From NCBI RefSeq assembly GCF_024359545.1, contig NZ_JAKQZG010000003.1, positions 310,001-374,000 of the forward strand: a stretch of 64,000 nucleotides of DNA, in the 5' to 3' direction. Origin of the DNA: Jiella marina (lineage in GTDB: Bacteria; Pseudomonadota; Alphaproteobacteria; Rhizobiales; Rhizobiaceae). Shown in pieces: positions 1 through 64,000 of the stretch. The notes under the pieces were generated by a model. That model saw only the letters and a list, made by a program, of their open reading frames with translations. It did no database searches and was not told the DNA's origin. The position numbers and the translations under genes were made by a program. Each line of letters begins with the position of its first letter. Within the stretch, counting starts at the first letter, position 1.

Positions 1-270
1 CTGCCCATCGGCGGTTTGAAGGAGAAGCTCCTGGCGGCGCTTCGCGGCGGCATCAAGAAGGTGCTGATCCCCGAGGAGAACGCCAAGGACCTTGCCGACA
101 TTCCGGACAACGTGAAGAACCGGCTCGAAATCGTGCCGGTCTCGCGGATGGGCGAAGTGCTTGAGCATGCGCTGGTTGAAGCTCCGACTCCGATCGAATG
201 GTCGGAGGCGGAGGAGCCTCTGGCGGGCCCCGATCCCGTCGATGAGGGCGCCACGGCTGTTGCGCACTGA
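1..270 (+). CDS. lon: Lon ATP-dependent protease, C-terminal end (5' cut by window edge)
   Basis: The frame is open from base 1 and ends in TGA at 268-270, so this is the last ~89 residues of a larger protein. The segment begins [17 protein letters not shown], the conserved end of the Lon proteolytic domain; the first Lys of GLKEK corresponds to the lysine of the Ser-Lys catalytic dyad. [15 protein letters not shown] is also typical of Lon. The acidic tail [14 protein letters not shown] is lineage-specific. Lon degrades misfolded and regulatory proteins in the cytoplasm. The catalytic serine and the AAA+ domain lie outside the window. It is followed by a strong terminator and then hupB, as in many alphaproteobacteria. 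Confidence 0.97.
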
Positions 271-293
271 CGTCAGCTGAAAATTTTGTGGAA

Positions 294-323
294 AAATGCC
301 GCCTTCCCGGGCGGCATTTTTTT
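294..323 (+). terminator. Rho-independent terminator after lon
   Basis: A perfect 10-bp stem, AAATGCCGCC (294-303) with GGCGGCATTT (310-319), encloses a 6-base loop and runs into seven T residues (317-323). It sits 24 bases after the lon stop codon and separates lon from hupB. Confidence 0.93.
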
Positions 324-439
324 GCAGCGACCGTATTTCCCGGGTTTCAGGCGTTGCCGAAGGTCATCCGATCCGCGAGAGTGAATGTTGGAACTCTCAA
401 GGAATCAGGTGGGTATGGTTCCCAGGAAGGAGGAATTGA

Positions 440-715
440 ATGAACAAGAATGATCTCGTTTCCGCCGTTGCCGAGCAGGCGGATCTGTCGAAGCAACAGG
501 CGGGTGCCGCCGTGGATGCCGTTTTCGACGTCATCCAGGCTTCGATGTCCAAGGGGGACGACGTTCGGCTGGTCGGTTTCGGAACCTTTTCCGTGACTCA
601 CCGCGCTGCATCCAAAGGTCGCAATCCCTCGACCGGCGCCGAAGTTGACATCCCCGCTCGTAACGTCCCGAAGTTCGCACCCGGCAAGGGCCTGAAGGAC
701 GCCGTCAACACCTAG
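440..715 (+). CDS. hupB: HU family DNA-binding protein
   Basis: This 91-residue protein matches HU in length and sequence: MNKNDLVSAVAEQ at the N terminus, then VGFGTFSV and RNPSTGAE, the saddle and DNA-binding arm (GRNPxTG). It ends APGKGLKDAVN. HU is a histone-like dimer that bends DNA and helps compact the nucleoid. A good Shine-Dalgarno (AAGGAGG, 427-433) lies 6 bases before the ATG, supporting this start. It lies between the lon terminator and tRNA-Val, with its own promoter region after 323. The name hupB follows the alphaproteobacterial convention. Confidence 0.97.
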   Translation: MNKNDLVSAVAEQADLSKQQAGAAVDAVFDVIQASMSKGDDVRLVGFGTFSVTHRAASKGRNPSTGAEVDIPARNVPKFAPGKGLKDAVNT

Positions 716-958
716 GGCTCTTGCCTCCATGGCTGGTCTCGCACGATCTTCGATCGCGCGGGACAGCGCATGGGGCAGTTCGCTCCTCACAGAGCCGAGC
801 AGCCGCTAGCGTGGGGTGGCCCGGTGCCGCCAGCCTCGTGATGCTGCCTTTTCTCAGGCGGGTTGATTGCCGTGGGAAACGCCTGGAGAAGGCGCTGACT
901 GCCCGGTATGGCAAGCGGACTTGCGGCCCGATCCAAAACACCTTACGGAAAAGCCGCC

Positions 959-1034
959 GGGCGGTTAGCTCAGTTGGTAGAGCGCCTCGTTTACACCGAG
1001 GATGTCGGGAGTTCGAGCCTCTCACCGCCCACCA
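959..1034 (+). tRNA. tRNA-Val (anticodon TAC)
   Basis: A 76-nt cloverleaf. The acceptor stem pairs GGGCGGT (959-965) with ACCGCCC (1024-1030), followed by discriminator A and an encoded CCA (1032-1034). The anticodon stem CCTCG/CGAGG encloses TTTACAC, giving anticodon TAC (992-994). D-loop (TAGCTCAGTTGGTAGAG) and T-loop (GTTCGAGCC) signatures are present. Confidence 0.97.
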
Positions 1035-1181
1035 ATTCCAATGGTCTCAAGACGAAGCGCCGCCCGCGTGTTGGCGCGGACGACGTCTGTGAATTCCTCG
1101 GCGACCGGGACAGGGCAGCGCTGTGCGCGCCCGCAACCCGTGCTTCACCTCGAATGCTTCCTGGTCATACCGGAGAGGGTC

Positions 1182-1574
1182 TCAGCGGAGCGGGCGGACG
1201 AAGGCGACGCGGTAGGTGTGTTCGTGCCCGTGATGAAGCACGGAGACATATTCGCCCGGCAGAAAGCATTCGTCCTCGAAGCGAAAGCCGATCTCGTCGT
1301 CCGTGTCGATCGCCCGGTCGTAATCGAAGATCCAGTGGCCGTTCTCGTCGCGATTGAGGAGGCCGACGGCGTCCGTCACGTCGTCGTCGAAACGGCGCAC
1401 CCGGCATTTCTCCTCGGCCTTCTGCCATGCGTCGGCATCCAGCTTGCCATCCGCCGAAAGCGGCACGACCAGATCGTAGCCCTCGTGATGGCTGCCCTCG
1501 GGATGGCCCTTCTCGCGGGCCAGCTCCAGCCGGACATGGCGAAAATTCTCGGTGTAGTCGTTCAGTGTCGGCAT
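1182..1574 (-). CDS. Conserved hypothetical acidic protein
   Basis: I do not recognise the family. The chosen start, MPTLNDYTENFRHVRLELAR, is preceded by GGAGG 7 bases upstream; an upstream in-frame ATG at 1607 lacks one. The 130-residue product is soluble, rich in Asp, Glu and His, without a signal peptide or membrane segment. Clusters such as HHEGYDLVVPLS, RRFDDDVTDAVG, IFDYDRAIDTDDEIGFRFEDE and LHHGHEHTYRVAFVRPL suggest a compact beta-rich fold, possibly metal-binding, but this is inference. It is monocistronic, convergent with tRNA-Val. Confidence 0.7.
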   Translation of the reverse strand: MPTLNDYTENFRHVRLELAREKGHPEGSHHEGYDLVVPLSADGKLDADAWQKAEEKCRVRRFDDDVTDAVGLLNRDENGHWIFDYDRAIDTDDEIGFRFEDECFLPGEYVSVLHHGHEHTYRVAFVRPLR

Positions 1575-1734
1575 GGCGCCCTCCTTTCCCGATGATGGGG
1601 CGAGCATGCCGTGGAGGCGGTGATTTGGCGTTGATCTGGGTCAAAACGGTGCCGGCATCAGGATCGGCTCGTCGTATCACGCGTTTGCAACGCCGCGATG
1701 GACAATTCGTGGCCGAGATCCGTCGCTTCGCCGC

Positions 1735-2892
1735 TCACGCCGCGCGTTGGCTCGAATCTCGAAAGGGCCTGGCACCTGGGGCGAGGCAAACCCGGTTCCG
1801 GCCGTCCTGCTTGGCTGTATAGAGCGCCTTGTCGGCGCGCTGCATGGCTTCGCGAAGGGGCCGGCCGTCCTGAAATTCGGCCACCCCGAAACTGGCACTG
1901 AAGGGGACGGCCTCAGCGATGTCCGGATGTCTCAATTGGTGAAATCGACTGCGGATCGTCTCCGCTTGCGCCCTGGCTTCATCGAGGCTGACATCGAACA
2001 GAAGCAGCGCAAATTCTTCGCCGCCAACGCGGCCGGCCTGATCGCTGTAATCCTGCAGAAGACGAGCGAATGAGCGCAGCACTTCATCCCCGACATGATG
2101 GCCGAAGCGGTCGTTGATCGACTTGAAATGGTCGATGTCGCACATCACTGCCACGCCCGAGGCCGGTGTCGGCTTGTCCACCCATTCATCGAAAGTGCGA
2201 CGGTTCAGAAGGCCGGTGAGCCCATCGCGCTCGGAACGATCGCGGTGGATAGCGATCTCATTGGCGACGATGCGAGCGATGACCAGAACCGCGAGGCCCG
2301 AAGTCAGCACGCTCAGCCCGTTCAGGAAGACCCGCTCGAAGGTGTCGGTCGCCATGATGGGAAAGGGGGCAGGCTCGCCAAGCAGCAGCGGGAACATGGG
2401 CATCCGGATCGCGATGCCCGCGAGCGAACCGAAGCAAAGCACAAGCAGTCCGTTTCCCAGAAGCCCACGGTCCTTGTGTTTGGCGAGCGCCAGTACGGCG
2501 TCGAGAAACACCACGATGCCCGCGAATTGGAAGGGCAGCGTCTGCAGGAGGGTCGGCGCCCCCATTGCCAGGAAAAGCAGGGACAGGGCGATCAGCGCGG
2601 CGAAGACCACGACAAGGCGAGGACGCGTGGCGGCCATACCCATGGAGAACCGGATGGCTTGCGAGGCACAGAGATAGGCTGAGGGAAGGAGGAGGCTCAC
2701 GGCGGCGATCCCCCAGGACGTCTGTGCCGCGTATCGAATGACCAGCGTCTCGACGCTGACGCAAACCATCGTGGCAGCGAGCCAGGCCAATGCGGAGCCA
2801 TGGCGCAATGCCAGATGGACGAGGCCGCATATGACAGCCAGTGCACTGATCAGACCGAAGACCACAAGGCTGAGGTCGACCGAAACTACCAC
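1735..2892 (-). CDS. Membrane-bound GGDEF diguanylate cyclase
   Basis: Residues ~1-215 form six or seven hydrophobic membrane segments of a putative sensor module. A C-terminal GGDEF domain (~220-375) follows, with RDGLTGLLNRRTFDEW at its start, CDIDHFKSINDRFGHHVGDEV, and the active-site loop RVGGEEFALLL. The intact GGEEF motif predicts synthesis of cyclic di-GMP from GTP. No RxxD inhibitory I-site is visible five residues before GGEEF, so product inhibition by that route is not expected. The start is GTG (2890-2892). The signal sensed is unknown. Divergent or isolated context gives no further clue. Confidence 0.9.
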   Translation of the reverse strand: MVVSVDLSLVVFGLISALAVICGLVHLALRHGSALAWLAATMVCVSVETLVIRYAAQTSWGIAAVSLLLPSAYLCASQAIRFSMGMAATRPRLVVVFAALIALSLLFLAMGAPTLLQTLPFQFAGIVVFLDAVLALAKHKDRGLLGNGLLVLCFGSLAGIAIRMPMFPLLLGEPAPFPIMATDTFERVFLNGLSVLTSGLAVLVIARIVANEIAIHRDRSERDGLTGLLNRRTFDEWVDKPTPASGVAVMCDIDHFKSINDRFGHHVGDEVLRSFARLLQDYSDQAGRVGGEEFALLLFDVSLDEARAQAETIRSRFHQLRHPDIAEAVPFSASFGVAEFQDGRPLREAMQRADKALYTAKQDGRNRVCLAPGARPFRDSSQRAA

Positions 2893-3026
2893 TCAACGCT
2901 CCCTGGCGTATTCGCTCAGTCAGAGTGGCATAGCGCGCCGTTGATAAAGGTATTCTTACGAGGGTTGAGCGGGTTGGATGGCAGTAGCGTTTATCCAGCT
3001 GCCGGATCGCGGCGCGAATTCTCCGC

Positions 3027-5834
3027 TCACACCGCCTCCACAAACCCTTCCAGCACCCGTTTCTGACCGGCCTTGTCGAAGTCGACGGTGAGCTTGTTGC
3101 CGTCGACCAAGGCGACGGTGCCGTTGCCGAATTTCAGGTGGAACACCCGGTCGCCTTCGGAAAACCGGCTTTCCTGATCGGCCACGGATTTCGCCACCAG
3201 CTCGCCTTCGATCTCGCGCGGGCCGCCGCGTTTGGCGGAGGAATAAAGGCCGAGACCCTTCTTCGGGGGCTGGTTGTGGCCGCGGCCGGCTCTGCCGGTG
3301 TTTGAGCGCGAGGAGGGGGCGTCCGCCTCATAGGTGATCTCGCGGGTGCGCCCGCCGGACCAGCCATCGCCGCCGCTGCGGCGCGTGCCGCCGTCGGCAA
3401 AGCCGGCCTGTGCGGCCTGGGCTCTGCGCCAGCCGGGGGTGGAATAGGCCTGTTCCTTGAAGGCATTGCCGCCGTCCCAGCGCGAGGCGCCATAACCGCC
3501 GAAGCCGCCGGCACCATAGCCGCCATAAGACGTGTTCGCCTCCATCACCTCCACATGGCCTTCGGGAAGCTCGTCGAGAAAGCGCGAAGGGATGGTCGAC
3601 TGCCACAGGCCATGGATGCGGCGGTTGGAGACGAACCAGATTTTCACCCGCCGCTTGCCGCGCGTGATGCCGACATAGGCGAGGCGCCGCTCTTCTTCCA
3701 AGCCGCTGCGGCCGCCCTCGTCGAGCGCGCGCTGATGGGGAAAGAGGCCTTCCTCCCAGCCCGGTAGGAACACGGTCTCGAATTCCAGGCCCTTGGCCGA
3801 ATGCAGCGTCATGATCGAGACGGCGTCGAGCTCGTTGTCCTGCTCGGCATCCATGACGAGCGCAACATGCTCCAGGAACGAGGGAAGGGACTCGTACTCC
3901 TCCATGGAGCGGATCAGCTCCTTGAGGTTTTCCAGCCGCCCCGGCGCCTCGGCCGAGCGGTCGTTCTGCCACATCTCGGTGTAGCCGGACTCTTCGAGGA
4001 TCTGCTCGGCCAACTCGGTGTGCTTGGTGGAGTCGAGCAACTCCGACCAGCGCCGGAAATTGGCGACGACCTGGCGCAGCGTGTTGCGGGGCTTGGGCTT
4101 GAGCTCCTCCGTCTCGACCATCTCGCCGGCGGCCGCGATCAGCGGGATCTCGCGCTCTCGGGCATAGTCGTGGAGAAGCCGGATGGTGGCATCGCCAAGG
4201 CCACGCTTCGGCGTGTTGACGATCCGCTCGAAGGCGAGATCGTCCGCCGGCTGACAGACGCAGCGGAAATAGGCGAGCGCATCGCGGATCTCCATGCGCT
4301 CGTAAAAGCGCGGACCGCCGATGACCCGATAGGGCAGGCCCATGGTCACGAAACGATCCTCGAAGGAACGCATCTGGAAGGAGGCGCGCACCAGGATCGC
4401 CATGTCGTTGAGGTTGTGATCCTCGCGGCGCTGCAGATCCTCGATCGCCTCACCGATGGCCCGGGCCTCTTCTTCGGAGTCCCATCCGGCATTCACCTCG
4501 ACCTTGGGGTCTTCGGGGTCGGGCGTGTCGGTGAAGAGGGTCTTGCCCAGCCGGTCCTCATTGTGGGCGATGAGGTGCGAGGCCGCGCCGAGGATGTGGC
4601 CGGTGGAGCGGTAGTTGCGTTCAAGGCGGATGACCGTGGCGCCGGGAAAATCCTTGTCGAAGCGCAGGATGTTGTCGACCTCGGCGCCACGCCAGCCATA
4701 GATCGACTGGTCGTCGTCGCCGACACAGCAGATGTTGATGGTGGGCGCCCCGCTCCCTCGCCCTTCGACAGGCTCAGGGTGAGGGAGCTTGGAACTCGCT
4801 CGTTGCGGCGTTCGATCGTCGGTGTTGGTGGCGGCTTGGGCGGGATCTGACGGTTGCGCCGCACTCCCTCGTCCTTCGACAGGCTCAGGATGAGGGAGTT
4901 CAGCTTCGCCGCTGTGTTCTTCATTTTCGCCGCGGCGCTCACTCGAGGAGGGCCGCGACATAGTTCCCTCACCCTGAGCCTGTCGAAGGGCAGGGGGACG
5001 GGCCGACGCACCACGGCTTTCCGAGGAGCGCTGCGCCAGCAGCCGCAGCCACATATATTGCGCGACGTTGGTGTCCTGGTACTCGTCGACCAGGATGTAT
5101 TTGAACCGGCGATGGTACTCGGCTAGAACGTCCGGGTTTTCGCGAAACAGCGCGATCGGGTGCATCAGCAGATCGCCGAAATCGCAGGCGTTCAGCGTCT
5201 TCAGGCGGGCCTGATAGGCGGCGTAGAGTTCGCGGCCCTTGCCGTTGGCGAACGCCCTTGCATCGCCCTCCGGAATGTCTTTCGGCGAAAGCCCCTTGTT
5301 CTTCCAGCCGTCGAGCATGTTGGCGAAGGTGCGGGCCGGCCAGCGCTTGTCGTCGAGATTCTCGGCCTGGATCAGCTGCTTGATCAGGCGGATCTGGTCG
5401 TCGGTGTCGAGGATGGTGAAGTTTGGCTTCAGCCCGACCAGCTCGGCATGGCGGCGCAGGATCTTGACACCGATCGAGTGGAAGGTGCCGAGCCAGGGCA
5501 TGCCCTCGACCTGACCGCCGACCAGCATGCCGATGCGCGTCTTCATCTCGCGCGCGGCCTTGTTGGTGAAGGTAACGGCAAGGATCTGGCTGGGCCAGGC
5601 GCGGCCGGTCGCGAGGATATGGGCGATGCGCGTCGTCAGCACGCGCGTCTTGCCGGTGCCGGCCCCAGCGAGCACCAGAACGGGGCCTTCGGTGGTCTCC
5701 ACCGCGGCGCGCTGTTCGGGGTTGAGGCCGGCGAGATAGTCCGGGGCCTTCTGCCCGCGCGAAGCCATGGCGCGGGACGCAATGCCGCCCTGGCGCGGCT
5801 GGTGGGCGGGCGCTGATTCGTCGAAATTGCTCAT
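3027..5834 (-). CDS. uvrD: ATP-dependent DNA helicase UvrD/PcrA, with in-frame repeat-derived insert
   Basis: SF1A 3'-5' helicase of DNA repair and replication restart. From the start MSNFDESAP (935 aa), visible motifs are Walker A GAGTGKT (~57-63), TFTNKAAREMK (motif Ia), VDEYQDTN (motif II, ~249-256), GDDDQSIYGWRGA (motif III, ~372-384), TLHSAKGLEFETVF (motif V) and RRLAYVGITRGK (motif VI). The C terminus, ending KFGNGTVALVDGNKLTVDFDKAG-like sequence, is the Tudor-like PcrA tail. Between motifs II and III, residues ~269-364 are a low-complexity insert absent from usual family members. It is encoded by three copies of a palindromic repeat (4743-5030). The frame is intact, so the gene is called functional; the upstream in-frame start at 5870 is less likely. 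Confidence 0.95.
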   Translation of the reverse strand: MSNFDESAPAHQPRQGGIASRAMASRGQKAPDYLAGLNPEQRAAVETTEGPVLVLAGAGTGKTRVLTTRIAHILATGRAWPSQILAVTFTNKAAREMKTRIGMLVGGQVEGMPWLGTFHSIGVKILRRHAELVGLKPNFTILDTDDQIRLIKQLIQAENLDDKRWPARTFANMLDGWKNKGLSPKDIPEGDARAFANGKGRELYAAYQARLKTLNACDFGDLLMHPIALFRENPDVLAEYHRRFKYILVDEYQDTNVAQYMWLRLLAQRSSESRGASARPPALRQAQGEGTMSRPSSSERRGENEEHSGEAELPHPEPVEGRGSAAQPSDPAQAATNTDDRTPQRASSKLPHPEPVEGRGSGAPTINICCVGDDDQSIYGWRGAEVDNILRFDKDFPGATVIRLERNYRSTGHILGAASHLIAHNEDRLGKTLFTDTPDPEDPKVEVNAGWDSEEEARAIGEAIEDLQRREDHNLNDMAILVRASFQMRSFEDRFVTMGLPYRVIGGPRFYERMEIRDALAYFRCVCQPADDLAFERIVNTPKRGLGDATIRLLHDYAREREIPLIAAAGEMVETEELKPKPRNTLRQVVANFRRWSELLDSTKHTELAEQILEESGYTEMWQNDRSAEAPGRLENLKELIRSMEEYESLPSFLEHVALVMDAEQDNELDAVSIMTLHSAKGLEFETVFLPGWEEGLFPHQRALDEGGRSGLEEERRLAYVGITRGKRRVKIWFVSNRRIHGLWQSTIPSRFLDELPEGHVEVMEANTSYGGYGAGGFGGYGASRWDGGNAFKEQAYSTPGWRRAQAAQAGFADGGTRRSGGDGWSGGRTREITYEADAPSSRSNTGRAGRGHNQPPKKGLGLYSSAKRGGPREIEGELVAKSVADQESRFSEGDRVFHLKFGNGTVALVDGNKLTVDFDKAGQKRVLEGFVEAV
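4752..4789. repeat. Palindromic repeat element, copy A, inside uvrD
   Basis: Imperfect inverted repeat with arms GCTCCCTC/GAGGGAGC around the core CCTTCGACAGGCTCAGG. On the uvrD strand it encodes LPHPEPVEGRGS. Confidence 0.85.
4863..4899. repeat. Palindromic repeat element, copy B, inside uvrD
   Basis: Same core CCTTCGACAGGCTCAGG in the same orientation as copy A, with arms ACTCCCTC/GAGGGAGT. It also encodes ELPHPEPVEGRGS in UvrD, so the peptide is repeated in the protein. Confidence 0.85.
4963..4999. repeat. Palindromic repeat element, copy C (inverted), inside uvrD
   Basis: The reverse complement of the same core (CCCTGAGCCTGTCGAAGGG) lies between TTCCCTC and GGGGGAC arms. Because it is inverted it is read as a different peptide, ALRQAQGEGTMSR. 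Confidence 0.82.
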
Positions 5835-5894
5835 CGGCCGCAATGTAAGCAATCGCGTCTGGAACACCAATGCCGACGCGGTCGACCCGGCCGA

Positions 5895-6866
5895 TCAGCC
5901 GCGCCCCTTCTTGCGCCCGCCGGCGAGGGTGATGACGGCAACGATGATGACGCCGGTGAAGATCTGCCTGAGCCCGGCGCCGACACCGAGCGTGTTGAGC
6001 ATGGTGATGAGCAGATAGAGGAACAGCGCCGCGCCCCAGATGCCGGAGACGTTGGAGAACCCGCCGGCGACCGACGTGCCGCCGATGACGACGACCGCGA
6101 TCGAGGCGAGGAGATATTCCTCGCCCATGTTGAGCGAGGCGCCGCCGGAGAAGGCGGCCAGCATCACGCCGCAGAACGCCGCGAAACAGGCCGAGAGCGC
6201 GTAGGTGGCAAAGCGCATCGTGCCGACGCGCACGCCGGCAAGGTCGGCCGCGTTGATGTTCTGGCCGATCGCCGTGACCGATCGGCCGTAGACGCTGCGG
6301 TGGAGGACGACGGCCATCACCACCGCAAGAAGGATGGTGACGATCGCCAAGATCGGAACGCCGAGAACGCGGCCGGTGGCGATTTCGGCGAGGAAGGGCG
6401 GTGGCGCGATGCGCAGGCCTCGGCCATAGACGATCGCCAGCGACTGCACGATGAAGCTCGAGGAGAGGGTCGCGATGATCGGCGGGATGCGCAGGAGCCA
6501 GATCAGGAGATAGTTGAACGAGCCGATCAGGAAGCCGGCTGCGATGGCCGCCGCGAGTCCGGGCAGGATCATCGCATCGCTGCCGCCCATGGTGGTCATG
6601 GCGATCGCACCGGCAAGCGCGATCGTCGCGGGCACCGACAGGTCGATATTGCCGGGACCCGTGGTGATCACGAACATCTGTCCGATGCCGACGATCGCGT
6701 AGAAGGCGCCGAAGGACAGGGCCGCGGTGATGATCTGCCCGGCCCCGGACCAGTTGTTCGCCGCGAGCGTGACGGCGAAGATCACGAGTGCGCCGACGAA
6801 GGAAAAGAGCCAGGGGGCCGAGCGGGCGAGGCCCGCCAGCCCGGCGGCGGAGCGCTTGGTGGTCAT
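5895..6866 (-). CDS. Sugar ABC transporter permease (CUT2/RbsC family), second permease
   Basis: 323-residue inner-membrane permease with about nine hydrophobic helices. The GNIDLSVPATIALAGA segment and the later GVRVGTMRFATYALSACFAA region are characteristic of the RbsC/AraH (BPD_transp_2) fold. The ATG at 6866 overlaps the upstream permease stop (ATGA), indicating translational coupling; the longer in-frame start at 6950 would overlap that gene by 88 bases. The C terminus GGRKKGRG is basic, as expected at the cytoplasmic face. With 6863-7807 it should form the heterodimeric channel of the CUT2 importer. The substrate is not determinable; two-permease systems include the galactofuranose type. 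Confidence 0.9.
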   Translation of the reverse strand: MTTKRSAAGLAGLARSAPWLFSFVGALVIFAVTLAANNWSGAGQIITAALSFGAFYAIVGIGQMFVITTGPGNIDLSVPATIALAGAIAMTTMGGSDAMILPGLAAAIAAGFLIGSFNYLLIWLLRIPPIIATLSSSFIVQSLAIVYGRGLRIAPPPFLAEIATGRVLGVPILAIVTILLAVVMAVVLHRSVYGRSVTAIGQNINAADLAGVRVGTMRFATYALSACFAAFCGVMLAAFSGGASLNMGEEYLLASIAVVVIGGTSVAGGFSNVSGIWGAALFLYLLITMLNTLGVGAGLRQIFTGVIIVAVITLAGGRKKGRG

Positions 6867-7807
6867 GCCTGCCGCTCCTCCAGCCGGTTCACCAGCGAGC
6901 GCAGCGCCAGAACGACGATCAGGATGATGCCCTGGGCGCCGATCTGCCATTCGGGCGAGATCCGCAGGAAGGACAGGAGCGAGCCCACGAGGGCGAGCGT
7001 CAGGGCGCCGAGGATCGCGCCGATGGGCGACACCCGGCCCCCGGTAAACTCGCCGCCGCCGAGGATCACGCCGGCGATCGAGAACAGCGTGTAGCGGAGC
7101 GCGATATTCGCGTCGGCGGAGGTCGTCGTGCCGACGAGGATCATGCCGCTCATCACGCCGAAGAAGCCGGCGAGCGCGTACATCGTCACCTTGGTCTTCA
7201 GAAGCGACCAGCCGGCGCGCTCCACGGCCTGCGGGTTACCGCCCGAGCCGCGCAGCACGGCCCCCGTCGCCGAGCGCATCAGGGCGAAATGGACGATCAG
7301 GCCGAGGATCAGCGAGGCGAGGATCGAGAAGGGGATGAAGGGCATGCGGAATTTGACGAGGCCCGAAAGCCAGTCGGGCGCACTGCCGCCGGGGCTCGGC
7401 AGAAGCAGGATGGCACAGCCGCTCCACACGAAGGACATGCCGAGCGTCACCACGATCGAGGGCAGATTGCGCAGATGGATCAACGCGCCCAGCGCCGCAT
7501 AGGCCGCGATGCAGCCGAGAAGCGCGACGACGCCCAGCAGCGGCGCCTCGTTCAGCCAGGTCGCGGTGATGCAGGCGACCAGCGAGACGAAACTGCCGAT
7601 CGACAGATCGAGATCGTTGACCGTCAGGATGAACATCTGCGCAATGGTCGCAAAGGCGATCGGCAGAGCGAGGTTCAGCATCAGGTTGAGGCCGAAATAG
7701 CTCATCGTGCGCGGCTGGACGTAGAAGATCGCACCCAGCAGCACGGCGAAGGAGAGCGCCGGAACCAGCGAACGCAGGATCTTCGGGTCGAGGATCGTTC
7801 GCGGCAT
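6863..7807 (-). CDS. Sugar ABC transporter permease (CUT2/RbsC family), first permease
   Basis: 314 residues, strongly hydrophobic, with the RbsC-family hallmark TVNDLDLSIGSFVSLVA (~65-80) and GGNPQAVERAGW. The conserved IAGVILGGGEFTGGRVSPIGA loop near the C terminus is where CUT2 permeases contact the ATPase. Its ATG (7805-7807) overlaps the ATPase gene stop by one base, and its stop overlaps the next permease start, so the three genes are one translational unit. It is a paralogue of the adjacent permease. Confidence 0.9.
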   Translation of the reverse strand: MPRTILDPKILRSLVPALSFAVLLGAIFYVQPRTMSYFGLNLMLNLALPIAFATIAQMFILTVNDLDLSIGSFVSLVACITATWLNEAPLLGVVALLGCIAAYAALGALIHLRNLPSIVVTLGMSFVWSGCAILLLPSPGGSAPDWLSGLVKFRMPFIPFSILASLILGLIVHFALMRSATGAVLRGSGGNPQAVERAGWSLLKTKVTMYALAGFFGVMSGMILVGTTTSADANIALRYTLFSIAGVILGGGEFTGGRVSPIGAILGALTLALVGSLLSFLRISPEWQIGAQGIILIVVLALRSLVNRLEERQA

Positions 7808-9297
7808 CAGGCGGCCTCTCCCTCGAAGGAGGCGTGCAGCACCTTCTGCTCGCTCAGCTGATCGCGCTCGATGTCGGCGGCGATCAGCCCGTTGCGGAAG
7901 ACATAGACGTGGTTGCAGTTCACGAGCTCGTCGAACTCCGTCGTGTACCAGAGAAAGGCGCGACCGTTTTCCGCTTCCTGCCGGATGCGCTCATAGACCT
8001 CGCGCTTGGTGCCTACGTCGACGCCGCGCATCGGATCGTCCATGGCGATGATCTCCGCATCCGAGGCCAGAGCGCGGGCGAACAGCGCCTTCTGCTGGTT
8101 GCCGCCGGAGAGCGTGAGGATGTTGTCGCCCATGTCGGGCGTGCGGATCTTCAGGGTCTCGCGCCAGCGATCCTCCATCTCGCGTTCGCGGCCTTTTTCC
8201 AGAAGTCCGAGGCGGGAGAGCGCCGAGAGCGAGCGCACCGTGACGTTCTGGCCGATCGTCCAGAGCGGGAAGATGCCGTCGGCCTGCCGGTCGCCGGCGA
8301 CGAAGGCGATCTTGCCGTTCACCGAGGCGTATCGCGAGCGGTGGCGCGCGGCATTGTGGATGAGGCGGAGGAGGGCGGTCTGGCCATGGCCGGCGAGACC
8401 CGCGAGGCCGACGATTTCGCCGGGATGGAGTTCGAGACGCTGGTCATCCGTCTGGCGGGGCGGGCGGGCGCTGACGATCGGCTCGCCCCTGCGCTGGCTT
8501 TCACTCGCCTGAGACTGCGGGGCCGGGGTATCTTCGTCGGTGACATGGCCCATCGAGGCTACGAGACTGTGCCGGTCGAACTTGTCCGCCGGGCGTTCCT
8601 CGACGATCAGCCCGTCGCGCATGACCGCGATGCGGTCGCAGGTGCCGAAGATGTCGCCCAATATGTGTGAGATCAGGATGACGCTGCCGCCTGCTTCAAC
8701 GAAGCGTTTGACGTAGGCCAGGAGCTGCGAGGCGACCTGCTGGTCGAGCGAGGAGGTGGGCTCGTCGAGGATGACCAGCCGCGGCTCGCTTTCAGTTGCG
8801 GAAAAATTGGCGGCGATTTCCACCATCTGCCGGCGACCGATCGAGAGATCGCCGACGACCGCTCCGGCCGATATGCCGTGGTCGGGGAAGATCTCGTCAA
8901 GTTTGGTGGCGATCAGCCGGGCGGCCTGCCGCCGCCAGCCGAAACCACGGATCGAGCCGTGCCGCAGCCGGGTGTTTTCCGCGACCGTGAGGTTGGGGCA
9001 GAGAGAGAGTTCCTGGAACACGCAGCGGATGCCGGCGTCGTGGGCACGGGCGACGGAATGGTCGGAGGCCGCCACCACATCGCCGTTCAGCCGGACTTCG
9101 CCGCGGTCGTGGGCGAGCGTTCCGGCAAGAACCTGCATGAGTGTCGACTTGCCGGCGCCGTTATGGCCGACGACACCGACGCATTCGCCGGGCCGGACAC
9201 TAAAATCGACGCCATCGAGAGCCTTCACGGCGCCAAAGGATTTGGCGACATCGTTCAGTTCCACGATCGGCCGGTCGGACGAGGCGGATGGGGACAT
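7807..9297 (-). CDS. Sugar ABC transporter ATP-binding protein (two nucleotide-binding domains)
   Basis: 496 residues, the usual length for RbsA/MglA-type double ATPases. The first domain has Walker [10 protein letters not shown] (~44-52), signature [12 protein letters not shown] and Walker [13 protein letters not shown]. The second domain has a degenerate P-loop ([11 protein letters not shown]), with signature [15 protein letters not shown] and [13 protein letters not shown]. One competent and one degenerate P-loop is normal in CUT2 ATPases. It energises uptake through the two permeases downstream. The signature serine-glycine (LSIGR instead of LSGG) in domain 1 is a mild deviation also seen in relatives. 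Confidence 0.93.
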
Positions 9298-9384
9298 GGC
9301 AGTTCGCGCGGATGGAGGTCGGATGGGGGGAGAAGCCGGCCCCGCTCGCCCGATGGATCAGGTGGGCGGGCGAGGCCGGATGCG

Positions 9385-10407
9385 TCATTTCGCCGAGGAA
9401 ATCAGCTCCTGGGCCTCTTCCCTGGTATATTCCTTGTTGGTGACGCCGCCCTCGGGCGTCATCTCGAGCCCCTGGTCGAGACCGTCCTGATCGATCCTGA
9501 GGGTCGGGACCTGCAGATCCTTCGGCACGTCGGCGCCGGCGAGGATCTGCTGGGCGACCCAGAAGCCGAGGGTGGAGACGCCCGGTGCAATCGACTGGGA
9601 GAAGGTCTCGTAGCCGTTCTCGTCCTTCTGCTCCTTCCACCACTGCAACTCGTCCGAACGGTTGCCCATGATGATGGTCGGAACTTCGCGCCCGGCGGCC
9701 TCGAAGGCCCGCGCTGCGCCATAGCCGTCACCGCCCTGGGTCACGACGCCCACCACGTCGGGCAGGCTCGGCAGGACGCTCGCCACGGATTTCTGGGCAA
9801 CGGTCTGCGTCCAGTCACCCTGGACCTCGCGGGCGATCTCAAACTGCGGGTGCTTTTCGATGCCTTCCAGAATGCCCGCATGGATCTGCTCGTCCACCGA
9901 AGTGCCCGGCAGGCCGCGGATCTCGAGCAACGGGCCGCCATCGGGATAGCGCTCGGCCAGATAGTCGATCTGGTCGACGCCCATCTTCTTGAAGTCGACG
10001 GCGATCCGCCAGGCGCATTCCTCGGTCACGGTCGCGTCGAAGGAGACGACGGTGATGCCGGCGTCGCAGGCTTCCTTGACGGCGCCGTTGAGGGCCGTCG
10101 GCGAAGCGGCGTTGAGGACGATCGCGTCATAGCCCTGCAGGATCATGTTCTGAAGCTGCGCGGCCTGCTCGGTGGCGGAGTTCTCGGCCGTGGTGTTCGC
10201 GTCGGCGGAGGCGACGACACCGTCTTCGACGGCCTTCGCGGTCGCCTCCTGCCAGCTCTTGATCATCGCCTGGCGCCAGGAATTGCCGGCGTAATTGTTC
10301 GAGAGCGCCACGTTCTTGTCGCTGGTATCGGCATCCTGGGCGAATGCCGGCATGGCGGCCGACAGGGCCAGCGCCCCGGCCAGGCAGATCAGTTTCGTTC
10401 GCACCAT
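9385..10407 (-). CDS. Periplasmic sugar-binding protein of the ABC transporter
   Basis: 340 residues with a clear signal peptide (KLICLAGALALSAAMPAFAQ, cleavage after AFA). The body is a type I periplasmic-binding fold: VALSNNYAGNSWRQAMIKSW, MILQGYDAIVLNAASPTAL, ITVVSFDATV and VGVVTQGGDGYGAARAF. This places it with the ribose/galactofuranose (YtfQ-like) binding proteins. The start is fixed by AAAGGAGGAG 6 bases before ATG. It heads the four-gene ABC operon, 87 bases before the ATPase gene. The ligand is probably a sugar or sugar derivative; this is inference from family. Confidence 0.92.
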   Translation of the reverse strand: MVRTKLICLAGALALSAAMPAFAQDADTSDKNVALSNNYAGNSWRQAMIKSWQEATAKAVEDGVVASADANTTAENSATEQAAQLQNMILQGYDAIVLNAASPTALNGAVKEACDAGITVVSFDATVTEECAWRIAVDFKKMGVDQIDYLAERYPDGGPLLEIRGLPGTSVDEQIHAGILEGIEKHPQFEIAREVQGDWTQTVAQKSVASVLPSLPDVVGVVTQGGDGYGAARAFEAAGREVPTIIMGNRSDELQWWKEQKDENGYETFSQSIAPGVSTLGFWVAQQILAGADVPKDLQVPTLRIDQDGLDQGLEMTPEGGVTNKEYTREEAQELISSAK

Positions 10408-10445
10408 CGTTCTCCTCCTTTGATGGTTTGGTCGTTGCTATCGGG

Positions 10446-11726
10446 TCAGCGATAGATGAGCGTCGGCAGCCACATGGTCAGCGCCGGGATGAAGGTGATC
10501 AGAAAGAGCACGGCGAACAGCGGAATCAGGAACGGCGCCGTCGCCGACACGCAGCGCTCGAACGGAATGTTCGAAACCCGCGACAGGACGTAGAGAACCA
10601 TACCGATCGGCGGCGTCAACAGGCCGATCATCAGGTTGAGCACCATGACCACGCCGAAATGAACCGGATCCACGCCCATCTGCTGGGCGATCGGCAGGAG
10701 CACGGGCGTGAGGATCGTGATCGCCGCTACCGTCTCCATGAAGCAGCCGACGATCAGAAGGATCAGATTGATCAGCAGAAGCACGATCCAGGGATTCTCG
10801 GATATCGTCAGGATGAGTGCCGCGAATTGCTCCGGGGCGCGGTTCGACGTCAGGATCCAGGCGAAAATCGACGCCGCCGCGACGATGAAGAGCACGACGG
10901 CGGTGGTTTCGATCGTGTCGAACGAGACCCGCAGGAAGCGATTCAGCGAAAGCGTGCGATAGACGACGAGGCCGAGGAACATCGCCCAGACGCAGGCGGC
11001 GATCGCCGCCTCGGTGGGCGTGAAGGCGCCGGAGAGGATGCCGCCGACGATGATGACCGGCGTCATCAGCGAGAGCAGAGCGCGTTTGAAGGTGATGCCG
11101 AGGATCGAGAGCTGGAAGGGCTGGTCCACCGGATAGTTGCGGCGGCGCGCATAGAGCGCGATCATCGCCATCAGGGACACGGCCATCAGAAGACCCGGCA
11201 GGAAACCGGCGGCGAAAAGCTGGCCGATCGAGGCGCCGGCGACGACGCCATAGATCACCATCGGTAGCGACGGCGGGATGATCGGCCCGATGGTCGAGGA
11301 CGCCGCGGTGATGCCGACGGCAAAGCCCGGCTCGTAATTGGCGTCGCGCATCGCCTTGATCTCGATCGCGCCGAGCCCGCCGGCATCGGCGACGGCCGCG
11401 CCCGACATGCCGGCGAAGATGACCGAAGCGCCGACATTTACATGGCCGAGTCCGCCGCGCATCCAGCCGAAGATGGCCTTGGCGAAGTCGAAGATGCGCT
11501 CGGTGATGCCGGCCGAATTCATCAGATTGCCGGCGAGGATGAAGAAGGGGATCGCCAGAAGCGGAAAGGAGTCGACGCCATTCACCATCCGGTGGATGAC
11601 GACGACTTCCGGCACGCGCCCTTCCAACAGGATGAAGACCGCCGAGGAGGCGGCAAGCGAGATCGCGACCGGCACGCCGAGCACGATCAGGAGAAGCAGA
11701 AGCACGAAGAGAAGGGCGAGAAGCAT
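10446..11726 (-). CDS. dctM: TRAP transporter large permease, DctM family
   Basis: 426 residues from MLLALLFVLLLLLIVLGVPV, with about twelve membrane helices. Family signatures include IPFFILAGNLMNSAGITERIF, NVGASVIFAGMSGAAVADAGG, and SSTIGPIIPPSLPMVIYG, which is the substrate/Na+ region. The upstream in-frame start (11780) adds a non-family extension, so ATG 11726 is preferred. DctM couples Na+ influx to uptake of the ligand delivered by DctP. It is the last gene of the dctP-dctQ-dctM operon. The ABC operon begins only ~40 bases further on, on the same strand. Confidence 0.94.
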   Translation of the reverse strand: MLLALLFVLLLLLIVLGVPVAISLAASSAVFILLEGRVPEVVVIHRMVNGVDSFPLLAIPFFILAGNLMNSAGITERIFDFAKAIFGWMRGGLGHVNVGASVIFAGMSGAAVADAGGLGAIEIKAMRDANYEPGFAVGITAASSTIGPIIPPSLPMVIYGVVAGASIGQLFAAGFLPGLLMAVSLMAMIALYARRRNYPVDQPFQLSILGITFKRALLSLMTPVIIVGGILSGAFTPTEAAIAACVWAMFLGLVVYRTLSLNRFLRVSFDTIETTAVVLFIVAAASIFAWILTSNRAPEQFAALILTISENPWIVLLLINLILLIVGCFMETVAAITILTPVLLPIAQQMGVDPVHFGVVMVLNLMIGLLTPPIGMVLYVLSRVSNIPFERCVSATAPFLIPLFAVLFLITFIPALTMWLPTLIYR

Positions 11727-11819
11727 CGGAGCCGATTCAATTGGCGGACGGGAAGGGGATGAGACGGCCGAAGCTCTCAACCGGCAGAACAGGGCAGTCG
11801 GTCGCGTTCGCCTTCAAGC

Positions 11820-12389
11820 TCAAAGGCCTTGGCCGCTGACGGCGAAACGTTCGGGATCGACCAGCCGGCTGGTGCCGGAGCGCCAGTGCCGGACGAGCGC
11901 CAGGACGGCGTAGAGGGTCATGAAGGCCATGCAGACAGCGACGATCCAGTAGACGACGGATTTGGGGACATCGATCGACACCATCTTCTGATAGGTGCGG
12001 CCGGCGAGCTGCACGCAAAGCCAGGCCATCGCGCCGTAGAAGATGATGGAGACGACGTCGACGAAGATCTGCAGGCCGAAACGGATGGACCGGGAGAAGT
12101 AGCGGTAGAACAGTTCCACCGCGATGTGGCTCTCCTTGCGGGCGGCCATGATCGAACCGGTGAAGGTCACTGCGATCAGCAGAAACCGCGCGATCTCTTC
12201 CGTCCATCCGAGGGAATCGTTGAGAACGTAGCGGGTGAAGAACTGCAGGAAGACGACGACCGCGAGGACCCAGAAGACGACCAGCACGACGCTGTCGCCC
12301 CAGGAAACATCCGACAGGTCGACACTCTGCTCGATGAGCGGGGAGGGCTCCTCCGCCCGAACGCCCGGCTCCGGATCGACAGATGACAT
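11820..12389 (-). CDS. dctQ: TRAP transporter small permease, DctQ family
   Basis: 189 residues with four hydrophobic segments after a cytoplasmic N terminus. Typical DctQ motifs are FFTRYVLNDSLGWTEEIARFLLI and RKESHIAVELFYRYF (WTEE-A-R and H-I-V elements). It has a good Shine-Dalgarno (GGAGGAGG) before ATG 12389. It pairs with the DctM protein in the inner membrane. Gene order P-Q-M on one strand is the standard TRAP arrangement. Confidence 0.93.
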   Translation of the reverse strand: MSSVDPEPGVRAEEPSPLIEQSVDLSDVSWGDSVVLVVFWVLAVVVFLQFFTRYVLNDSLGWTEEIARFLLIAVTFTGSIMAARKESHIAVELFYRYFSRSIRFGLQIFVDVVSIIFYGAMAWLCVQLAGRTYQKMVSIDVPKSVVYWIVAVCMAFMTLYAVLALVRHWRSGTSRLVDPERFAVSGQGL

Positions 12390-12469
12390 TCGCCTCCTCC
12401 CAGAGAACGGCGGCAGATGGCGCCCTCAGACGTCACCTGCCGCTGGTCATTTTACGCCAGACGATCCGG

Positions 12470-13450
12470 CTATTCGATAGCCTGAAGTCGGTCGTAGGTC
12501 TCCTGATCCCAGGTGGCATCCGGACCGTTGTGGAGCTTCATCGTCATTTCGCGGAATGGCGTGATGTCCACGTCATGCACGTTGACGCCCTGCTCGCGGA
12601 ACCACTCGGCGAGTTTGGCCTCGTTCTCGCGCACCTGGGTGGAAGCGCATTCGGCGGTTTCCTTGAGAACGCTGACCAGCGCCTCGCGGTCGGCCTCGTC
12701 CATCTGCCCCCAGGTCGGACCGCCCACGATGGTCAGCAGAGCATCGTTGATGTGCCCGGTCAGCGAGATGTCCGACTGGACCTCGTAGAATTTCTTGGCC
12801 TGGATGGTGGGGAGCGGATTCTCCTGCCCGTCGACCGTTCCCTGTTGCAGTGCAAGGTATACCTCGGCAAAGGCAATCGGTGTCGGATTGGCGTCGACCG
12901 CGTTCGGGAACATCATGTAGAGCGGCGCGTTCGGCACGCGGATCTTCATGCCCTGCATGTCTTCCGGCTTTTCGACCGGCTTGTTCGACGTCACGTGGCG
13001 CTGGCCGTAATAGGTGGTCGCGACGACATGGTTGCCGGTCGCCTCCATGTAGCCGTCGGCCAGCTCCTTGAAGAGGTCGGAGTTGCGATACTTGTCCCAG
13101 TGGTCGTAGCTGCGGAACATGTAGGGGGCGCCGCCGATGGCGATCGGGCCGTAGGCACGGCCGGCAAACAATTGTCCGGTATAGATAATGTCGACGGTGC
13201 CGAGGCCGAGGCCCTCATTGATGTCGACCTCCTTGCCGAGGGAGGAAGCCGGGTAGACCTCGATCGAATAGCGATCCTCCGTCGCGGCCTTCAGCTTGTC
13301 CGAGGCTTCAACAGCACAGGTGTGGTAGGGCTCGCTGACCTCATAGACGTGGGCGAATTTCAACACCGTCTCCGCCGAGGCGGGCATGGTGAACGCGGTG
13401 GTGGCGAAGAGAGCCAGAGCCAGCTTTGCCGTCGACTGCGCGTATCGCAT
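12470..13450 (-). CDS. dctP: TRAP transporter solute-binding protein, DctP family
   Basis: 326 residues from MRYAQSTAKLALALFATTAF, a signal peptide cleaved after PASA. The mature domain shows DctP hallmarks: LKFAHVYEVSEPYHTCAV, MQGMKIRVPNAP (the conserved Arg that binds carboxylates), AFAEVYLALQQGTVDGQENP. It therefore should bind an organic or sugar acid in the periplasm. A GGGGAGG ribosome-binding site precedes ATG 13450; the longer frame to 13525 is not needed. A GTATAC-containing stretch about 15 bases upstream could be part of a GntR-type operator, but I see only a weak half match. Confidence 0.93.
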   Translation of the reverse strand: MRYAQSTAKLALALFATTAFTMPASAETVLKFAHVYEVSEPYHTCAVEASDKLKAATEDRYSIEVYPASSLGKEVDINEGLGLGTVDIIYTGQLFAGRAYGPIAIGGAPYMFRSYDHWDKYRNSDLFKELADGYMEATGNHVVATTYYGQRHVTSNKPVEKPEDMQGMKIRVPNAPLYMMFPNAVDANPTPIAFAEVYLALQQGTVDGQENPLPTIQAKKFYEVQSDISLTGHINDALLTIVGGPTWGQMDEADREALVSVLKETAECASTQVRENEAKLAEWFREQGVNVHDVDITPFREMTMKLHNGPDATWDQETYDRLQAIE

Positions 13451-13623
13451 TATTGTTCCTCCCCAATGTATACGCTGTCCGGGCATCATATTGTCTCGGA
13501 CGCGAAGTGCAATGGGGCTGGGCATCTGCGGTGGCCGGCATCTTCCCGGTCCACCGGTTGTCCCGCTTGGAGCACGGGTACCGCGAATGTTGGTGACTAC
13601 GGTGTGGGCGCGGGGGCGGCGGT

Positions 13624-14367
13624 TCAGGCGTGGGACTGAAGGGGAGAACTCGGCCGTTCCGTCGTCTCGCTGCCGGGAAAGACGATGTCGGCCCAGACCG
13701 GCAGGTGATCGGAAGCGCCCCGGGAGCGCGTCGACTTGTGGACGGCGGTCTCCACGACCTCGATATCCCGGCTGAGGACGATGCGATCGAGCGCACCGAG
13801 CGGCATCCGCGAGGGGAAGGAGGGACCGGGCTTGAGCAGGTTATGGTTGCGGGCGAACAGCTTCAGGCAGCGCCCTTCCGGGTTCCACTCGTTGAAGTCG
13901 CCGAGCATGACCGTCGGCATGGGATGCTCGGTGGCTTTCAGGTGCTCCAGAACCGCCCGCACCTGGCGGCGCCGCCAAAGCCCGAGGAGGCCCAGATGCA
14001 TGGCGACGACGCGCAAAGCGCCATCTCCGACGGCGAGCTCCGCGACCGCAGCACCCCGCGGTTCGAGAGCCGGCAGCTTGAACCGATCCGTGCGAAGCAG
14101 TGTGATCCGGTCCTTGACCAAGATGGCATTGCCATACCAGCCGAGACGTCCGGCGAACATGCCGAGGGGGAGCGGACGGTAATGGGTCTGCTCCTGGATG
14201 GTCTTCGGCGGCAGGGAGGACAGCCGACTGCCGAAGCTGCGGTCGACCTCCTGCAGCGCCACCACATCGGCATCGATCTCCTTGAGAACCTCGAGGATTT
14301 CGTGCGGGCGCCGGCGCCAGTCCGTGCCGACGCTCTTGCGGATGTTGTAGGAAGCGATACGCAGCAT
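13624..14367 (-). CDS. Endonuclease/exonuclease/phosphatase family protein
   Basis: 247 residues with the DNase I-like metallo-phosphoesterase motifs: ASYNIRKSVG (N-terminal Asn), VVALQEVDRSF (metal-binding Glu), VVAMHLGLLG, MLGDFNEWNPEGR (catalytic Asp/Asn) and the terminal SDHLPVWADI (catalytic Asp-His). All key residues are present, so hydrolytic activity on a phosphodiester or phosphomonoester is expected. No signal peptide or membrane anchor is seen. The substrate is unknown; the family includes nucleases, sphingomyelinases and inositol phosphatases. It lies in the same direction as the TRAP genes but ~170 bases upstream of dctP. Confidence 0.88.
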   Translation of the reverse strand: MLRIASYNIRKSVGTDWRRRPHEILEVLKEIDADVVALQEVDRSFGSRLSSLPPKTIQEQTHYRPLPLGMFAGRLGWYGNAILVKDRITLLRTDRFKLPALEPRGAAVAELAVGDGALRVVAMHLGLLGLWRRRQVRAVLEHLKATEHPMPTVMLGDFNEWNPEGRCLKLFARNHNLLKPGPSFPSRMPLGALDRIVLSRDIEVVETAVHKSTRSRGASDHLPVWADIVFPGSETTERPSSPLQSHA

Positions 14368-14585
14368 GAAGGCAAGCCCTTTGCATCAGCCGAGCGGAGG
14401 GAGCGGGCGGCACACGAGGCCGGAGATCGTTAATTACAATCCCCACCGGCGCCGTTCGATCCTTTCAAGGCGCATCGCCCGCGGGAACTGACGACGTTAG
14501 GGAGACGGCGACGCATTTCCTCTCTGGACTCTTTTTAATGTCGGGCGCAATCTTTCGCTGGGGAAAGTCGACAGAGGGGGAAAAC

Positions 14586-14789
14586 ATGACCAGCGAAACG
14601 CTTTCGCATGCCATCCTGGCCGCCGAGACGGAAAAGGCGATCTGGATGCTGGGTCGCAAAGCCTTCCAGCGCAACGGTCTCGGCGCCTTCAACCCTTACG
14701 AACTGGCGGACAAGACGCAACGCGACCTGTGGATCGAAGGGTTCAACTACGAGCAGGAAATCCGCGCGGCGCGCGAGCCCCGCTTCTGA
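14586..14789 (+). CDS. Small protein resembling ribosome modulation factor (RMF-like)
   Basis: 67 residues from ATG 14586, preceded by the purine-rich AGAGGGGGAAAAC. The segment GRKAFQRNGLGAFNPYELADK followed by LWIEGFNYEQEIR is laid out like RMF: small residue-rich helix, N/C-P-Y, then W-x-x-G-W/F. In E. coli RMF dimerises 70S ribosomes in stationary phase; many alphaproteobacteria carry a shorter homologue. The match is by pattern only and the protein is longer at the N terminus than E. coli RMF. If not RMF it is an unassigned small soluble protein. Confidence 0.55.
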   Translation: MTSETLSHAILAAETEKAIWMLGRKAFQRNGLGAFNPYELADKTQRDLWIEGFNYEQEIRAAREPRF

Positions 14790-14920
14790 GCGCACGGCCG
14801 AATGGCGATGTTCAGGTGGGGGATGCGCTTCTCCGATCAGTGAAATTGTTTTGCGGACTGATGATTGCGGGGCATTCGCGCATTTCTGTTTGCGTTTCGG
14901 TTCCCATGTAATGCGCCGTG

Positions 14921-15886
14921 ATGAAGACACTGCGCAAACCTTATCCGCCGATCGATCCGTATGATGTCGGTCGTCTATCCGTGGGCGACGGCCATGAGCT
15001 CTATTTCGAGCAGTGCGGCAATCCCGAAGGCCTTCCGGTGGTGTTCCTCCACGGAGGGCCGGGGAGCGGTTCTTCGCCCCAGCACCGGCGTCTCTTCGAT
15101 CCTACGCGATACCGGATCGTGCTCTTCGACCAGCGAGGGTGCGGCCGCTCGACGCCGCTGGGTTCGCTCGATGCCAACGACACCTGGCAGCTGGTCGACG
15201 ATCTGGAGCGGATCCGGCAGCATCTCGACATCGATCGCTGGCTGCTCTTCGGCGGTTCCTGGGGCGCCACGCTGGCGCTCGCCTATGCCCAGAAGCATCC
15301 GGATCGCGCTCGGGCGCTCGTCCTGCGCGGTGTGTTCTCGGGTCGGCGGTCGGAACTCGACTGGTTCTATGACAGCGGTGCCAGCCGGCTGTTTCCCGAT
15401 CATTGGGAAAACCTCGTCGGTCTGATCCCGGCCGCAGAGCAGGACGATCTGATCGCTGCCTATCGTCGCCGGCTGACCCATGACGATCGCAATGTGCGGG
15501 CGGCGGCGGCGCGCGCCTGGTCTGCCTGGGAGGCGGCGACGGTCATGATGCGCTCGGCGGAAAGCCCTCCGGCAAGGGCCCCGACCGGCAGCGCGGCAGA
15601 CGGGATGATCGCCTTTGCCCGGATCGAGAACCACTTCTTCTTCCACGAGCTCTGGCTGGAGGAAGGGCAACTCCTTGCCAACGCCGGCAAGCTGGCGGAC
15701 ATACCCGGTGTCATCGTTCAGGGGCGCTACGACGTGGTGACGCCGGCGATCACATCCTGGCAACTGGCCCAGGCCTGGCCAAAGGCCGACTACCGAATGG
15801 TCGAGGGGGCGGGCCACGCCTTCGCCGAACCGGGGATTCTGCACGAGCTGCTTCAGGCGACGGACCGCTTCGCACAAGAGCTCTAA
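14921..15886 (+). CDS. pip: Proline iminopeptidase (prolyl aminopeptidase)
   Basis: An alpha/beta-hydrolase of S33 type, 321 residues. Visible motifs: VVFLHGGPGSGSSPQHRRLFDP (oxyanion HGGPG), VLFDQRGCGRSTP (typical DQRGxGxS), the nucleophile elbow GGSWGATLALAYAQ (catalytic Ser), VIVQGRYDVVTP (catalytic Asp) and GAGHAF (catalytic His). It releases N-terminal proline from peptides in the cytoplasm. A GTG lies in frame just before the ATG at 14921; either could initiate. It is monocistronic. Confidence 0.95.
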   Translation: MKTLRKPYPPIDPYDVGRLSVGDGHELYFEQCGNPEGLPVVFLHGGPGSGSSPQHRRLFDPTRYRIVLFDQRGCGRSTPLGSLDANDTWQLVDDLERIRQHLDIDRWLLFGGSWGATLALAYAQKHPDRARALVLRGVFSGRRSELDWFYDSGASRLFPDHWENLVGLIPAAEQDDLIAAYRRRLTHDDRNVRAAAARAWSAWEAATVMMRSAESPPARAPTGSAADGMIAFARIENHFFFHELWLEEGQLLANAGKLADIPGVIVQGRYDVVTPAITSWQLAQAWPKADYRMVEGAGHAFAEPGILHELLQATDRFAQEL

Positions 15887-15977
15887 CCGCAGGTCGTCTC
15901 GGCGACTGGTGGCATGCGGACCACGATGGCGGTCCTTGTCTTTGGCGTCCTGCGGCAACATGGAAAGGATCAGTTCG

Positions 15978-16460
15978 ATGCGTCTGTGGACCGGCGGCTG
16001 CCAATGCGGTGCAGTTCGCTTTCGCGCGTGTGGGGAACTCGGCACGGCATCCATCTGCCATTGCCGCATGTGCCAGAAGGCGTTCGGCTCGTTCTATGCT
16101 CCCCTCGTATCCGTTGCGGTCGACGCTCTGGTCTGGACCAAACGCGAGCCGAAGCGGTTCCAGTCCTCCAATCACGTCCGCCGCGGATTCTGTGAAGAGT
16201 GCGGGACGCCCCTGACCTATGAGGCGCCGGACGGTCTCGGCGTGTCCATTGGCGCCTTCGACGACGCTGCGGCCGTCGTTCCCACCGTGCAGTACGGCAT
16301 CGAGGGCAGGCTGCGCTATGTCGACAGTCTGGCGGCATTGCCTGCGCTTCGGACGGAGGAGGATATCGTCGCAGCGGCCTTCCTCTCGTCGCTTGTTTCC
16401 CGTCAGCATCCCGATCATCCCACTGCAGACGAGGGGGGCGGCGAGGATGCCAGCCCATGA
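15978..16460 (+). CDS. GFA family (glutathione-dependent formaldehyde-activating-like) zinc protein
   Basis: 160 residues from MRLWTGGCQCGAVRF, preceded by AAAGGA. It has the full set of zinc-binding cysteines of the GFA/CENP-V fold: CQCG near the N terminus, CHCRMCQKAFG, and CEECGTPLTYE. The family name comes from Paracoccus Gfa, but most members, probably including this one, have unproven activity; S-hydroxymethylglutathione synthesis should not be assumed. The tail HPDHPTADEGGGEDASP is unconserved. No operon partner is evident. Confidence 0.88.
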   Translation: MRLWTGGCQCGAVRFRACGELGTASICHCRMCQKAFGSFYAPLVSVAVDALVWTKREPKRFQSSNHVRRGFCEECGTPLTYEAPDGLGVSIGAFDDAAAVVPTVQYGIEGRLRYVDSLAALPALRTEEDIVAAAFLSSLVSRQHPDHPTADEGGGEDASP

Positions 16461-16645
16461 GCGTGATGCGAGAACCTTGCCGGTCCTTCCGGCATCGGCC
16501 GAGCCGCCATCGGGCGCCTCCTGTCGGACGCCCTCCAGGCTTGCCGGATTGCCTGGTCCTACCGTATGCAGCATCCCTCTTCCGGAAAGCATCGAACCCA
16601 ATGCTTTTCCTTGTTTCTGCTGATCCCAATTGAGGCTGCCGGTCG

Positions 16646-17383
16646 GTGCGTCACTTCGTCATCAATCTCGACCGTTCCCCCGCCAGATGGCGCGAAATGG
16701 AAAAATCGGCCGAAGCGGTGAATGCCCGGCTCGTACGCGTTCCCGGTGTCGATGGCGCCGAGATCGATCCGGGAGACTGGATTGACGTCGATTGGGACCG
16801 GTTTCGCCGCTCCCATGGCCGTCGGATCCTGCCCGGGGAATATGGCTGTTATCGCAGTCATCTCGCCGCTCTCGAGGCTGTCATGGACTCCGGCGACCCG
16901 GTCGGGGTGATCTGCGAGGACGATGTGGTTCTCAGCGCGGAGACCGGGTCGGTGGTCGAGGCGGTTCTGTCCGAGAAGCCGGACCTTCATGTCCTCAAGC
17001 TCTTCAACAATCGCCTTCAGGGGTTCGTCCGTCATGGCGGTTCGAGCCCTTTCGAGGTGTTCGGGCGGTGCATTCATGGCCCGCAGGGGGCGGCGGCCTG
17101 CTACGCGGTGACGCGAGAGGGCGCTCAGATCGTTCACGCGGCTCTGAGCCGGATGTGGCTGCCCTTCGACGTCGCCCTGGAGCGGGGCTGGGATTATGGC
17201 GGGCGGGTCTACACCATGAGGCGCAACGTCGTCGGCTTCGGCCCACTCAACAAGAAGTCCACGATCATCACGAGCAAGGCATCGAGATACAAGCACACGA
17301 AGCCTTTCTTCCTGAAGCGTATCCCCGTCGCCATGTTTCGGGGCGTCGACTACGTCCGTCGTGCCCGTTACGCGCTCGGCTGA
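16646..17383 (+). CDS. Glycosyltransferase family 25 protein (LPS/LOS-type)
   Basis: 245 residues with a GTG start. MRHFVINLDRSPARWREME is the GT25 opening (VINLxxxxxR). LPGEYGCYRSHLAALEAVM and VICEDDVVLS (EDD metal-binding motif) are diagnostic. The late segment GPQGAAACYAVTREGAQIV is the acceptor-side element. GT25 enzymes transfer galactose or other sugars from nucleotide sugars during lipopolysaccharide assembly at the cytoplasmic face of the inner membrane. The final residues are basic (YVRRARYALG). It is followed within a few bases by a hairpin repeat that may serve as its terminator. Confidence 0.9.
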   Translation: MRHFVINLDRSPARWREMEKSAEAVNARLVRVPGVDGAEIDPGDWIDVDWDRFRRSHGRRILPGEYGCYRSHLAALEAVMDSGDPVGVICEDDVVLSAETGSVVEAVLSEKPDLHVLKLFNNRLQGFVRHGGSSPFEVFGRCIHGPQGAAACYAVTREGAQIVHAALSRMWLPFDVALERGWDYGGRVYTMRRNVVGFGPLNKKSTIITSKASRYKHTKPFFLKRIPVAMFRGVDYVRRARYALG

Positions 17384-17386
17384 GCC

Positions 17387-17428
17387 TAGAGCGCCGTGCG
17401 TCCGATAGGACGCACGAAGGACGCTCTA
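17387..17428. repeat. Long imperfect palindrome after the GT25 gene
   Basis: Arms TAGAGCG and CGCTCTA flank an inner stem CGTGCGTCC / GGACGCACG with loop GATA. There is no T-run, so it looks more like a dispersed rhizobial palindromic element than a classical terminator, although it may stabilise or end the transcript. Confidence 0.7.
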
Positions 17429-17627
17429 ACTCTTTGAAATTACGCATCAGGCTTTCGACTGTTTCCCAGGCTCCGATGGCCGGGATTTCCAGCGACACGT
17501 GACGCATGATGGGTTCGCTGGAAAGGGTCGCCGCTCGATCCATGGCCATCTCCGCCGCGACGCGGCCGCGCCATTGCGGATTCCTGCCCGCTGTGCCTTA
17601 CTTTACGGAAGTCACGGGAGGCGCTTG

Positions 17628-18269
17628 ATGTCGGATCGCAGAACCGTCCTCTTCCTGTTCGCTCTGGCCTTGACTGCAAGCGGTGGGCTTGCGGCGGCGC
17701 AGGAGCCATCCTCCCTGCCGGAGACGAATGGCGAGGGGCGATGGGTCTATGCGAGTCATCCCGTGCTCGGCGAAACCGCCCATGTGGTCATTGGCGATCG
17801 GGCGCTGGGTCTTGCCTGTCTGCCTGTCGACGACTCCGCCAGCGGCGCGTCGGTGCTGGTGATGCGGATGAGCTTCGGGCTGGTGCCGTCCGCGACGCTG
17901 TCCGACGGGGCAGTCAGCTTTTATTCGCGGCCGTTCGCGTTCGGGGGCGCCGCGACGTTCGAGGCCGTTCCGGCCGGCTTCATCGCGCGGGAGTTGGACG
18001 TCTGCAGCCAGACGCTGCCGCTTCTCAGCCGGTCCCGGGAGCTCGTCTTTTTGGAAGGCGAGCTGGTTTCGGGCGATGCCGGCGAGGGGGCGACCGTGAC
18101 TCTCCGCCGCAACGGTGCCGAAACCGTCCTTGCCGGAGAGAGTGATCTGCAAGCCGCGAGCGGACGGATCGTCATTCCCTTGCGCGGATCCTCCCGGGCG
18201 ATCCAAAGGCTGGAGGCGGCCTGTCCCGCGATCGGCAGGACAAAGGCCGCTCTCTGCCCGGGGGGATGA
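17628..18269 (+). CDS. Secreted hypothetical protein
   Basis: 213 residues; the start MSDRRTVLFLFALALTASGGLA has GGGAGG upstream and encodes a signal peptide cleaved around LAAAQ. The mature protein is beta-rich with four cysteines (LACLP, LDVCSQ, LEAACPA, ALCPGG) that may form disulfides. I see no catalytic motif and do not recognise the family. Probably periplasmic. Function unknown. Confidence 0.75.
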   Translation: MSDRRTVLFLFALALTASGGLAAAQEPSSLPETNGEGRWVYASHPVLGETAHVVIGDRALGLACLPVDDSASGASVLVMRMSFGLVPSATLSDGAVSFYSRPFAFGGAATFEAVPAGFIARELDVCSQTLPLLSRSRELVFLEGELVSGDAGEGATVTLRRNGAETVLAGESDLQAASGRIVIPLRGSSRAIQRLEAACPAIGRTKAALCPGG

Positions 18270-18350
18270 CCAGCAAGCGGGGCGATGAGACCGCCGCCCC
18301 GCGGGCCAGGTCACTCTTGCGAATCTGAAGCTTTGGAGCCGAGGCGGCGA

Positions 18351-18803
18351 TCAGTAATCGCCATGAAATTCCTCGAAGACGAGGCGGGCATTGCCGCTTC
18401 GTTCCGAATAGCCGGTGACGCGGCAGCTTCCCTTGGCCCGGATCGGGGCTGCGCCCGAAAGATAGATTACGCCGCCGCCCGCGGCCGGCCCGGCGACGTT
18501 ATAGGCTGCGGGCTGGCAGCCCTGCCGGAAGACATAGGCGACGCCGGCGAGACCACGGCCTTGAAAGCGGCCCTCGAAGAGCACCGTTCCCGGCCGGACG
18601 CCGTGTTTGTAGAGGCTTCGCTTCGGCTCCTCGTAGCGGATCGTGACGCGGCCACCGCGCTCGTCGAGGCGCATCAGCGAGCCATTGTGATCGTAGAGGT
18701 CGTAAGCTCTTGCTGCGCCGGCCCCCATGGCGGAGGCGGAAATCCCCATCAGGACGGAGAGGGCGCCAGCCCGGATCGCTCGCGAAAATGGCATAAGGTT
18801 CAT
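18351..18803 (-). CDS. Secreted hypothetical protein
   Basis: 150 residues with signal peptide (MNLMPFSRAIRAGALSVLMG, cleavage near ARA). The mature part contains YDHNGSLMRLDERGGRVTIRYEEPK, GTVLFEGRFQGRGLAGVAYVF and two cysteines (GCQPA, GSCRV), suggesting a small beta-barrel-like periplasmic domain. Similar secreted proteins with the phrase LYDHNGS are common in Hyphomicrobiales; no function is known to me. Convergent with the upstream secreted gene. Confidence 0.75.
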   Translation of the reverse strand: MNLMPFSRAIRAGALSVLMGISASAMGAGAARAYDLYDHNGSLMRLDERGGRVTIRYEEPKRSLYKHGVRPGTVLFEGRFQGRGLAGVAYVFRQGCQPAAYNVAGPAAGGGVIYLSGAAPIRAKGSCRVTGYSERSGNARLVFEEFHGDY

Positions 18804-18951
18804 TCTGATTTTCCTTGCGTCACCTGCCCCGAACAGGCGGTAGAATACCAGATGTGAACCGGAAGTGAATGCGGCGTCCTTGTCGCAGCAAGACCGAATA
18901 CTGTGAGGACTTAGGGTTCGGGTTCTATCGACGGCAGCCGTCGCCGTATCG

Positions 18952-19701
18952 TCAGACCGTCTCGCCGAACACGGACTCGAAATTCTTGTGCAGAAGCGTG
19001 TCCACCTCCGGCATCGAGACGAGGAAGCCGAGATCGGCGAGGCTCGTCACGCCATGGCCCCGAATCCCGCAAGGGACGATGCCGGCGAAATGGTCGAGGT
19101 CGGGATCGACATTGAGCGAGATGCCATGAAAGGTCACCCAGCGGCGCACCCGAATGCCGATGGCGGCGATCTTGTCCTCCGCCACGCCGCCGTCTGGGGT
19201 GGGCGGTCGCTCCGGGCGCTGGACCCAGACACCGACCCGGTCCTCCCGACGTTCCCCGGTGACCTGGAACTCGGCGAGCGTCGCCATGATCCAGGCTTCC
19301 AGGGCCGTGACGAAGGCCCGCACATCCTGCCGGCGGCGCTTGAGGTCGAGAAGCACATAGGCCACCCGCTGGCCCGGTCCGTGATAGGTGTATTGCCCAC
19401 CCCGTCCCGCGGCGAAGACCGGAAAGCGCGAATCGAGGAGATCTGTGTCCCGCGCGCCCGTCCCGGCCGTGTAGAGCGGCGGGTGTTCGAGAAGGATCAC
19501 GGCTTCCCGCGCACGGCCATCGGCAATCGCCGCAGCCCGTTCCTCCATCATCGCCAGCGCGTCCTGATAGGCCGTCAGGCCGTCGAGCACGTGCCACTCG
19601 ACCGGCGGGGAGCCCTCAGCCGGAAGAAAGCGATCGGTCGCGGCCAGGAGACGCTGTTGCTCGGGGAGAGAAGGGGACACCGTGTCGCTCATGCGCTGCA
19701 T
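18952..19701 (-). CDS. lipB: Octanoyl-[acyl-carrier-protein]:protein octanoyltransferase
   Basis: LipB transfers octanoate from ACP to lipoyl domains, the first step of lipoate synthesis. Motifs: [38 protein letters not shown] (RGGxxTxHGPGQ), [17 protein letters not shown] (catalytic Lys region) and [17 protein letters not shown] (catalytic Cys in P-C-G-I). The start is [11 protein letters not shown] at 19701 or MSDTV at 19692; the frame runs further upstream, but it would overlap tRNA-Leu. About 250 residues, slightly longer than average because of a [17 protein letters not shown]-type insert near the middle, usual in rhizobial LipB. Confidence 0.95.
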
Positions 19702-19878
19702 ATAGCGATTCCAGATCCGCGGCGACAGACGCGAACCACCTCTCATGCCGGACCGCAGCGCCAACTTCCGCAGGCCGCACGCTTTTCTCGCACTAGCCGC
19801 AACTTGCCTCTTGTGCCCTGCGACAAGTCTTGTTAAACGCCCGCCACCGATGCCGGACACGGCTTCGGCACACGGCGT

Positions 19879-19963
19879 GCGGTCGTGGCGGAATTGGTAG
19901 ACGCGCAGCGTTGAGGTCGCTGTGGGGCAACCCGTGGAAGTTCGAGTCTTCTCGACCGCACCA
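19879..19963 (+). tRNA. tRNA-Leu (anticodon GAG); prophage integration site
   Basis: 85-nt class II tRNA. The acceptor stem pairs GCGGTCG (19879-19885) with CGACCGC (19953-19959), then A and encoded CCA (19961-19963). The anticodon stem CAGCG/CGCTG encloses TTGAGGT, anticodon GAG (19913-19915). The long variable arm and GTTCGAGTC T-loop are present. An integrase gene lies 80 bases downstream, the usual arrangement when the tRNA 3' half is attB. Confidence 0.97.
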
Positions 19964-20043
19964 TTCAATTGCCAAGACATTGGTATCGTTGAGGAATTTT
20001 CCTCGAACCCCGTACCTGGAAGCAGGGTGCGGGGATAGGCTGT
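19939..20043. other. Putative attL region (tRNA-Leu 3' end plus flank)
   Basis: The T-arm to CCA end of tRNA-Leu is the likely crossover core. The flank contains a near-perfect hairpin, CCCCGTACCTG/CAGGGTGCGGGG (about 20009-20035), between the tRNA and the integrase stop codon. No matching copy of the core was found elsewhere in the window, so the core length is not defined. Confidence 0.5.
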
Positions 20044-21081
20044 TCACCCGGCGTTCCGATCCATCTTCGTGATGGCGGCCCTGGCGAGTCTGCGGCGGTC
20101 GGCGGCGCGGGTGTAGAGCGAGGCCATCGCGCCGCCCTGCCAGCCGAAGATCGCTTCCAGTTCGGAGACCGTGGCGCCGGCATTCGCCGCTCGGGTGGCG
20201 CCGATCTTGCGCACGCCGTGAGCCGACTTTTGGACGCCGGCGGCGCGCGCTGCGGTGCGGAAGCGGTTGCCGAACGTCTCCTTGGTCAGGGGCTTGCCGC
20301 GCTCGCCGCAGATGAAGGCGAGATCTCCGGTCGGGCCGGCGGAGAGCGTTGCGGCCAGGACCGGCAGGATCGGGATTGCGACCTCGACCATGTAGCCGCT
20401 CTTTTCCGTCCGGATCGAGGCGACGCCCTCGCGGACGTGCTGACGGCCGAGGCGAACGGCATCGCCGCGTCTGAGGCCCGTGTAGAGCAGCACGTCGAGC
20501 CAGACCCGTTCGCGCGTGCCGAGCGGCCAGCGTTTTTCGTAGCGCTCGACCTCCTCTTCGGTCCAGACCGGGAAGCCTTCGCCTTTCGCGCGCCTGGGGT
20601 TTTTCACGCCTGCCGTCGGGTCGACGGCGACGAGCCCGGCGTCGAGCGCCCAGCGAAAGAGGCCGCGCATCGCGTCGAGGAAGTTGCGGGCCTGAGCGGG
20701 CGTCGTGGCGCGTTTCTCGCGTCCGGCGACGATGACGGCGCGGGTGAAGGACGCGTAGGGCTGGCGACCGGCGGCCGCGACGACGCCGTGAAAGATGTTT
20801 TGGCGCTGGCGACGCGTGGCGACGGACAGGGCCGCCCATGCACCCGTCTCGCGGTATCGGTCCAGCAGCCACTCGAACGAGCCCGACGCCGCTCGCGGGG
20901 AAGGCTCCTCGGCCTTCCCCTCGATCGCGGCTTGATAGGCCGCCATGAATTCCGGAGATCCGTAGTCGCCGCGGATGCGGATGCGGGGACCGGCGCCCTT
21001 GCGCACGTACCATACGGTCGTCCCGTGGCGGGTGGTTTCTTTCAAGAGGTAGGGCGGTCGGCGGCGCGGCATGTCCGGCAT
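20044..21081 (-). CDS. int: Tyrosine-type site-specific integrase
   Basis: 345 residues. Catalytic residues of the tyrosine recombinase family are visible: TGLRRGD (Arg ~204), SAHGVRK (His288-x-x-Arg291), a GW motif (~314-315) and the tyrosine in SLYTR (Tyr ~323). The core-binding domain (~65-155) includes TPAQARNFLDAMRGLFRWAL. It catalyses phage integration and excision at the adjacent tRNA-Leu. The ATG at 21081 overlaps the stop of the upstream gene by one base, so int is translated as the last gene of a long early operon rather than from a solitary promoter. Confidence 0.95.
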   Translation of the reverse strand: MPDMPRRRPPYLLKETTRHGTTVWYVRKGAGPRIRIRGDYGSPEFMAAYQAAIEGKAEEPSPRAASGSFEWLLDRYRETGAWAALSVATRRQRQNIFHGVVAAAGRQPYASFTRAVIVAGREKRATTPAQARNFLDAMRGLFRWALDAGLVAVDPTAGVKNPRRAKGEGFPVWTEEEVERYEKRWPLGTRERVWLDVLLYTGLRRGDAVRLGRQHVREGVASIRTEKSGYMVEVAIPILPVLAATLSAGPTGDLAFICGERGKPLTKETFGNRFRTAARAAGVQKSAHGVRKIGATRAANAGATVSELEAIFGWQGGAMASLYTRAADRRRLARAAITKMDRNAG

Positions 21082-21284
21082 CAAATCACCAGACCTTCCG
21101 GCCAGGCAAGTGCCGGCTTGTCCGGCGCGTTGCGTGGCTTCTCGACGAGGTGAACGATCATGGTTCCGTCCGGGCGGATCTCGACCTCGACCGCCCCGGC
21201 CTGCTTCGCGGCGCGGATCGTGCGCGCGACATCGGCTTGCGTGATGGTGGCGGCCGTTCGCGGCATTTCAAGTGATCCGTCCAT
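21081..21284 (-). CDS. Small phage protein next to integrase (possible excisionase-position gene)
   Basis: 67 residues, or 61 if it starts at MPRTAATITQADVAR (21266). The segment ITQADVARTIRAAKQAGAVEVEIRPDGTMIVHL is typical of a short protein found beside integrases in rhizobial prophages. It combines a helix with a beta hairpin, but I see no clear HTH and assign no activity. Position suggests a directionality factor; this is inference. Overlaps int by one base. Confidence 0.65.
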   Translation of the reverse strand: MDGSLEMPRTAATITQADVARTIRAAKQAGAVEVEIRPDGTMIVHLVEKPRNAPDKPALAWPEGLVI

Positions 21285-21510
21285 CCTGGCAATTTCGATA
21301 TTGCGCGACTACCGATGCCGGTGCAGGAGCACCGGTGCCGGCGTAGACAAGGCCCGCGCCGTCGCACAGCTCGCACCTGCCAGGCAGATTGGCATAACCC
21401 ATGCCGCAGCCAAGATTGTACATTTGCGGGCGCTCACCTCTGCCGTCGCAAAGGTCGCATTCTTTCACGTATCGAAGGATCAGGGGTGCTTCGGCCACCG
21501 CACTCACCAT
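21268..21510 (-). CDS. Small protein with DnaJ-type zinc-binding motifs
   Basis: 80 residues with two CxxCxGxG-like knuckles, CDLCDGRG and CELCDGAGL, about 27 residues apart, the pattern of one DnaJ zinc centre (four cysteines). A fifth Cys lies in LGCGMGY. No J-domain is present. Such stand-alone knuckles occur in phage early operons and may bind nucleic acid or protein; function unknown. Its start overlaps the end of the clamp gene by 7 bases. Confidence 0.7.
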   Translation of the reverse strand: MVSAVAEAPLILRYVKECDLCDGRGERPQMYNLGCGMGYANLPGRCELCDGAGLVYAGTGAPAPASVVAQYRNCQDGRIT

Positions 21511-22631
21511 TTCAATCGCAGGGGCATGATGACCATTTCGTGGTCGGGCTCGTCTTCGCTGACGATCCAGATCGGGGTCGTGGGATCGTTCAGGGCGATA
21601 GCGGCTCTCGTGCTGCCGATGGCCTGGGCGGTCGGGTGGAGGTAGCGGGCGCTGAGGCCGATGACGATGTCGGCCTCACCCTCGATCTCCAGCTCGTCGG
21701 TCGCGTCGCCGATCTCGGATTTCGTGAAGAGCTGGAGACTGCCACCGTCGAAGGTGCATCGGATGTCGCGGTGCGTGTTCTCGTCGTTCGGCGCGTAGAT
21801 CAGCATGCGTTCGAGCGCGCCCTTGAGCGCGGCGATGTCGACGGTCGCGCGCTGCGGATTGTGGCGCGGAAAGAGGCGGGCATAGTCGGGAAAGTCGCCC
21901 TCGACGAGCCGGGAGGTAATCGAAAGCGTCGGCGTCGACAGGGTGATGTGGGCGTCGTTCAGCGACACGGTCACGGCCGCGCCCTTCTTGCCGGCCAGCA
22001 GACGCCATTCCCTGACGATCTGAATCGGCACGATGACCGGGGGCATGCCTGCCGCGCCTTCGGGCAAGGGGAAATGGATCTTCGAGACGACCTTGGCGTC
22101 GGTCGCCACGGCGACGAGGCGCGACGGATCGGCGTCCTTGTGCTCGTGCCAGAACATGCCGTTCAGATAGTAGCGGACCTCGTCATTCGACATGGCGTAG
22201 CCGACGCGGTCGGCCATGCGGTCGAGAACGTCCGATCCAAGCTCGAAACTGTGGGTGGCTTCGGTGACGGCGACGCGCGGGTGATCGTCCGCCGGCATGA
22301 CGTTGATGCGCGCCGAGGCGCGTCCGCCCCTGACCGTCATCCGCTGTTCGTCTGCGGTGATCCGCACCGGCCCGTCGGGCATGCGCTTGATTGAGGCCTC
22401 GAGCGTCTGGGCATCGACTGAGATCGCGCCGGCCTCGCCGACTTCCTCGGCTTCGCCATGGGCGGTGATCGAGAGGTTCAGATCGGTTCCCATGACGGAG
22501 ATGCGGCGATCCGCGTCGACCGTGACGAGCAGATTATTCAGGATCGGGATCTTCTGGCGGCGCACCGCCTTGCGGGCGGCCTCGACCAGAGGCGCGAAGA
22601 CCGATCGATGACAAAGAAAGGCCAGCGTCAC
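21504..22631 (-). CDS. dnaN-like: DNA polymerase III beta subunit-like sliding clamp (phage-encoded)
   Basis: 375 residues, the normal DnaN length, covering three clamp domains. Family features: KIPILNNLLVTVDADRRISVMGTDLNLSI (domain 1), LDRMADRVGYAMSNDEVRYYLNGMFW (domain 2), RLVEGDFPDYARLFPR, and the conserved C terminus MVIMPLRLKW (MPxRL in DnaN). A ring clamp tethers polymerases to DNA, so this copy could serve phage replication or redirect host clamp partners. The host must have its own dnaN near the origin. Genes overlap on both sides (ATGA), placing it firmly in the phage operon. Confidence 0.9.
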   Translation of the reverse strand: MTLAFLCHRSVFAPLVEAARKAVRRQKIPILNNLLVTVDADRRISVMGTDLNLSITAHGEAEEVGEAGAISVDAQTLEASIKRMPDGPVRITADEQRMTVRGGRASARINVMPADDHPRVAVTEATHSFELGSDVLDRMADRVGYAMSNDEVRYYLNGMFWHEHKDADPSRLVAVATDAKVVSKIHFPLPEGAAGMPPVIVPIQIVREWRLLAGKKGAAVTVSLNDAHITLSTPTLSITSRLVEGDFPDYARLFPRHNPQRATVDIAALKGALERMLIYAPNDENTHRDIRCTFDGGSLQLFTKSEIGDATDELEIEGEADIVIGLSARYLHPTAQAIGSTRAAIALNDPTTPIWIVSEDEPDHEMVIMPLRLKW

Positions 22632-22888
22632 GACACTCTCCGGGGCGGTTCGGCCGCGCGGGCGGCGATGATATTCTTGATGGTGGCGGGACGTGGCGCT
22701 GCTGGCGTTATGTCATGAAGCGCCTGCAAGGCCTCGTCGATGCGGCCGGTGGCGATCAATTCCGCCAGGCGCTCGATGTCCGGATCGGGCGCGTCGCAAA
22801 GGTCCACGCATCCGTCCTTGACGGTGAATCCGCGATCAATCAGCGCCCCGAGCAGCTGGTGCGAGGGAACTTCGCGAAGATCACTCAT
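22628..22888 (-). CDS. Phage hypothetical protein
   Basis: 86 residues from [20 protein letters not shown], overlapping the clamp gene (ATGA) and the GapR-like gene. It contains an acidic stretch [30 protein letters not shown] and looks alpha-helical and soluble. Family not recognised. Context suggests a role with the replication functions of the leftward operon. Confidence 0.7.
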
Positions 22889-23144
22889 CGGAGAGCGCCG
22901 GCGCCATGCCAAGGGCCTGAAGATAGAGATCGAGGATCGATTCCTGCTCCTGGCGCTCGTTCTGATCCTGCTTGCGCAGCGAGATCACCTTACGCAGGAC
23001 CTTGGTGTCGAACCCGTTGCCTTTCGCTTCGGCGTAGACGTCCTTGATGTCGTCGGAGATCGTCTTCTTCTCTTCCTCGAGCCGCTCGATGCGATCGACA
23101 AAAGAGCGCAGTTGGTCCTGCGCGATGCCGTTGACGTCGCTCAT
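22881..23144 (-). CDS. gapR: GapR-like DNA-binding protein (DUF2312)
   Basis: 87 residues matching the DUF2312/GapR family along their length: [49 protein letters not shown] and [10 protein letters not shown]. In Caulobacter, GapR is a nucleoid-associated tetramer that clamps overtwisted, AT-rich DNA ahead of forks and helps topoisomerases. A GAAGGAGA ribosome-binding site precedes the ATG, which overlaps the previous stop. Carriage by a prophage, close to a sliding clamp, suggests a role in phage replication or host chromosome control (inference). Confidence 0.92.
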
Positions 23145-23350
23145 TTTCGGTCTCCTTCGACCTTGATCGGAACCTCTGCCGCCTCGAAGCGCGAGAGAGC
23201 GATCTTCAGTTCGTCGTTCTTGCGGATTGTCTCGCGGCTCAGCAGGCCGCCATTGCCGCCGCGGCCCGCCTTGCCGGAATCGTCATAGGTGACGGCCTCA
23301 GACAGGGCGCGCGCCGTGGCGAGAAGCGCGGCGAGTTCGGCGGCGCTCAT
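23141..23350 (-). CDS. Phage hypothetical protein
   Basis: 69 residues: [20 protein letters not shown], then a Gly-rich [13 protein letters not shown] and a charged helical end [20 protein letters not shown]. Soluble, family not recognised. Start and stop both overlap neighbours by the ATGA mode, so it is co-translated with gapR. Confidence 0.65.
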
Positions 23351-23790
23351 TGCGCGGATCTCAATTGCGAGCTGGACCCTCGCCCTTCGACAGGCTCAGG
23401 GTGAGGGGTGTCGGGCTGGGGTGCGACGGTGCGGAGCGCGCTGGCAGCGAGGCGGTGCATCGTCGCGAGTTTGCGGGCTTCGCGGTATTCCCAGTTTTCC
23501 GAGCCGCAGCTCAGGCTGTTCATCGCGGACTTGGCCTCGCGGTCGTGCCATTTGATCGCCTTGGCGATGTCCTCGGCGGAAGCGTCGATCGCGGTCGCCT
23601 GGCTCATCACCTGCCCGAGCTCGGCGGCAATGGCCGCGCGGTCCTTGTCGCGGAGGTTGAGGGCGGCGGCGATCTCCTTCGACCATTCACGCCTGGGCGT
23701 CAGGCAGATGGTCTCGATGCCGCGGCCGTCCTCGACGATCTGGACGCCCGCCGTCTTGTTGTCGGGAAAGGCTTCGAAGCGGCGGGTCAT
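23347..23790 (-). CDS. Phage hypothetical protein with repeat-derived C-terminal tail
   Basis: 147 residues. The N-terminal part (FEAFPDNKTAGVQIVEDGRG) and the helical middle (NLRDKDRAAIAAELGQVMSQ) are unassigned. The last ~25 residues, [20 protein letters not shown], are encoded by the same palindromic element that sits in uvrD (element at 23376-23409), so the natural C terminus has probably been replaced. Overlaps neighbours on both sides. Confidence 0.65.
   Translation of the reverse strand: MTRRFEAFPDNKTAGVQIVEDGRGIETICLTPRREWSKEIAAALNLRDKDRAAIAAELGQVMSQATAIDASAEDIAKAIKWHDREAKSAMNSLSCGSENWEYREARKLATMHRLAASALRTVAPQPDTPHPEPVEGRGSSSQLRSAQ
23376..23409. repeat. Palindromic repeat element, copy D, in a prophage gene
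   Basis: Contains the same core CCTTCGACAGGCTCAGG as the three uvrD copies, with arms ACCCTCGCCC and AGGGTGAGGGGT. It encodes PHPEPVEGRGS at the end of the gene on the minus strand. Confidence 0.85.
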
Positions 23791-23930
23791 GAATGGATCC
23801 CCCGAATGGACACAAAAGCCTCCTGGTCGACGCGGTCGGTGGCGGCGAGGCGATCATTGCCGGCGGCCAGACCGGCGACGAGGGCGAGGGTGGCTAGGAC
23901 GAGGCCAAGGTTGAGGACAACGGCTCTCAT
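23787..23930 (-). CDS. Very small membrane protein of the leftward operon
   Basis: 47 residues: ATG at 23930, stop at 23787-23789, both overlapping neighbours (ATGA on each side). It begins MRAVVLNLGLVLATLALVAG, a single hydrophobic segment, then a short polar tail ending EAFVSIRGIHS. The overlaps make it very likely to be translated. It may be an inner-membrane or signal-anchored peptide; function unknown. Confidence 0.65.
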   Translation of the reverse strand: MRAVVLNLGLVLATLALVAGLAAGNDRLAATDRVDQEAFVSIRGIHS

Positions 23931-24193
23931 GCGACCTTCCTTTCCGCCTTGCGGTTCGCGAACTCGCGGGCGGCTTCGCTGTCACGGGCGATGTCGTCGG
24001 GCGTGAAGCCGGCCTCGATCAGGTCGGCCGGGGTGCAGCCGCCGGAGGCGGCGGCGATGTCGATCATGCTGGCGGCCATGCGGACGACGCCTTCGGACGG
24101 CTGGTCGCGCGGCGGCATGGCGTCGATCATGCGGCGGTGGCTGCGCGCCATGCGGGCGCGCTCTTCTGCCGTGAGTTCGCGGATCTCGATCAT
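23927..24193 (-). CDS. Phage hypothetical protein
   Basis: 88 residues beginning MIEIRELTAEERARMARSHR. The central part GGCTPADLIEAGFTPDDIARDSEAA reads like a short helical-hairpin or HTH-like unit (TPADLIEAGFTPDDI), but no family is recognised. First well-supported gene of the leftward operon. Its stop overlaps the next start. Confidence 0.65.
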   Translation of the reverse strand: MIEIRELTAEERARMARSHRRMIDAMPPRDQPSEGVVRMAASMIDIAAASGGCTPADLIEAGFTPDDIARDSEAAREFANRKAERKVA

Positions 24194-24196
24194 GGT

Positions 24197-24316
24197 TCAG
24201 CCTCCGAAAGCGCGGTAGGCGACAAGCCAGCCGGTGAAGCAGGCAGATGCAACCAGCCAGATGAGCGCGAGCCGGAAGGACCGATCCTCGCGCCAGCGGC
24301 TTGGTTGCCGGCTCAC
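24197..24316 (-). CDS. Possible 39-residue single-span membrane protein
   Basis: A GTG at 24314-24316 opens MSRQPSRWREDRSFRLALIW and a strong transmembrane helix LALIWLVASACFTGWLVAYR, stopping 4 bases before the next gene. The frame stays open far upstream (to 24739) but that part looks non-coding in composition. No clear ribosome-binding site, hence modest confidence. Confidence 0.35.
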   Translation of the reverse strand: MSRQPSRWREDRSFRLALIWLVASACFTGWLVAYRAFGG

Positions 24317-24490
24317 GGACGCGGCGTCGGCGCCGCAGTGTTCGGCAAGCCGGGCGGCGGCCTCCGGCGACAGTGGCGGCGCACCTTTGGAACCAGTCCA
24401 CTCTGCAGGCCCTCGCGACCTGCCGTCCGGGTCAAAAGCGTGCGCCCCATCAGTTAGGCCACACCGATAAGGCCGATCGCAGCAAAAGAA

Positions 24491-24548
24491 GGCGTCCGAC
24501 CGGTCTTTGGGAGACCCCGGGAGGATGTGGGGCGACCGGCCGGACGCC
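24491..24548. repeat. 15-bp inverted repeat in the leftward leader
   Basis: GGCGTCCGACCGGTC (24491-24505) pairs with GACCGGCCGGACGCC (24534-24548) with one mismatch, around a 28-base purine/GC-rich loop. As RNA on either strand it would form a stable stem. Could be an attenuator, small-RNA stem or protein-binding site. Confidence 0.65.
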
Positions 24549-24779
24549 ATGCTCGCCGCCTGGGAGGAGGGGGGATCGGCGGCGATCGGGTTGATGTCAA
24601 AGGCAAGTGAGGCGGCCTGCAAAGCCCCGGCCACAGGCCGCCTCGCCACCGCGCACGCCTCAGGCCATGCGGCGGACCCGGTCCCGCGAGGAGAAACGCG
24701 AGACATGGCGAGAGCGGCGGTTCTGGAAAAAGCTGACACGGAAAACCCTCCATCGGTGTCGATTGGAGGAAATGCTAAT

Positions 24780-24795
24780 GTGGAATGAATTCCAC
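24780..24795. promoter_or_regulatory. Repressor operator-like palindrome, left control region
   Basis: GTGGAATGAATTCCAC: perfect 7-bp arms with two central bases. It matches the sites between the repressor and the Cro-position gene. It lies where the leftward operon and the rightward secreted-protein gene would both begin. Confidence 0.75.
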
Positions 24796-24807
24796 GTCAA
24801 TCCATAT

Positions 24808-24835
24808 GTGGAAAAAATGCCATTAAGCATTCCAC
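24808..24835. promoter_or_regulatory. Second operator-like element, left control region
   Basis: Half-sites GTGGAA (24808-24813) and ATTCCAC (24829-24835) in inverted orientation, with an inner ATGC/GCAT pair. The spacing is longer than in the other operators, so it may be two half-sites or a composite site. Confidence 0.5.
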
Positions 24836-24919
24836 TTGCTACCGCAGGTCTAATTCGCAAACCTGAGGCAACTGGACATGACGGGCCCTCGGTTTAGCGC
24901 CGAGTGGATGGAGGCAGTT

Positions 24920-25249
24920 ATGCGCGCATTGACGTTGGGATTGGCGCTGTTGTGGGCCGCTAGCGTGGCGGCTTACGCGCAGAGTACAAGCGAGCAAGGC
25001 TCTTCGAAGCTGCTGCTGGTGGCGGTGGCCAAAGTGATCTGCAGTGAGGGGACAGTCTCAAACGAGCAGTGGGCCAAAGCCGCCATGCTTTACGGTCTCG
25101 CGAAAGGCATAAGCGACAGCGAGCAAGTCGCCAATGTTTTCAATGCTGTAGGAATTGCGGGCGCAAGCTCCGTGGACGAAGAGCTTGTTCCAGAGATTTG
25201 CCGCCAGGTTCCCCGCATTCTCGCGATTCTGGAGGATTGGAAAACCTAG
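24920..25249 (+). CDS. Small secreted protein in the prophage immunity region
   Basis: 109 residues from ATG 24920, with GGAGG just upstream. MRALTLGLALLWAASVAAYA is a signal peptide. The mature ~90 residues are helical with two cysteines (VICSEG and EICRQV) and no recognised motif. It lies beside the repressor, on the opposite strand, behind two operator-like sites, so it could be expressed in the lysogen as a conversion or superinfection-exclusion factor. Function unknown. Confidence 0.65.
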   Translation: MRALTLGLALLWAASVAAYAQSTSEQGSSKLLLVAVAKVICSEGTVSNEQWAKAAMLYGLAKGISDSEQVANVFNAVGIAGASSVDEELVPEICRQVPRILAILEDWKT

Positions 25250-25956
25250 AGACCGAACATCTCATTCATGGTCAGAACCCGGTGAACGGCTTTTACGTAG
25301 CGGGCCGCGAATTCGACCATGGCGTCTGGATTTAGCTTTCGGATGAAGAGCTTTTCTTCCGTCACGTGGTCGTAGATGCCAAGAAAGGCTTCGATGCCGT
25401 GGTGGTCCGCATATTGCGCCTGCACCACGACGGTGTCGCCCTGACGTGGCGGCCTATACGGGTGAACGAAACGCACCTCGCCTGGCATATGTGCCGGAAC
25501 CATAGAATTGCCAGCCACATAGAAAGCATAGGCGTCGGGCACCTGCATTAAGGCTGGAGGCCGACGGACGAATTCGACGATTCGGCTTTCCATCTCGAAC
25601 GCGCCTTCATGGTGGACAGCCATTGATGCTGCAACCGTGCCGTAAACCGGCATATTCGGCGGCATCGCGTTCCGCAATTCATCCATGTTGAAAGCGGCAA
25701 TCGGTTCGACGTCAGGTTTGGTGCTAGGCTTTGGGTGCGCCGTCCCAGGGGTGTCGCCCTCGGCAAGCCATGCAAGCGGAACGCCGAGCGCGGCCGCCAG
25801 CTTCGCAAGATTGTCGCTGCGAGGTGATTTTGATTTACCTGTGAGGATCTTGTGGACGAATTCCTGACTTAATCCGGCGTCGAGCGATGCCGCGCGAGCC
25901 GTCTTGCCGCTCGCCTCAAGTGCGATCTTCAGTCTGTCGGCAACGGTTTCGGCCAT
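25246..25956 (-). CDS. cI-like: Phage repressor, XRE HTH + S24 peptidase-like (CI/LexA type)
   Basis: 236 residues from MAETVADRLKIALEAS. The HTH lies at ~18-62 (ARAASLDAGLSQEFVHKILTG, then NLAKLAAALGVPLAWL). The C-terminal S24 domain has Ser151 in AGNSMVPAHMPGE and the partner Lys207 in KLFIRKLNP. The expected autocleavage position reads VYG rather than Ala-Gly; related alphaproteobacterial repressors often show this. It should bind the palindromes at 25960-26031 to maintain lysogeny, with RecA-linked inactivation possible. The long frame to 26190 crosses the operators and is rejected as the start. Confidence 0.9.
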   Translation of the reverse strand: MAETVADRLKIALEASGKTARAASLDAGLSQEFVHKILTGKSKSPRSDNLAKLAAALGVPLAWLAEGDTPGTAHPKPSTKPDVEPIAAFNMDELRNAMPPNMPVYGTVAASMAVHHEGAFEMESRIVEFVRRPPALMQVPDAYAFYVAGNSMVPAHMPGEVRFVHPYRPPRQGDTVVVQAQYADHHGIEAFLGIYDHVTEEKLFIRKLNPDAMVEFAARYVKAVHRVLTMNEMFGL

Positions 25957-25959
25957 AGT

Positions 25960-25975
25960 GTGGGATATATTCCAC
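25960..25975. promoter_or_regulatory. Immunity operator 1
   Basis: GTGGGATATATTCCAC, a 16-bp palindrome with one arm mismatch, three bases before the repressor start codon. Its position allows autoregulation of the repressor gene. Confidence 0.78.
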
Positions 25976-25992
25976 ATGGTGCCGAAAGTCTC

Positions 25993-26008
25993 TTGGAAAG
26001 ATTTCCAT
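25993..26008. promoter_or_regulatory. Immunity operator 2
   Basis: TTGGAAAGATTTCCAT, a weaker version of the same palindrome (GGAAA/TTTCC arms), centred 33 bp from operator 1. Confidence 0.65.
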
Positions 26009-26015
26009 TGACAGC

Positions 26016-26031
26016 GTGGAACAAATTCCAC
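26016..26031. promoter_or_regulatory. Immunity operator 3
   Basis: GTGGAACAAATTCCAC, close to the consensus GTGGAAT-N2-ATTCCAC, centred 23 bp from operator 2 and 14 bp before the Cro-position gene. An extra half-site (TTTCCAC) follows at 26034-26040. Confidence 0.78.
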
Positions 26032-26044
26032 ATTTTCCACAGTC

Positions 26045-26386
26045 ATGGATACTTCACTTTCCCTTTGCGACCAGCTCATGTGCGTCGCGGATGCCTTCTG
26101 CGAAGCCACCGGCCGCAAGCGCGGCGGTGTCTCGAAGGCGATCCTCAACCGCGGCGCTCGTCTGGATGAGATTGCCGCCGGCGCCGACATCGGCGTGCGC
26201 TCTTACGAGAGAGCTATTCTTTGGTTTTCAGAGCACTGGCCGGACGATCTGCCGTGGCCAGAGGGCGTGACGCGACCTGCTCCGAAGCTGAGTCAAGACG
26301 ACCCTCCCATCGCCAAGAATGCGGCAGAACGCCGCGCTGCGCATCGGCAATGTGAGCCCGGTTTTGCCGAGAGGAAACATCCATGA
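26045..26386 (+). CDS. Cro-position phage regulator (hypothetical)
   Basis: 113 residues divergent from the repressor across three operators, the place of cro in lambdoid phages. MDTSLSLCDQLMCVADAFCE and KRGGVSKAILNRGARLDEIAAGADIGVRSYERAILWFSEHWP resemble a short DNA-binding protein common in rhizobial phages, with an HTH-like VSKAILNRGARLDEI. The C terminus is charged and unstructured. Role as early regulator is inferred from position. Its stop overlaps the next start (ATGA). Confidence 0.65.
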   Translation: MDTSLSLCDQLMCVADAFCEATGRKRGGVSKAILNRGARLDEIAAGADIGVRSYERAILWFSEHWPDDLPWPEGVTRPAPKLSQDDPPIAKNAAERRAAHRQCEPGFAERKHP

Positions 26387-26880
26387 GACCACAGAAACCA
26401 CGGCGCGGCGCGCATGCCGCGCTGGCGTCGGCGTTTGCCGAAATCGGCGAACGTGCACGCGGCGAGGCGCAGCTTGGCATGGCCGAGGTGGCGGCATTCC
26501 TCTCGGTGTCCGAGGGGACGCTCTACAAGGCGCTCGATCCCGACCAGGCCGGGGAATTCTCCTATGTGCGGGCCCGGCAGGTCACGGAGCATTATGGCTG
26601 CGTCGCGCTCGCCGAAGATATGGCGCATGCCGCCGGCGGGGTCTTCACCCGGCTGCCCGAGCCGCAGGTCGGAGGCGAGGCCTGGCAGCGGACGATCCGC
26701 GAGATCCTGACCGACATGCAGGTGGTGATCGCCGATCTCTCGACGGCGCTCGAAAACGACAACGACGTCTCGGCGCAGGAAGTTGTCACCCTCAGGATGC
26801 GCGAACACATCGCGCGGGCGGTGACCGATCTCGTCGCACACGATCTGCACCTCAAGGCGATCGCGAGGGCGGGCTCATGA
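26383..26880 (+). CDS. CII-like phage regulatory protein
   Basis: 165 residues. The segment LGMAEVAAFLSVSEGTLYKALDPDQAG, followed by ARQVTEHYGCVALAEDMAHAAGGVF, has the layout of the phage CII (CP76-type) family: an HTH that skips DNA-binding specificity to a short recognition helix, then a second regulatory half. The end NDVSAQEVVTLRMREHIARAV is helical. Being second in the rightward operon after the Cro-position gene supports a CII-type switch function. Not certain from motifs alone. Confidence 0.6.
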   Translation: MRPQKPRRGAHAALASAFAEIGERARGEAQLGMAEVAAFLSVSEGTLYKALDPDQAGEFSYVRARQVTEHYGCVALAEDMAHAAGGVFTRLPEPQVGGEAWQRTIREILTDMQVVIADLSTALENDNDVSAQEVVTLRMREHIARAVTDLVAHDLHLKAIARAGS

Positions 26881-27794
26881 GCGGCGCGATACGCCGGGAG
26901 CCGGCATCCTTCCAGCAGGTGCCCTGGGATCGCGAGGAGCTGCAGAAAGCCGCCGCGCTCTGGGCCGAGGGGCATTCGGCGTCGGAGATCGGCCGGGAGC
27001 TGAAGCGGTCCCGCAATGCGGTGATCGGCAAGATCCATCGCAACCGGCATCTGTTCGCGCGGCGCGAGACTCTGCCCGATCAGGGTTTCGAGGACGCCTG
27101 GAACCGGCCCTGGTCGCAGGCCGAGAAGATGCGGGCGGCGGCAATGGCGCGGGCTGGGACGGCGCCGAGCGGCATCGGGGTTCGACTGGGGCGGACGGGC
27201 CTGGCGGTGACGGCGCTGATGAAGCGCGAGCCGGGTATGTTTCGGGAGGAGGTGGCTCAGGTCCCCGGAAGCCCTTCGCACCGGGCAGACGAGAATATTG
27301 CCGGCGCGGCATCACAAGGTCCCCAGCATCATCCGAAAACGACCCGTGGCGATGATGACTGTACGCTGGAAGGCAGGGCTGAGGTTCACGGGCAGGCAGC
27401 CGGTCGACCCCCTGAGAACCGGACAAAGGGGCGAGGCGCTAGTCTCGCCCCGGGAGTTTTAGCGGCAGCTGTTGGCGAGGCATCGACCCCCACCCGTCGG
27501 TCGGAGGCTTCGCTCCGCCCGTTGACCTCCCCACAAGGGGGAGGTGAGGCGGCCGATGCCGATCCGGGCGTTCCGCCCCTCGGCGAGGCGGCCTTTGCGC
27601 CACTGCCGGGCACGCGGCCGGTGCCGCATCTCGAGCGGACGGGTTGCACCTGGCCGGTCGATCCGCAGGGGCATTACGGGCCGCAACTGTTCTGCGACGC
27701 GCCGGTCTCGGCCGCACGGCGGGACAGCGCCAAGCCCTGCTGGTGCGCCACGCATGTTCGCTTCGAGCGGCTGCGGGCGGGGTATGCGGCATGA
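26877..27794 (+). CDS. gcrA-like: GcrA-like cell-cycle regulator (phage-encoded)
   Basis: 305 residues. N terminus: VPWDREELQKAAALWAEGHS and SEIGRELKRSRNAVIGKIHR (~16-55), the GcrA HTH, whose family pattern is W-x-L-W-x-G-x-S-A-x-x-I-A...S-R-N-A-V-I-G-K-x-H-R. C terminus: GCTWPVDPQGHYGPQLFCD and CWCATHVRFERL, the conserved GcrA cysteine-rich end. Chromosomal GcrA recruits RNA polymerase sigma70 to promoters carrying CcrM-methylated GANTC sites. This copy is longer than chromosomal GcrA because the linker contains a repeat-derived insert (27502-27545). It overlaps both neighbours (ATGA). Confidence 0.85.
   Translation: MSGAIRREPASFQQVPWDREELQKAAALWAEGHSASEIGRELKRSRNAVIGKIHRNRHLFARRETLPDQGFEDAWNRPWSQAEKMRAAAMARAGTAPSGIGVRLGRTGLAVTALMKREPGMFREEVAQVPGSPSHRADENIAGAASQGPQHHPKTTRGDDDCTLEGRAEVHGQAAGRPPENRTKGRGASLAPGVLAAAVGEASTPTRRSEASLRPLTSPQGGGEAADADPGVPPLGEAAFAPLPGTRPVPHLERTGCTWPVDPQGHYGPQLFCDAPVSAARRDSAKPCWCATHVRFERLRAGYAA
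27502..27545. repeat. Second palindromic repeat family, inside the gcrA-like linker
   Basis: Two adjacent inverted repeats: CGGAG/CTCCG around GCTTCG (27502-27517) and ACCTCCCC/GGGGAGGT around ACAAG (27525-27545). They are read in frame as SEASLRPLTSPQGGGE. This looks like a dispersed rhizobial intergenic element that has entered a coding linker. Confidence 0.72.
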
Positions 27795-29161
27795 GTGTTC
27801 ATCCGGATTATCAGGCGTTTCTTCAGGCGAAGATGCACGAGGGTACCGAGCAGGGGTTCGAGCCGCGTTTCATGCCGCCAGAGGCCTTCGACTTCCAGCA
27901 GGCGATGATCGACTACGCCGTGCGCGGTGGTCGGCGGGCCTTGTTCGAGGATTGCGGGCTGGGCAAGACGCTGCAGTATCTCGCATGGGCTCAGAACGTG
28001 GTGGAACACACCAACTGCCCGGTTCTGATTTTGACGCCGTTCGCCGTCGCGGCTCAGGTCGTGCGGGAGGCGGAGCGTTTCGGGATCGAGGTCAGGCGCT
28101 CGATAGACGGTTCCGTGCCCGCCAAGATCGTGATCACCAATTACGAGCGACTGTCGGCCTTCGACCCGAACGACTTCGCAGGAGTGGTCTGCGATGAAAG
28201 CTCGATCCTGAAAGGGTTCGACGGAGCGCGGCGGGGTGAAATCACCGATTTCATGCGCAAGGTCCCGTACCGGCTGCTCGCGACGGCGACGGCGGCGCCG
28301 AACGACTACATCGAGCTCGGCACCTCCTCCGAGGCCCTCGGTCACATGGGCCATATGGACATGTTGAACCGGTTCTTCCGCAACGACCAGAACAATAGCG
28401 CGACGCGCCGGATGTATGGCGAGGCGCCGAAATGGCGGTTCAAGGGGCATGGCGAACAGCCGTTCTGGCGGTGGGTATGTTCTTGGGCGCGGGCGCTGCG
28501 GCAGCCCTCCGATCTCGGCTTTGACAATGGCCGCTATGCGCTTCCCGCGCTGATCGAGCGCGAGCACTATGTCGATGTCGACACGCCCGCCAACGGCATG
28601 CTGTTTCACCTCCCCGCCGTCACGCTTCCCGAACAGCGCGAGGAAAAGAAACGCACGATCCGCGAGCGTTGCGAGCGGGCCGCGGCGCTCGCGGATCACA
28701 AGCGGCCGGTTCTGATCTGGTGCCAGTTCAACGAGGAGGCGCACCTTCTCGAGCAAATGATTCCGGATGCCGTCCAGGTCTCGGGATCGCAGAAGGACGA
28801 GGTCAAGGAAGAGCGCTTCATGGGCTTCGTAGATGGCGGTATCCGGGCGCTCGTCACCAAGCACAGGATCGGGGCGCTGGGCCTCAATTTCCAGCACTGC
28901 GCCCATGTGATCGAGTTTCCCTCGCACTCCTATGAGCAGCATTACCAAGGCGTTCGCCGGTGCTGGCGGTTCGGCCAGACGCGCGACGTGACGGTCGACA
29001 CGGTTCTGACCGAAGGCGAGCGCCGGATCATCGAAAACCGCAAGCGCAAGGCCGCTCAGGCGCGCGCGATGTTTGAAAACCTCGTGGCCGAAATGAACGA
29101 TGCGATGGTGGTCTCGGCCGCCCGCAGCTTCGCCACTCCCATGGAGCTTCCGGCATGGTGA
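27791..29161 (+). CDS. SNF2-family DNA helicase/translocase
   Basis: 456 residues from MSVHPDYQAF. SF2 motifs: FEDCGLGKT (Walker A, ~52-60), LILTPFAVAAQ (Ia), VVCDESS (Walker B as DESS, ~132-138), LLATATAAPND (motif III, TAT), and the Snf2-type motif VI HYQGVRRCWRFGQT. The C-terminal RecA lobe starts near RPVLIWCQFNEEAHLLEQ. An ATP-driven duplex translocase is expected. It overlaps the following methyltransferase gene by 7 bases, a pairing seen repeatedly in phages, so the two may act together in replication, recombination or DNA modification. Confidence 0.88.
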   Translation: MSVHPDYQAFLQAKMHEGTEQGFEPRFMPPEAFDFQQAMIDYAVRGGRRALFEDCGLGKTLQYLAWAQNVVEHTNCPVLILTPFAVAAQVVREAERFGIEVRRSIDGSVPAKIVITNYERLSAFDPNDFAGVVCDESSILKGFDGARRGEITDFMRKVPYRLLATATAAPNDYIELGTSSEALGHMGHMDMLNRFFRNDQNNSATRRMYGEAPKWRFKGHGEQPFWRWVCSWARALRQPSDLGFDNGRYALPALIEREHYVDVDTPANGMLFHLPAVTLPEQREEKKRTIRERCERAAALADHKRPVLIWCQFNEEAHLLEQMIPDAVQVSGSQKDEVKEERFMGFVDGGIRALVTKHRIGALGLNFQHCAHVIEFPSHSYEQHYQGVRRCWRFGQTRDVTVDTVLTEGERRIIENRKRKAAQARAMFENLVAEMNDAMVVSAARSFATPMELPAW

Positions 29162-30138
29162 ATGTGCTCGATCAGGTCGTGACCGACAGTTACGCGATCT
29201 ACAATGGCGACTGCATCGACGTCCTGTCAGGGCTGGCCGATGCTTCGGTGCATCTTTCGGTCTATTCGCCACCCTTCGGCGGGCTCTACAATTATTCGAG
29301 CGATGCCCGCGATCTGTCGAACTGCGTCGACTATGACCAGTTCTTCACCCATTACGAATATGTCGTGCGCGAGCTGGCGCGGGTGACGCTGCCCGGGCGG
29401 TGTTCGGCGGTGCACTGCATGGACGTACCGACCGGCAACAGCGGGTCCGACGCTTATATCGACTTTCCCGGCGACATCATCCGCCTGCACCAGCGCATGG
29501 GCTTTCACTTTGTGGCCCGGCACGGCATCTGGAAGGAGCCGCTGTGGGTGCGCAACCGGACCATGCAGAAGAACCTCGCGCACAAGACCGCTGTCGACGA
29601 CAGCGCGCAATGCGGCGTCGCCTCGGCCGACTACCTGATCATCTTTCGCAAGCGCGGCGAGAATCCGATCCCGGTTACGCATCCGACCGGGTTCCTCGAT
29701 TATGCCGGCGACGACGAGGCGATGCCGGCGGAGGTGCGGCGGTTTCGCGGCTTCGAGGGTGACCAGAAGCAGAACAAGTTCTCGCACTGGATCTGGCGGC
29801 AATACGCCTCCTCCTTCTGGTACGACATCCGCATGGGCCATGTCCTGCCCTACGAGGCGTCGAAGGACCCGGACGACGAAAAGCACGTTCACCCGCTGCA
29901 GCTCGACGTGATCGACCGCGCTATTCAGATGCGATCAAACCCGGGCGAAGTGGTGTTCACGCCGTTCATGGGTGTCGGCTCGGAGGTCTATTCGGCCGTT
30001 TGTGCCGGGCGGCGCGGGATTGGGGCGGAACTGAAGACGAGCTACTTCCGGCAGGCAGTGCGCAATCTTGCCGCCGCCAAGGCGGGGACGCGCATGACCT
30101 CGTCTCAAGAGGACCTCCTGAGCGAGGCCGCCGAATGA
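29155..30138 (+). CDS. Amino-type DNA methyltransferase (N6-A or N4-C, beta class)
   Basis: 327 residues. Catalytic motif IV is SPPF (~38-41, in VYSPPFGGLYNY) and the AdoMet motif I follows later as FMGVGSEVYSAVCAGRRGIGAEL, so motif IV precedes motif I (beta class). SPPF rather than DPPY is frequent among N4-cytosine enzymes, but N6-adenine is not excluded. It has no linked restriction endonuclease and is probably an orphan phage methylase that protects against host restriction or alters gene control. It is fused by overlap to the SNF2 gene. Confidence 0.87.
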   Translation: MVNVLDQVVTDSYAIYNGDCIDVLSGLADASVHLSVYSPPFGGLYNYSSDARDLSNCVDYDQFFTHYEYVVRELARVTLPGRCSAVHCMDVPTGNSGSDAYIDFPGDIIRLHQRMGFHFVARHGIWKEPLWVRNRTMQKNLAHKTAVDDSAQCGVASADYLIIFRKRGENPIPVTHPTGFLDYAGDDEAMPAEVRRFRGFEGDQKQNKFSHWIWRQYASSFWYDIRMGHVLPYEASKDPDDEKHVHPLQLDVIDRAIQMRSNPGEVVFTPFMGVGSEVYSAVCAGRRGIGAELKTSYFRQAVRNLAAAKAGTRMTSSQEDLLSEAAE

Positions 30139-30404
30139 CGAACGATCTCTATGATCCGGCGATCGTGCGGTTTGCGCGGGCGCGGCTGGTCGCGCGGGCG
30201 GACGGGCGGGTCAATCTCGAAAGCGCGCTCGTCGCGTTTGCCGAATTCTCCGCCTCCGGACTGCCGCGACGCGTCGTCAGCGATCAGCTGATCGCGATGG
30301 CGCGGCGGCTGGGCGGCGGTTTCGACGACGGGGTTCTGACGGGGCTCGCCTGGACGGAAAACCTGTTCGTGCTGGACAAGCGGTGCAAGGGGGTGGGGCG
30401 ATGA
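30135..30404 (+). CDS. Phage hypothetical protein
   Basis: 89 residues, MTNDLYDPAIVRFARARLVARADGR, with ASALVAFAEF-like and SDQLIAMARRLGGGFDDGVL-like segments typical of a small helical DNA-associated protein. Both ends overlap flanking methyltransferase genes by ATGA, so it may be an accessory to one of them. Family not recognised. Confidence 0.65.
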   Translation: MTNDLYDPAIVRFARARLVARADGRVNLESALVAFAEFSASGLPRRVVSDQLIAMARRLGGGFDDGVLTGLAWTENLFVLDKRCKGVGR

Positions 30405-32245
30405 CGGGCGGCATTCCGCTGATCGTCGATTCCTTCGCCGGCGGCGGGGGCGCCTCGACCGGGATCGAGATGGCGCTCGGCCGCTCGCCGGACATCGCCA
30501 TCAACCATTCGGCCGACGCGCTGGCGATGCATCAGGTCAACCATCCTGACACGTTGCACCTGTCGAAGAACATCTGGCAGGTCGATCCGCTGGAGGTCGT
30601 CGGCCACAGGCCGGTCGGGCTCGCCTGGTTCTCGCCGGACTGCAAGCACTTCTCGAAGGCCAAGGGCGGGCGGCCGGTCAAGCGCAACATCCGCGATCTC
30701 GCCTGGGTCGTCGTGCTCTGGGCGAAGCGGGTCCGGCCCGCCGTGATCATCCTCGAGAACGTCGAGGAGTTCCAGAGCTGGGGGCCGCTGGTCGAGACGA
30801 AGCCGGGCGTCTTCGTGCCGTGTCCGGACCGGCGCGGCCAGACCTTCCGGCAGTGGGTCAGGGAACTGAAGCGGCTCGGCTACAGGGTCGAGTTCCGAGA
30901 GCTTCGGGCCTGCGACTACGGCGCGCCGACGATCCGCAAGCGGTTCTTCATGATCGCCCGGCGCGACGGCAAGCCGATCGTCTGGCCGGCGCCGACCCAC
31001 GGGCGACCGGACGATCCCGAGGTGATCGCGGGTCGCAAGGCGCCGTGGCGCACTGCGGCCGAGATCATCGACTGGTCGCTGCCATGCCCGTCCATCTTCG
31101 ACACGGCGGAGGAGATCAGGGCAAAGCACGGCGTCCGGGCGATCCGGCCGCTGGCGGACGCGACGATGCGGCGGATCGCGCGGGGCATGGTGCGCTACGT
31201 GCTGGAGGCGAAGCGGCCGTTTCTGGTGCCGGTGGCGCATGCCGGCGACAGCCGAGTCCACTCGATCGACGAGCCGATCCGGACGCAGACGGCGCACGGC
31301 CGCAGCGACCATGCCGTCGTGGCGCCGTCGATCATCAACGTCGCGAACTCGAAGACGACGGGCCGGGCGCCGAATGCGTGGAGTTCGGACGAGCCCCTCC
31401 GGACGATCACGAGCGCATCCGGTCACGCCGTTGCCGCCGCTCATCTGACGAAGTTCCAGACCGGATCGACCGGTGCACCGCTCGACGAGCCGGCGCCGAC
31501 AATCACGGCCAACAGTCACATCAAGCGGCCTGGCGGAGCGGCGCCGGTCGGGCTGGTCGCCGCGACGATGTTGCAGACGGGTTACGGCGAGCGGGACGGC
31601 CAGGCGCCGCGCGCGCTCGACATCGGCCAGCCGATCGGAACGCAGGTGGCCGGTGGCGCCAAGCACGGCGTCGTCGCAGCCTTCCTCGCGCAGCACAACA
31701 ACGACTCGCGGCGGATCGGCGGCGTCAATCCGGGCCGTGCCGCGAGTGAACCGGTGGCGACGCTGACGGCATCGGGCGCGCAGCAGCAGGTGGTGGCGGC
31801 ACACCTCTCACGGCAATTCGGTGAAGGAACCGGTCGGGATCTCCACAGGCCTACACCAACCGACACCGCTGTGGTCAACAAGGCGGCGCTGATCTCGGCC
31901 TTCCTGACGAAGTACTACGGCACCGGCGACGGCGCCGCCGTCGACGTGCCGCTGCACACTGACACGACGAAGGACCGGATGGGCCTCGTCACCCTCGACA
32001 CTGACGGCCAGACCTTCGCGATCGCCGACATCGGCATGCGGATGCTGACACCGCGCGAGCGGTTCCGCGCGCAGGGCTTTCCGGACGACTACGTGATTGA
32101 CCGGCGGCCCGACGGCTCGCCGATCTCGGCGACGGTGCAGGGCTCGTGCTGCGGCAACTCGGTCTGTCCGCCGCTGGCGGCCGCGCTGGTCGCGGCGAAC
32201 TGTGCCGATCTGGCCGTTCAGTCGGTGATGGAGGCGGCGGAATGA
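30401..32245 (+). CDS. C5-cytosine DNA methyltransferase with repeated target-recognition region
   Basis: 614 residues. Motif I SFAGGGGASTG (~11-21), motif IV SPDCKHFS with the catalytic Cys at ~81, motif VI LENVEEF (~118-124), motif VIII-like YGAPTIRKRFFMIA, and motif X GNSVCPPLAAAL at the end: all steps for AdoMet-dependent C5 methylation are present. The variable region between VIII and IX is unusually long and contains about six diverged units of the form EP-(I/L)-xTITA-x-GHAVVAAHL (e.g. DEPIRTQTAHGRSDHAVVA, DEPLRTITSASGHAVAAAHL). No cognate nuclease is adjacent. Confidence 0.93.
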   Translation: MTGGIPLIVDSFAGGGGASTGIEMALGRSPDIAINHSADALAMHQVNHPDTLHLSKNIWQVDPLEVVGHRPVGLAWFSPDCKHFSKAKGGRPVKRNIRDLAWVVVLWAKRVRPAVIILENVEEFQSWGPLVETKPGVFVPCPDRRGQTFRQWVRELKRLGYRVEFRELRACDYGAPTIRKRFFMIARRDGKPIVWPAPTHGRPDDPEVIAGRKAPWRTAAEIIDWSLPCPSIFDTAEEIRAKHGVRAIRPLADATMRRIARGMVRYVLEAKRPFLVPVAHAGDSRVHSIDEPIRTQTAHGRSDHAVVAPSIINVANSKTTGRAPNAWSSDEPLRTITSASGHAVAAAHLTKFQTGSTGAPLDEPAPTITANSHIKRPGGAAPVGLVAATMLQTGYGERDGQAPRALDIGQPIGTQVAGGAKHGVVAAFLAQHNNDSRRIGGVNPGRAASEPVATLTASGAQQQVVAAHLSRQFGEGTGRDLHRPTPTDTAVVNKAALISAFLTKYYGTGDGAAVDVPLHTDTTKDRMGLVTLDTDGQTFAIADIGMRMLTPRERFRAQGFPDDYVIDRRPDGSPISATVQGSCCGNSVCPPLAAALVAANCADLAVQSVMEAAE

Positions 32246-32315
32246 GGCTGCCGAAAAGCTGTTGGCGAAAGCCTGCAAACCCTGTGGACAATGAGTGGAC
32301 AAGCGGAGGCGCGGA
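32246..32315. other. Short gap before the initiator gene with a DnaA-box-like site
   Basis: Contains CTGTGGACAA (about 32283-32292), one mismatch from the DnaA box complement TGTGGATAA, and a second AGTGGACAAG. It directly precedes the iteron-carrying gene, so a link to replication is possible. Confidence 0.35.
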
Positions 32316-33536
32316 ATGAGCCACGCCGCAACGAAATGGGCGTTCGACCAGCCGGAGCAGCACCCCGACATGAAGCCGGGGGAACTGGTGGTTCTGGCCG
32401 TGCTCGCCGACTGCCACAATCCGCTGCACGGTTGCTATCCGAGCCATGACTACATCTCGGCGCGCACCAATCTCTCCGAGCGATCGGTGCGCGATCAGCT
32501 GGCGCGGCTGCGTGAGCGCGGACTGATCGACTGGGACGGGGCGCGCGAGGCGGGGCGGCGCGGATCGAACCGATATCGGCTTGCCTTCGAGGGCGACTTT
32601 CAACCGGCAAATTCTGCCGGTAGCTCGACGGTGATCGGGGACGACGGAACGGAGCAAACGGCAAATTCTGCCGGTAGAGCCGAAAATGACGAGCTACCGG
32701 CAAATTCCGACAGTTCTACCGGCAAATCGCGACAGTTCTACCGGCAAATTTTGCCGCCACATATAGAAGAACCGGTAAAGGAACCTGTAAAGGAACCTTT
32801 GAGAGAGAGCGCGGGCGCGAGCGAGGACGATCGGAAACGGGTCGAGCGCTGGCTGAAAAAGGTTCACCCGAAATGGCCGAGCTATGTCGCCGACAGCGCG
32901 CCCAAGGCGCTCGCCGCGGCGATGGAGCTGAGCGAGGCCGATCGCGAGGCCGCCGCGGCGCGGATGGCGGACTATCTCGAAGCGGCCAAGGGCGGCGGAC
33001 GGAAGACGGCCTGTTCCTTCGCCGTGTACCTCTCCGAAAAGCGCTGGGAGAAGCTGCCTGAACCCGAGGCGGACGATCCTGACAAGCCGCTCGTCGCCAA
33101 GCCTTTCGGCCCTGACTGGAGCGCGGCCCGGCTGCGGTTGCTTCTCGCCGGGCCTTCCGGGCCGCTGCCGCAGCTGACGCTGATCGAGCGGCGGATGGTC
33201 GAGGCCGGCCATGCGGACCGGGAGGCGCTTCTCGCCGAAAAGAGGATGCGGACGGGGTGGCCGGAGGTCAACCGGCTGCACGATGCGGCGTCGCGCGGGG
33301 TTTCCACGCCGGTTCCCAGGGTGCCCGACGCGGTGCGCGCAGCGATGGAGCCGGTGCCGGTGGGCTCGGACATCTATGCGGCCTGGCGCGCGGCTCATGC
33401 GGCGCGCGGATGGCCGTGGATCCCCGATCCGGGGGCGCTGCCGGTGGTCTATCTGCCGAAGGGCGGGCCGGAGGCTCTTCAGGAATTTACGGAGCGGTTC
33501 GAGGGTGTTGCGGTGAAGGAAGGGTGCGGAGCGTGA
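32316..33536 (+). CDS. Replication initiator-like protein, lambda O type
   Basis: 406 residues from MSHAATKWAFDQPEQHPDMK with GGAGG upstream. Residues ~15-90 are a winged helix (LVVLAVLADCHNPLHGCYPS, then DYISARTNLSERSVRDQLARLRERGLIDWDG), as in lambda O and plasmid Rep N-terminal domains. Residues ~97-150 are low-complexity and are encoded by the iterons described separately. The C-terminal part (WLKKVHPKWPSYVADSAPKAL onward) is helical and could contact a helicase or loader. Position downstream of early regulators and upstream of the late activator fits a replication gene. Assigned by architecture, not by a diagnostic motif. Confidence 0.7.
   Translation: MSHAATKWAFDQPEQHPDMKPGELVVLAVLADCHNPLHGCYPSHDYISARTNLSERSVRDQLARLRERGLIDWDGAREAGRRGSNRYRLAFEGDFQPANSAGSSTVIGDDGTEQTANSAGRAENDELPANSDSSTGKSRQFYRQILPPHIEEPVKEPVKEPLRESAGASEDDRKRVERWLKKVHPKWPSYVADSAPKALAAAMELSEADREAAAARMADYLEAAKGGGRKTACSFAVYLSEKRWEKLPEPEADDPDKPLVAKPFGPDWSAARLRLLLAGPSGPLPQLTLIERRMVEAGHADREALLAEKRMRTGWPEVNRLHDAASRGVSTPVPRVPDAVRAAMEPVPVGSDIYAAWRAAHAARGWPWIPDPGALPVVYLPKGGPEALQEFTERFEGVAVKEGCGA
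32603..32760. repeat. Iterons, candidate phage replication origin
   Basis: Five copies of a 21-bp unit starting ACCGGCAAAT: at 32603, 32657, 32696, 32718 and 32740. The last three are spaced exactly 22 bp. The first two are palindromic (ACCGGCAAATTCTGCCGGTAG). They are followed by an A-rich stretch with GGTAAAGGAACCTGTAAAGG direct repeats (to ~32800). Iterons inside the initiator gene followed by an AT-richer segment is the lambda ori arrangement. Confidence 0.75.
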
Positions 33537-34156
33537 GAATCTGGAACGACGCCGATTGCGAGGACCGTGTCACGCGGCTGGCTGAACGAAGCGCGGATCT
33601 CGGGTCGAAGCGGAGGGGATGGTTTGCCGTGCGCACCAATCCACGATGCGAGATGATGGCGTTCGACGGGCTGGAACGCATGGGTTTCGAGCCCTGGATG
33701 CCGCTCTGTCGGCGGCATGTAAGGCGGCGCTACACCAAGAGCCGGCGGACGGTGCTGCGGCCGGTTCTTACGGGTTATCTGTTCGTGCGGATGCCGGTGG
33801 ACAAGCAGGGCTTCACGATGGCGAAGTCGGTCAACGGCGTGCGCGAGGTGTTGGGGCTGAAGGAGCGAGGTCTCAAGCCACTGCCGGGTGAGGAGGTCGA
33901 GCGCTATCGGCATTTTGCGGAAAGCGGCGTGTTCGACGAGGCGCGGGCCAAGGCGCACTGGCGACGGAATGCAGACCATTCCGGCGAGGTCTACACGGCT
34001 GGGGACAGCGTGCGGGTGAAGGATGGGCCCTATGCCGGGATGAAGGTCGTGTTCGGCGGCTATACGAGCCGCCAGTCGGCCAAGATCATGCTGGAGCTTT
34101 TCGGAATGCTCAGACCGGTGGAAATCGACCCAGCGGCGCTCTCTGGCGCGAATTGA
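33533..34156 (+). CDS. NusG/RfaH-family transcription factor (phage-encoded)
   Basis: 207 residues with a GTG start overlapping the previous stop. The NGN domain is visible as GWFAVRTNPRCEMMAFDGLE, GFEPWMPLCRRHVRRR and VLRPVLTGYLFVRM. A KOW segment follows: AGDSVRVKDGPYAGMKVVFGG, then a final strand KIMLELFGMLRPVEI. NusG paralogues such as RfaH and LoaP bind RNA polymerase and suppress pausing and termination. It is the last early gene before the late operon, so it is a good candidate for the phage's late antiterminator, the role Q plays in lambda (inference). Confidence 0.88.
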   Translation: MRIWNDADCEDRVTRLAERSADLGSKRRGWFAVRTNPRCEMMAFDGLERMGFEPWMPLCRRHVRRRYTKSRRTVLRPVLTGYLFVRMPVDKQGFTMAKSVNGVREVLGLKERGLKPLPGEEVERYRHFAESGVFDEARAKAHWRRNADHSGEVYTAGDSVRVKDGPYAGMKVVFGGYTSRQSAKIMLELFGMLRPVEIDPAALSGAN

Positions 34157-34331
34157 GGGGTTGCAATCGCGATGAACTTGCGCTTACAAATGCCGGCAGA
34201 TGACCACCGATCCGTGTCGCAGCTGATCAAAGCCGAGCGCCGGGTGGCCTGGAAGACGGGATAGCCGATCTTCAGGGATGGTGGACTATGGGGCTCGCTT
34301 AGGCGGGCCCTTTGTCGTTTCAGGCAAGGGT
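34157..34331. other. Early-late junction, probable late promoter region
   Basis: 175 bases between the NusG-like gene and the HNH gene. It contains only a possible 30-codon ORF (34172-34264, MNLRLQMPADDHRSVSQLIK) without a good ribosome-binding site and a GC-rich GGGCTCGC...GCGGGCCC inverted segment (~34292-34313). A late promoter and antiterminator-loading site would be expected here; no clear -35/-10 pair is visible. Confidence 0.4.
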
Positions 34332-34655
34332 ATGGGTCGCCTTGCCAGCCTGAAGCCTCGCCTGAGTTCGGCGCCCGCGCGGCTGAAGCCCGCGCCGAAG
34401 GTGGCCGATCCGTTCTATCTCTCGTCGGAGTGGCGGCGCTTTGCCGCCGACATGAAGCGCCAGCGCGGCAATTGCTGCGAAGACTGCGGCCGGAGCGGAA
34501 CCGAGCGCGGCGTCAAGCTGATCGCTGACCATGTCATCGAGCGCAAGGATGGCGGCGCCGACTTCGATCCGTCGAACATCCGTATCCGATGCATGCCTTG
34601 CCACAATGCCAAGACGGCGCGCTCGCGCGGCGAGCGGGCGAGGTCATCGACCTAG
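34332..34655 (+). CDS. HNH endonuclease
   Basis: 107 residues from MGRLASLKPRLSSAPARLKP, the usual opening of this phage family; an upstream in-frame ATG (34278) would add 18 residues. The HNH signature is NCCEDCGRSG, then LIADHVIERKDGGADFDPSN and RCMPCHNAKT, with two CxxC pairs for zinc and the catalytic His of ADH. In HK97-like phages an HNH protein next to terminase is needed for cos cleavage and packaging, which suits its position here. Confidence 0.92.
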   Translation: MGRLASLKPRLSSAPARLKPAPKVADPFYLSSEWRRFAADMKRQRGNCCEDCGRSGTERGVKLIADHVIERKDGGADFDPSNIRIRCMPCHNAKTARSRGERARSST

Positions 34656-34728
34656 GGGGGTGGGCAAAAGTCTGGCAGGACCGCGCCAGCCGTACCGCGC
34701 GCCCTCTCATTCGTGGGTTTTTTTCTTG

Positions 34729-35187
34729 ATGGAAGATTTTGAACCGGCTTTTGACCTGCTCGGCGATCCGATACCGGCGGGTCTCGGCAAGCGCGGCAGG
34801 CCGCCGCATAATCCGACGCAGCAAAACCGCAACAAGATCATGCTGTTGCTGGCGCAGGGCTGGACCGATGCGCGGATAGCCGGCGCGATCGGCATCACGG
34901 TTCCGACTTTGCGCAAGCATTATTTTCGTGAGCTTCGGACGCGGGACGTGGCGCGGGACCGGGTCGAGTCGATCGGCCTGCTGACGCTCTGGGAGCAGGC
35001 GCGATCCGGCAATACGGCCGCGATGAAGGAGTTCTTCCGGCGTCACGACATGGCGGTCGGCCCCTTGTTCGACGATCGCGTGAAAGAGGCGAGCGAGAAG
35101 CTCGGCAAGAAGGAGCAGCGCGAGCGCGAGGCGAGAACGCCGCCATCGGATTGGGAATCGATCATCCCGCCTGCGGTCTCGCACTGA
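34729..35187 (+). CDS. terS: Terminase small subunit
   Basis: 152 residues from MEDFEPAFDLLGDPIPAGLG. GRPPHNPTQQNRNKIMLLLAQGW then TDARIAGAIGITVPTLRKHY is a clear HTH, as used by small terminases to recognise the packaging site. The C terminus is a charged helix (RVKEASEKLGKKEQREREAR). Immediately upstream of the large subunit (9-base gap). No strong ribosome-binding site precedes this ATG; the T-rich GGGTTTTTTTCTTG lies there instead. Confidence 0.82.
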   Translation: MEDFEPAFDLLGDPIPAGLGKRGRPPHNPTQQNRNKIMLLLAQGWTDARIAGAIGITVPTLRKHYFRELRTRDVARDRVESIGLLTLWEQARSGNTAAMKEFFRRHDMAVGPLFDDRVKEASEKLGKKEQREREARTPPSDWESIIPPAVSH

Positions 35188-35196
35188 TTGCCGTCC

Positions 35197-36912
35197 ATGG
35201 GTGATTTCTCCTGCCCCGACTGGTTCGAACGGCTTCAGACGGGCCGCCCACCGCTGAGGGATGATCTGCCGATCGACGAGGAAGAGGCGCGGCTTGCCGT
35301 CCAGGCGTTCGAGCGGCTGCGCCTGCCGGATGTCCCCGGGCAGCCGCTTCTCAGGGACGTTGCCGGCGAATGGGCGACCGACTTCGTCCGGGTGATCTTC
35401 GGTCTCGTCGTCATGGACGAGGATCGGACGGTCATCGTCGACCGGCTGGCGAGAAAGTTCTTCCAGCTCGTGCCGAAGAAGAACTCGAAGACGACGAACG
35501 GCGCGGCGATCATGATGACGGCGCTGCTGCGCAACCGCCGGCCTTCGGCCGAATTTCTCCTGGTCGGGCCGACGCAGGCAACGGCCGAGCGGGCCTATGA
35601 ACAGGCCGAGGGCATGATCAAGGCCGATGCGTGGCTCAAAAAGCGGTTTCATGCCCGCGACCACATCAAGACGATCGTTGACGTCAATACCGGGGCGAAG
35701 CTGCGCATCCGGTCCTTCGACAACAAGGTGATGACCGGCGCGAAGCCGGTAGGTGTCCTGGTCGACGAGATCCACGAACTCGGAAAGATGCCGCAGGCGC
35801 GCAAGGTCATGACCCAGATCGAGGGCGGCATCCTGGCCAATCCGGAAGGCTTCGTCATCGTGATCACGACGCAATCCGACGAGCCGCCGGCGGGCATCTT
35901 CAAGGAAGAGCTGAAGCTTGCCCGCATGGTGCGCGAAGGCGAGTTTGCCGACAGCGAGACCCTGCCGATGCTTTACGAATTCCCGGTTGCGATGCAGCAG
36001 GACAAGCGGCGGCCGTGGGCCGATCCGGCGAACTGGCATCTCGTCACGCCCAATCTCGGGCGCTCGATCACCATCGAGCGGCTTCTGCCGAAATTCCGGG
36101 AGGCCGAGCAGGCCGGGATCGAAAGCCTTTCCGTCTGGGCTTCGCAGCATCTGAACGTCGAGATCGGAATCGCGATCAATGCCGATGCGTGGGCAGGCGC
36201 CAAATACTGGATCGACGCGGCGGACACGTCGCTCACACTCGAGGCTCTGATCGAGCGATCGGAAGTCGTCGTCGTCGGTGTCGATGGCGGCGGTCTCGAC
36301 GATCTCCTGGGCCTTGCCGTCGTCGGGCGATGCAAGGTGACGAAGGACTGGCTGGTCTGGAACAAGGCATGGGCGCATACGGACGTCCTCGATCAGCGCA
36401 AGGAGATCGTCTCGAAGCTGAAGGATTTCGAGGCAGCGGGGGATCTCGTCATCTGCGAAACGCCGACGCAGGACGTGGAAGAGGTCGCGGATGTCATTGA
36501 GAGGATCCGTGATGCCGGCAAGCTCGCTGAAGGGGCTGGGGTCGGCCTCGATCCGTTCGGGGTTTCGGCGATTGTCGACGAGCTGGCGGGCCGCGGCATC
36601 GAGACTTCGCAGAATGGCGGGCCGATCGTGTCCATCCCGCAAGGCGTCAAGATCTCGGGCGCGATCTGGGGCATGGAGCGCAAACTGAAGGACGGCACCC
36701 TCTGGCATGCGGGGCAGGACCTGATGATCTGGTGCGTTGGCAATGCCAAGGTCGAGCAGGTCGGCAGCGCTGTAAAGATCACCAAACAGGCGGCTGGAAA
36801 GGCGAAAATCGATCCACTTGCCGCAACCTTCAACGCCTTCGACCTTATGAGCCGTCATCCCAGTGCGCCCATCAGGGTCGATAATGACGCTTGGATTGCG
36901 AGCTACGCCTGA
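35197..36912 (+). CDS. terL: Terminase large subunit
   Basis: 571 residues. ATPase: variant Walker A PKKNSKT (~94-100), as in HK97-type terminases, Walker B VGVLVDEIHE, and the coupling segment VIVITTQSDEP. Nuclease domain: VVVVGVDGGGLDDLLGLAVVG supplies metal-binding aspartates, VICETPTQDVEEVADVI the second cluster, and KIDPLAATFNAFDLMSR the C-terminal Asp. It translocates DNA into the prohead and cuts the concatemer. ATG 35197 is preferred to the TTG at 35188. Confidence 0.95.
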   Translation: MGDFSCPDWFERLQTGRPPLRDDLPIDEEEARLAVQAFERLRLPDVPGQPLLRDVAGEWATDFVRVIFGLVVMDEDRTVIVDRLARKFFQLVPKKNSKTTNGAAIMMTALLRNRRPSAEFLLVGPTQATAERAYEQAEGMIKADAWLKKRFHARDHIKTIVDVNTGAKLRIRSFDNKVMTGAKPVGVLVDEIHELGKMPQARKVMTQIEGGILANPEGFVIVITTQSDEPPAGIFKEELKLARMVREGEFADSETLPMLYEFPVAMQQDKRRPWADPANWHLVTPNLGRSITIERLLPKFREAEQAGIESLSVWASQHLNVEIGIAINADAWAGAKYWIDAADTSLTLEALIERSEVVVVGVDGGGLDDLLGLAVVGRCKVTKDWLVWNKAWAHTDVLDQRKEIVSKLKDFEAAGDLVICETPTQDVEEVADVIERIRDAGKLAEGAGVGLDPFGVSAIVDELAGRGIETSQNGGPIVSIPQGVKISGAIWGMERKLKDGTLWHAGQDLMIWCVGNAKVEQVGSAVKITKQAAGKAKIDPLAATFNAFDLMSRHPSAPIRVDNDAWIASYA

Positions 36913-38168
36913 TGGGATGGTTCTCGCGCATGCTCGGCCGGGCTCGAAAAACGAAAGATATTGAGCCATGGCGAGTGGGTGCCGCCTCGTCGGAGAATGG
37001 CGACAATTTTGTCACGAACCAAGTGACGGTGGCGGATCACAGGGACCTTTCCGTTGCGCGGGGAGCGTCTGCTGTCGGCTTGTCGGCGACATGGGCCTGT
37101 GTGCAGCTGATCGCCGGGACGATCGCCAGCCTTCCCCTGATGGTCTATCGGACTGACGCCAGCGGTCTGCGCAGCGTGGCAAAGGATCATCCCCTCTATT
37201 TCGTGCTGCACGATAGCCCGAACTACGATCAAACGGCCGTGGACTTTTGGGAAGTAATGGCAGCGTCGATCGAACTGCAGGGCAATGCCTATGCGCAGAT
37301 GTCGCCCCGATCCGGGGGCGGCATAAACGCTCTCCTGCCGTTGCCGGCTGACAAGATGAGGGTGCGTCGCCGGAGCGACGGCGTTCTGATTTACGAATGG
37401 ACCGAGGACAGCAAGCGAACCGAGCTCACCGGCGAACAGGTTCTTCATATCCGTGGTCCGTTCGGAACAGCTCTGTCCGGCGCCTCCACCTTGTCAGTAT
37501 GCCGATCGGTATTCGACGGCGCACTGTCGGCTGAAGCTGCGGCCGACGCGATGTTTCGCAATGGCGTCAATCCTAGCGGCATCCTCTCGACGCCGGAAAG
37601 CGTCACGTTAACCAAAGAGCAGCGCGAAGAAATGGAAGCGCTGCTGATCCGCAAGTTTCGCGGCGCCGTGCGGGCCGGACATCCGATGCTCCTTGATCGA
37701 GGTCTCACCTGGAAGCAGCTTGCACTGAATCCGGAAGACGCCCAGATGCTCGACAGTCGCAAGTTTTCCGGGGAGGAGATCTGCCGAATATTCGGCGTGC
37801 CCCCGGCAATGGTCGGGTTTGGTGACAAGTCATCGAACTGGGGCACAGGCAAGGAAGTCGATGTCCTCGGCTTTCAGAAATTCACGCTCCGTAAAAGACT
37901 GAAGCGGATCGAGCAGGCGCTTACGAAGCAGCTCATACCCTTGGCCGAGCGCCGCAGTCAGGGCCTGACGATCGAATTCAACCTTGAAGGTCTTCTTCGC
38001 GGAGACAGCGCGGGGCGCGCCGAGTTCTATTCGAAGATGGCGCAGGGGGGCTTCATGACGATCAACGAGATTCGGGCTCTCGAGAACCTTCCGCCTGTTT
38101 CCGGCGGTGACACGCCGCGCATGCAAAGCCAGAACGTTCCCATCACGGAGGCTGGCAATGGCCAGTGA
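36912..38168 (+). CDS. Portal protein, HK97 family
   Basis: 418 residues from MGWFSRMLGRARKTKD. Family landmarks: SATWACVQLIAGTIASLPLMVY, HPLYFVLHDSPN, FWEVMAASIELQGNAYA, HIRGPFG, ILSTPESVTLTKEQREEMEA, RKFSGEEICRIFGVPPAMVGF. The dodecameric portal forms the DNA entry ring of the capsid. The start overlaps the terL stop by one base. The C terminus (TPRMQSQNVPITEAGNGQ) overlaps the protease gene. Confidence 0.95.
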   Translation: MGWFSRMLGRARKTKDIEPWRVGAASSENGDNFVTNQVTVADHRDLSVARGASAVGLSATWACVQLIAGTIASLPLMVYRTDASGLRSVAKDHPLYFVLHDSPNYDQTAVDFWEVMAASIELQGNAYAQMSPRSGGGINALLPLPADKMRVRRRSDGVLIYEWTEDSKRTELTGEQVLHIRGPFGTALSGASTLSVCRSVFDGALSAEAAADAMFRNGVNPSGILSTPESVTLTKEQREEMEALLIRKFRGAVRAGHPMLLDRGLTWKQLALNPEDAQMLDSRKFSGEEICRIFGVPPAMVGFGDKSSNWGTGKEVDVLGFQKFTLRKRLKRIEQALTKQLIPLAERRSQGLTIEFNLEGLLRGDSAGRAEFYSKMAQGGFMTINEIRALENLPPVSGGDTPRMQSQNVPITEAGNGQ

Positions 38169-38832
38169 CAAGCGCACCGCGCCCCATCTGGAAATCAAGG
38201 CGTTGGACAAAACCGGCGAATTCGAGGGCTACGGATCAACCTTCGGCGGTGAGCCGGACGCCTACGGCGATGTGATAGCGCCAGGCGCTTATTCCGAGAG
38301 CCTCGAAGAGCATAAGTCCAAGGGCACGATGCCCAAGCTCTTCTGGCAGCACAATCCGGACGAGCCAATCGGGAAATGGCTTGACGCAAATGAAGACGAT
38401 CACGGGCTGCTGATGCACGGCCGCCTGAACATGGATGTCCAGCGCGGCCGCGAAGCTTATGCGCTGCTGAAGGCTGGCGACATTGACGGGCTTTCGATCG
38501 GCTACCGGATCAAGTCCTACAGCGTCGATACCGAAAGCGGCATCTGGACGCTGGAAAAACTCGATCTTCGCGAAGTCAGCGTCGTCTCGCTGGGGGCGAA
38601 CGAGAATGCGGTCGTGCAGAGCGTGAAGGCAGCCAAAGCTGCTCACGATCTTACAGAGCGTCTGAAAGCCGGGGACCGGCTGACGGAAAGAGAGTTCGAG
38701 ACATGGCTCAAGGGATTGGGCTTCTCGAATTCGCAGGCGGAACGCGCCGCGCGTCTTCACCTGAAAGGGCAGGGGGAGCCTGCCAACGCGGCTGACGAGA
38801 GCGTCGCATTCCTGCGCGCTCTGGCGGGCTGA
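38158..38832 (+). CDS. Prohead protease, HK97 family (U35-type serine protease)
   Basis: 224 residues. IKALDKTGEFEGYGSTFGG and DVIAPGAYSESLEEH open the fold, MPKLFWQHNPDEPIGKW supplies the catalytic His, and DIDGLSIGYRIKSY the catalytic Ser. LREVSVVSLGANENAVV is the conserved end of the protease domain. The ~60-residue helical tail (TERLKAGDRLTEREFETWL) could act as scaffold. It matures capsid protein by removing the N-terminal delta domain. Confidence 0.93.
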   Translation: MASDKRTAPHLEIKALDKTGEFEGYGSTFGGEPDAYGDVIAPGAYSESLEEHKSKGTMPKLFWQHNPDEPIGKWLDANEDDHGLLMHGRLNMDVQRGREAYALLKAGDIDGLSIGYRIKSYSVDTESGIWTLEKLDLREVSVVSLGANENAVVQSVKAAKAAHDLTERLKAGDRLTEREFETWLKGLGFSNSQAERAARLHLKGQGEPANAADESVAFLRALAG

Positions 38833-38862
38833 TCCCGCATCAACCGAGACACGGAGGTTCCC

Positions 38863-40167
38863 ATGACGGGACAAAGGATGGCTTGCCTGATGGGCGGGTC
38901 GATGGCGCTTGTCGCCAGCCACACGGATATGTTTCGCTTCATGCCCCGGATCGTTTTTGACGCTCCGGACCGCCCTGGCGGTGGAAAGACGGCGGCCGAG
39001 CTCGCCGTCGAGGTCAAGCGCGACTTCGACGCCAAGCACGACAAGGTCAAGGAGATTGCCGAGAAGGCTCTTGCCGAGGCCGAGAAGGGCACGCCGATGG
39101 CCAGCACCGCCAAGGATCTGGCGGATCAGGCACTGACCGGTATGAACGAGGCCAAGGCGAGGCTCGACGAGATCGAGCAGAAGATGGCACGGGGCGGTGG
39201 TGAGGATCGAGGTCCTCGGACTGCAGGTGAGCGGTTCGTCGAATCGGATGAGTTCAAGACGTTTGCGGGGCAGACGCGGCCACGCGGTCGGGCGATCGTC
39301 GAAGTCAAGGATATCAGTTCGCTCGAAACTGACGCCGCCGGCTCCGTCGGCACGCTCATACGCCCGGATCGGGCGCCAGCGGTAGAGTTGCCGCGCCGCA
39401 GGATGACTATCCGAGCCTTGCTCGCGCCGGGTAACACCACGTCGAATTCGATCGAGTACGACAAGGAGAAGGGCTTCACCAACAATGCTGCGCCGGTCGC
39501 GGAAGGCACCCTGAAGCCGCAGTCGGAAATCCAATACATCGAGGCGACTGCATCGGTTCGGACAATCGCACACTGGATGCGGGCGTCGGTTCAGGTGCTT
39601 GCGGACGTTCCGGGGCTGCGGTCGATGATCGACAGCCGTCTGCGCTATGGCCTCGCCTATGTCGAGGAGCAGCAACTCCTCAACGGCAGCGGAACCGGTC
39701 AAAATCTTTCCGGCCTAGTGACTGAAGCCACGGCATTCTCGGCGCCGTTCGCGCCGCAGGACGGCCAGATGATCGATACAATCCGCCTGGGCATGCTTCA
39801 GACGGCGCTTGCGGAATATGCCCCGAATGGCATCGTTCTCAATCCGATCGACTGGGCCTACATGGAGACGATGAAGGACGCCAATGGCCAGTACCTCATC
39901 GGAAATCCCCGAGGCACGCTATCTCCGACCCTGTGGAGCCTTCCCGTGGTTCCGACACAGGCGATGGGCGAGGATAAGTTCCTCGTCGGCGCGTTCGATC
40001 TCGCTGCACAGATTTTCGACCGGCAGGACGCGACCGTCGAGGTCTCTACGGAGGATCAGGACAACTTCGTCAAGAACAAGGTCACGATCCGCGCGGAGGA
40101 AAGACTCGCGTTGGCGATCTATCGTCCCGAGGCGCTGATCTACGGCGATCTCGGCCGGGTTGCCTGA
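38863..40167 (+). CDS. Major capsid protein, HK97 fold
   Basis: 434 residues. Residues ~40-110 are a charged coiled coil (AAELAVEVKRDFDAKHDKVK...EAKARLDEIEQKM), the delta/scaffold domain cleaved by the protease. The mature HK97 domain starts around AIVEVKDISSLETDAAGSVG and includes SEIQYIEATASVRTIAHWMRAS, MIDSRLRYGLAYVEEQQLLNG, GIVLNPIDWAYMETMKDANG and TIRAEERLALAIYRPEALIYG. GAGG precedes ATG. A perfect 10-bp hairpin follows the gene. Confidence 0.95.
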   Translation: MTGQRMACLMGGSMALVASHTDMFRFMPRIVFDAPDRPGGGKTAAELAVEVKRDFDAKHDKVKEIAEKALAEAEKGTPMASTAKDLADQALTGMNEAKARLDEIEQKMARGGGEDRGPRTAGERFVESDEFKTFAGQTRPRGRAIVEVKDISSLETDAAGSVGTLIRPDRAPAVELPRRRMTIRALLAPGNTTSNSIEYDKEKGFTNNAAPVAEGTLKPQSEIQYIEATASVRTIAHWMRASVQVLADVPGLRSMIDSRLRYGLAYVEEQQLLNGSGTGQNLSGLVTEATAFSAPFAPQDGQMIDTIRLGMLQTALAEYAPNGIVLNPIDWAYMETMKDANGQYLIGNPRGTLSPTLWSLPVVPTQAMGEDKFLVGAFDLAAQIFDRQDATVEVSTEDQDNFVKNKVTIRAEERLALAIYRPEALIYGDLGRVA

Positions 40168-40187
40168 CATTCGTTCGGTTTGGCGTG

Positions 40188-40211
40188 ACCGGCGACCACA
40201 AGGTCGCCGGT
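40188..40211. other. Stem-loop after the major capsid gene
   Basis: ACCGGCGACC (40188-40197) pairs perfectly with GGTCGCCGGT (40202-40211) around ACAA. No T-run follows, so it probably caps or stabilises the capsid mRNA rather than terminating transcription. Confidence 0.7.
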
Positions 40212-40234
40212 CTTACAAATCGAAGGAGATGGTG

Positions 40235-40417
40235 ATGGTGAAAGCGATCCTCACGAAGCCGCTCGACGGAAAGCCGGAAGGCTCCGTCCTCGAATTCGAG
40301 AAAGCTGATTTCGAGCGACTTAAAGCCCTTGGCGCCGTCAAGGCGGCGCCCGAAGTGAAGAACAAGGCGGAGCCGGAATTCGCAAACAAGGCTGTCAAAG
40401 GCTCGAAAGTCTCGTGA
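40235..40417 (+). CDS. Small phage structural-region protein
   Basis: 60 residues, MVKAILTKPLDGKPEGSVLEF, starting at the second of two close ATGs (40229, 40235), both behind AAGGAG. The DGKPEGSVLEFEKADFERLKALGAVKAA stretch is a short beta-plus-helix unit often found between capsid and connector genes. Possibly a head-decoration or completion peptide; unassigned. Overlaps the next start. Confidence 0.7.
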   Translation: MVKAILTKPLDGKPEGSVLEFEKADFERLKALGAVKAAPEVKNKAEPEFANKAVKGSKVS

Positions 40418-41016
40418 GAGAGTATCGACCGGCTCTTGTCACGGCGGCGCCATTCATGCCGGTTTCGCTGGCTGAGGCGAAGCGGCATCTTCGGGTTGAT
40501 CATGACGACGATGACGACATGATCACCGCAATGATCGAGACGGCGACGGCTCGTCTCGACGGCTATTCGGGAGTGCTCGGCCGGGCGATTGTCAGTCAGG
40601 CATGGCGCGAGACGTTCGATGGATTTTGCCGGGTCATGCGGCTGCGGCTGCCGGCTTCGGAGATATCGTCGATCACCTGGCGTAATGCGGCCGGGCAAAT
40701 CTCGACGGTGGCGGAAGAGGAGTATGCGCTGAAGGCCGACGCGATCGGATCGTTCGTGCGGTTTCGCAACGCCCATGTCCTTCCGGCCGATCTCTACGAA
40801 AGCGAAGCCGTTTCGATCACCTACACCGCCGGTTATGGCGAATTGGTCGATGGGCAGCCGAACCCGGTGCCCGGGCCGATCCGCTCGGCGATCCTTCTGA
40901 TGGTCGGCGATCTCTACCGGTTCCGGGAGACGGCCGAAAACGGCGGTGCCGCGGCCGTCGAGATGTCGATGACGGTCGAGCGGCTGATTGCGCCTTATCG
41001 GCGCGGGAGTATCTGA
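40414..41016 (+). CDS. Head-tail connector protein (gp6-like)
   Basis: 200 residues with a GTG start. MPVSLAEAKRHLRVDHDDDDDMI and MIETATARLDGYSGVLGRAIVSQAW define the Phage_gp6/connector family, followed by a beta-sandwich insert (LPASEISSITWRNAAGQIS) and the helical end GPIRSAILLMVGDLYRFRET. It forms the ring beneath the portal. The following gene starts at the stop codon. Confidence 0.9.
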   Translation: MREYRPALVTAAPFMPVSLAEAKRHLRVDHDDDDDMITAMIETATARLDGYSGVLGRAIVSQAWRETFDGFCRVMRLRLPASEISSITWRNAAGQISTVAEEEYALKADAIGSFVRFRNAHVLPADLYESEAVSITYTAGYGELVDGQPNPVPGPIRSAILLMVGDLYRFRETAENGGAAAVEMSMTVERLIAPYRRGSI

Positions 41017-41213
41017 TGGCCAGGGTCACGTTCATTCGGGACTATGACTACCGCTTGCCGGGCAAAAGCTCGACAATCGCCTACAAGGGCGGTCGATCCT
41101 ATTCGGTGCCAAAGGCGCATGAAGCGGCCGCGAGGGCTGCCGGGGCGCTCGAAGAGGCTGGTGCATCCACAGAGAACGGAACGGACGATGGCGGAAGCGG
41201 GTCGGCTGACTGA
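41016..41213 (+). CDS. Small phage head-region protein
   Basis: 65 residues: MARVTFIRDYDYRLPGKSST, a beta-hairpin-like start, then a helix with YSVPKAHEAAARAAGALEEA and an acidic Gly-rich tail. This short protein type recurs between gp6-like connector and head-closure genes in alphaproteobacterial phages. Function not established. Overlaps the following gene by 26 bases. Confidence 0.72.
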   Translation: MARVTFIRDYDYRLPGKSSTIAYKGGRSYSVPKAHEAAARAAGALEEAGASTENGTDDGGSGSAD

Positions 41214-41520
41214 GCGCATCGCCTTCGATGCCGTGATCCAGACCCAGGGCGAGGGCGGCGGTACGGTCTCGGGTTTCGAGGAGCGGTTTGTCGTGTCGGC
41301 GCGGCGCCGCTATTTGCGGGGCGGCGAGGGCGTCCAGGCGGCGCGCCTCGAGGGGCGGCGGCCGTTGGTCCTGACCATTCGGCGATCGTCGCAGAGCGAG
41401 ATGATCACGGCGGAATGGCGTGCGCGCGACACGCGGTCTTCAGAGGTCTACGATATCAAGAGCGTCGAACCGAGCGAGGATCGGCGGGATTTAGACGTGC
41501 TCTGCGAGGTGGAAGCGTGA
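41188..41520 (+). CDS. Phage head-tail adaptor (head closure) protein
   Basis: 110 residues from MAEAGRLTERIAFDAVIQTQ, matching the opening of the head-tail adaptor/SPP1 gp16-like family (GxLxxRIxFxxP...). LRGGEGVQAARLEGRRPLVLTIRRS and YDIKSVEPSEDRRDLDVLCE are the typical beta strands. It plugs the connector and provides the tail docking surface. Confidence 0.85.
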   Translation: MAEAGRLTERIAFDAVIQTQGEGGGTVSGFEERFVVSARRRYLRGGEGVQAARLEGRRPLVLTIRRSSQSEMITAEWRARDTRSSEVYDIKSVEPSEDRRDLDVLCEVEA

Positions 41521-41939
41521 TGGCCAAGTTGCCGGGTCGCTCGCGGGGTCTCAGGGTGCTGAAGAACCTGCCGAAAGCCGCTCGAAAGGCCGTGCGAGAG
41601 TCCATCGACGTCGAGGCGACGAACATTGGGCGCCGCCAGAAGCGGCTCGCACCGAAACGCTCCGGCACCTTGGCCTCGACGATCGAGAGGTCCGAGGTCA
41701 GGGAGACCCGCCGCGATGTGAGTGTGACGCTCATGGCCGGTGGCGATCGGACCACGAAACCGGTCCGAAACGGCGCGGATACCGAATACGACTATGCGCT
41801 CGGCGTCGAGTTCGGAAACGAGGACATGCCGGCTCAGCCATTCTTCTATCCACCGATCCGCGGCGCCAACAAGCGCATCCGGCGGCGGGCGAGGAGGCTC
41901 CTGAAGCAGGCGGCGAAAGAGGCAGTCCAGCGATCATGA
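41520..41939 (+). CDS. HK97 gp10-like neck/tail-completion protein
   Basis: 139 residues starting at ATG 41520, which shares one base with the previous stop. LKNLPKAARKAVRESIDVEA and RLAPKRSGTLASTIERSEV match the HK97-gp10 family; YDYALGVEFGNEDMPAQPFFYPP is the conserved family end (EFG...P-Q-P-F). Basic helical C terminus. It acts at the head-tail joint. Confidence 0.88.
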   Translation: MAKLPGRSRGLRVLKNLPKAARKAVRESIDVEATNIGRRQKRLAPKRSGTLASTIERSEVRETRRDVSVTLMAGGDRTTKPVRNGADTEYDYALGVEFGNEDMPAQPFFYPPIRGANKRIRRRARRLLKQAAKEAVQRS

Positions 41940-42328
41940 CAGCTTTCGCATGGGAGCTTCAGAAGGCGCTCTATGCCGCGATCACGGCGGCCGAGATCGG
42001 GGCGCCCTTGTTCGACGAGCCACGGCCGACTGCGGCGAAACCCTATCTTTCGTTCGGGCCGTATGACGGTCAGTCGGACGACGCCGACTGCGTCGACGGG
42101 ATCGATGCGACGCAGCAGATCGATATCTGGTCGAGCGCAGAGGATGGTTTCCGGGAAGCCAAGGTTCTTGCTGGAAAGCTTCGCTCTGCGGTCCATGGCC
42201 AAGAGTTCGCGCTCTCGGGCGCTCGCGTCGTGGATCTGACGATCGAGAGCGAACGGTTCATCATGGATGCTGACGGCAAGACGAAGCACGGCGTCCTGTT
42301 CGTCCGCGCGCTGATGGACCAAGCCTAG
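41936..42328 (+). CDS. Tail terminator/completion protein, DUF3168 family
   Basis: 130 residues. ELQKALYAAITAAEIGAPLFD and KPYLSFGPYDGQSDDADCVDG, then QIDIWSSAEDGFREAKVLAG, are the DUF3168 pattern (gpU-like tail terminator). ERFIMDADGKTKHGVLFVRAL ends the fold. It caps the tail tube at the correct length. Two hairpins follow the gene. Confidence 0.88.
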   Translation: MTAFAWELQKALYAAITAAEIGAPLFDEPRPTAAKPYLSFGPYDGQSDDADCVDGIDATQQIDIWSSAEDGFREAKVLAGKLRSAVHGQEFALSGARVVDLTIESERFIMDADGKTKHGVLFVRALMDQA

Positions 42329-42330
42329 CC

Positions 42331-42349
42331 GGTCGGTCTTCCGACCTTT
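42331..42349 (+). terminator. Hairpin after the tail terminator gene
   Basis: GGTCGG (42331-42336) and CCGACC (42341-42346) around TCTT, followed by TTTCTT. Weak T-run; partial termination or mRNA stabilisation is likely because late genes continue. Confidence 0.6.
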
Positions 42350-42372
42350 CTTCAACAGCAGATCAGCATCCC

Positions 42373-42394
42373 GGCCGCCCTGAGCGGCCTTTTT
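42373..42394 (+). terminator. Hairpin with T-run before the tail tube gene
   Basis: GGCCGC (42373-42378) and GCGGCC (42384-42389) around CCTGA, followed by five T residues. Inside the late operon it would require read-through, consistent with an antiterminated transcript. Confidence 0.7.
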
Positions 42395-42407
42395 CATGGA
42401 GGCCATC

Positions 42408-42845
42408 ATGGCAACTGCGACAACGGTCAAATTCGGCGATTTCGTCGTGCAGCTCGGCGACGGAGCCGATCCCGAGGTCTTCACCGCACCGTGCGGGTTC
42501 ACCTCGAAAAGCTGGAACCGCACGAAGAACCTCAATGAGACCGAAGTGCCCGACTGCGACGATCCCGATCTTCCGTCGCATGTCGAGCGCGACATCGTCG
42601 CCCTGACCGCCTCGATTTCCGGTTCCGGGGTCATGGCCCAGGAGAGCCTCCCGGCGTGGCGTGCGTTCTACGCGTCGAACAATTCGAAGAACGTCAAGAT
42701 CACGTTCCCCGAAAGCGGAAGCACGGTCACCGTCACGCAGAAATATCATCTGGCGTCCTTCGAGGTCACGGCCGAAAAGGGCAGTCGGGTCGCTGTGAAC
42801 GTCCAGATGGAAAGCGACGGCGCCTACACCGAGGCGGTCGCCTGA
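42408..42845 (+). CDS. Major tail tube protein
   Basis: 145 residues from MATATTVKFGDFVVQLGDGA; GGAGG lies within the preceding in-frame ATGGAGGCCATC, which decides this start. The sequence is a beta-sandwich: FTAPCGFTSKSWNRTKNLNE, PSHVERDIVALTASISGSGV, NSKNVKITFPESGSTVTVTQ, ASFEVTAEKGSRVAVNVQME. This matches phage tail tube proteins of the alphaproteobacterial siphovirus/GTA type. It polymerises as hexamers around the tape measure. Its own hairpin-bounded segment suggests a highly expressed message. Confidence 0.88.
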   Translation: MATATTVKFGDFVVQLGDGADPEVFTAPCGFTSKSWNRTKNLNETEVPDCDDPDLPSHVERDIVALTASISGSGVMAQESLPAWRAFYASNNSKNVKITFPESGSTVTVTQKYHLASFEVTAEKGSRVAVNVQMESDGAYTEAVA

Positions 42846-43174
42846 TGAGCCGCACGTCCCGTGCCGAGCTGGCATGCTGGGATAGCGAGTACGTCTTCCA
42901 GCTTCGGCTCGGCGAACTCAGGCTGTTGCAGGAGAAATGCGATGCCGGACCGCAGCATCTCTACCAACGGCTTGGCGACGGGACCTGGCGGGTTGACGAT
43001 GTGCGGGAGACGCTGCGTCTTGGCCTGATCGGGGCCGGGATGGAACAGCAGAAGGCGCTGGACGCGATCACCCGCCACGTCGACACGGTCCCCTGGCTCG
43101 AGAACGTGCCCACGGCCCGCGCCGTGCTCGCGGCCGTGCTCGTCGGGGTCGAGGACGAAAAGCTGGGAAAATAG
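42845..43174 (+). CDS. Tail assembly chaperone, zero-frame product (gpG-like, GTA-family)
   Basis: 109 residues from MSRTSRAELACWDSEYVFQL. RLGELRLLQEKCDAGPQHLYQRLGDG is the gene-transfer-agent TAC family pattern (GELRxLQExxDAGP). Such proteins coat the tape measure during tail assembly. The last codons are CTG GGA AAA TAG. The heptamer G GGA AAA (43165-43171) is a canonical -1 slippery sequence directly before the stop, and the -1 frame continues open to 43431. A frameshifted product is therefore expected, as with lambda G/GT. Confidence 0.88.
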   Translation: MSRTSRAELACWDSEYVFQLRLGELRLLQEKCDAGPQHLYQRLGDGTWRVDDVRETLRLGLIGAGMEQQKALDAITRHVDTVPWLENVPTARAVLAAVLVGVEDEKLGK

Positions 43175-43431
43175 GGGCCGGCGGAGACGACGGGCCGCCC
43201 CCGCTTCCCAGGGGCAAGCTCCGCTTCGCCGGCTTCTACGGCGCCGGGATCGTGATGGGATTGGCGCCTGAGCAGGTCGACCGGTTGTCTCTCTGGCAGT
43301 TCCAGGCCTGCCATGACGGGTTCCGGCGCGCTCACATGAGCGAGAAAGAGCGCTCTCAGGAAATGTCGGAAGACGAGTTCGACGCGATCGGTGCGATGCT
43401 TGATCGGGTATCGACCGTTCAGTCGGCGTAA
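43171..43431 (+). CDS. Frameshift extension of the tail chaperone (gpT-like)
   Basis: The -1 frame downstream of the slippery site encodes ~86 residues ending at TAA 43429-43431: GGDDGPPPLPRGKLRFAGFY, then MGLAPEQVDRLSLWQFQACH and DEFDAIGAMLDRVSTVQSA. There is no plausible start before GTG/ATG at 43252/43255. If translated alone it would be a 58-residue protein, but the upstream half of the open frame would be unexplained. Frameshifting would yield a fusion of about 195 residues. The sequence resembles the second alphaproteobacterial tail chaperone (GLxPxEVxRLSxWxF). Confidence 0.75.
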   Translation: MGAGGDDGPPPLPRGKLRFAGFYGAGIVMGLAPEQVDRLSLWQFQACHDGFRRAHMSEKERSQEMSEDEFDAIGAMLDRVSTVQSA

Positions 43432-43491
43432 CAGCTCTTTTGCCGGTCTCGGGCTGGCTGCGATTTTCTGCAACTGCGAAAGAGACGCTCA

Positions 43492-46400
43492 ATGGCAATC
43501 ACCGCCGAACAGCTGGTCTATGAACTCGCGGCCAAAGTCGGCCCGTTCGAGAAGGAGATGCAGGGCGCTGCGGTGGTCTTCAACCAATCGACCAAGGCGA
43601 TCGAGAACCGTTTCAAGAAGATGGATCAGGAGATCGAGCGGGCCTCGAAACGGTCAGCGCTGTCGATCAAGAGCCTCCTTGCCGCTGCGACGGGACTGAT
43701 CGGAGCGCGTGAGGCAATCCAGTATGCCGATGCCTGGAAGAAGGCGGGCAACGCTCTGGTTTCGGCGAATGTCCCTGCCGAGCGTCAGGCGGCGACGCTG
43801 GAGCGGCTCTATCGGCAGTCGCAGGACTATTCGGTGGCGCTGGGGGCGCAGACGCAGCTCTACGGCGCGACGAGCCGCGCGGCGAAGCAGCTCACGGATG
43901 ATCAGGAAGATCTCTTCCGGTTCACAGAGGCGGTTGCCGCCTCGCTGAAGGTCGACGGGAAGAGTGCCGGCGAGGCATCCGGCGCGCTGACGCAACTCGG
44001 GCAGTTGCTTCGCGGGACGAATGTCCAGGCCGAGGAGTTCAATTCGCTGATCGACGGTGCACCGGCTCTTCTGGAGGCGGCCGCCAACGGCATCAAGCGC
44101 TTCAACGGCGATGTCGGCGCGCTGATCAAGGCCGCCAAGAGTGGCGGGCTGACCTCCAAGGAGTTCTTCGCGGGCGTCATCGCCGGCGCGGACGAACTTA
44201 AGAAGCGGGTCGATGCCTCGGCTGACACCTTCGAGGGCGCCTTCACAAAGATCGAGAATGCCCTGACGCGCTATATCGGACAGACTGACGACAGCCTGTC
44301 GGCATCGCAGCGGTTGATTGCTGGTCTGAACGCCTTCGCCGACGATTTCGACAGCATCGCGGATACTGTGCTCAAGGTCGCCGCGGTGATCTCGGGTGCT
44401 CTCGTCGGTCGCGCGATCGGCGGCATGATCACGACGATCCCCATCGCCATCGCGACGGTGCAATTGCTACGTCTCGGCCTGTCGGGGGCTGGTGCGGCTT
44501 CGCAATTCTTCACTTCGGCGGCGACGGGATCGGGAGCCGCGGCCAATTTCATGGCCGGTGCCTTCGGAAACACGGCGCGCGGCGCAGCAGCGGCGGCACG
44601 CGGCATCGGGCTCGCTTCCGCGGCGACGCGGGTGTTCCGGTTCCAGATTGCCGGTCTTCTGCTCGGGCCGATCGGTGGGATCGTCGCGGCGCTCGCGGTG
44701 ACCTTCATCGATTTCTCGGGCGGCATCGAGGAAGCGTCCGACAGCCTCGTCGACATCAATGGCCTGCTCGACAAGACACGCCGTGCGGCCGAAGGCGCCG
44801 ATGGCGGCATCACCGATCTGAACGACGCGCTCGACAAGCTCACGGATGGGCAGCGCGCGCGGGCTCTGCGCGAATTGAACGCCCAGATCGAGGCGATCCG
44901 TGGTGGGCCCAGCCTGCTTTCAAGTCTCGGCAATCAGCTGTTCCTGGGCGACACACGTGCCGATCTCGCGGGGCTTATCGAGGATGTCCAGCGCTATGAT
45001 CTGCGGATCGGAAGCCTGTTCGACAGCGTGGCCGACGCCGCCGCGATCGAGGAGATCACCAAGATCGCGATCGGCCTTCAGGACGGCACGACCGAAGCGG
45101 AGGAAGCCCGCAAGAAGCTCGACGAGATCGCTGCGACGGAAATCACCGCGCCGGTCGACGCCTTTATCAAGCGACTGGAGGTCATGGCCGACAAGCTGAT
45201 CGACATCGCCAACCTCACCGACAGGATCAACCGCTCGGTTCCTGCCGGCGGCGAAGTCGCGACGCCGTTCGAACAGAACCAGCTTGCGCGCCAGAACCGG
45301 GCGGACTTCTACCGCCAGCGCGACATCGAGCTTTCCAAGGACGATTTTGCCCGAGACGTTGACAAGCGGACCGAGGAGATCGTCAAGGCCGCAAAGGAGA
45401 TGGGGGAGGCCATCAGCGAGGGTGCCGCGCGCATCCGGGCGGAAGAGGAGATTGCCCGGGAGCGCCGACAGGCGTTGATCAGCGGCAATTCGAAGGCGGC
45501 CACAGATCGCTTCGTGGATCGGGTGATCGGGGCAGAATCGAGCGGTAACCGCTTTGCAAAGAATCCGAATTCGTCGGCGACGGGGCTCGGGCAATTCATC
45601 GAAAGCACATGGATCAGCCTGTTCCAGAAGTATTTCCCGGATCGGGCAGAAGGGCTATCGCGAGCGGCCATCCTTGCGCTGCGCACTGACGCCGATATCT
45701 CCAAGACCCTGATCCGGGCCTATGCAAATGAAAACGCCAAGGTGCTTCAGGCGGCGGGCGTGGCGGTTACTGAGGCGTCGCTGCAATTGTCGCATTTCCT
45801 GGGGGTGGGCGATGCCGCGAAGGTCTTTGGCGCCGCGCCGGGCACACCGCTCTCCGGGTTGATCAATCCTGCCTCGATCGCGGCAAACCCGACAATCCTC
45901 GGAGGCGGTCGAACGGTCGACGATGCGATCGCCTATGCTAATCGGCGGGCCGGGCAGACCCGGATCGCTGCCGGTGATCTGACGCCGCAGGAAGCGGCGC
46001 TGAAGGAAGCCGCCGACAGGCGCGCCGAGCTGAAGCAGACGATCGACGCTCTTCTCGGTTCGGTCGACCAGGAGACCAAGAGCCTTGTCCTCGAAACCTC
46101 GCTGATGAACGCGTCGACCACGGAGCGCGAGCGGGCAATCAAGCAGGCCGAGATCCTCAATGCACTTAAGCAGGAGGGGATCACGATCGACGAAAACGGC
46201 AATGGCGTGAATGCCGAAGGTGTCGTCGTCATCGAGAATTTGCGGGCGGCCGTCGAGCGTCTCTCGGCCGCCTATGGCGTTCAGGCTGGCCTGCAGGAAC
46301 AGCAGCAGGAAGCGCAGCAGCGCTTGATCGACGCGATGGACGACTTCCGCGACGCATCGCGTGATGTCTTGGGCGGCTTCATTTCCGATCTCGCCGCCGG

Positions 46401-46947
46401 CAAAAGCGCTTCCGAAGCGCTTGCCAGCGCGCTCCAGAAGATCGCCGACAAGATCATCGACACCGGGCTCGACAGCCTTCTGGACAGCATATTCGGAAAG
46501 CAGGGATCGTCAGGCGGCGGGCTTCTGGACGGCTTTTTCAGCCTGTTCGGATTTGCCGAGGGTGGCATCGCCAGAAACGGGCGCCCGGTTCCTCTGCCTC
46601 ACTTTGCCGGGGGCGGCGTCTCCCGTTCGGCCGCGATCTTCGGCGAAGCGGGGCCGGAGGCGGCCGTTCCCCTTCCGGACGGGCGGCGCATCCCGGTTGA
46701 TTTGCGGGCTCCCGCATTGCCATTGAGCGCGCCCGATCTTCGCGCCCCGGAAAATGCTCGGCCGCAGTCGGCGCATGTCACGGTGGGCGTGTCCGTCGAC
46801 GAGGACGGACAGTTGCAGGCCTATGTCAAGGATATCGCGCGTGGCGAGGCGACAACCGCCTCGGCAACCGCGGTGACGCAGTTTTCGCGTCATGCCCTGC
46901 CTGAGCGGGTGCAGGAGATACGGGATGATCCGAGGATGCGCGGCTGA
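43492..46947 (+). CDS. Tail tape measure protein with internal lytic transglycosylase domain
   Basis: 1,151 residues. N-terminal helices contain the tape-measure core: GSANV-like VSANVPAERQAATLERLYRQ, ALTQLGQLLRGTNVQAEEFN, LIDGAPALLEAAANGIKR, SADTFEGAFTKIENALTRYIG. Hydrophobic helices lie at ~300-410. Residues ~674-830 are an SLT transglycosylase domain: FVDRVIGAESSGNRFAKNPN (catalytic Glu in GAES) and SATGLGQFIESTWISLF. The C-terminal Gly-rich AEGGIARNGRPVPLPHFAGG and AAIFGEAGPEAAVPL are usual tape-measure ends. It sets tail length and cuts peptidoglycan during DNA entry. Confidence 0.95.
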   Translation: MAITAEQLVYELAAKVGPFEKEMQGAAVVFNQSTKAIENRFKKMDQEIERASKRSALSIKSLLAAATGLIGAREAIQYADAWKKAGNALVSANVPAERQAATLERLYRQSQDYSVALGAQTQLYGATSRAAKQLTDDQEDLFRFTEAVAASLKVDGKSAGEASGALTQLGQLLRGTNVQAEEFNSLIDGAPALLEAAANGIKRFNGDVGALIKAAKSGGLTSKEFFAGVIAGADELKKRVDASADTFEGAFTKIENALTRYIGQTDDSLSASQRLIAGLNAFADDFDSIADTVLKVAAVISGALVGRAIGGMITTIPIAIATVQLLRLGLSGAGAASQFFTSAATGSGAAANFMAGAFGNTARGAAAAARGIGLASAATRVFRFQIAGLLLGPIGGIVAALAVTFIDFSGGIEEASDSLVDINGLLDKTRRAAEGADGGITDLNDALDKLTDGQRARALRELNAQIEAIRGGPSLLSSLGNQLFLGDTRADLAGLIEDVQRYDLRIGSLFDSVADAAAIEEITKIAIGLQDGTTEAEEARKKLDEIAATEITAPVDAFIKRLEVMADKLIDIANLTDRINRSVPAGGEVATPFEQNQLARQNRADFYRQRDIELSKDDFARDVDKRTEEIVKAAKEMGEAISEGAARIRAEEEIARERRQALISGNSKAATDRFVDRVIGAESSGNRFAKNPNSSATGLGQFIESTWISLFQKYFPDRAEGLSRAAILALRTDADISKTLIRAYANENAKVLQAAGVAVTEASLQLSHFLGVGDAAKVFGAAPGTPLSGLINPASIAANPTILGGGRTVDDAIAYANRRAGQTRIAAGDLTPQEAALKEAADRRAELKQTIDALLGSVDQETKSLVLETSLMNASTTERERAIKQAEILNALKQEGITIDENGNGVNAEGVVVIENLRAAVERLSAAYGVQAGLQEQQQEAQQRLIDAMDDFRDASRDVLGGFISDLAAGKSASEALASALQKIADKIIDTGLDSLLDSIFGKQGSSGGGLLDGFFSLFGFAEGGIARNGRPVPLPHFAGGGVSRSAAIFGEAGPEAAVPLPDGRRIPVDLRAPALPLSAPDLRAPENARPQSAHVTVGVSVDEDGQLQAYVKDIARGEATTASATAVTQFSRHALPERVQEIRDDPRMRG

Positions 46948-47591
46948 TGCTGGCCTTCCCGCTTTCGCCTGCGGCTTTCGCCGAGCTTCTCCCAGTGGTC
47001 GATGTGCGCTTCCGGCTGGCCAGCAATCAGGAGCTGTCCGGTCTCGGGTCGGGGCAGATACTGGCTGCCGAACTTGCTCCCTCCCTGTGGGAGGCGGATG
47101 TCACGCTCGCCCCGCTCAAGCACGGCGAGAGCAGCGAAATCCAGGCGAAGCTCGAAGCGCTCGATGGGGCAATCCGATCGTTCTATCTGGGCGATTCCTT
47201 CCGGCAATATCCGAGAGCCGATCCTGGCGGGTCGCTTCTTGGAAGCTCGACCCCGGTCATCGCCTCTATCCATGCGAGTACGCGAGGGCTCGCGCTTTCC
47301 GGGCTCCCGGCGGGGTACGTGGTGAGTGCGGGTGATCTCTTTTCCTTCGATTATGGCACCCCGGCGCGCCGGGCCTTGCATCGGATCTGCGAGACCGTGG
47401 CAGCCGATGCCTCCGGGGTAACGGCTGAATTCGAGGTGAGGCCGCATATTCGGGCCGGTGCGAGTGCCGGTCTTGTCGTGACGCTGATCAGGCCGACAGG
47501 GCTATTCGGTCTCAGGCCGGGATCAGTCAATCCCTCCATGTCCAGTCGCGTCCGGCGTCAGCTTGGCTTTTCCGTGATCCAGAGGCTCTGA
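46947..47591 (+). CDS. Distal tail-region protein
   Basis: 214 residues; starts one base inside the tape-measure stop. MLAFPLSPAAFAELLPVVDV, SGQILAAELAPSLWEADVTL, GLALSGLPAGYVVSAGDLFSF and DASGVTAEFEVRPHIRAGAS indicate a beta-rich protein of the distal-tail type found next to tape measure in rhizobial phages. A structural role at the tail tip is inferred from place. The next gene originally began right at its stop codon; that junction is now interrupted by a moron. Confidence 0.78.
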   Translation: MLAFPLSPAAFAELLPVVDVRFRLASNQELSGLGSGQILAAELAPSLWEADVTLAPLKHGESSEIQAKLEALDGAIRSFYLGDSFRQYPRADPGGSLLGSSTPVIASIHASTRGLALSGLPAGYVVSAGDLFSFDYGTPARRALHRICETVAADASGVTAEFEVRPHIRAGASAGLVVTLIRPTGLFGLRPGSVNPSMSSRVRRQLGFSVIQRL

Positions 47592-47607
47592 TGCGCAACA
47601 TCGACAG
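47591..47607 (+). repeat. 17-bp direct repeat, left copy, and truncated gene start
   Basis: ATGCGCAACATCGACAG is identical to the first 17 bases of the tail gene at 48238. Here it starts at the previous stop codon (TGATG overlap) but the frame ends after 16 codons (TGA at 47639-47641). It is the orphaned start left by the moron insertion. Confidence 0.85.
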
Positions 47608-47732
47608 CATTCGGACGGCCGGTGCCTTCCAGAGAGCATGAGGCATGACCCGTAAGGCGAACTCTGACCAATCGGCACTTTGTTCGACGCTCGTCACCAT
47701 TGTTGACGCAGGGCCTGCGGATGGCCCGAGCC

Positions 47733-48131
47733 TCAAGTGTGATCCGTCTCAGCCAGCCATTTCGCCAATGACCGGTCGAGTTCTCGAGCAAGGTCACGCG
47801 TTAACTGAAATGAATAAGGCGCACCGGTTTCCGACCAAATAATCATCCCGCCAATATTCGGATCGTCCGTTATCGTGAGCTGGTAGCTGAAGGTGGGAAT
47901 AGCTTTCATGGCGATCTTCGACCCAAGATCATAGTACCGGGTAGTTGACCCTGATTGGACTCTGTCAGCCCTTGCCTGAAGTGCCAAGAGCTCGTGAGCC
48001 AGAACTGTCAGGCTCTCTGTTGTGAAAAAGATGGTGCGCTCGAAACCGAGATTGTCATGGAGATTGACTGCGACTGTCGACCCATCTCCTACGACCTCTC
48101 CTTTGATAAATTTCCTGAAGACCTCAGTCAT
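47733..48131 (-). CDS. Moron gene, hypothetical protein on the reverse strand of the tail operon
   Basis: 132 residues from MTEVFRKFIKGEVVGDGSTV with GTGGAGG 7 bases upstream. It is opposite to every late gene and visibly lower in G+C. VAVNLHDNLGFERTIFFTTESLTVLAHELLA and FSYQLTITDDPNIGGMIIWS suggest an alpha/beta soluble protein; no signal peptide, membrane span or known motif. Transcription against the late operon suggests expression from its own promoter in the lysogen. Lysogenic conversion, superinfection immunity or antidefence are all open. Confidence 0.7.
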   Translation of the reverse strand: MTEVFRKFIKGEVVGDGSTVAVNLHDNLGFERTIFFTTESLTVLAHELLALQARADRVQSGSTTRYYDLGSKIAMKAIPTFSYQLTITDDPNIGGMIIWSETGAPYSFQLTRDLARELDRSLAKWLAETDHT

Positions 48132-48237
48132 TCAATCCTCCACTGATTGAGCATCAGGAGGAAAGCACGCGGGCGGTGGGGTGTCGATCCTTGCCGCCCG
48201 CTCGACATCTCACGGCTCTTTTTCTGGGGTCATCATC

Positions 48238-48254
48238 ATGCGCAACATCGACAG
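48238..48254 (+). repeat. 17-bp direct repeat, right copy (start of the tail gene)
   Basis: ATGCGCAACATCGACAG, the functional copy that opens the tail gene after the inserted moron. Confidence 0.85.
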
Positions 48255-48912
48255 TGCTACCGCAACGGCGCTCTCACGGGCACCGGACAAGGGTCTTGTT
48301 GCCCGCAATCTCGTGTGGTTCCGGGCACGCACGCTGGCCGACCCTGCAATTCGGGTGGAGTTCGCGTTCTGGAACGATCTCGATGAAGCGGAGATCGCCG
48401 TCGAGGATCCGACAACGGGGAGCACCGTCACGCGGACCTATGTCGGCAATGGCTCGCTGCTCGACATGGCGGAAATCCCGCTGACGTCGGACCTGACAAT
48501 CCGGACCGTACGCGTGCCGCTGTCGCAGATCCATGCCGGTGTTCAGGCGATGGTGCGTGGCGCCGATATCCGGCTGGCGGATGTCCAGATCCATCGCGCC
48601 ATCCTCGATCCGGACACCCGGCAGTTCGTCAGCGCCAAGTGCCATTTCCTGGGACAGGTCGACCGCGCGCCGCTTGGCACGCCGTCCGTCGGCGAGGAGG
48701 GCAGCGTCGAGATCGAATGCGTCTCCTCCACGCGAGAACTGACGCGGACAAACCCTGCCAAGAAGAGCGACGAGTTTCTGAAGGCACGTTCTGGCGACCG
48801 GTTCTATCGCTACACCGGAACGGCGAACGTGCCGATCTTCTGGGGTCAGGAAAAGGAGCGTGTCGGCCGATCCGGTCAGACCTCAAGCTCCCTCGGCGCG
48901 TTCGGGAGGTAG
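48238..48912 (+). CDS. Phage tail protein (DUF2163-like/tip region)
   Basis: 224 residues: MRNIDSATATALSRAPDKGL, LVWFRARTLADPAIRVEFAF, RTVRVPLSQIHAGVQAMVRG, CHFLGQVDRAPLGTPSVGEE, IECVSSTRELTRTNPAKKSD and GDRFYRYTGTANVPIFWGQE. This pattern occurs in the tail-tip module of rhizobial siphoviruses before an NlpC-like protein and the large tip protein. It likely joins the tail hub. The start follows TCTGGGG/ATCATC with only a weak ribosome-binding site, consistent with loss of coupling to the upstream gene. Confidence 0.8.
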   Translation: MRNIDSATATALSRAPDKGLVARNLVWFRARTLADPAIRVEFAFWNDLDEAEIAVEDPTTGSTVTRTYVGNGSLLDMAEIPLTSDLTIRTVRVPLSQIHAGVQAMVRGADIRLADVQIHRAILDPDTRQFVSAKCHFLGQVDRAPLGTPSVGEEGSVEIECVSSTRELTRTNPAKKSDEFLKARSGDRFYRYTGTANVPIFWGQEKERVGRSGQTSSSLGAFGR

Positions 48913-48914
48913 TC

Positions 48915-49331
48915 ATGGCGCGTCTCCCCGACTGGCCGGCTCGGCTCCACGCCTTCATCGACACTGTGAAGCGTCGCGAGCACCACTACGGTGAATTCGA
49001 CTGTGCGCTTGGTTTTGCATCGGGTCTCGTCGATGCGCTTACCGGCGAGGATCCCGCCGCTCCTTATCGTGGGCGATACACCACTGCTGTCGGAGCCGTG
49101 CGCGTCATGCGCAATGAGGGGTATCAGACGCTTGCCGATCTCGCTGGATCGCATCTTCGCGAGATTCACGTCAGTGAGGCCATGCTCGGCGATCTCGCCG
49201 CGGTTCCCGATGAAAGCCCGTTCGGCTTCGCACTCGGCATCGTCAATGGCGAGCGTCTGATGGTTCTGCGCGAGGATGGCCTCGGCTCCCGCGACCTGTT
49301 CAGCGCCACACGCGCGTTTCGCGTCGGATAG
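48915..49331 (+). CDS. Tail-tip NlpC/P60-like protein (DUF6950 type)
   Basis: 138 residues, good GGGAGG before ATG. RLHAFIDTVKRREHHYGEFD then CALGFASGLVDALTGEDPAA, YRGRYTTAVGAVRVMRNEGY resembles the short tail-associated cysteine-hydrolase family: the Cys of FDCALGFA is the likely nucleophile. GDLAAVPDESPFGFALGIVN is the conserved second half. It may trim peptidoglycan or serve a structural role at the tip. Confidence 0.78.
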   Translation: MARLPDWPARLHAFIDTVKRREHHYGEFDCALGFASGLVDALTGEDPAAPYRGRYTTAVGAVRVMRNEGYQTLADLAGSHLREIHVSEAMLGDLAAVPDESPFGFALGIVNGERLMVLREDGLGSRDLFSATRAFRVG

Positions 49332-49333
49332 TC

Positions 49334-52300
49334 ATGCAGATCCTTCTCGTCACTCTTCTCGCCGTCTGGCTATGCTTGGCGGGGCTCGGTGCTGCCCACG
49401 CTGATCCGATCAGCGCGATCGCGGCCATCGGCTCGTTTCTCGCGAGCGGCACGTTCCTCGCCAATCTGGCGATCGCTGCCATCGGCACCGCGCTCAAGTT
49501 TGCAGTGTCCCTGCTGACCAAGCAGGAAAAGGCATCCGTCTCCGGTACGAAGACCGAGATCACGGTCGGTGGCGACACGCCGGCGTCCTTCATCATGGGG
49601 CGCTACGCGACACCGGGGCATCTCGTCTACGCCAACACCCGCGGCCGCAACAACGGCGCCGAGAACGCCTTTCTCGTCCAGGTGATCTCGCTCGGCGACC
49701 TTCCGGGCCAGAACATGACCGGGCTCTGGATCGACGACGAAAAGATCGACATCTCGGACTTCGATCCCGATGCGAGCTATTCCAGCGACGGATGGCCCGT
49801 GCCGGGCTTCGAAAGCGACGACAGCGGACAGACGCTCTGGATCCGCTATCACGACGGCACACAGACCGAATCCGACGCTCTCCTTGTCACGCAATTCGAG
49901 GACGATCCCGACTATCCCTGGGATGCCTCGATGGTCGGGCGCGGCGTTCCCTACATCGTGGTCACGGCCGTCTACGAGCCTTCGCTGTTTTCCGGCATCC
50001 CGAAGATCACCGTCGAGACGGATGGCATCCCCCTTTACGATCCGCGCCGCGATTCCTCCGTCGGCGGCGCCGGGTCGCAGCGCTGGTCCGATCCATCGAC
50101 ATGGGAGCCGTCGAACAATCCGATCGTTCAGGCCTACAACATCAAGCGCGGGATCCGCTACGAAGGCGAGTGGATCTGGGGTGGGCAGTCGACCAGCGCC
50201 TGGCAGTTGCCGCTCGCCAACTGGTTCGCGGCGATGAACGCCTGCGATGCGCCGATCACGCTTTCGGAAGGTGGGACGGAAAGGCAGTTCCGGTCGGGGG
50301 TCGAGGTCACCCTGGATGTCGAGCCGGCAGACGTGCTCGATGAACTCCTGAAGGGCTGCAACGGCCGGATTGCCGAGATCGGCGGCATCTACAAGGTCAG
50401 CGTCGGCGCGCCCGCAGCCCCGGTCTACTCGTTCACCGACGGGTCGATCATCATTACCCGGCCGCAGCAGATGGATCCGTTCCCGGGTCTGCAGCAGACG
50501 ACCAATGGCGCACGGGCGTCCTATCCCGAGCCGGAAGAAAAATGGGCATCGAAGGATGCGCCGCCCTACTACCGGAGCGATTTCGAGGCGCTGGATGACG
50601 GGCGGCGTCTTCTGGCGGACCTGCAGTTTCCGACGGTTCCCTATGCCACTCAGATCCAGCGGCTGATCAAAGCCGCGGTCGAGGATTCGCGGCGCTTCCG
50701 GACGCACCGGATCACGCTCCTGCCGGAGACGTGGGCATTCGAGCCGATGGATGTGTTCGCGTGGTCGTCGGACCGCAATGGATACGTCGAGAAGCGGTTT
50801 CTCGTCACGGCCGTCTACGGCGGCAGCAATCTCCTGCAGACGTTCGAACTGAAGGAGATCGATCCGTCCGACTATAGCTGGACGCCCGCGATCGACCAGA
50901 AGGCCTATTCCACCGGCAGGCCTGGCGCGATCCGGCCGACCCCGCAGTCTTTTGCTGGCTGGCAGGTCGCGGCGGCCGACATCTTCGATCCGGCGACCGG
51001 TCGTAGACGGCCGTCGATCGAGGTCTCCTATGCCGGAGGCCTGTTGGACATCACCGATATCCGGGTGCAGGTCCGGCTTGCGGCGACCGGCGACGTGATC
51101 TTCGACGCCACCAAGGCCTATGACGCGCCGCTTGAGCAGTCCTATTCGGTGGTGCTGAACGGCACGTTCCTGCCGGAGACCGCCTATGAGGCGCGGGGTA
51201 TATATCGCTCGGTGTCCGGGCGGCCCTTCGTGTGGTCTGACTGGCTGCCGGTCACCACCGGTGCGGAGGATCTCCGGCTCGGCCTCGAACAGCTTGCCCA
51301 GGCAGCGCGCGATCTGATCGACGGTCTCAGGACCGACATCGATCAGGCCGTTGCGGATGCCGACCAGCTCGCCGCCGATCTGCAGGCGCAGGCTCAGGCG
51401 CTGGCCGCAGAGGCGCAGGCGCGGGCTGACGCAGTGGCTGACCTGGCATCCGAAGACGAAGCCCTTGCTGGTCTGATCGCGGACGAGGAGGCGGCGCGGG
51501 TTGCGGCAATCGCGGATCAGGTGGACGCTCTCGACGCCGAGAGGCTGGCGCGCCAGCAGGCGGTCGCCGCTCAAGCCGCCGCTCTGCAGACCGAAGCCGA
51601 GCAGCGCCTTGCGGACATCAGGGTGCAGGCGAGTGATCTTCGAGCGCTCTCGTCGAGCCTCCTGGATATCGACGCGGTCGTCGCCGAGACCGCGACGCTC
51701 GGCCTCGACGACGTTCAGGAATTGCGGACCCGGCTCGACCTGACGCGCGACGCCATCACGGCTGCCTACACGCAGGCGATCACGCTTGCGACCGGGCCGG
51801 GCTCCGCTCTGGTCCAGCGCCTGGAAGTCCTGGAAGTCGAGATCGACGACGAGGCCTCAGCGCGTAGCGCCGAGGTGGAGCGGCTTGACCAAGCGATCGT
51901 GACGGGTGACGCGGCCGAGGCCTCTGCGCGCGAGGTGCTGTCCGTCCAGGTTCGCGGCGACTACGAGGGATCGGAGATCAGCCTCGCCGGCGGCATGATC
52001 GGCAGCCTGCGCAGCACCTTCACCTCCCAGTATCAGGCGATCACACAGAGCCTTGTCTCGATCCAAGCTGGCGTCGACGAGCAGTTCGACTTCTACACAA
52101 TCTGGCTGTTCGACGAGGACATTGAGGGCTGGAACGGCAATGGTCTGCCGACCTGGGTGTCGGGTGGGTGGATGCGGCCCGCGCAGCATCTCACCGATCC
52201 CTTCATCCTGTCGCCGGACGGCATCGGTGTTCCGGCGGACCAGTACGGCCAGGTGCGCATGCGCATCCGGCGGGTCGGCACGCCGGCATGGGAAGGCACT

Positions 52301-55300
52301 CTCTGGTGGAACAAGATCCCGGGCGATGCTTTCCAGGCTGTGCGCAGTCTGACCATCAGCGAGCCGGCCTTCAGCGACGACGACACCGCGGTGATCGTCT
52401 TCAGTCCGGAGGTCACCGGCTCAATCGAGAGACTGCGGATCGACCTGTCGACGGAGCAGTCCGCGGCAAACTACTTCGAGATCGACTGGATCGCGATCGG
52501 AAGACCCTCGCCCGGCGCATCGATCGCGTCCCAGGAGGAACTTCGTCAGACCCTCACCAACGCCATCGAGGCGGAGGCATCCTCCCGCCAGGCGCTGGCC
52601 ACCCAGCTGACCGGTCACGCCGATCCGACCGGCGCGACCCTCGGCGATCTCTCCTCTGGCCTGATCTACGAGGAACGCGTTGCGCGGAGCACTGCCGTCG
52701 CGTCGCTGACCGAGAGCATCACCGGGCTGGAATCGGCGATCAGCGATGCCGAGACGGGGCTCGCATCGACGGCGTCGGCCGTGGACAGCCTGACAACCCG
52801 AGTTGGCACGGCCGAGGCGACCCTTGCGGATCAGGGCGAGGCCATCGTTTCCAACTCGCAGGCGCTGACCGCCCTTGAGGGCGAGCTGGACGGCAAGGCT
52901 GACGCGTCGGCGGTCGATGCTCTGGAGCAGGAGATTGCCGTCCTCGGCGGAGAGGGCCTGCAAAGCCAGGCGAGCGCCATCCGCCGGGTCGAGGTGGCAC
53001 TCCTCGATCTGGCCATGGAGACGGCGGAGCAGGGTGCGGCGGATGCGGGGCGGGATCAGGCTGTGCACTCGGCCGTCGCCGGCGCTCAGCAACAGATCGA
53101 CGCCAATGCGAGGCGGCTTGAAGGCCGGATCGACGTCAATGCGGCGGCGATCACAACGCTGAATGCCGCGCTTCCCGAAAAGGCGAGCGTCAATGCGTTT
53201 AACTCGCTCTCAGCAGAGGTCAGCGAGCAGGGCGATGCCATCGATGCCAATGCCCAGGCCCTGACGTCTCTTGATCTCGTCGTCGCCGGCAAGGCGTCTG
53301 CCACGCTGGTCGACACGCTGTCAGGGACAGTGACGCAACAGGGCCAAGACATCGCAGCGATCAATGAGGCGATCACGTCTCTTGAAGGCGAGATCGATGG
53401 GAAGGCTGAGACATCAGCGCTAAGCAGCCTCGCCACGACCGTTTCCGAACAGGGCGACGCGATCGACGCGAATGCTGCTGCCGTGACCGGCCTGCAGAGC
53501 GAGATCGCCGACAAGGCGGAAGCCGCCGCCTTGAACAACCTGGCGACGACGGTGTCGGAACAGGGCGACGCCATCGACGCCAACTCCCAGGCGGTGACTT
53601 CGCTCTCGGCTGCGATCGCCGGCAAGGCTGATCTTTCCGCTTTCAACTTGCTCTCGACGACGGTCACCCAGCAGGGGCAGGCCATCCAGGCGAACTCGCA
53701 GGCGCTGACGGTCCTGACGGGTGTGGTGGAGGACAAGGCCGATGCCTCCGCAGTAGACGCGCTGGAGCAGGAGATCGCGGTCCTCGGCGGGGAGGGGTTA
53801 CAGAGCCAGGCCCGCGCCATTCGTCGGGTCGAGGCGTCGCTGCTTGCCCAGGATCTGGAAACGGCAGAGCAGGGCGCACTCGACCTGGAGGGCGACGACG
53901 CCAACCGGGCCGCCCTGGCTCAGGCCTATCAGCAACTCGAGGCCTATACCCGGTCGGTTGATGGCAGGGTCGATGCGCAGGCACAGCAGGTCTCCGGCAT
54001 CCAGGCGTCGCTCGCCGACAAGGCCGACGCCTATGCGCTGACCACCCTTGAGGTCATCGTCAGCGAGCAAGGCGATGCGATCGATGCAAACGCCGCGGCC
54101 GTCACTTCGCTTTCCGGGGCCGTTTCCAACAAGGCCGACCTCTCGGCGTTGCAGTCCCTCTCGACGACGGTCACGCAACAGGGGCAGAACATCGCGGCCA
54201 ACACCCAGGCCATAACCTCGCTTGGCGTCGAGCTTGATGACAAGGCAAGCGCGGACGCGCTCAGCACCCTCGGTGCGGTGGTCATCCAGCAGGGTGACGA
54301 GATAGACGCCAATTCGCAGGCAATAACATCGCTGGGCGCCGCCCTGGACGACAAGGCGGAAGCAAACGCGCTGAACTCCCTGCAGGCCACAGTCACGCAG
54401 CAGGGTCAGGACATCGACGCCAATTCGCAGGCTATCACCGCACTGTCGAGCGAGATTGCTGACAAGGCCGAAGCCTCGGCCGTCAACACACTCTCGACAG
54501 CGGTTAGTGAACTGGACGGCGCCGTCACCGCGCAGGGCGAGCAACTCACAGCCATCGAGGCCAGCGCTGACGAGTACAGCGCCGGCGGGCGTTTTCGTAC
54601 GGTGGTCACGGCGCAGCCTTCGGGCAGTGAAGCGACCATGGCCATGCAGGTGCGCGCCGGAGACGCCGACTCGTACCGGGACGCCGGCATCTTCCTGCGG
54701 GCGGGGAGCGGCGGCGCGAGTGAAGTCATCGTGTTTGCTGACCAGTTCACGGTCACGGACTCTCAGTCAGAGTATCTGCCGTTCAGCGTTGCGGGGGGAG
54801 TTCTGCAGGTCAATGCCGCGATCGTGGGCTCCCTGATCGTCGAGGGAACGATCACAGCGCAGCAGATCATCGCGAACGGCATCTCTGCGAGCTACGTCGA
54901 CACGGGCGAGGATATCTTCGCCGCAAGAAATACCGGCGCGGTCGATCTCAACAGAACAACTCTGCTGACGAGAACACTGGCAGTCGAGGACACCGAAACC
55001 GTGAACCTCGTGGCCAGCTACAACTCGAACACCGGCGCCACGCCCAATCTTGACGTTGGCTGGGCCGGCTTCATCGAGCTCTGGAAAGACAGCGTCATGC
55101 TGAGCCGGAGCCGCGTCATCGGACCGATCGTTGACCGGAAATTCGTCTCATCGGGCATCGTCTCGGCGGTCTACACCCACTCGGGGGCGACCGCGACAGC
55201 CGAGTTCAAGCTCATCATGGCCCTCGGCACCGGAGGAACGGTCGCCGACGAAGACTACAACAACAACAAGCTCGAATCGCAGAACGTGAGCTACTGCAAT

Positions 55301-55327
55301 CTCCAGACAACAAAGCTGAAGCGGTGA
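49334..55327 (+). CDS. Giant tail tip/host-specificity protein with 37-residue coiled repeats
   Basis: 1,997 residues. The N terminus is hydrophobic (MQILLVTLLAVWLCLAGLGA) as in gpJ/GTA megatron relatives. Residues ~75-540 form the baseplate-hub part (SGTKTEITVGGDTPASFIMG, ASMVGRGVPYIVVTAVYEPS, ADVLDELLKGCNGRIAEIGG, RTHRITLLPETWAFEPMDVF). A fibronectin-like region (~560-650) and an Ala/Gln-rich coiled coil (~665-775) follow. Residues ~1285-1742 are tandem 37-residue units (V-x-x-Q-G-D-A-I-D-A-N-x-Q-A-I-T-S-L). The C terminus (GGVLQVNAAIVGSLIVEGTI) is the DUF1983-type end that presents receptor binding. Confidence 0.92.
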   Translation: MQILLVTLLAVWLCLAGLGAAHADPISAIAAIGSFLASGTFLANLAIAAIGTALKFAVSLLTKQEKASVSGTKTEITVGGDTPASFIMGRYATPGHLVYANTRGRNNGAENAFLVQVISLGDLPGQNMTGLWIDDEKIDISDFDPDASYSSDGWPVPGFESDDSGQTLWIRYHDGTQTESDALLVTQFEDDPDYPWDASMVGRGVPYIVVTAVYEPSLFSGIPKITVETDGIPLYDPRRDSSVGGAGSQRWSDPSTWEPSNNPIVQAYNIKRGIRYEGEWIWGGQSTSAWQLPLANWFAAMNACDAPITLSEGGTERQFRSGVEVTLDVEPADVLDELLKGCNGRIAEIGGIYKVSVGAPAAPVYSFTDGSIIITRPQQMDPFPGLQQTTNGARASYPEPEEKWASKDAPPYYRSDFEALDDGRRLLADLQFPTVPYATQIQRLIKAAVEDSRRFRTHRITLLPETWAFEPMDVFAWSSDRNGYVEKRFLVTAVYGGSNLLQTFELKEIDPSDYSWTPAIDQKAYSTGRPGAIRPTPQSFAGWQVAAADIFDPATGRRRPSIEVSYAGGLLDITDIRVQVRLAATGDVIFDATKAYDAPLEQSYSVVLNGTFLPETAYEARGIYRSVSGRPFVWSDWLPVTTGAEDLRLGLEQLAQAARDLIDGLRTDIDQAVADADQLAADLQAQAQALAAEAQARADAVADLASEDEALAGLIADEEAARVAAIADQVDALDAERLARQQAVAAQAAALQTEAEQRLADIRVQASDLRALSSSLLDIDAVVAETATLGLDDVQELRTRLDLTRDAITAAYTQAITLATGPGSALVQRLEVLEVEIDDEASARSAEVERLDQAIVTGDAAEASAREVLSVQVRGDYEGSEISLAGGMIGSLRSTFTSQYQAITQSLVSIQAGVDEQFDFYTIWLFDEDIEGWNGNGLPTWVSGGWMRPAQHLTDPFILSPDGIGVPADQYGQVRMRIRRVGTPAWEGTLWWNKIPGDAFQAVRSLTISEPAFSDDDTAVIVFSPEVTGSIERLRIDLSTEQSAANYFEIDWIAIGRPSPGASIASQEELRQTLTNAIEAEASSRQALATQLTGHADPTGATLGDLSSGLIYEERVARSTAVASLTESITGLESAISDAETGLASTASAVDSLTTRVGTAEATLADQGEAIVSNSQALTALEGELDGKADASAVDALEQEIAVLGGEGLQSQASAIRRVEVALLDLAMETAEQGAADAGRDQAVHSAVAGAQQQIDANARRLEGRIDVNAAAITTLNAALPEKASVNAFNSLSAEVSEQGDAIDANAQALTSLDLVVAGKASATLVDTLSGTVTQQGQDIAAINEAITSLEGEIDGKAETSALSSLATTVSEQGDAIDANAAAVTGLQSEIADKAEAAALNNLATTVSEQGDAIDANSQAVTSLSAAIAGKADLSAFNLLSTTVTQQGQAIQANSQALTVLTGVVEDKADASAVDALEQEIAVLGGEGLQSQARAIRRVEASLLAQDLETAEQGALDLEGDDANRAALAQAYQQLEAYTRSVDGRVDAQAQQVSGIQASLADKADAYALTTLEVIVSEQGDAIDANAAAVTSLSGAVSNKADLSALQSLSTTVTQQGQNIAANTQAITSLGVELDDKASADALSTLGAVVIQQGDEIDANSQAITSLGAALDDKAEANALNSLQATVTQQGQDIDANSQAITALSSEIADKAEASAVNTLSTAVSELDGAVTAQGEQLTAIEASADEYSAGGRFRTVVTAQPSGSEATMAMQVRAGDADSYRDAGIFLRAGSGGASEVIVFADQFTVTDSQSEYLPFSVAGGVLQVNAAIVGSLIVEGTITAQQIIANGISASYVDTGEDIFAARNTGAVDLNRTTLLTRTLAVEDTETVNLVASYNSNTGATPNLDVGWAGFIELWKDSVMLSRSRVIGPIVDRKFVSSGIVSAVYTHSGATATAEFKLIMALGTGGTVADEDYNNNKLESQNVSYCNLQTTKLKR
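53190..54560 (+). repeat. Tandem 111-bp coding repeats in the tail tip gene
   Basis: About a dozen diverged 37-codon units, e.g. TVSEQGDAIDANAAAVTGLQ and TVTQQGQDIDANSQAITALS, with DKA/GKA linkers. A larger segment containing DALEQEIAVLGGEGLQSQA occurs twice (about 52,916 and 53,755), showing segmental duplication as well as tandem amplification. Confidence 0.85.
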
Positions 55328-55740
55328 CCATGCTTCACTTCGTTCTACACGACGCCGAGGGGCGTATCCGGCAGCAGGGCAACGCCTACGACGCGGACGA
55401 GGCCGAGATGCAGGCGCGGGACGGCCTCCGCGTGCTGATCCTGGACGCTCCCCTGGAGAGCTTTGGCGATCACTACGTCACCGACGGAGCGCTACGGCTT
55501 CGTCCGCCGATGCCCGCGACCATCGACAGGACGGCGATCGCCGCAGACGGCAATGAGGTTGCCCAGATCTCCGGCCTGCCGCTCGGCGCGGTCGTCACGG
55601 TCTCCGGTCCGGGAGGAGAACAGCAGATCACTGTCGACGACGGCGAGCTATCCCTCTCGGCCGACGTCGCAGCGACCTATCGCTTGGCGGTCGAGTGTTG
55701 GCCGTTCCGTCCGTGCCACTTTGAGGTTTCGACATCATGA
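55324..55740 (+). CDS. Tail-associated hypothetical protein
   Basis: 138 residues with GTG (55324) or ATG (55330) start, overlapping the tip gene stop. HFVLHDAEGRIRQQGNAYDA and LRLRPPMPATIDRTAIAADG, then LPLGAVVTVSGPGGEQQITV indicate two small beta domains; the second reads like an immunoglobulin-like carbohydrate-binding or adaptor domain. Its position after the tip protein suggests a fibre adaptor. Confidence 0.72.
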   Translation: MTMLHFVLHDAEGRIRQQGNAYDADEAEMQARDGLRVLILDAPLESFGDHYVTDGALRLRPPMPATIDRTAIAADGNEVAQISGLPLGAVVTVSGPGGEQQITVDDGELSLSADVAATYRLAVECWPFRPCHFEVSTS

Positions 55741-56138
55741 GAGCCCACCTGACAGCTGACATGGCCACGCTGCGACGAAACGCTCGCGCCCGGCTCGACG
55801 CAATCTTTGCCGACCGGCTGCCCGACGCCCGGCTGCAGGCCATCCGCCAGGCCAAGCTCTTTGAGGCCCAGATGGTCCTCACGACAGCGAGGCCGGAGAG
55901 CGAACTTCCTCCTCCTCTGCTCGGTGCGGAGGCCCGGACGCGCGGCATGACAGTCGTCAAAATGGCTCTGCTCGTCGTCAACCAGGCGATGGCCAGCGCT
56001 CAGGCTCTCGCCGCGGCCGAGGTCGAGAGGCAGCGCGCCCAGATGGCGATCGACGAAGCAGAAAGCCCCGCAGAACTGGACGAGATCCTCGCGGTGCACG
56101 CGGAACAGCACGGAAAGGACAGAACCCATGGCGGGTGA
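55737..56138 (+). CDS. Tail-region hypothetical protein, helical
   Basis: 133 residues rich in Ala, Arg and Glu: MATLRRNARARLDAIFADRL, KLFEAQMVLTTARPESELPP, AMASAQALAAAEVERQRAQM. Predicted mostly alpha-helical and possibly coiled-coil. Probably a fibre chaperone or assembly factor, because it overlaps the fibre gene by 11 bases. Family not recognised. Confidence 0.7.
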   Translation: MRAHLTADMATLRRNARARLDAIFADRLPDARLQAIRQAKLFEAQMVLTTARPESELPPPLLGAEARTRGMTVVKMALLVVNQAMASAQALAAAEVERQRAQMAIDEAESPAELDEILAVHAEQHGKDRTHGG

Positions 56139-57402
56139 AAGCTATTACGCTACCGGCACGGTCTCGGTCGGGTCGGGATCGACGACAGTCACAGGATCCG
56201 GTACGGCCTGGGTCGCCAACGGTGTCCAAGCGGGGGACTACTTCGCGGCCAACGGGCTGACGGCCCGCATCGCCGCGGTCAACTCCAACACCTCGATCAC
56301 GCTCGCCCGTGGCTGGCCGGGAACGGCGCTGTCGGCCGGGGACTATGAGATCCGCTTCACGCCAGGGGCAAGCCGGGTGACCGCGGCCCTCAACACCTTG
56401 ATCGGCCTTCTCGGCAACGGCATCCTCCAGTCGCTGGCGGGCCTCTCGGCGGCGGCGGACCGGCTGCCGTACTTCACCGGCGCCGGGTCTCTGGGACTCA
56501 CCCCTATAACGAACTGGGCGCGTGCCCTTCTGGACGATCCCGACAGCACCACGGCCCGCGTGACGATCGGCGCACACAACGCGGACAATCTGATCGCCGG
56601 CACGGTGGCAGATGCGCGTCTCCCCGGTCGCATTCAGGCTTCGGCGTCTAACATCTCCGACTACAACCAGGTCATCGAGAATGGTCTCTACCGGAGCGCC
56701 AGCGCCGTGAACGGACCCGCTGGCTTCCTCTCCAACGCCTTTGGCCTACTCAGGGTCGAGCGTTGGAGCGCCAGCGTCACGCAGACTGTCTGGCACCTCT
56801 CGTCCAGCACCTCTGGCAATACGCTCGCCTACCGGCGACAGGGCGACACCAGCACGGGGACATGGACGCCCTGGTACAAGGTGATGATCTCCCAGGAGGA
56901 GATGGACGCCCGCTACCTGCGGCGCGACGCCTCGGCTACGCCCTCGGTCGACAACGCCTACACGCTCGGCGCATCGGGCGCGCGCTTCTCCGCGCTCTGG
57001 TCGGCAACCGGCACGATCCAGACGTCCGACAGCCGCGACAAGGTCGTCGACGGAACGATCGATCCGTCGGTGGCCGGAGGGATCATCGATGCCGTCGAGC
57101 CTATTCTCTATCGCTGGGAGGTGGGCGGCCAGAACGTCGAGCGGACGCAGCATCCGGACGGTACGGTCACCGAGACCGTGACGCCCTATCCAGGCGAGCG
57201 GCTGCATGCCGGATTCTTCGCCCAGGACATCAAGGCGGCTCTCGATGCCGAAGGTGTCGATTTCGGCGCCTGGGGGCTCGAGGACAAGCTCGATCCCGAC
57301 AGCCGGCAGTTCATCCGGCCTGACGAGTTGATCCCGCTCCTATGGACCGAGCTGCGCGCGCTGCGGGCTCGCGTGGCGACGCTCGAGGCGAGCGGCTCGT
57401 AG
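56128..57402 (+). CDS. Tail fibre with C-terminal S74 intramolecular chaperone
   Basis: 424 residues. The N-terminal repeats YYATGTVSVGSGSTTVTGSG and AWVANGVQAGDYFAANGLTA are the fibre attachment domain common in phages. The middle VERWSASVTQTVWHLSSSTS resembles pyocin-knob modules. The C-terminal ~120 residues are Peptidase_S74: TSDSRDKVVDGTIDPSVAGG (catalytic Ser in SDSRDK), HAGFFAQDIKAALDAEGVDF, DSRQFIRPDELIPLLWTELR and a final coil RALRARVATLEAS. The domain trimerises the fibre and then cuts itself off. Two terminators follow. Confidence 0.92.
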   Translation: MAGESYYATGTVSVGSGSTTVTGSGTAWVANGVQAGDYFAANGLTARIAAVNSNTSITLARGWPGTALSAGDYEIRFTPGASRVTAALNTLIGLLGNGILQSLAGLSAAADRLPYFTGAGSLGLTPITNWARALLDDPDSTTARVTIGAHNADNLIAGTVADARLPGRIQASASNISDYNQVIENGLYRSASAVNGPAGFLSNAFGLLRVERWSASVTQTVWHLSSSTSGNTLAYRRQGDTSTGTWTPWYKVMISQEEMDARYLRRDASATPSVDNAYTLGASGARFSALWSATGTIQTSDSRDKVVDGTIDPSVAGGIIDAVEPILYRWEVGGQNVERTQHPDGTVTETVTPYPGERLHAGFFAQDIKAALDAEGVDFGAWGLEDKLDPDSRQFIRPDELIPLLWTELRALRARVATLEASGS

Positions 57403-57439
57403 GCGTCCACCTCCCAATCAATCGAAGATCATTCCGCCG

Positions 57440-57459
57440 CCGCCGCAAGGCGGTTTTTT
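57440..57459 (+). terminator. Terminator after the tail fibre gene
   Basis: CCGCC/GGCGG stem around GCAA (57440-57453) followed by six T residues. First of two tandem hairpins between structural and lysis genes. Confidence 0.8.
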
Positions 57460-57462
57460 CAT

Positions 57463-57492
57463 GCCCGGCGCTTCTGGCGGCCGGGCGTTTTT
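57463..57492 (+). terminator. Second terminator before the endolysin gene
   Basis: GCCCGGC (57463-57469) pairs with GCCGGGC (57480-57486), followed by GTTTTTG. It ends 13 bases before the endolysin start, so the lysis genes either need antitermination or their own promoter. Confidence 0.75.
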
Positions 57493-57504
57493 GTGTGAGG
57501 CAGT

Positions 57505-58896
57505 ATGCGCCCGATCAACGAAATCATCGTGCATTGCACGGCCACGCCGGCGGGCCGCGAGGTCAGCGTCGACACGATCCGCAGCTGGCACAAGCAGCGC
57601 GGATGGCGAGACATCGGCTATCATTGGGTCGTTCATCTCGACGGATCGGTGGAGGAGGGGCGACCTGTCGGGCAGGTCGGCGCCCACGTTGCCGGCCACA
57701 ACACCGGGACGATCGGCGTCGTCTATGTTGGCGGCGTCGACAAGGACATGCGCGCCAAGGACACGCGCACCGCGGCGCAGAAGGATGGATTGGAGAAACT
57801 CCTTCGCGATCTCATGTCGCACTATCCGTCCGTCACGAAGATCAGCGGGCACAATCAGTATGCCGCCAAGGCGTGCCCGTGCTTCGACGCTCGGCAGGAA
57901 TATGCGCAACTCCTCAGCGAGGTCGCGGCGCCGCCGACGGTGATCAATTCAGATGTCCCCGTCTCCGGCAAGGGCACGGTCACAGCCTCGACGCTCAATC
58001 TGCGCAGCGAGCCGAAGATGTCGGGACGCGACATCGGCGACATCCCGCGTGGCACGACGGTCGATATCTTCGGATCCGATGGCGACTGGCTCAAGATCAA
58101 GACGCCGGCTGGATATGAGGGATGGGTGGCGCGGCGCTATGTGGCCGTTGCCGGGTCTGATCCCATCGCGGATCCGAGCGCGCATTTCGAGACCACCGCG
58201 CCGGTCTACATGCGCCGGCTGATCGACGACATCCCGCAGTGGAGCGCGCTCGACGCGGCCGCGGCCTTCGGCAACTTCGGCCACGAGAGTGCCGGGCTTG
58301 AGATCCTCGAGGAAATCAGCGGCGGTGGCGGCTATGGCTGGCCGCAGTGGACCGGCTCGCGTCGGCGTGCCTACGAAACATGGTGCCGAGAGAATGGCCT
58401 CGATCCCGCATCCGACGAGGCGAACTATCGCTATGTCGTCATCGAGCTTCGCGGGCCGGAAGAGCGGACCATAGCAGCCGTCGCCAAGGCGAACGGCCTG
58501 GAGGCCAAAACCCTCGCATTCGAACGCTCTTTCGAGCGGGCTGGCGTCAAGCACGACGATCGCCGGCTCGATTGGGCAACGCGTGCCCTTGCCGCCTATC
58601 GCGCGGCGTATCCGAAACAGGAGATCGACATGTCGGCAGCACCAGCGGAAGAAGAGAAGACCGGTGGTCCGGTCGAGAAGATGATCGGCGCCGGGAAGGG
58701 CGCGGCTCAAGGGGCAGTTGGTGGCGTCACCATTGGCGGCGGCATCGTGATCATTGGCACGACGATGGGATGGCTACCGCCCGAAGCGGACACGGCCATG
58801 TTCGGCGCCGCGGTGACTGGTGTCCTCACTGGCTTTTCGAGCTTCGTCATGGCCTGCATCGGAGCATATCGCGCGCCGGCCAACGGCGGCTCCTGA
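57505..58896 (+). CDS. Modular endolysin: amidase + SH3 + lysozyme-like domain + C-terminal membrane hairpin
   Basis: 463 residues. Residues 1-140: Amidase_2/PGRP domain, NEIIVHCTATPAG (Zn His), IGYHWVVHLDGSVEEGRPVG, GHNTGTIGVVYVGG, ISGHNQYAAKACPCFDARQE (second His and Cys). Residues ~155-212: SH3, TASTLNLRSEP and GDIPRGTTVDIFGSDGDWLK. Residues ~230-370: phage tail-lysozyme-like domain, AAFGNFGHESAGLEILEEIS and GGYGWPQWTGSRRRAYETWC. Residues ~405-455: two hydrophobic helices, GGVTIGGGIVIIGTTMGWLP and AAVTGVLTGFSSFVMACIGA. It would cut both the amide and glycan bonds of peptidoglycan. The fused membrane part is unusual and could anchor it or act like a holin. Confidence 0.9.
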   Translation: MRPINEIIVHCTATPAGREVSVDTIRSWHKQRGWRDIGYHWVVHLDGSVEEGRPVGQVGAHVAGHNTGTIGVVYVGGVDKDMRAKDTRTAAQKDGLEKLLRDLMSHYPSVTKISGHNQYAAKACPCFDARQEYAQLLSEVAAPPTVINSDVPVSGKGTVTASTLNLRSEPKMSGRDIGDIPRGTTVDIFGSDGDWLKIKTPAGYEGWVARRYVAVAGSDPIADPSAHFETTAPVYMRRLIDDIPQWSALDAAAAFGNFGHESAGLEILEEISGGGGYGWPQWTGSRRRAYETWCRENGLDPASDEANYRYVVIELRGPEERTIAAVAKANGLEAKTLAFERSFERAGVKHDDRRLDWATRALAAYRAAYPKQEIDMSAAPAEEEKTGGPVEKMIGAGKGAAQGAVGGVTIGGGIVIIGTTMGWLPPEADTAMFGAAVTGVLTGFSSFVMACIGAYRAPANGGS

Positions 58897-58962
58897 TGAG
58901 ACGAGGCCCGAACGGCACGGCGGCCGTTCTGATCACGTTTGACTGGCTGATGGGGTGACCGG

Positions 58963-59364
58963 ATGGAGGAAGTCATCAAGGACTATTGGCCAATCTTCCT
59001 GTCGTTTGCGCTGACACTGGGGGGCGTCTACGGGGCGTGGTTCGATCTGCGCGGCAGGTCGCTCTCCAACAGCCGGCAGATTTCGGATCTGGAACGAGAC
59101 CTCGAAAAGCAGGCCAAAGCGCTGCAGACCGAACTGGATCGTGAGATATCCGAGGTGGGGCGCAGAATCGAAAGCGCTGAGCTGCGGTCCGCAGCTGTGG
59201 GGGCAGAACTCAAGACCCACGAGCAGCGCTTCCATGATTACCGCGTCGAGGCTGCCGAGAAATTTGTGACCGCTGATCAGTTCGACAAGCTGCGAACGGA
59301 GATCTCCGCTGGCTTTCGGCGCCTGGAGGACAAGCTCGACTCCCGCACCGGCGGCCAGCAATAG
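58963..59364 (+). CDS. Membrane-anchored coiled-coil lysis-region protein
   Basis: 133 residues: one N-terminal membrane helix (PIFLSFALTLGGVYGAWF), then a long charged coiled coil (SNSRQISDLERDLEKQAKAL onward to KLRTEISAGFRRLEDKL). The topology, short cytoplasmic end, single span, long periplasmic helix, resembles an inner-membrane spanin (Rz) or a DUF2730-type phage protein. No Rz1 lipoprotein is visible nested inside. A 20-codon ORF (58896-58958) precedes it, overlapping the endolysin stop. The stop codon abuts a tRNA-like 16-mer. Confidence 0.7.
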   Translation: MEEVIKDYWPIFLSFALTLGGVYGAWFDLRGRSLSNSRQISDLERDLEKQAKALQTELDREISEVGRRIESAELRSAAVGAELKTHEQRFHDYRVEAAEKFVTADQFDKLRTEISAGFRRLEDKLDSRTGGQQ

Positions 59365-59366
59365 CC

Positions 59367-59382
59367 CCGCCCACCAATTCCA
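59367..59382. repeat. 16-bp copy of the tRNA-Val 3' end and flank
   Basis: CCGCCCACCAATTCCA is identical to 1025-1040, which covers the acceptor end, CCA and six downstream bases of tRNA-Val. It lies just after the last lysis gene and just before the accessory region, as expected of an att-type scar. Confidence 0.6.
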
Positions 59383-59484
59383 TTAGTTGCCGCACACCAC
59401 GGCGGTTTCTTTGTTAGGTGAATCTATGCCGTCGATCAACCGCTACGCGCGCTCCCTTAATCTCAGAGGGCTGGAAAACAAGAA

Positions 59485-59504
59485 TATACTGCTTCAGTAG
59501 TATA
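59485..59504 (-). terminator. Probable terminator of the SIR2/NTPase gene
   Basis: TATACT/AGTATA palindrome around an 8-base loop just after the minus-strand stop; on that strand it is followed by TTCTTGTTTT. Confidence 0.55.
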
Positions 59505-59507
59505 AAT

Positions 59508-61958
59508 TCAATTTTGTGTCAGAGCTTGCTTTACTGCAATGACCTGCTGCTGCATATCACGATTGTGGCCCAGTTTAGCTGACGCCTTGGACACAATCTC
59601 CTGTAATCGAGCTAGTTGGTTGTGATCCATCTGTCCGCCTGCATCCAAGTAGCTCAGAACGCCACTGAAAATTACCCCGTAGGGCTGAGCTGCAACCCTA
59701 TTGCGACGCTCTTCGATCTCAATTGCCTCAGACAAACGTCTAAAGGCCTCGTCAAATGATGGCTGCATGTTCACGCCCGGCGCTAACATGTGCCCTACAA
59801 GTACCTTTCCCAATGTGGTTAGAGGGAATGGGTGGTGCTCGACAGCCACGGCGTGCCGCGCATGCGTGACAGCGTTCTCCAGATATTCCATGCGCTGAGT
59901 ATTGTTAGTAGTCATTTGATAACGTGCCAGGTTAAGCAAGGCGACTTGCTCCCAATAGCGCGAGTTCCACTCCCAAGCATACTGTACTTTATCATATAAG
60001 GCCTCGGCGTTGCCCTTGAGGTATTTCCCCACGACCGCGTCGAAATCAAACAGGCGTCCAGATAAACGCGCTTCGGGGGCGCGTGCCTTGATGGTCTCGC
60101 GATTCACCCAAGCGCCCAGCTCCTCTGCCAACTCGATAAAGATGCGAAGCATCTTGTCGGGATCACGCTCTGCCACCCGGTCGAGGATGCTCTCGGCGAG
60201 AACCGCATTCTCTGGAATGACAAATCGCTTGGCGTCGTCGTAGAAGTCCAACGGCAAGGGGTTGCTAGGTCCAAACTGGGTGCGCGACCCCTTCGTGCCG
60301 AAGGCCTTCATCAGGATTTCGTACCTTACGCCACCATAGAAACAGTGCTGAGCAAGGGCGGCTCCCAAGTAGCGGTCGAACGCCTCTGGTCCAGCGTCCG
60401 TCGTAATGCTATCCAATATCCGGTTGAGTGGCCGGAAATCGTTGAGTATGCGGCAGCAGACTACCGCGATCGGATCCTGCTGCACTTCGAGAACAAACTT
60501 GTCCTTATGCCTGAGTATGGTGCGGTCGCCGATGGCGCCCGCATCGACGTAACGGTCGATAAGTCTGCGCGCCTCGGTTCTCGACATCGGCAGCTTGCCG
60601 ATCTCGTCGTAGTTAACGGGGGCGAGCACTTGCTTTAGATAGTTCCCTCGATAGGCTCGTTCAGCACCGATGAAGAGAATATCGGCCTTCTTCAGACGGG
60701 CGACTAGGTCCACGACGGCGGTAGCCTGCTCAGCCAGGTTGTCGATAATGACGACGACGGGATCGTCGATGAGATTAAGAACGTCCGCAGTGCCCGCGCC
60801 GATACGGCTCAGAGCTGAGCAGAGAAGTGTTCGAACTCCTCTCCTAGCGAGTTCGAATGCAACCCGCCTGAGCACCGTCGTCTTGCCGGCACCCGCCACG
60901 TCCCCGATAAACATGATACGGCTCGCGTGCAGCGGGTTGGCGATACGCTTCTCAGCCTCAAGGAGCATCTCAGCTACGATGGGACGGGTGATGTCGAGGT
61001 TCGATTCCAGATCGCTCCAGCTCGGTATATGTCCGTACATAAAACGGGAGTTACTCGCTTGGGGAGCAGAGCCGGGAACGATCTCGAAGTCCGAATTGAA
61101 GGCCATTGCGGTGGCCTTGCTGACCCCGGCCGGTAGAAGTTTCCGGGCCTCGAGCGGAATGAGTTCAGTTGGGGTGGGTGCGCTCGGAAGTAGCGTCTTG
61201 AGGTATTCGAAAAATTCAACCGACCAACCATCGAAGAGCAGGAGATCATGCTTCTCGCAAAGTTTGCGAGAGAACGGTCCGTCAGAAGCAACCAAGATGG
61301 AGGGACCACGGTCATTGCGCGCGCTCTCGCTGGTGCGTTGGGCGAGATAGAAATCCAAGTCCACCTCGTCGAGAGAGGTGCCCGCGATGATCATGGGTTC
61401 CGATAACATGAATTGCGTGAGCACCGTCATCCACGGGTTCACTTTCATGATCTGGTTTAGATACTGTTCGCGTGAGAATACGTATCCGCGGTCCGCTTGC
61501 CCAACATATCCATGTAGATGGATGAGGAACAGCTCTTCCATGCTGGCCGGATTTGTGTAGATGTCGTTAAAGTGCTTCGGCACCAATCGCTGGTGCCCCT
61601 TACCGTCTTTATAGGCGTTCTCAAGCACGTCATCGACGTTCCAGGTGAAGACGCGCTTCCAGATGAACGAAGACATTAGTCGAGCCGTCTTGCCTGGGAC
61701 GCTGCAGGAAAGCCGATCTGTAATGTGCGTCTTCACCTGCTGCGGCGTCATGAGCTCGTAAAGCCGTTGCAGTGAATTACTCTTTGCCTTAGTCACGGCG
61801 GAGAGTTCAGCGGCGAGAGCCTCGCCACTAGGCAGCTTGCCGTGTTCGTTAGTAGAATCCATGCTGAAGCCAGCACCCAGCAGGAGGTTGTATTGTCCTG
61901 CCCGTAACGCAGACTTGATGGCTGCTTCCTGTTTTCCAGTGATTTTTGTAAATGGCAT
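59508..61958 (-). CDS. SIR2-like NADase + P-loop NTPase, probable antiphage defence protein
   Basis: 816 residues. Residues ~10-260 are a SIR2-like domain: LLLGAGFSMDS (GAGxS, ~26-36), FTWNVDDVLENAY (~104-116), IHLHGYVGQ with the catalytic-type His149, and AGTSLDEVDLDF (~192-203). Residues ~345-560 form a P-loop NTPase: IGDVAGAGKTT (Walker A, ~351-361) and VVVIIDNLAEQ (Walker B). The remainder is helical, TPR-like (MEYLENAVTHARHAVAVEHH, FRRLSEAIEIEERRNRVAAQ). The architecture, NADase effector, switch ATPase, helical sensor, matches SIR2-STAND defence proteins such as Avs5-type. Lower G+C than its neighbours, reverse strand, GGGGGGATGAG before ATG. Confidence 0.85.
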   Translation of the reverse strand: MPFTKITGKQEAAIKSALRAGQYNLLLGAGFSMDSTNEHGKLPSGEALAAELSAVTKAKSNSLQRLYELMTPQQVKTHITDRLSCSVPGKTARLMSSFIWKRVFTWNVDDVLENAYKDGKGHQRLVPKHFNDIYTNPASMEELFLIHLHGYVGQADRGYVFSREQYLNQIMKVNPWMTVLTQFMLSEPMIIAGTSLDEVDLDFYLAQRTSESARNDRGPSILVASDGPFSRKLCEKHDLLLFDGWSVEFFEYLKTLLPSAPTPTELIPLEARKLLPAGVSKATAMAFNSDFEIVPGSAPQASNSRFMYGHIPSWSDLESNLDITRPIVAEMLLEAEKRIANPLHASRIMFIGDVAGAGKTTVLRRVAFELARRGVRTLLCSALSRIGAGTADVLNLIDDPVVVIIDNLAEQATAVVDLVARLKKADILFIGAERAYRGNYLKQVLAPVNYDEIGKLPMSRTEARRLIDRYVDAGAIGDRTILRHKDKFVLEVQQDPIAVVCCRILNDFRPLNRILDSITTDAGPEAFDRYLGAALAQHCFYGGVRYEILMKAFGTKGSRTQFGPSNPLPLDFYDDAKRFVIPENAVLAESILDRVAERDPDKMLRIFIELAEELGAWVNRETIKARAPEARLSGRLFDFDAVVGKYLKGNAEALYDKVQYAWEWNSRYWEQVALLNLARYQMTTNNTQRMEYLENAVTHARHAVAVEHHPFPLTTLGKVLVGHMLAPGVNMQPSFDEAFRRLSEAIEIEERRNRVAAQPYGVIFSGVLSYLDAGGQMDHNQLARLQEIVSKASAKLGHNRDMQQQVIAVKQALTQN

Positions 61959-62244
61959 CTCATCCCCCCGAAATCGAGGAGCCTAACTCGCCATCGGCGA
62001 TATTGCTAGCTGCAGCGGGCTGTTCTGCTGGGCAGCTTGTCTTAAACTGACATTACTTAACGGAGCTGCTCGCCGCGCCTTATCAAATGGCGACCCATCT
62101 CCTTGGGATCGCACTTGAGGAGCTTTCCAAAATTATTCGATCCGGCGATGGGCGGAAGCACTAATGCCGTGCGGAGGGACAGTGCGGCGAACCAGCCTTC
62201 CCGAATCGGGATCGAAGAATAAAAAGGGAACATCGGAGGTGCCG
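61959..62244. other. Intergenic region, promoter side of the SIR2/NTPase gene
   Basis: About 285 bases between divergent genes. The minus strand has TTAAGT and a run of A/T (about 62,040-62,060) that could hold a promoter for the defence gene, but no clean -35/-10 pair. No repeat matching the tRNA-Leu end. Confidence 0.4.
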
Positions 62245-62493
62245 GTGTTCCAGACAATCGACGATTTGCGGCGCAACGAATGGTGGCTGGAGTTGCGCTG
62301 CCTCGAGTGCGAGCGCTGCGTTCACGTGCCGCATCCGATGCTGCCGCGGCGGTGCCGACCGGATCTTCCCATTCATCTTGCTGCGGCGTTCTTCCGCTGT
62401 CGATGCGGGAGCAAGCAGCTTCGCTCGCGTGCCGTCGATCTAATGGACCCGGGGCGGGCGCGGCCATCATGGGCGCGGGCTTGGTGGGAATGA
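62245..62493 (+). CDS. Small zinc-ribbon-like protein
   Basis: 82 residues from GTG 62245 with GGAGG 5 bases upstream; the frame extends to 62164 but without a ribosome-binding site. FQTIDDLRRNEWWLELRCLE, CERC, then LPRRC and FRCRCGSK give two CxxC-type pairs (CLEC/CERC and CRCG), a small zinc ribbon. Similar short proteins are common in rhizobial accessory DNA; function unknown. Confidence 0.55.
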   Translation: MFQTIDDLRRNEWWLELRCLECERCVHVPHPMLPRRCRPDLPIHLAAAFFRCRCGSKQLRSRAVDLMDPGRARPSWARAWWE

Positions 62494-62608
62494 ACGAATG
62501 AATGGCTTGTGGCGGGCCCATTCGTTGGAAACCATAGCAATTGGACGCGACTCGACCAGAGGTAATAAATAGTTCACTCTCGCCTCAAAATTGTCATGGG
62601 AGGCTGGA

Positions 62609-62788
62609 ATGGACAAGGCTGATTTGGCAATGGCCGGACTAAGAGGGCTTGAGCGCGAGCGCCAAGCTTTGGCTGGCGGAGGCTTGCAGTTCGCTGCGCA
62701 CCTTGTCGAGATCGCACAGGAAGAACTCTTGAGCGTCATAGCCGTCGAGACGCAAAAGAAGCCAAAGGCTCGCGAAGCGGCGGAATAG
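62609..62788 (+). CDS. Small hypothetical protein
   Basis: 59 residues, MDKADLAMAGLRGLERERQA, preceded by GGGAGG. Soluble, helical, with QFAAHLVEIAQEELLSVIAV and a Lys-rich tail. Family unknown. It lies 16 bases before the nuclease gene and may be co-transcribed with it. Confidence 0.55.
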   Translation: MDKADLAMAGLRGLERERQALAGGGLQFAAHLVEIAQEELLSVIAVETQKKPKAREAAE

Positions 62789-62804
62789 CGCATATGGTGT
62801 CGGC

Positions 62805-63224
62805 ATGATCCGGCAAACCCTTCTCGCGTTCGCCCTCATGGCCGGTACGGCCCAGGCCCAGGAACTCAGTTCCTTCAGGACACCAGAGGATTGCGGCCTC
62901 TACCGCTACAAAGCGATCATCAAACGGGTCTACGACGGTGATACCGTATGGGCCGATATCGATCTCGGCTTCCACACGTGGCGCCATGACGAGTCCCTGC
63001 GGCTCTATGGGATCGACACGCCAGAAGTCAGAGGCGAGGAGCGGCCGGAAGGCCTCAAGGCCCGCGACGCCCTTCGCAAGCGCATCGACGGCAAGGAATT
63101 GATCATCTGCACGATCAAGGATGAACAGGGCAAGTTTGGGCGCTTCCTCGCGATCTTATGGGATGGCGAGGAGAACCTGAACGAGTGGCTTCTCAAGGAA
63201 GGGTATGCTGAGCCTTATGACTAG
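62805..63224 (+). CDS. Secreted SNase-type (thermonuclease-like) nuclease
   Basis: 139 residues. A signal peptide MIRQTLLAFALMAGTAQAQ is followed by the OB-fold nuclease: AIIKRVYDGDTVWADIDLGF (metal Asp), LRLYGIDTPEVRGEERPEGL (catalytic Arg and Glu region) and KFGRFLAILWDGEENLNEWL (second catalytic Arg). Such proteins hydrolyse DNA and RNA in the periplasm or outside the cell; close homologues are frequent in rhizobial chromosomes and prophages. All three catalytic-residue regions are present. Confidence 0.9.
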   Translation: MIRQTLLAFALMAGTAQAQELSSFRTPEDCGLYRYKAIIKRVYDGDTVWADIDLGFHTWRHDESLRLYGIDTPEVRGEERPEGLKARDALRKRIDGKELIICTIKDEQGKFGRFLAILWDGEENLNEWLLKEGYAEPYD

Positions 63225-63303
63225 GCGGATATGAAGAGCCCAGCCGGAGCGGGGTCGGTCTCAAAACAACTGTCTTCGTTTGATACAAGGCGAAAGTTTC
63301 CAG

Positions 63304-63594
63304 TCACTTGCCCTCAAGGATCCACCGCAGCTCGAGGAGGTCCGTTGGGTGAACGTGCGAGTCCCGGTGCGCGATGATCAGCCCGCCGCCGCCCGCGACA
63401 TGGGCTACCGCTTCGTCCGGATCCGCGAAGTCTTGGCATTCATAAAGCGCCACCGCCCAATCATTTTGGCCGCGTAGCTCGTGCCAGGCTTTTTCGTATC
63501 GGTCTAGCGCTGCGCCGCGTAGGGCGATCCCTTCGTTCTCGATCCGGCGCCCTTGTCTGGTTCGCAAAACGAAGGCCATGCGATGCCGGATCAC
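63304..63594 (-). CDS. Hypothetical protein
   Basis: 91 residues from MAFVLRTRQGRRIENEG (63579), or 96 from the GTG at 63594. AALDRYEKAWHELRGQNDWA and VAHVAGGGGLIIAHRDSHVH are the notable segments. Soluble, no recognised motif. Reverse strand relative to the nuclease. Confidence 0.5.
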   Translation of the reverse strand: MIRHRMAFVLRTRQGRRIENEGIALRGAALDRYEKAWHELRGQNDWAVALYECQDFADPDEAVAHVAGGGGLIIAHRDSHVHPTDLLELRWILEGK

Positions 63595-63622
63595 CCCTAT
63601 TCGGTTGTGTTACCTCAATAAT

Positions 63623-64000
63623 CTACTCGAATCTGATGCGAACAACGGTATTGCCGTTGGCATCGACTGCATATCGATCAATGTGAAACTTCCGTTCTCG
63701 CATCCAAGAAAAAGCGCATTTATTTCCATCGAGGCAGGTCCAATCTCCATATCCAGACGTATCGAAATGCATTGTTCCGCCAGCTCGGTTCGGATCGAAA
63801 CCATTGTAAGACGTCAGACGTTCTCCATCAGGGCCACAAAACTCGTCGCCCTTTTGAAGATCGATGAATTTGACAGTTCTTGCCGTAGCTTGAGTAATGC
63901 ATCGCGACGTGTCAAATACGTTTGAATTCCGTAAAGATGCTGTCTGCAGGGGCGTAGTTGGGTCCGATACCGAGCGTGCTTTCAACGTTTTGGCTATCAG
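63623..64000 (-). CDS. Hypothetical protein, 5' end beyond the window
   Basis: The frame is open to the last base and stops at 63623-63625. Visible are ~125 residues including FIDLQKGDEFCGPDGERLTS, YNGFDPNRAGGTMHFDTSGY, DWTCLDGNKCAFSWMRERKF and a final YAVDANGNTVVRIRFE. Three cysteines and many aromatic residues suggest an exported, disulfide-containing domain, but the start and any signal peptide are not seen. Lower G+C than the chromosome. Confidence 0.5.
   Translation of the reverse strand: MIAKTLKARSVSDPTTPLQTASLRNSNVFDTSRCITQATARTVKFIDLQKGDEFCGPDGERLTSYNGFDPNRAGGTMHFDTSGYGDWTCLDGNKCAFSWMRERKFHIDRYAVDANGNTVVRIRFE

Follow-up and report, generated by a model that had tools for sequence, protein, structure and literature searches.

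A candidate Avs5-like SIR2-STAND immune receptor gene carried by a Jiella marina prophage

The closest described relatives of the protein considered here are the Avs5 immune receptors, in which a SIR2 domain is followed by a STAND NTPase and a helical C terminus. According to the available text of one study (PMC12931631), PaAvs5 responds to a phage protein, and PaAvs5-1, which extends to residue 828, requires N110, D112, E202, G362/K363 and E410 for immunity, with E410Q tolerated; Y661, W675 and Q677 are conserved in PaAvs5-1. Avs5 activity is filament dependent, as stated in the accessible part of a second study (PMC12700824). The available sections of a third (PMC9122126) describe STAND proteins with C-terminal repeats in P4 satellites, with SIR2 replacing TIR.

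We analyzed a 64,000-nucleotide stretch of Jiella marina DNA (hereafter, the window), the reverse strand of which encodes an 816-residue SIR2-STAND protein, P0001, at positions 59508–61958 (ORF call, Pfam and codon comparison), exactly as reported in a preliminary description made from the sequence alone. Among 16S genes found on plasmid records, those of Aureimonas come nearest to the 16S of this genome (94–96% over 69–74% of the query), suggesting an alphaproteobacterium of the order Hyphomicrobiales. The ORF starts with ATG, contains no internal stops and is intact over its full length. Its closest relative, from Thauera butanivorans (L009:83-2527), shares 79.7% protein identity over 814 codons, with identities of 84, 90 and 47% at codon positions 1, 2 and 3 (NG86: dN, 0.126; dS, 2.75, saturated; ratio, 0.046). 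These codon-position identities, together with a dN/dS near 0.05, establish P0001 as a real gene under strong purifying selection. Identity between the two proteins is 86.5% for residues 1–260, 75.9% for 261–480, 81.9% for 481–640 and 72.4% for 641–814, making the presumed sensor end the most variable part. As the preliminary description held, the gene is compositionally foreign: its GC content is 55.0% against about 64% in its surroundings, and none of 223 same-size, non-overlapping windows was as low (minimum, 56.3%; 118 kb). The Thauera copy (49.7% versus 67.2% in its surroundings) and all eight viral-contig relatives measured are likewise GC-poorer than the DNA around them. A scan for promoters and terminators gave counts no higher than in shuffled sequences.

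Two Pfam domains were found above their gathering scores: SIR2_2, with its core at residues 102–228 (61275–61655, reverse strand; PF13289, E = 6.9e-14; 52.6 bits versus a cut-off of 24.5), and nSTAND_NTPase5 at residues 304–440 (60639–61049, reverse strand; PF25199, E = 1.1e-17; 64.7 bits versus 34). P0001 is thus of the SIR2_2 plus nSTAND_NTPase5 type, which agrees with its earlier designation as a single-gene SIR2-STAND defence candidate; the accession PF25199 was not mentioned in the literature searched. We assessed motif conservation in an alignment of 16 rows, comprising P0001 and 15 relatives. In the GAGFS NAD-binding motif (residues 28–32; 61863–61877, reverse strand), G28 and G30 are present in all 16 rows, as are N107 and D109 of the N107-V-D109 motif (61632–61640, reverse strand). 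In the H149-G150 pair (61509–61514, reverse strand), G150 is invariant and position 149 is histidine in 11 rows and asparagine in five, an HG/NG alternation that also occurs in Avs5 according to the available text of PMC12931631. Position 198 is glutamate in 9/16 rows and aspartate in 7/16; position 406 is aspartate in 12, glutamate in two and a gap in two; and position 434 is arginine in 12. The P-loop, GDVAGAGKT (residues 352–360; 60879–60905, reverse strand), retains G358 and K359 in every row, but its D353 replaces the first Walker A glycine, which is present in 14/16 rows and is aspartate in P0001 and Thauera only, so that this P-loop is not wholly canonical. The SIR2 motifs had been called intact, and GAGFS, N107, D109 and H149-G150 are indeed present, as are the P-loop as such and D406, the exception being that first glycine.

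Paired by motif and position, the counterparts of the PaAvs5 residues are N107 and D109 (for N110 and D112), E198, G358/K359 in Walker A and D406 in Walker B. R434 corresponds to the arginine finger (PaAvs5 R438) by position only, a match that is absent from the hhalign alignment with Avs5. The presumed sensor, a C-terminal region from about residue 583 to 816 (59511–60212, reverse strand), is predicted to be helical with pLDDT mostly above 80, in line with the helical C terminus proposed earlier. The region has no Pfam repeat match, the Pfam scan of P0001 having found neither TPR nor other repeats, and it keeps a Y655-x13-W669-x-Q671 pattern (59946–59996, reverse strand) with the spacing of Y661/W675/Q677 in PaAvs5; Y655 and Q671 are each kept in 14/16 rows and W669 in only six. 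The full-length AlphaFold2 model has a mean pLDDT of 77.2 and a pTM of 0.52, with the SIR2 part poorly predicted around residues 121–140. A separate model of residues 301–816 was discarded as too poor for use (pLDDT, 59.6).

We next compared the protein with Avs5 through a profile, A2, built from nine short proteins of the P0001 family. Its alignment with a set of three Avs5-type proteins is collinear across 655 columns (hhalign probability, 99.6; E = 6.1e-24). These three were stand-ins for characterized Avs5: L045 was called Avs5-type because of a full-length match to the NCBIfam Avs5 equivalog NF041814 (300.7 bits) and a match to PDB entry 9nah (E = 3.1e-46), L052 was found together with it, and L051 is a 654-residue ORF matching NF041814 at 138 bits. 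Against the PDB, the same profile ranked EfAvs5 (9jap) first (E = 4.9e-27), with both the SIR2 and NTPase-repeat parts matched. Foldseek, run with the full-length model, returned EfAvs5(SIR2-STAND) at the top (E = 2.8e-21), followed by the AVAST5 filament (E = 1.5e-15) and then SAMD9, DSR2 and ThsA; because full-length TM-scores against Avs5 are low (0.27–0.30), this result backs the order of the domains and not their arrangement. EfAvs5 is detected by profiles and structure only, a search with the single P0001 sequence yielding no match to it at E 1, and direct comparison with one Avs5-type protein gave 22% identity confined to the SIR2 part.

The curated Avs5 models that we ran miss the protein widely. 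With NF041814, whose cut-off is 1000 bits, it scored 36.8 bits over the SIR2 part only (residues 12–208); the full-length Avs5-type L045 also falls short of that cut-off. PADLOC models gave weak matches of the SIR2 part to ThsA and Avs5, far below what a full-length match would score. Defence finders built on such models would therefore probably overlook P0001. It shares with Avs5 (EfAvs5, 9jap; AVAST5 filament, 9nah/9nc9) the SIR2-STAND-helical order, overall length, the motifs for NAD, a lysine in Walker A, one acidic residue in Walker B, the Y/W/Q spacing and a collinear profile; it differs in D353, in scoring far below the NF041814 cut-off and in lying outside the Avs5-type branch of our trees, a placement that AU tests do not settle. 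We label it Avs5-like, and not Avs5, because of the NF041814 score and its unsettled tree position, while noting that by analogy it should work like Avs5. The preliminary description had regarded 816 residues as compact and as a hint of a new subtype. This is an ordinary length for a SIR2-STAND protein (Avs5, about 760–870 residues; NCBIfam model, 763 positions; PADLOC model, 771; EfAvs5 9jap, 869), and given these similar lengths we do not take compactness to mark a new subtype.

In a tree of 34 rows, where characterized Avs5 was represented by relatives only, P0001 and its Thauera counterpart paired with full support; their branch is long (2.31 changes per site) and lies apart from L045/L052 and from L044 and its kin, L044 itself matching EfAvs5 at E = 1.9e-43. 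Four further sequences (L055–L058) grouped with P0001 (support, 83/91), a placement flagged for long branches, and rows L008, L026, L028 and L062 are incomplete sequences cut by the ends of their stretches. A second, quick tree of 27 rows, which omitted seven of the 34 (L038, L040, L042 and L055–L058) and also represented characterized Avs5 by relatives, again placed the pair outside the Avs5-type branch; the branch parting 20 rows, P0001 included, from the Avs5-type rows had an SH-aLRT of 86 and was not starred. AU tests rejected neither joining the pair to the Avs5-type branch (P = 0.137) nor joining it to the short nSTAND5 clade (P = 0.267). From these sequence comparisons, P0001 and Thauera form a lone deep lineage of unsettled position, of which we found two members only.

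Other SIR2-bearing defence systems resemble P0001 less. DSR2 is similar in having a SIR2 NADase at the N terminus and helices at the C terminus (Foldseek E values from about 1e-8), but P0001 has a STAND NTPase, is shorter than the Dsr2 models of 1215 and 1222 positions and matched none of them at E 1 (NCBIfam and PADLOC). Thoeris ThsA also has a SIR2 domain (match of P0001, 23.8 bits), whereas in P0001 SIR2 is followed by an NTPase and Pfam found no SLOG or macro domain. The six adjoining ORFs scanned gave no Pfam match that would indicate a TIR (ThsB) partner, and one more is a nuclease, with shorter ORFs lying outside the scan. For Nezha (SIR2-HerA), the scanned neighbours gave no ATPase match, and the NTPase of P0001 is fused to SIR2. 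Since the six ORFs around the gene lack Pfam matches, no partner gene was recognized.

The gene lies within a prophage. A tRNA-Leu(gag) gene at 19879–19963 (forward strand; ARAGORN) is the integration site, and its 3′ end carries an 18-bp attL core, TTCTCGACCGCACCATTC, at 19949–19966 (forward strand). Only two exact copies occur in the genome, the other being attR at 65453–65470 (L010:1453-1470), beyond the window. This repeat bounds a 45.5-kb prophage in which PHROG matches identified an integrase (20044–21084, reverse strand; phrog_1, E = 2.3e-31), a processivity factor, terminase, portal, protease, major head protein, tape measure and an amidase/endolysin (57505–58896, forward strand; phrog_822, E = 5.7e-59). 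The processivity factor for DNA polymerase is encoded near the integrase (21504–22631, reverse strand; phrog_947, E = 5.3e-64). The prophage also carries two methyltransferase genes on the forward strand, at 29155–30138 (N6_N4_Mtase, E = 1.7e-14) and 30383–32245 (C-5 cytosine DNA_methylase, E = 4.4e-25). P0001 itself matched no PHROG family, so that its link to the phage rests on its location. The gene sits after the lysis genes, between the last late-strand gene (58963–59364, forward strand; no PHROG or Pfam match) and attR, and is antisense to the late genes, as had been stated. The earlier placement as cargo on the prophage edge is right as to the prophage and too narrow as to the edge, given that attR is about 3.5 kb away. 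A phage nuclease gene occupies the interval between P0001 and attR (62805–63224, forward strand; phrog_452 endonuclease, E = 1.1e-31). Also near attR is a second nuclease gene, encoding an SNase homologue barely above the Pfam cut-off (L010:540-1028). Elsewhere in the same genome, 301 bp (contig C10, 38704–39004) are 83% identical to window positions 62193–62493.

DNA similarity between the Jiella and Thauera loci lies within 59604–61968 (L009:73-2437), covering the gene plus the ten bases that precede it, with no other DNA match between the loci at E 1e-3; the upstream Thauera flank is only 82 bp, and the comparison thus tests the downstream flank. With similarity limited to the gene, it appears to move by itself. 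Its Thauera neighbours are also phage genes (tape measure, endolysin, tail, head and protease), with five of the seven scanned matching PHROGs. DNA resembling the last late gene is found where a phage ends in a different genome of the genus. In L103, a related phage end from another genome of this genus, the amidase DNA is shared and the next 11 kb hold no similarity to the cargo gene, so that the slot appears variable, on this one informative case; the contig of a further locus, L104, ends about 0.7 kb past the shared gene. P0001 resembles the P4/P2 hotspot proteins of PMC9122126, as described in its available sections, in combining SIR2, instead of TIR, with STAND and C-terminal repeats or helices in phage cargo slots, and differs in that its prophage is a tailed one from an alphaproteobacterium and its slot follows the lysis genes. 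We consider it conceivable, at somewhat less than even chances, that P0001 and its Thauera counterpart represent a separate SIR2-STAND subtype, distinct from the Avs5 clades described so far. Such a subtype would have a nonstandard P-loop (aspartate for the first glycine) and its own trigger, and would spread as a one-gene cassette between different alpha- and betaproteobacterial phages.

Close relatives are rare. Among ten genomes of the genus one carries the gene, a second having a 31-base match only, and a scan of genome contigs that reaches close relatives only reduced nine pattern matches to a single relative, that of Thauera. Any match to P0001, its own genome included, occurred in 8 of 201 related whole genomes and in 9 of 398 genomes of the phylum, the others at 22–33% identity. 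The Avs5 model gave three and one matches over 299 and 48 genomes, none above the cut-off. Profile A2 matched 128 of 385 genomes, but among the matches listed only those in G000, G648 (in two pieces) and G617 span most of the model, and we read most of the listed matches as short P-loop hits due to chance. Viral contigs searched with P0001 alone yielded no relative, and 50,697 INPHARED phage records matched neither P0001 nor the viral-contig relative L032. In IMG/VR, two alignment-based scans recovered 21 distinct loci with distant relatives; of ten of these proteins scanned with Pfam, all had SIR2_2 and seven had nSTAND_NTPase5 above the cut-off. Neighbours were scanned at four of the 21 loci, chosen after the ORFs of five had shown phage-like neighbours, and the result is therefore no estimate of frequency. 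In L054 and L032 the gene has a gpA-like replication protein on one side and a gpQ-like portal on the other, the slot that the available text of PMC9122126 describes as a defence hotspot of P2; L041 lies beside baseplate genes, and L053 beside integrases only.

Taken together, these comparisons make it probable that P0001, encoded by one gene of the prophage, is an Avs5-like immune receptor that senses phage and hydrolyses NAD+ in abortive infection. Such phage-carried receptors are a known kind, of which P0001 is a very divergent example; the preliminary description was largely correct but made too much of the novelty. The killing or arrest of infected cells by NAD+ depletion that it proposed would be expected from homology to Avs5, ThsA and DSR2. 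By analogy with Avs5, as characterized in the accessible text of PMC12931631, the C-terminal helical region would recognize some component of the attacking phage. Nucleotide binding and a conformational switch would follow in the STAND NTPase, and the protein would multimerize, probably as a filament as in Avs5, with the SIR2 domain of the assembled form becoming an NAD+ hydrolase. An infected lysogen would stop supporting the other phage, protecting the host population of the resident prophage from superinfection. NADase activity, nucleotide switch, filament and abortive infection are all predicted from characterized Avs5. Divergent kin in other prophages are probably missed by finders that use curated Avs5 models, and P0001 offers a test case for two questions: which signals these receptors detect in bacteria other than Escherichia and Pseudomonas, and by what route a receptor encoded by one gene passes from one phage to a different one.

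Other functions fit the data less well. The SIR2 fold would also suit a metabolic or regulatory sirtuin, such as a deacetylase, carried by chance, the placement that the preliminary description had named as refuting its proposal. The zinc ribbon of Zn-dependent deacetylase sirtuins has CxxC pairs; P0001 has no CxxC anywhere and only two cysteines among residues 1–260, Pfam found no sirtuin model besides SIR2_2 at E 1, and the fused STAND NTPase and prophage cargo setting give a layout that largely contradicts such a role, which we regard as extremely improbable. Scarcely more credible is the view that the gene has no function and is decaying or was inserted by chance: presence in one of ten genomes of the genus is compatible with it, but the gene is intact over its full length and under strong purifying selection.

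SIR2 enzymes use NAD+ in several ways, and the domain might instead perform ADP-ribosylation or make a cyclic ADP-ribose signal. We find this quite unlikely, in that the closest homologues (Avs5, ThsA and DSR2) hydrolyse NAD+ and no partner effector was recognized, Pfam having matched neither the last late gene nor any of five neighbouring ORFs on the attR side. There is a small but real chance that P0001 is a defence NADase whose switch answers plasmids, other mobile elements or host damage, and not phages, as might be suggested by the longer relatives that Vibrio, Klebsiella, Acinetobacter and Methylobacterium carry on plasmids. Pointing the other way, both close copies lie among phage genes, 21 distant relatives are in viral contigs and, according to the available text of PMC12931631, the trigger of PaAvs5 is a phage protein. 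A phage-sensing, Avs5-like receptor remains our preferred reading of P0001.

Uncharacterized SIR2_2 plus nSTAND_NTPase5 proteins occur in genomes, viral contigs and plasmids, most with 818–851 or about 1035–1056 residues. Like P0001, 16 of the 19 scanned (9/9 and 7/10) have both Pfam domains above the cut-off, but their identity to it is 15–20%, Thauera excepted, and the long ones have about 220 additional residues with TPR matches. The long clade (L014, L019, L020, L021, L022, L037, L039 and L061) has six of its eight members on plasmids or viral contigs; of the six scanned with Pfam, all have TPR matches, some below the cut-off, and two have a weak cold-shock-like match at the C terminus. 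A sister species in the same genus (G003) encodes a different, 822-residue SIR2-STAND protein of the short clade, with NG in place of HG (L013:5904-8372). In L015, the SIR2 part and the NTPase-repeat part have separate ORFs that overlap (6945–8117, 390 residues, and 8081–9583, 500 residues), representing either a two-gene form or a broken gene. The family member of G648 (contig C108, L060) is in two pieces, 3322–4347 and 7091–8488, about 2.7 kb apart, and looks as if it had been interrupted.
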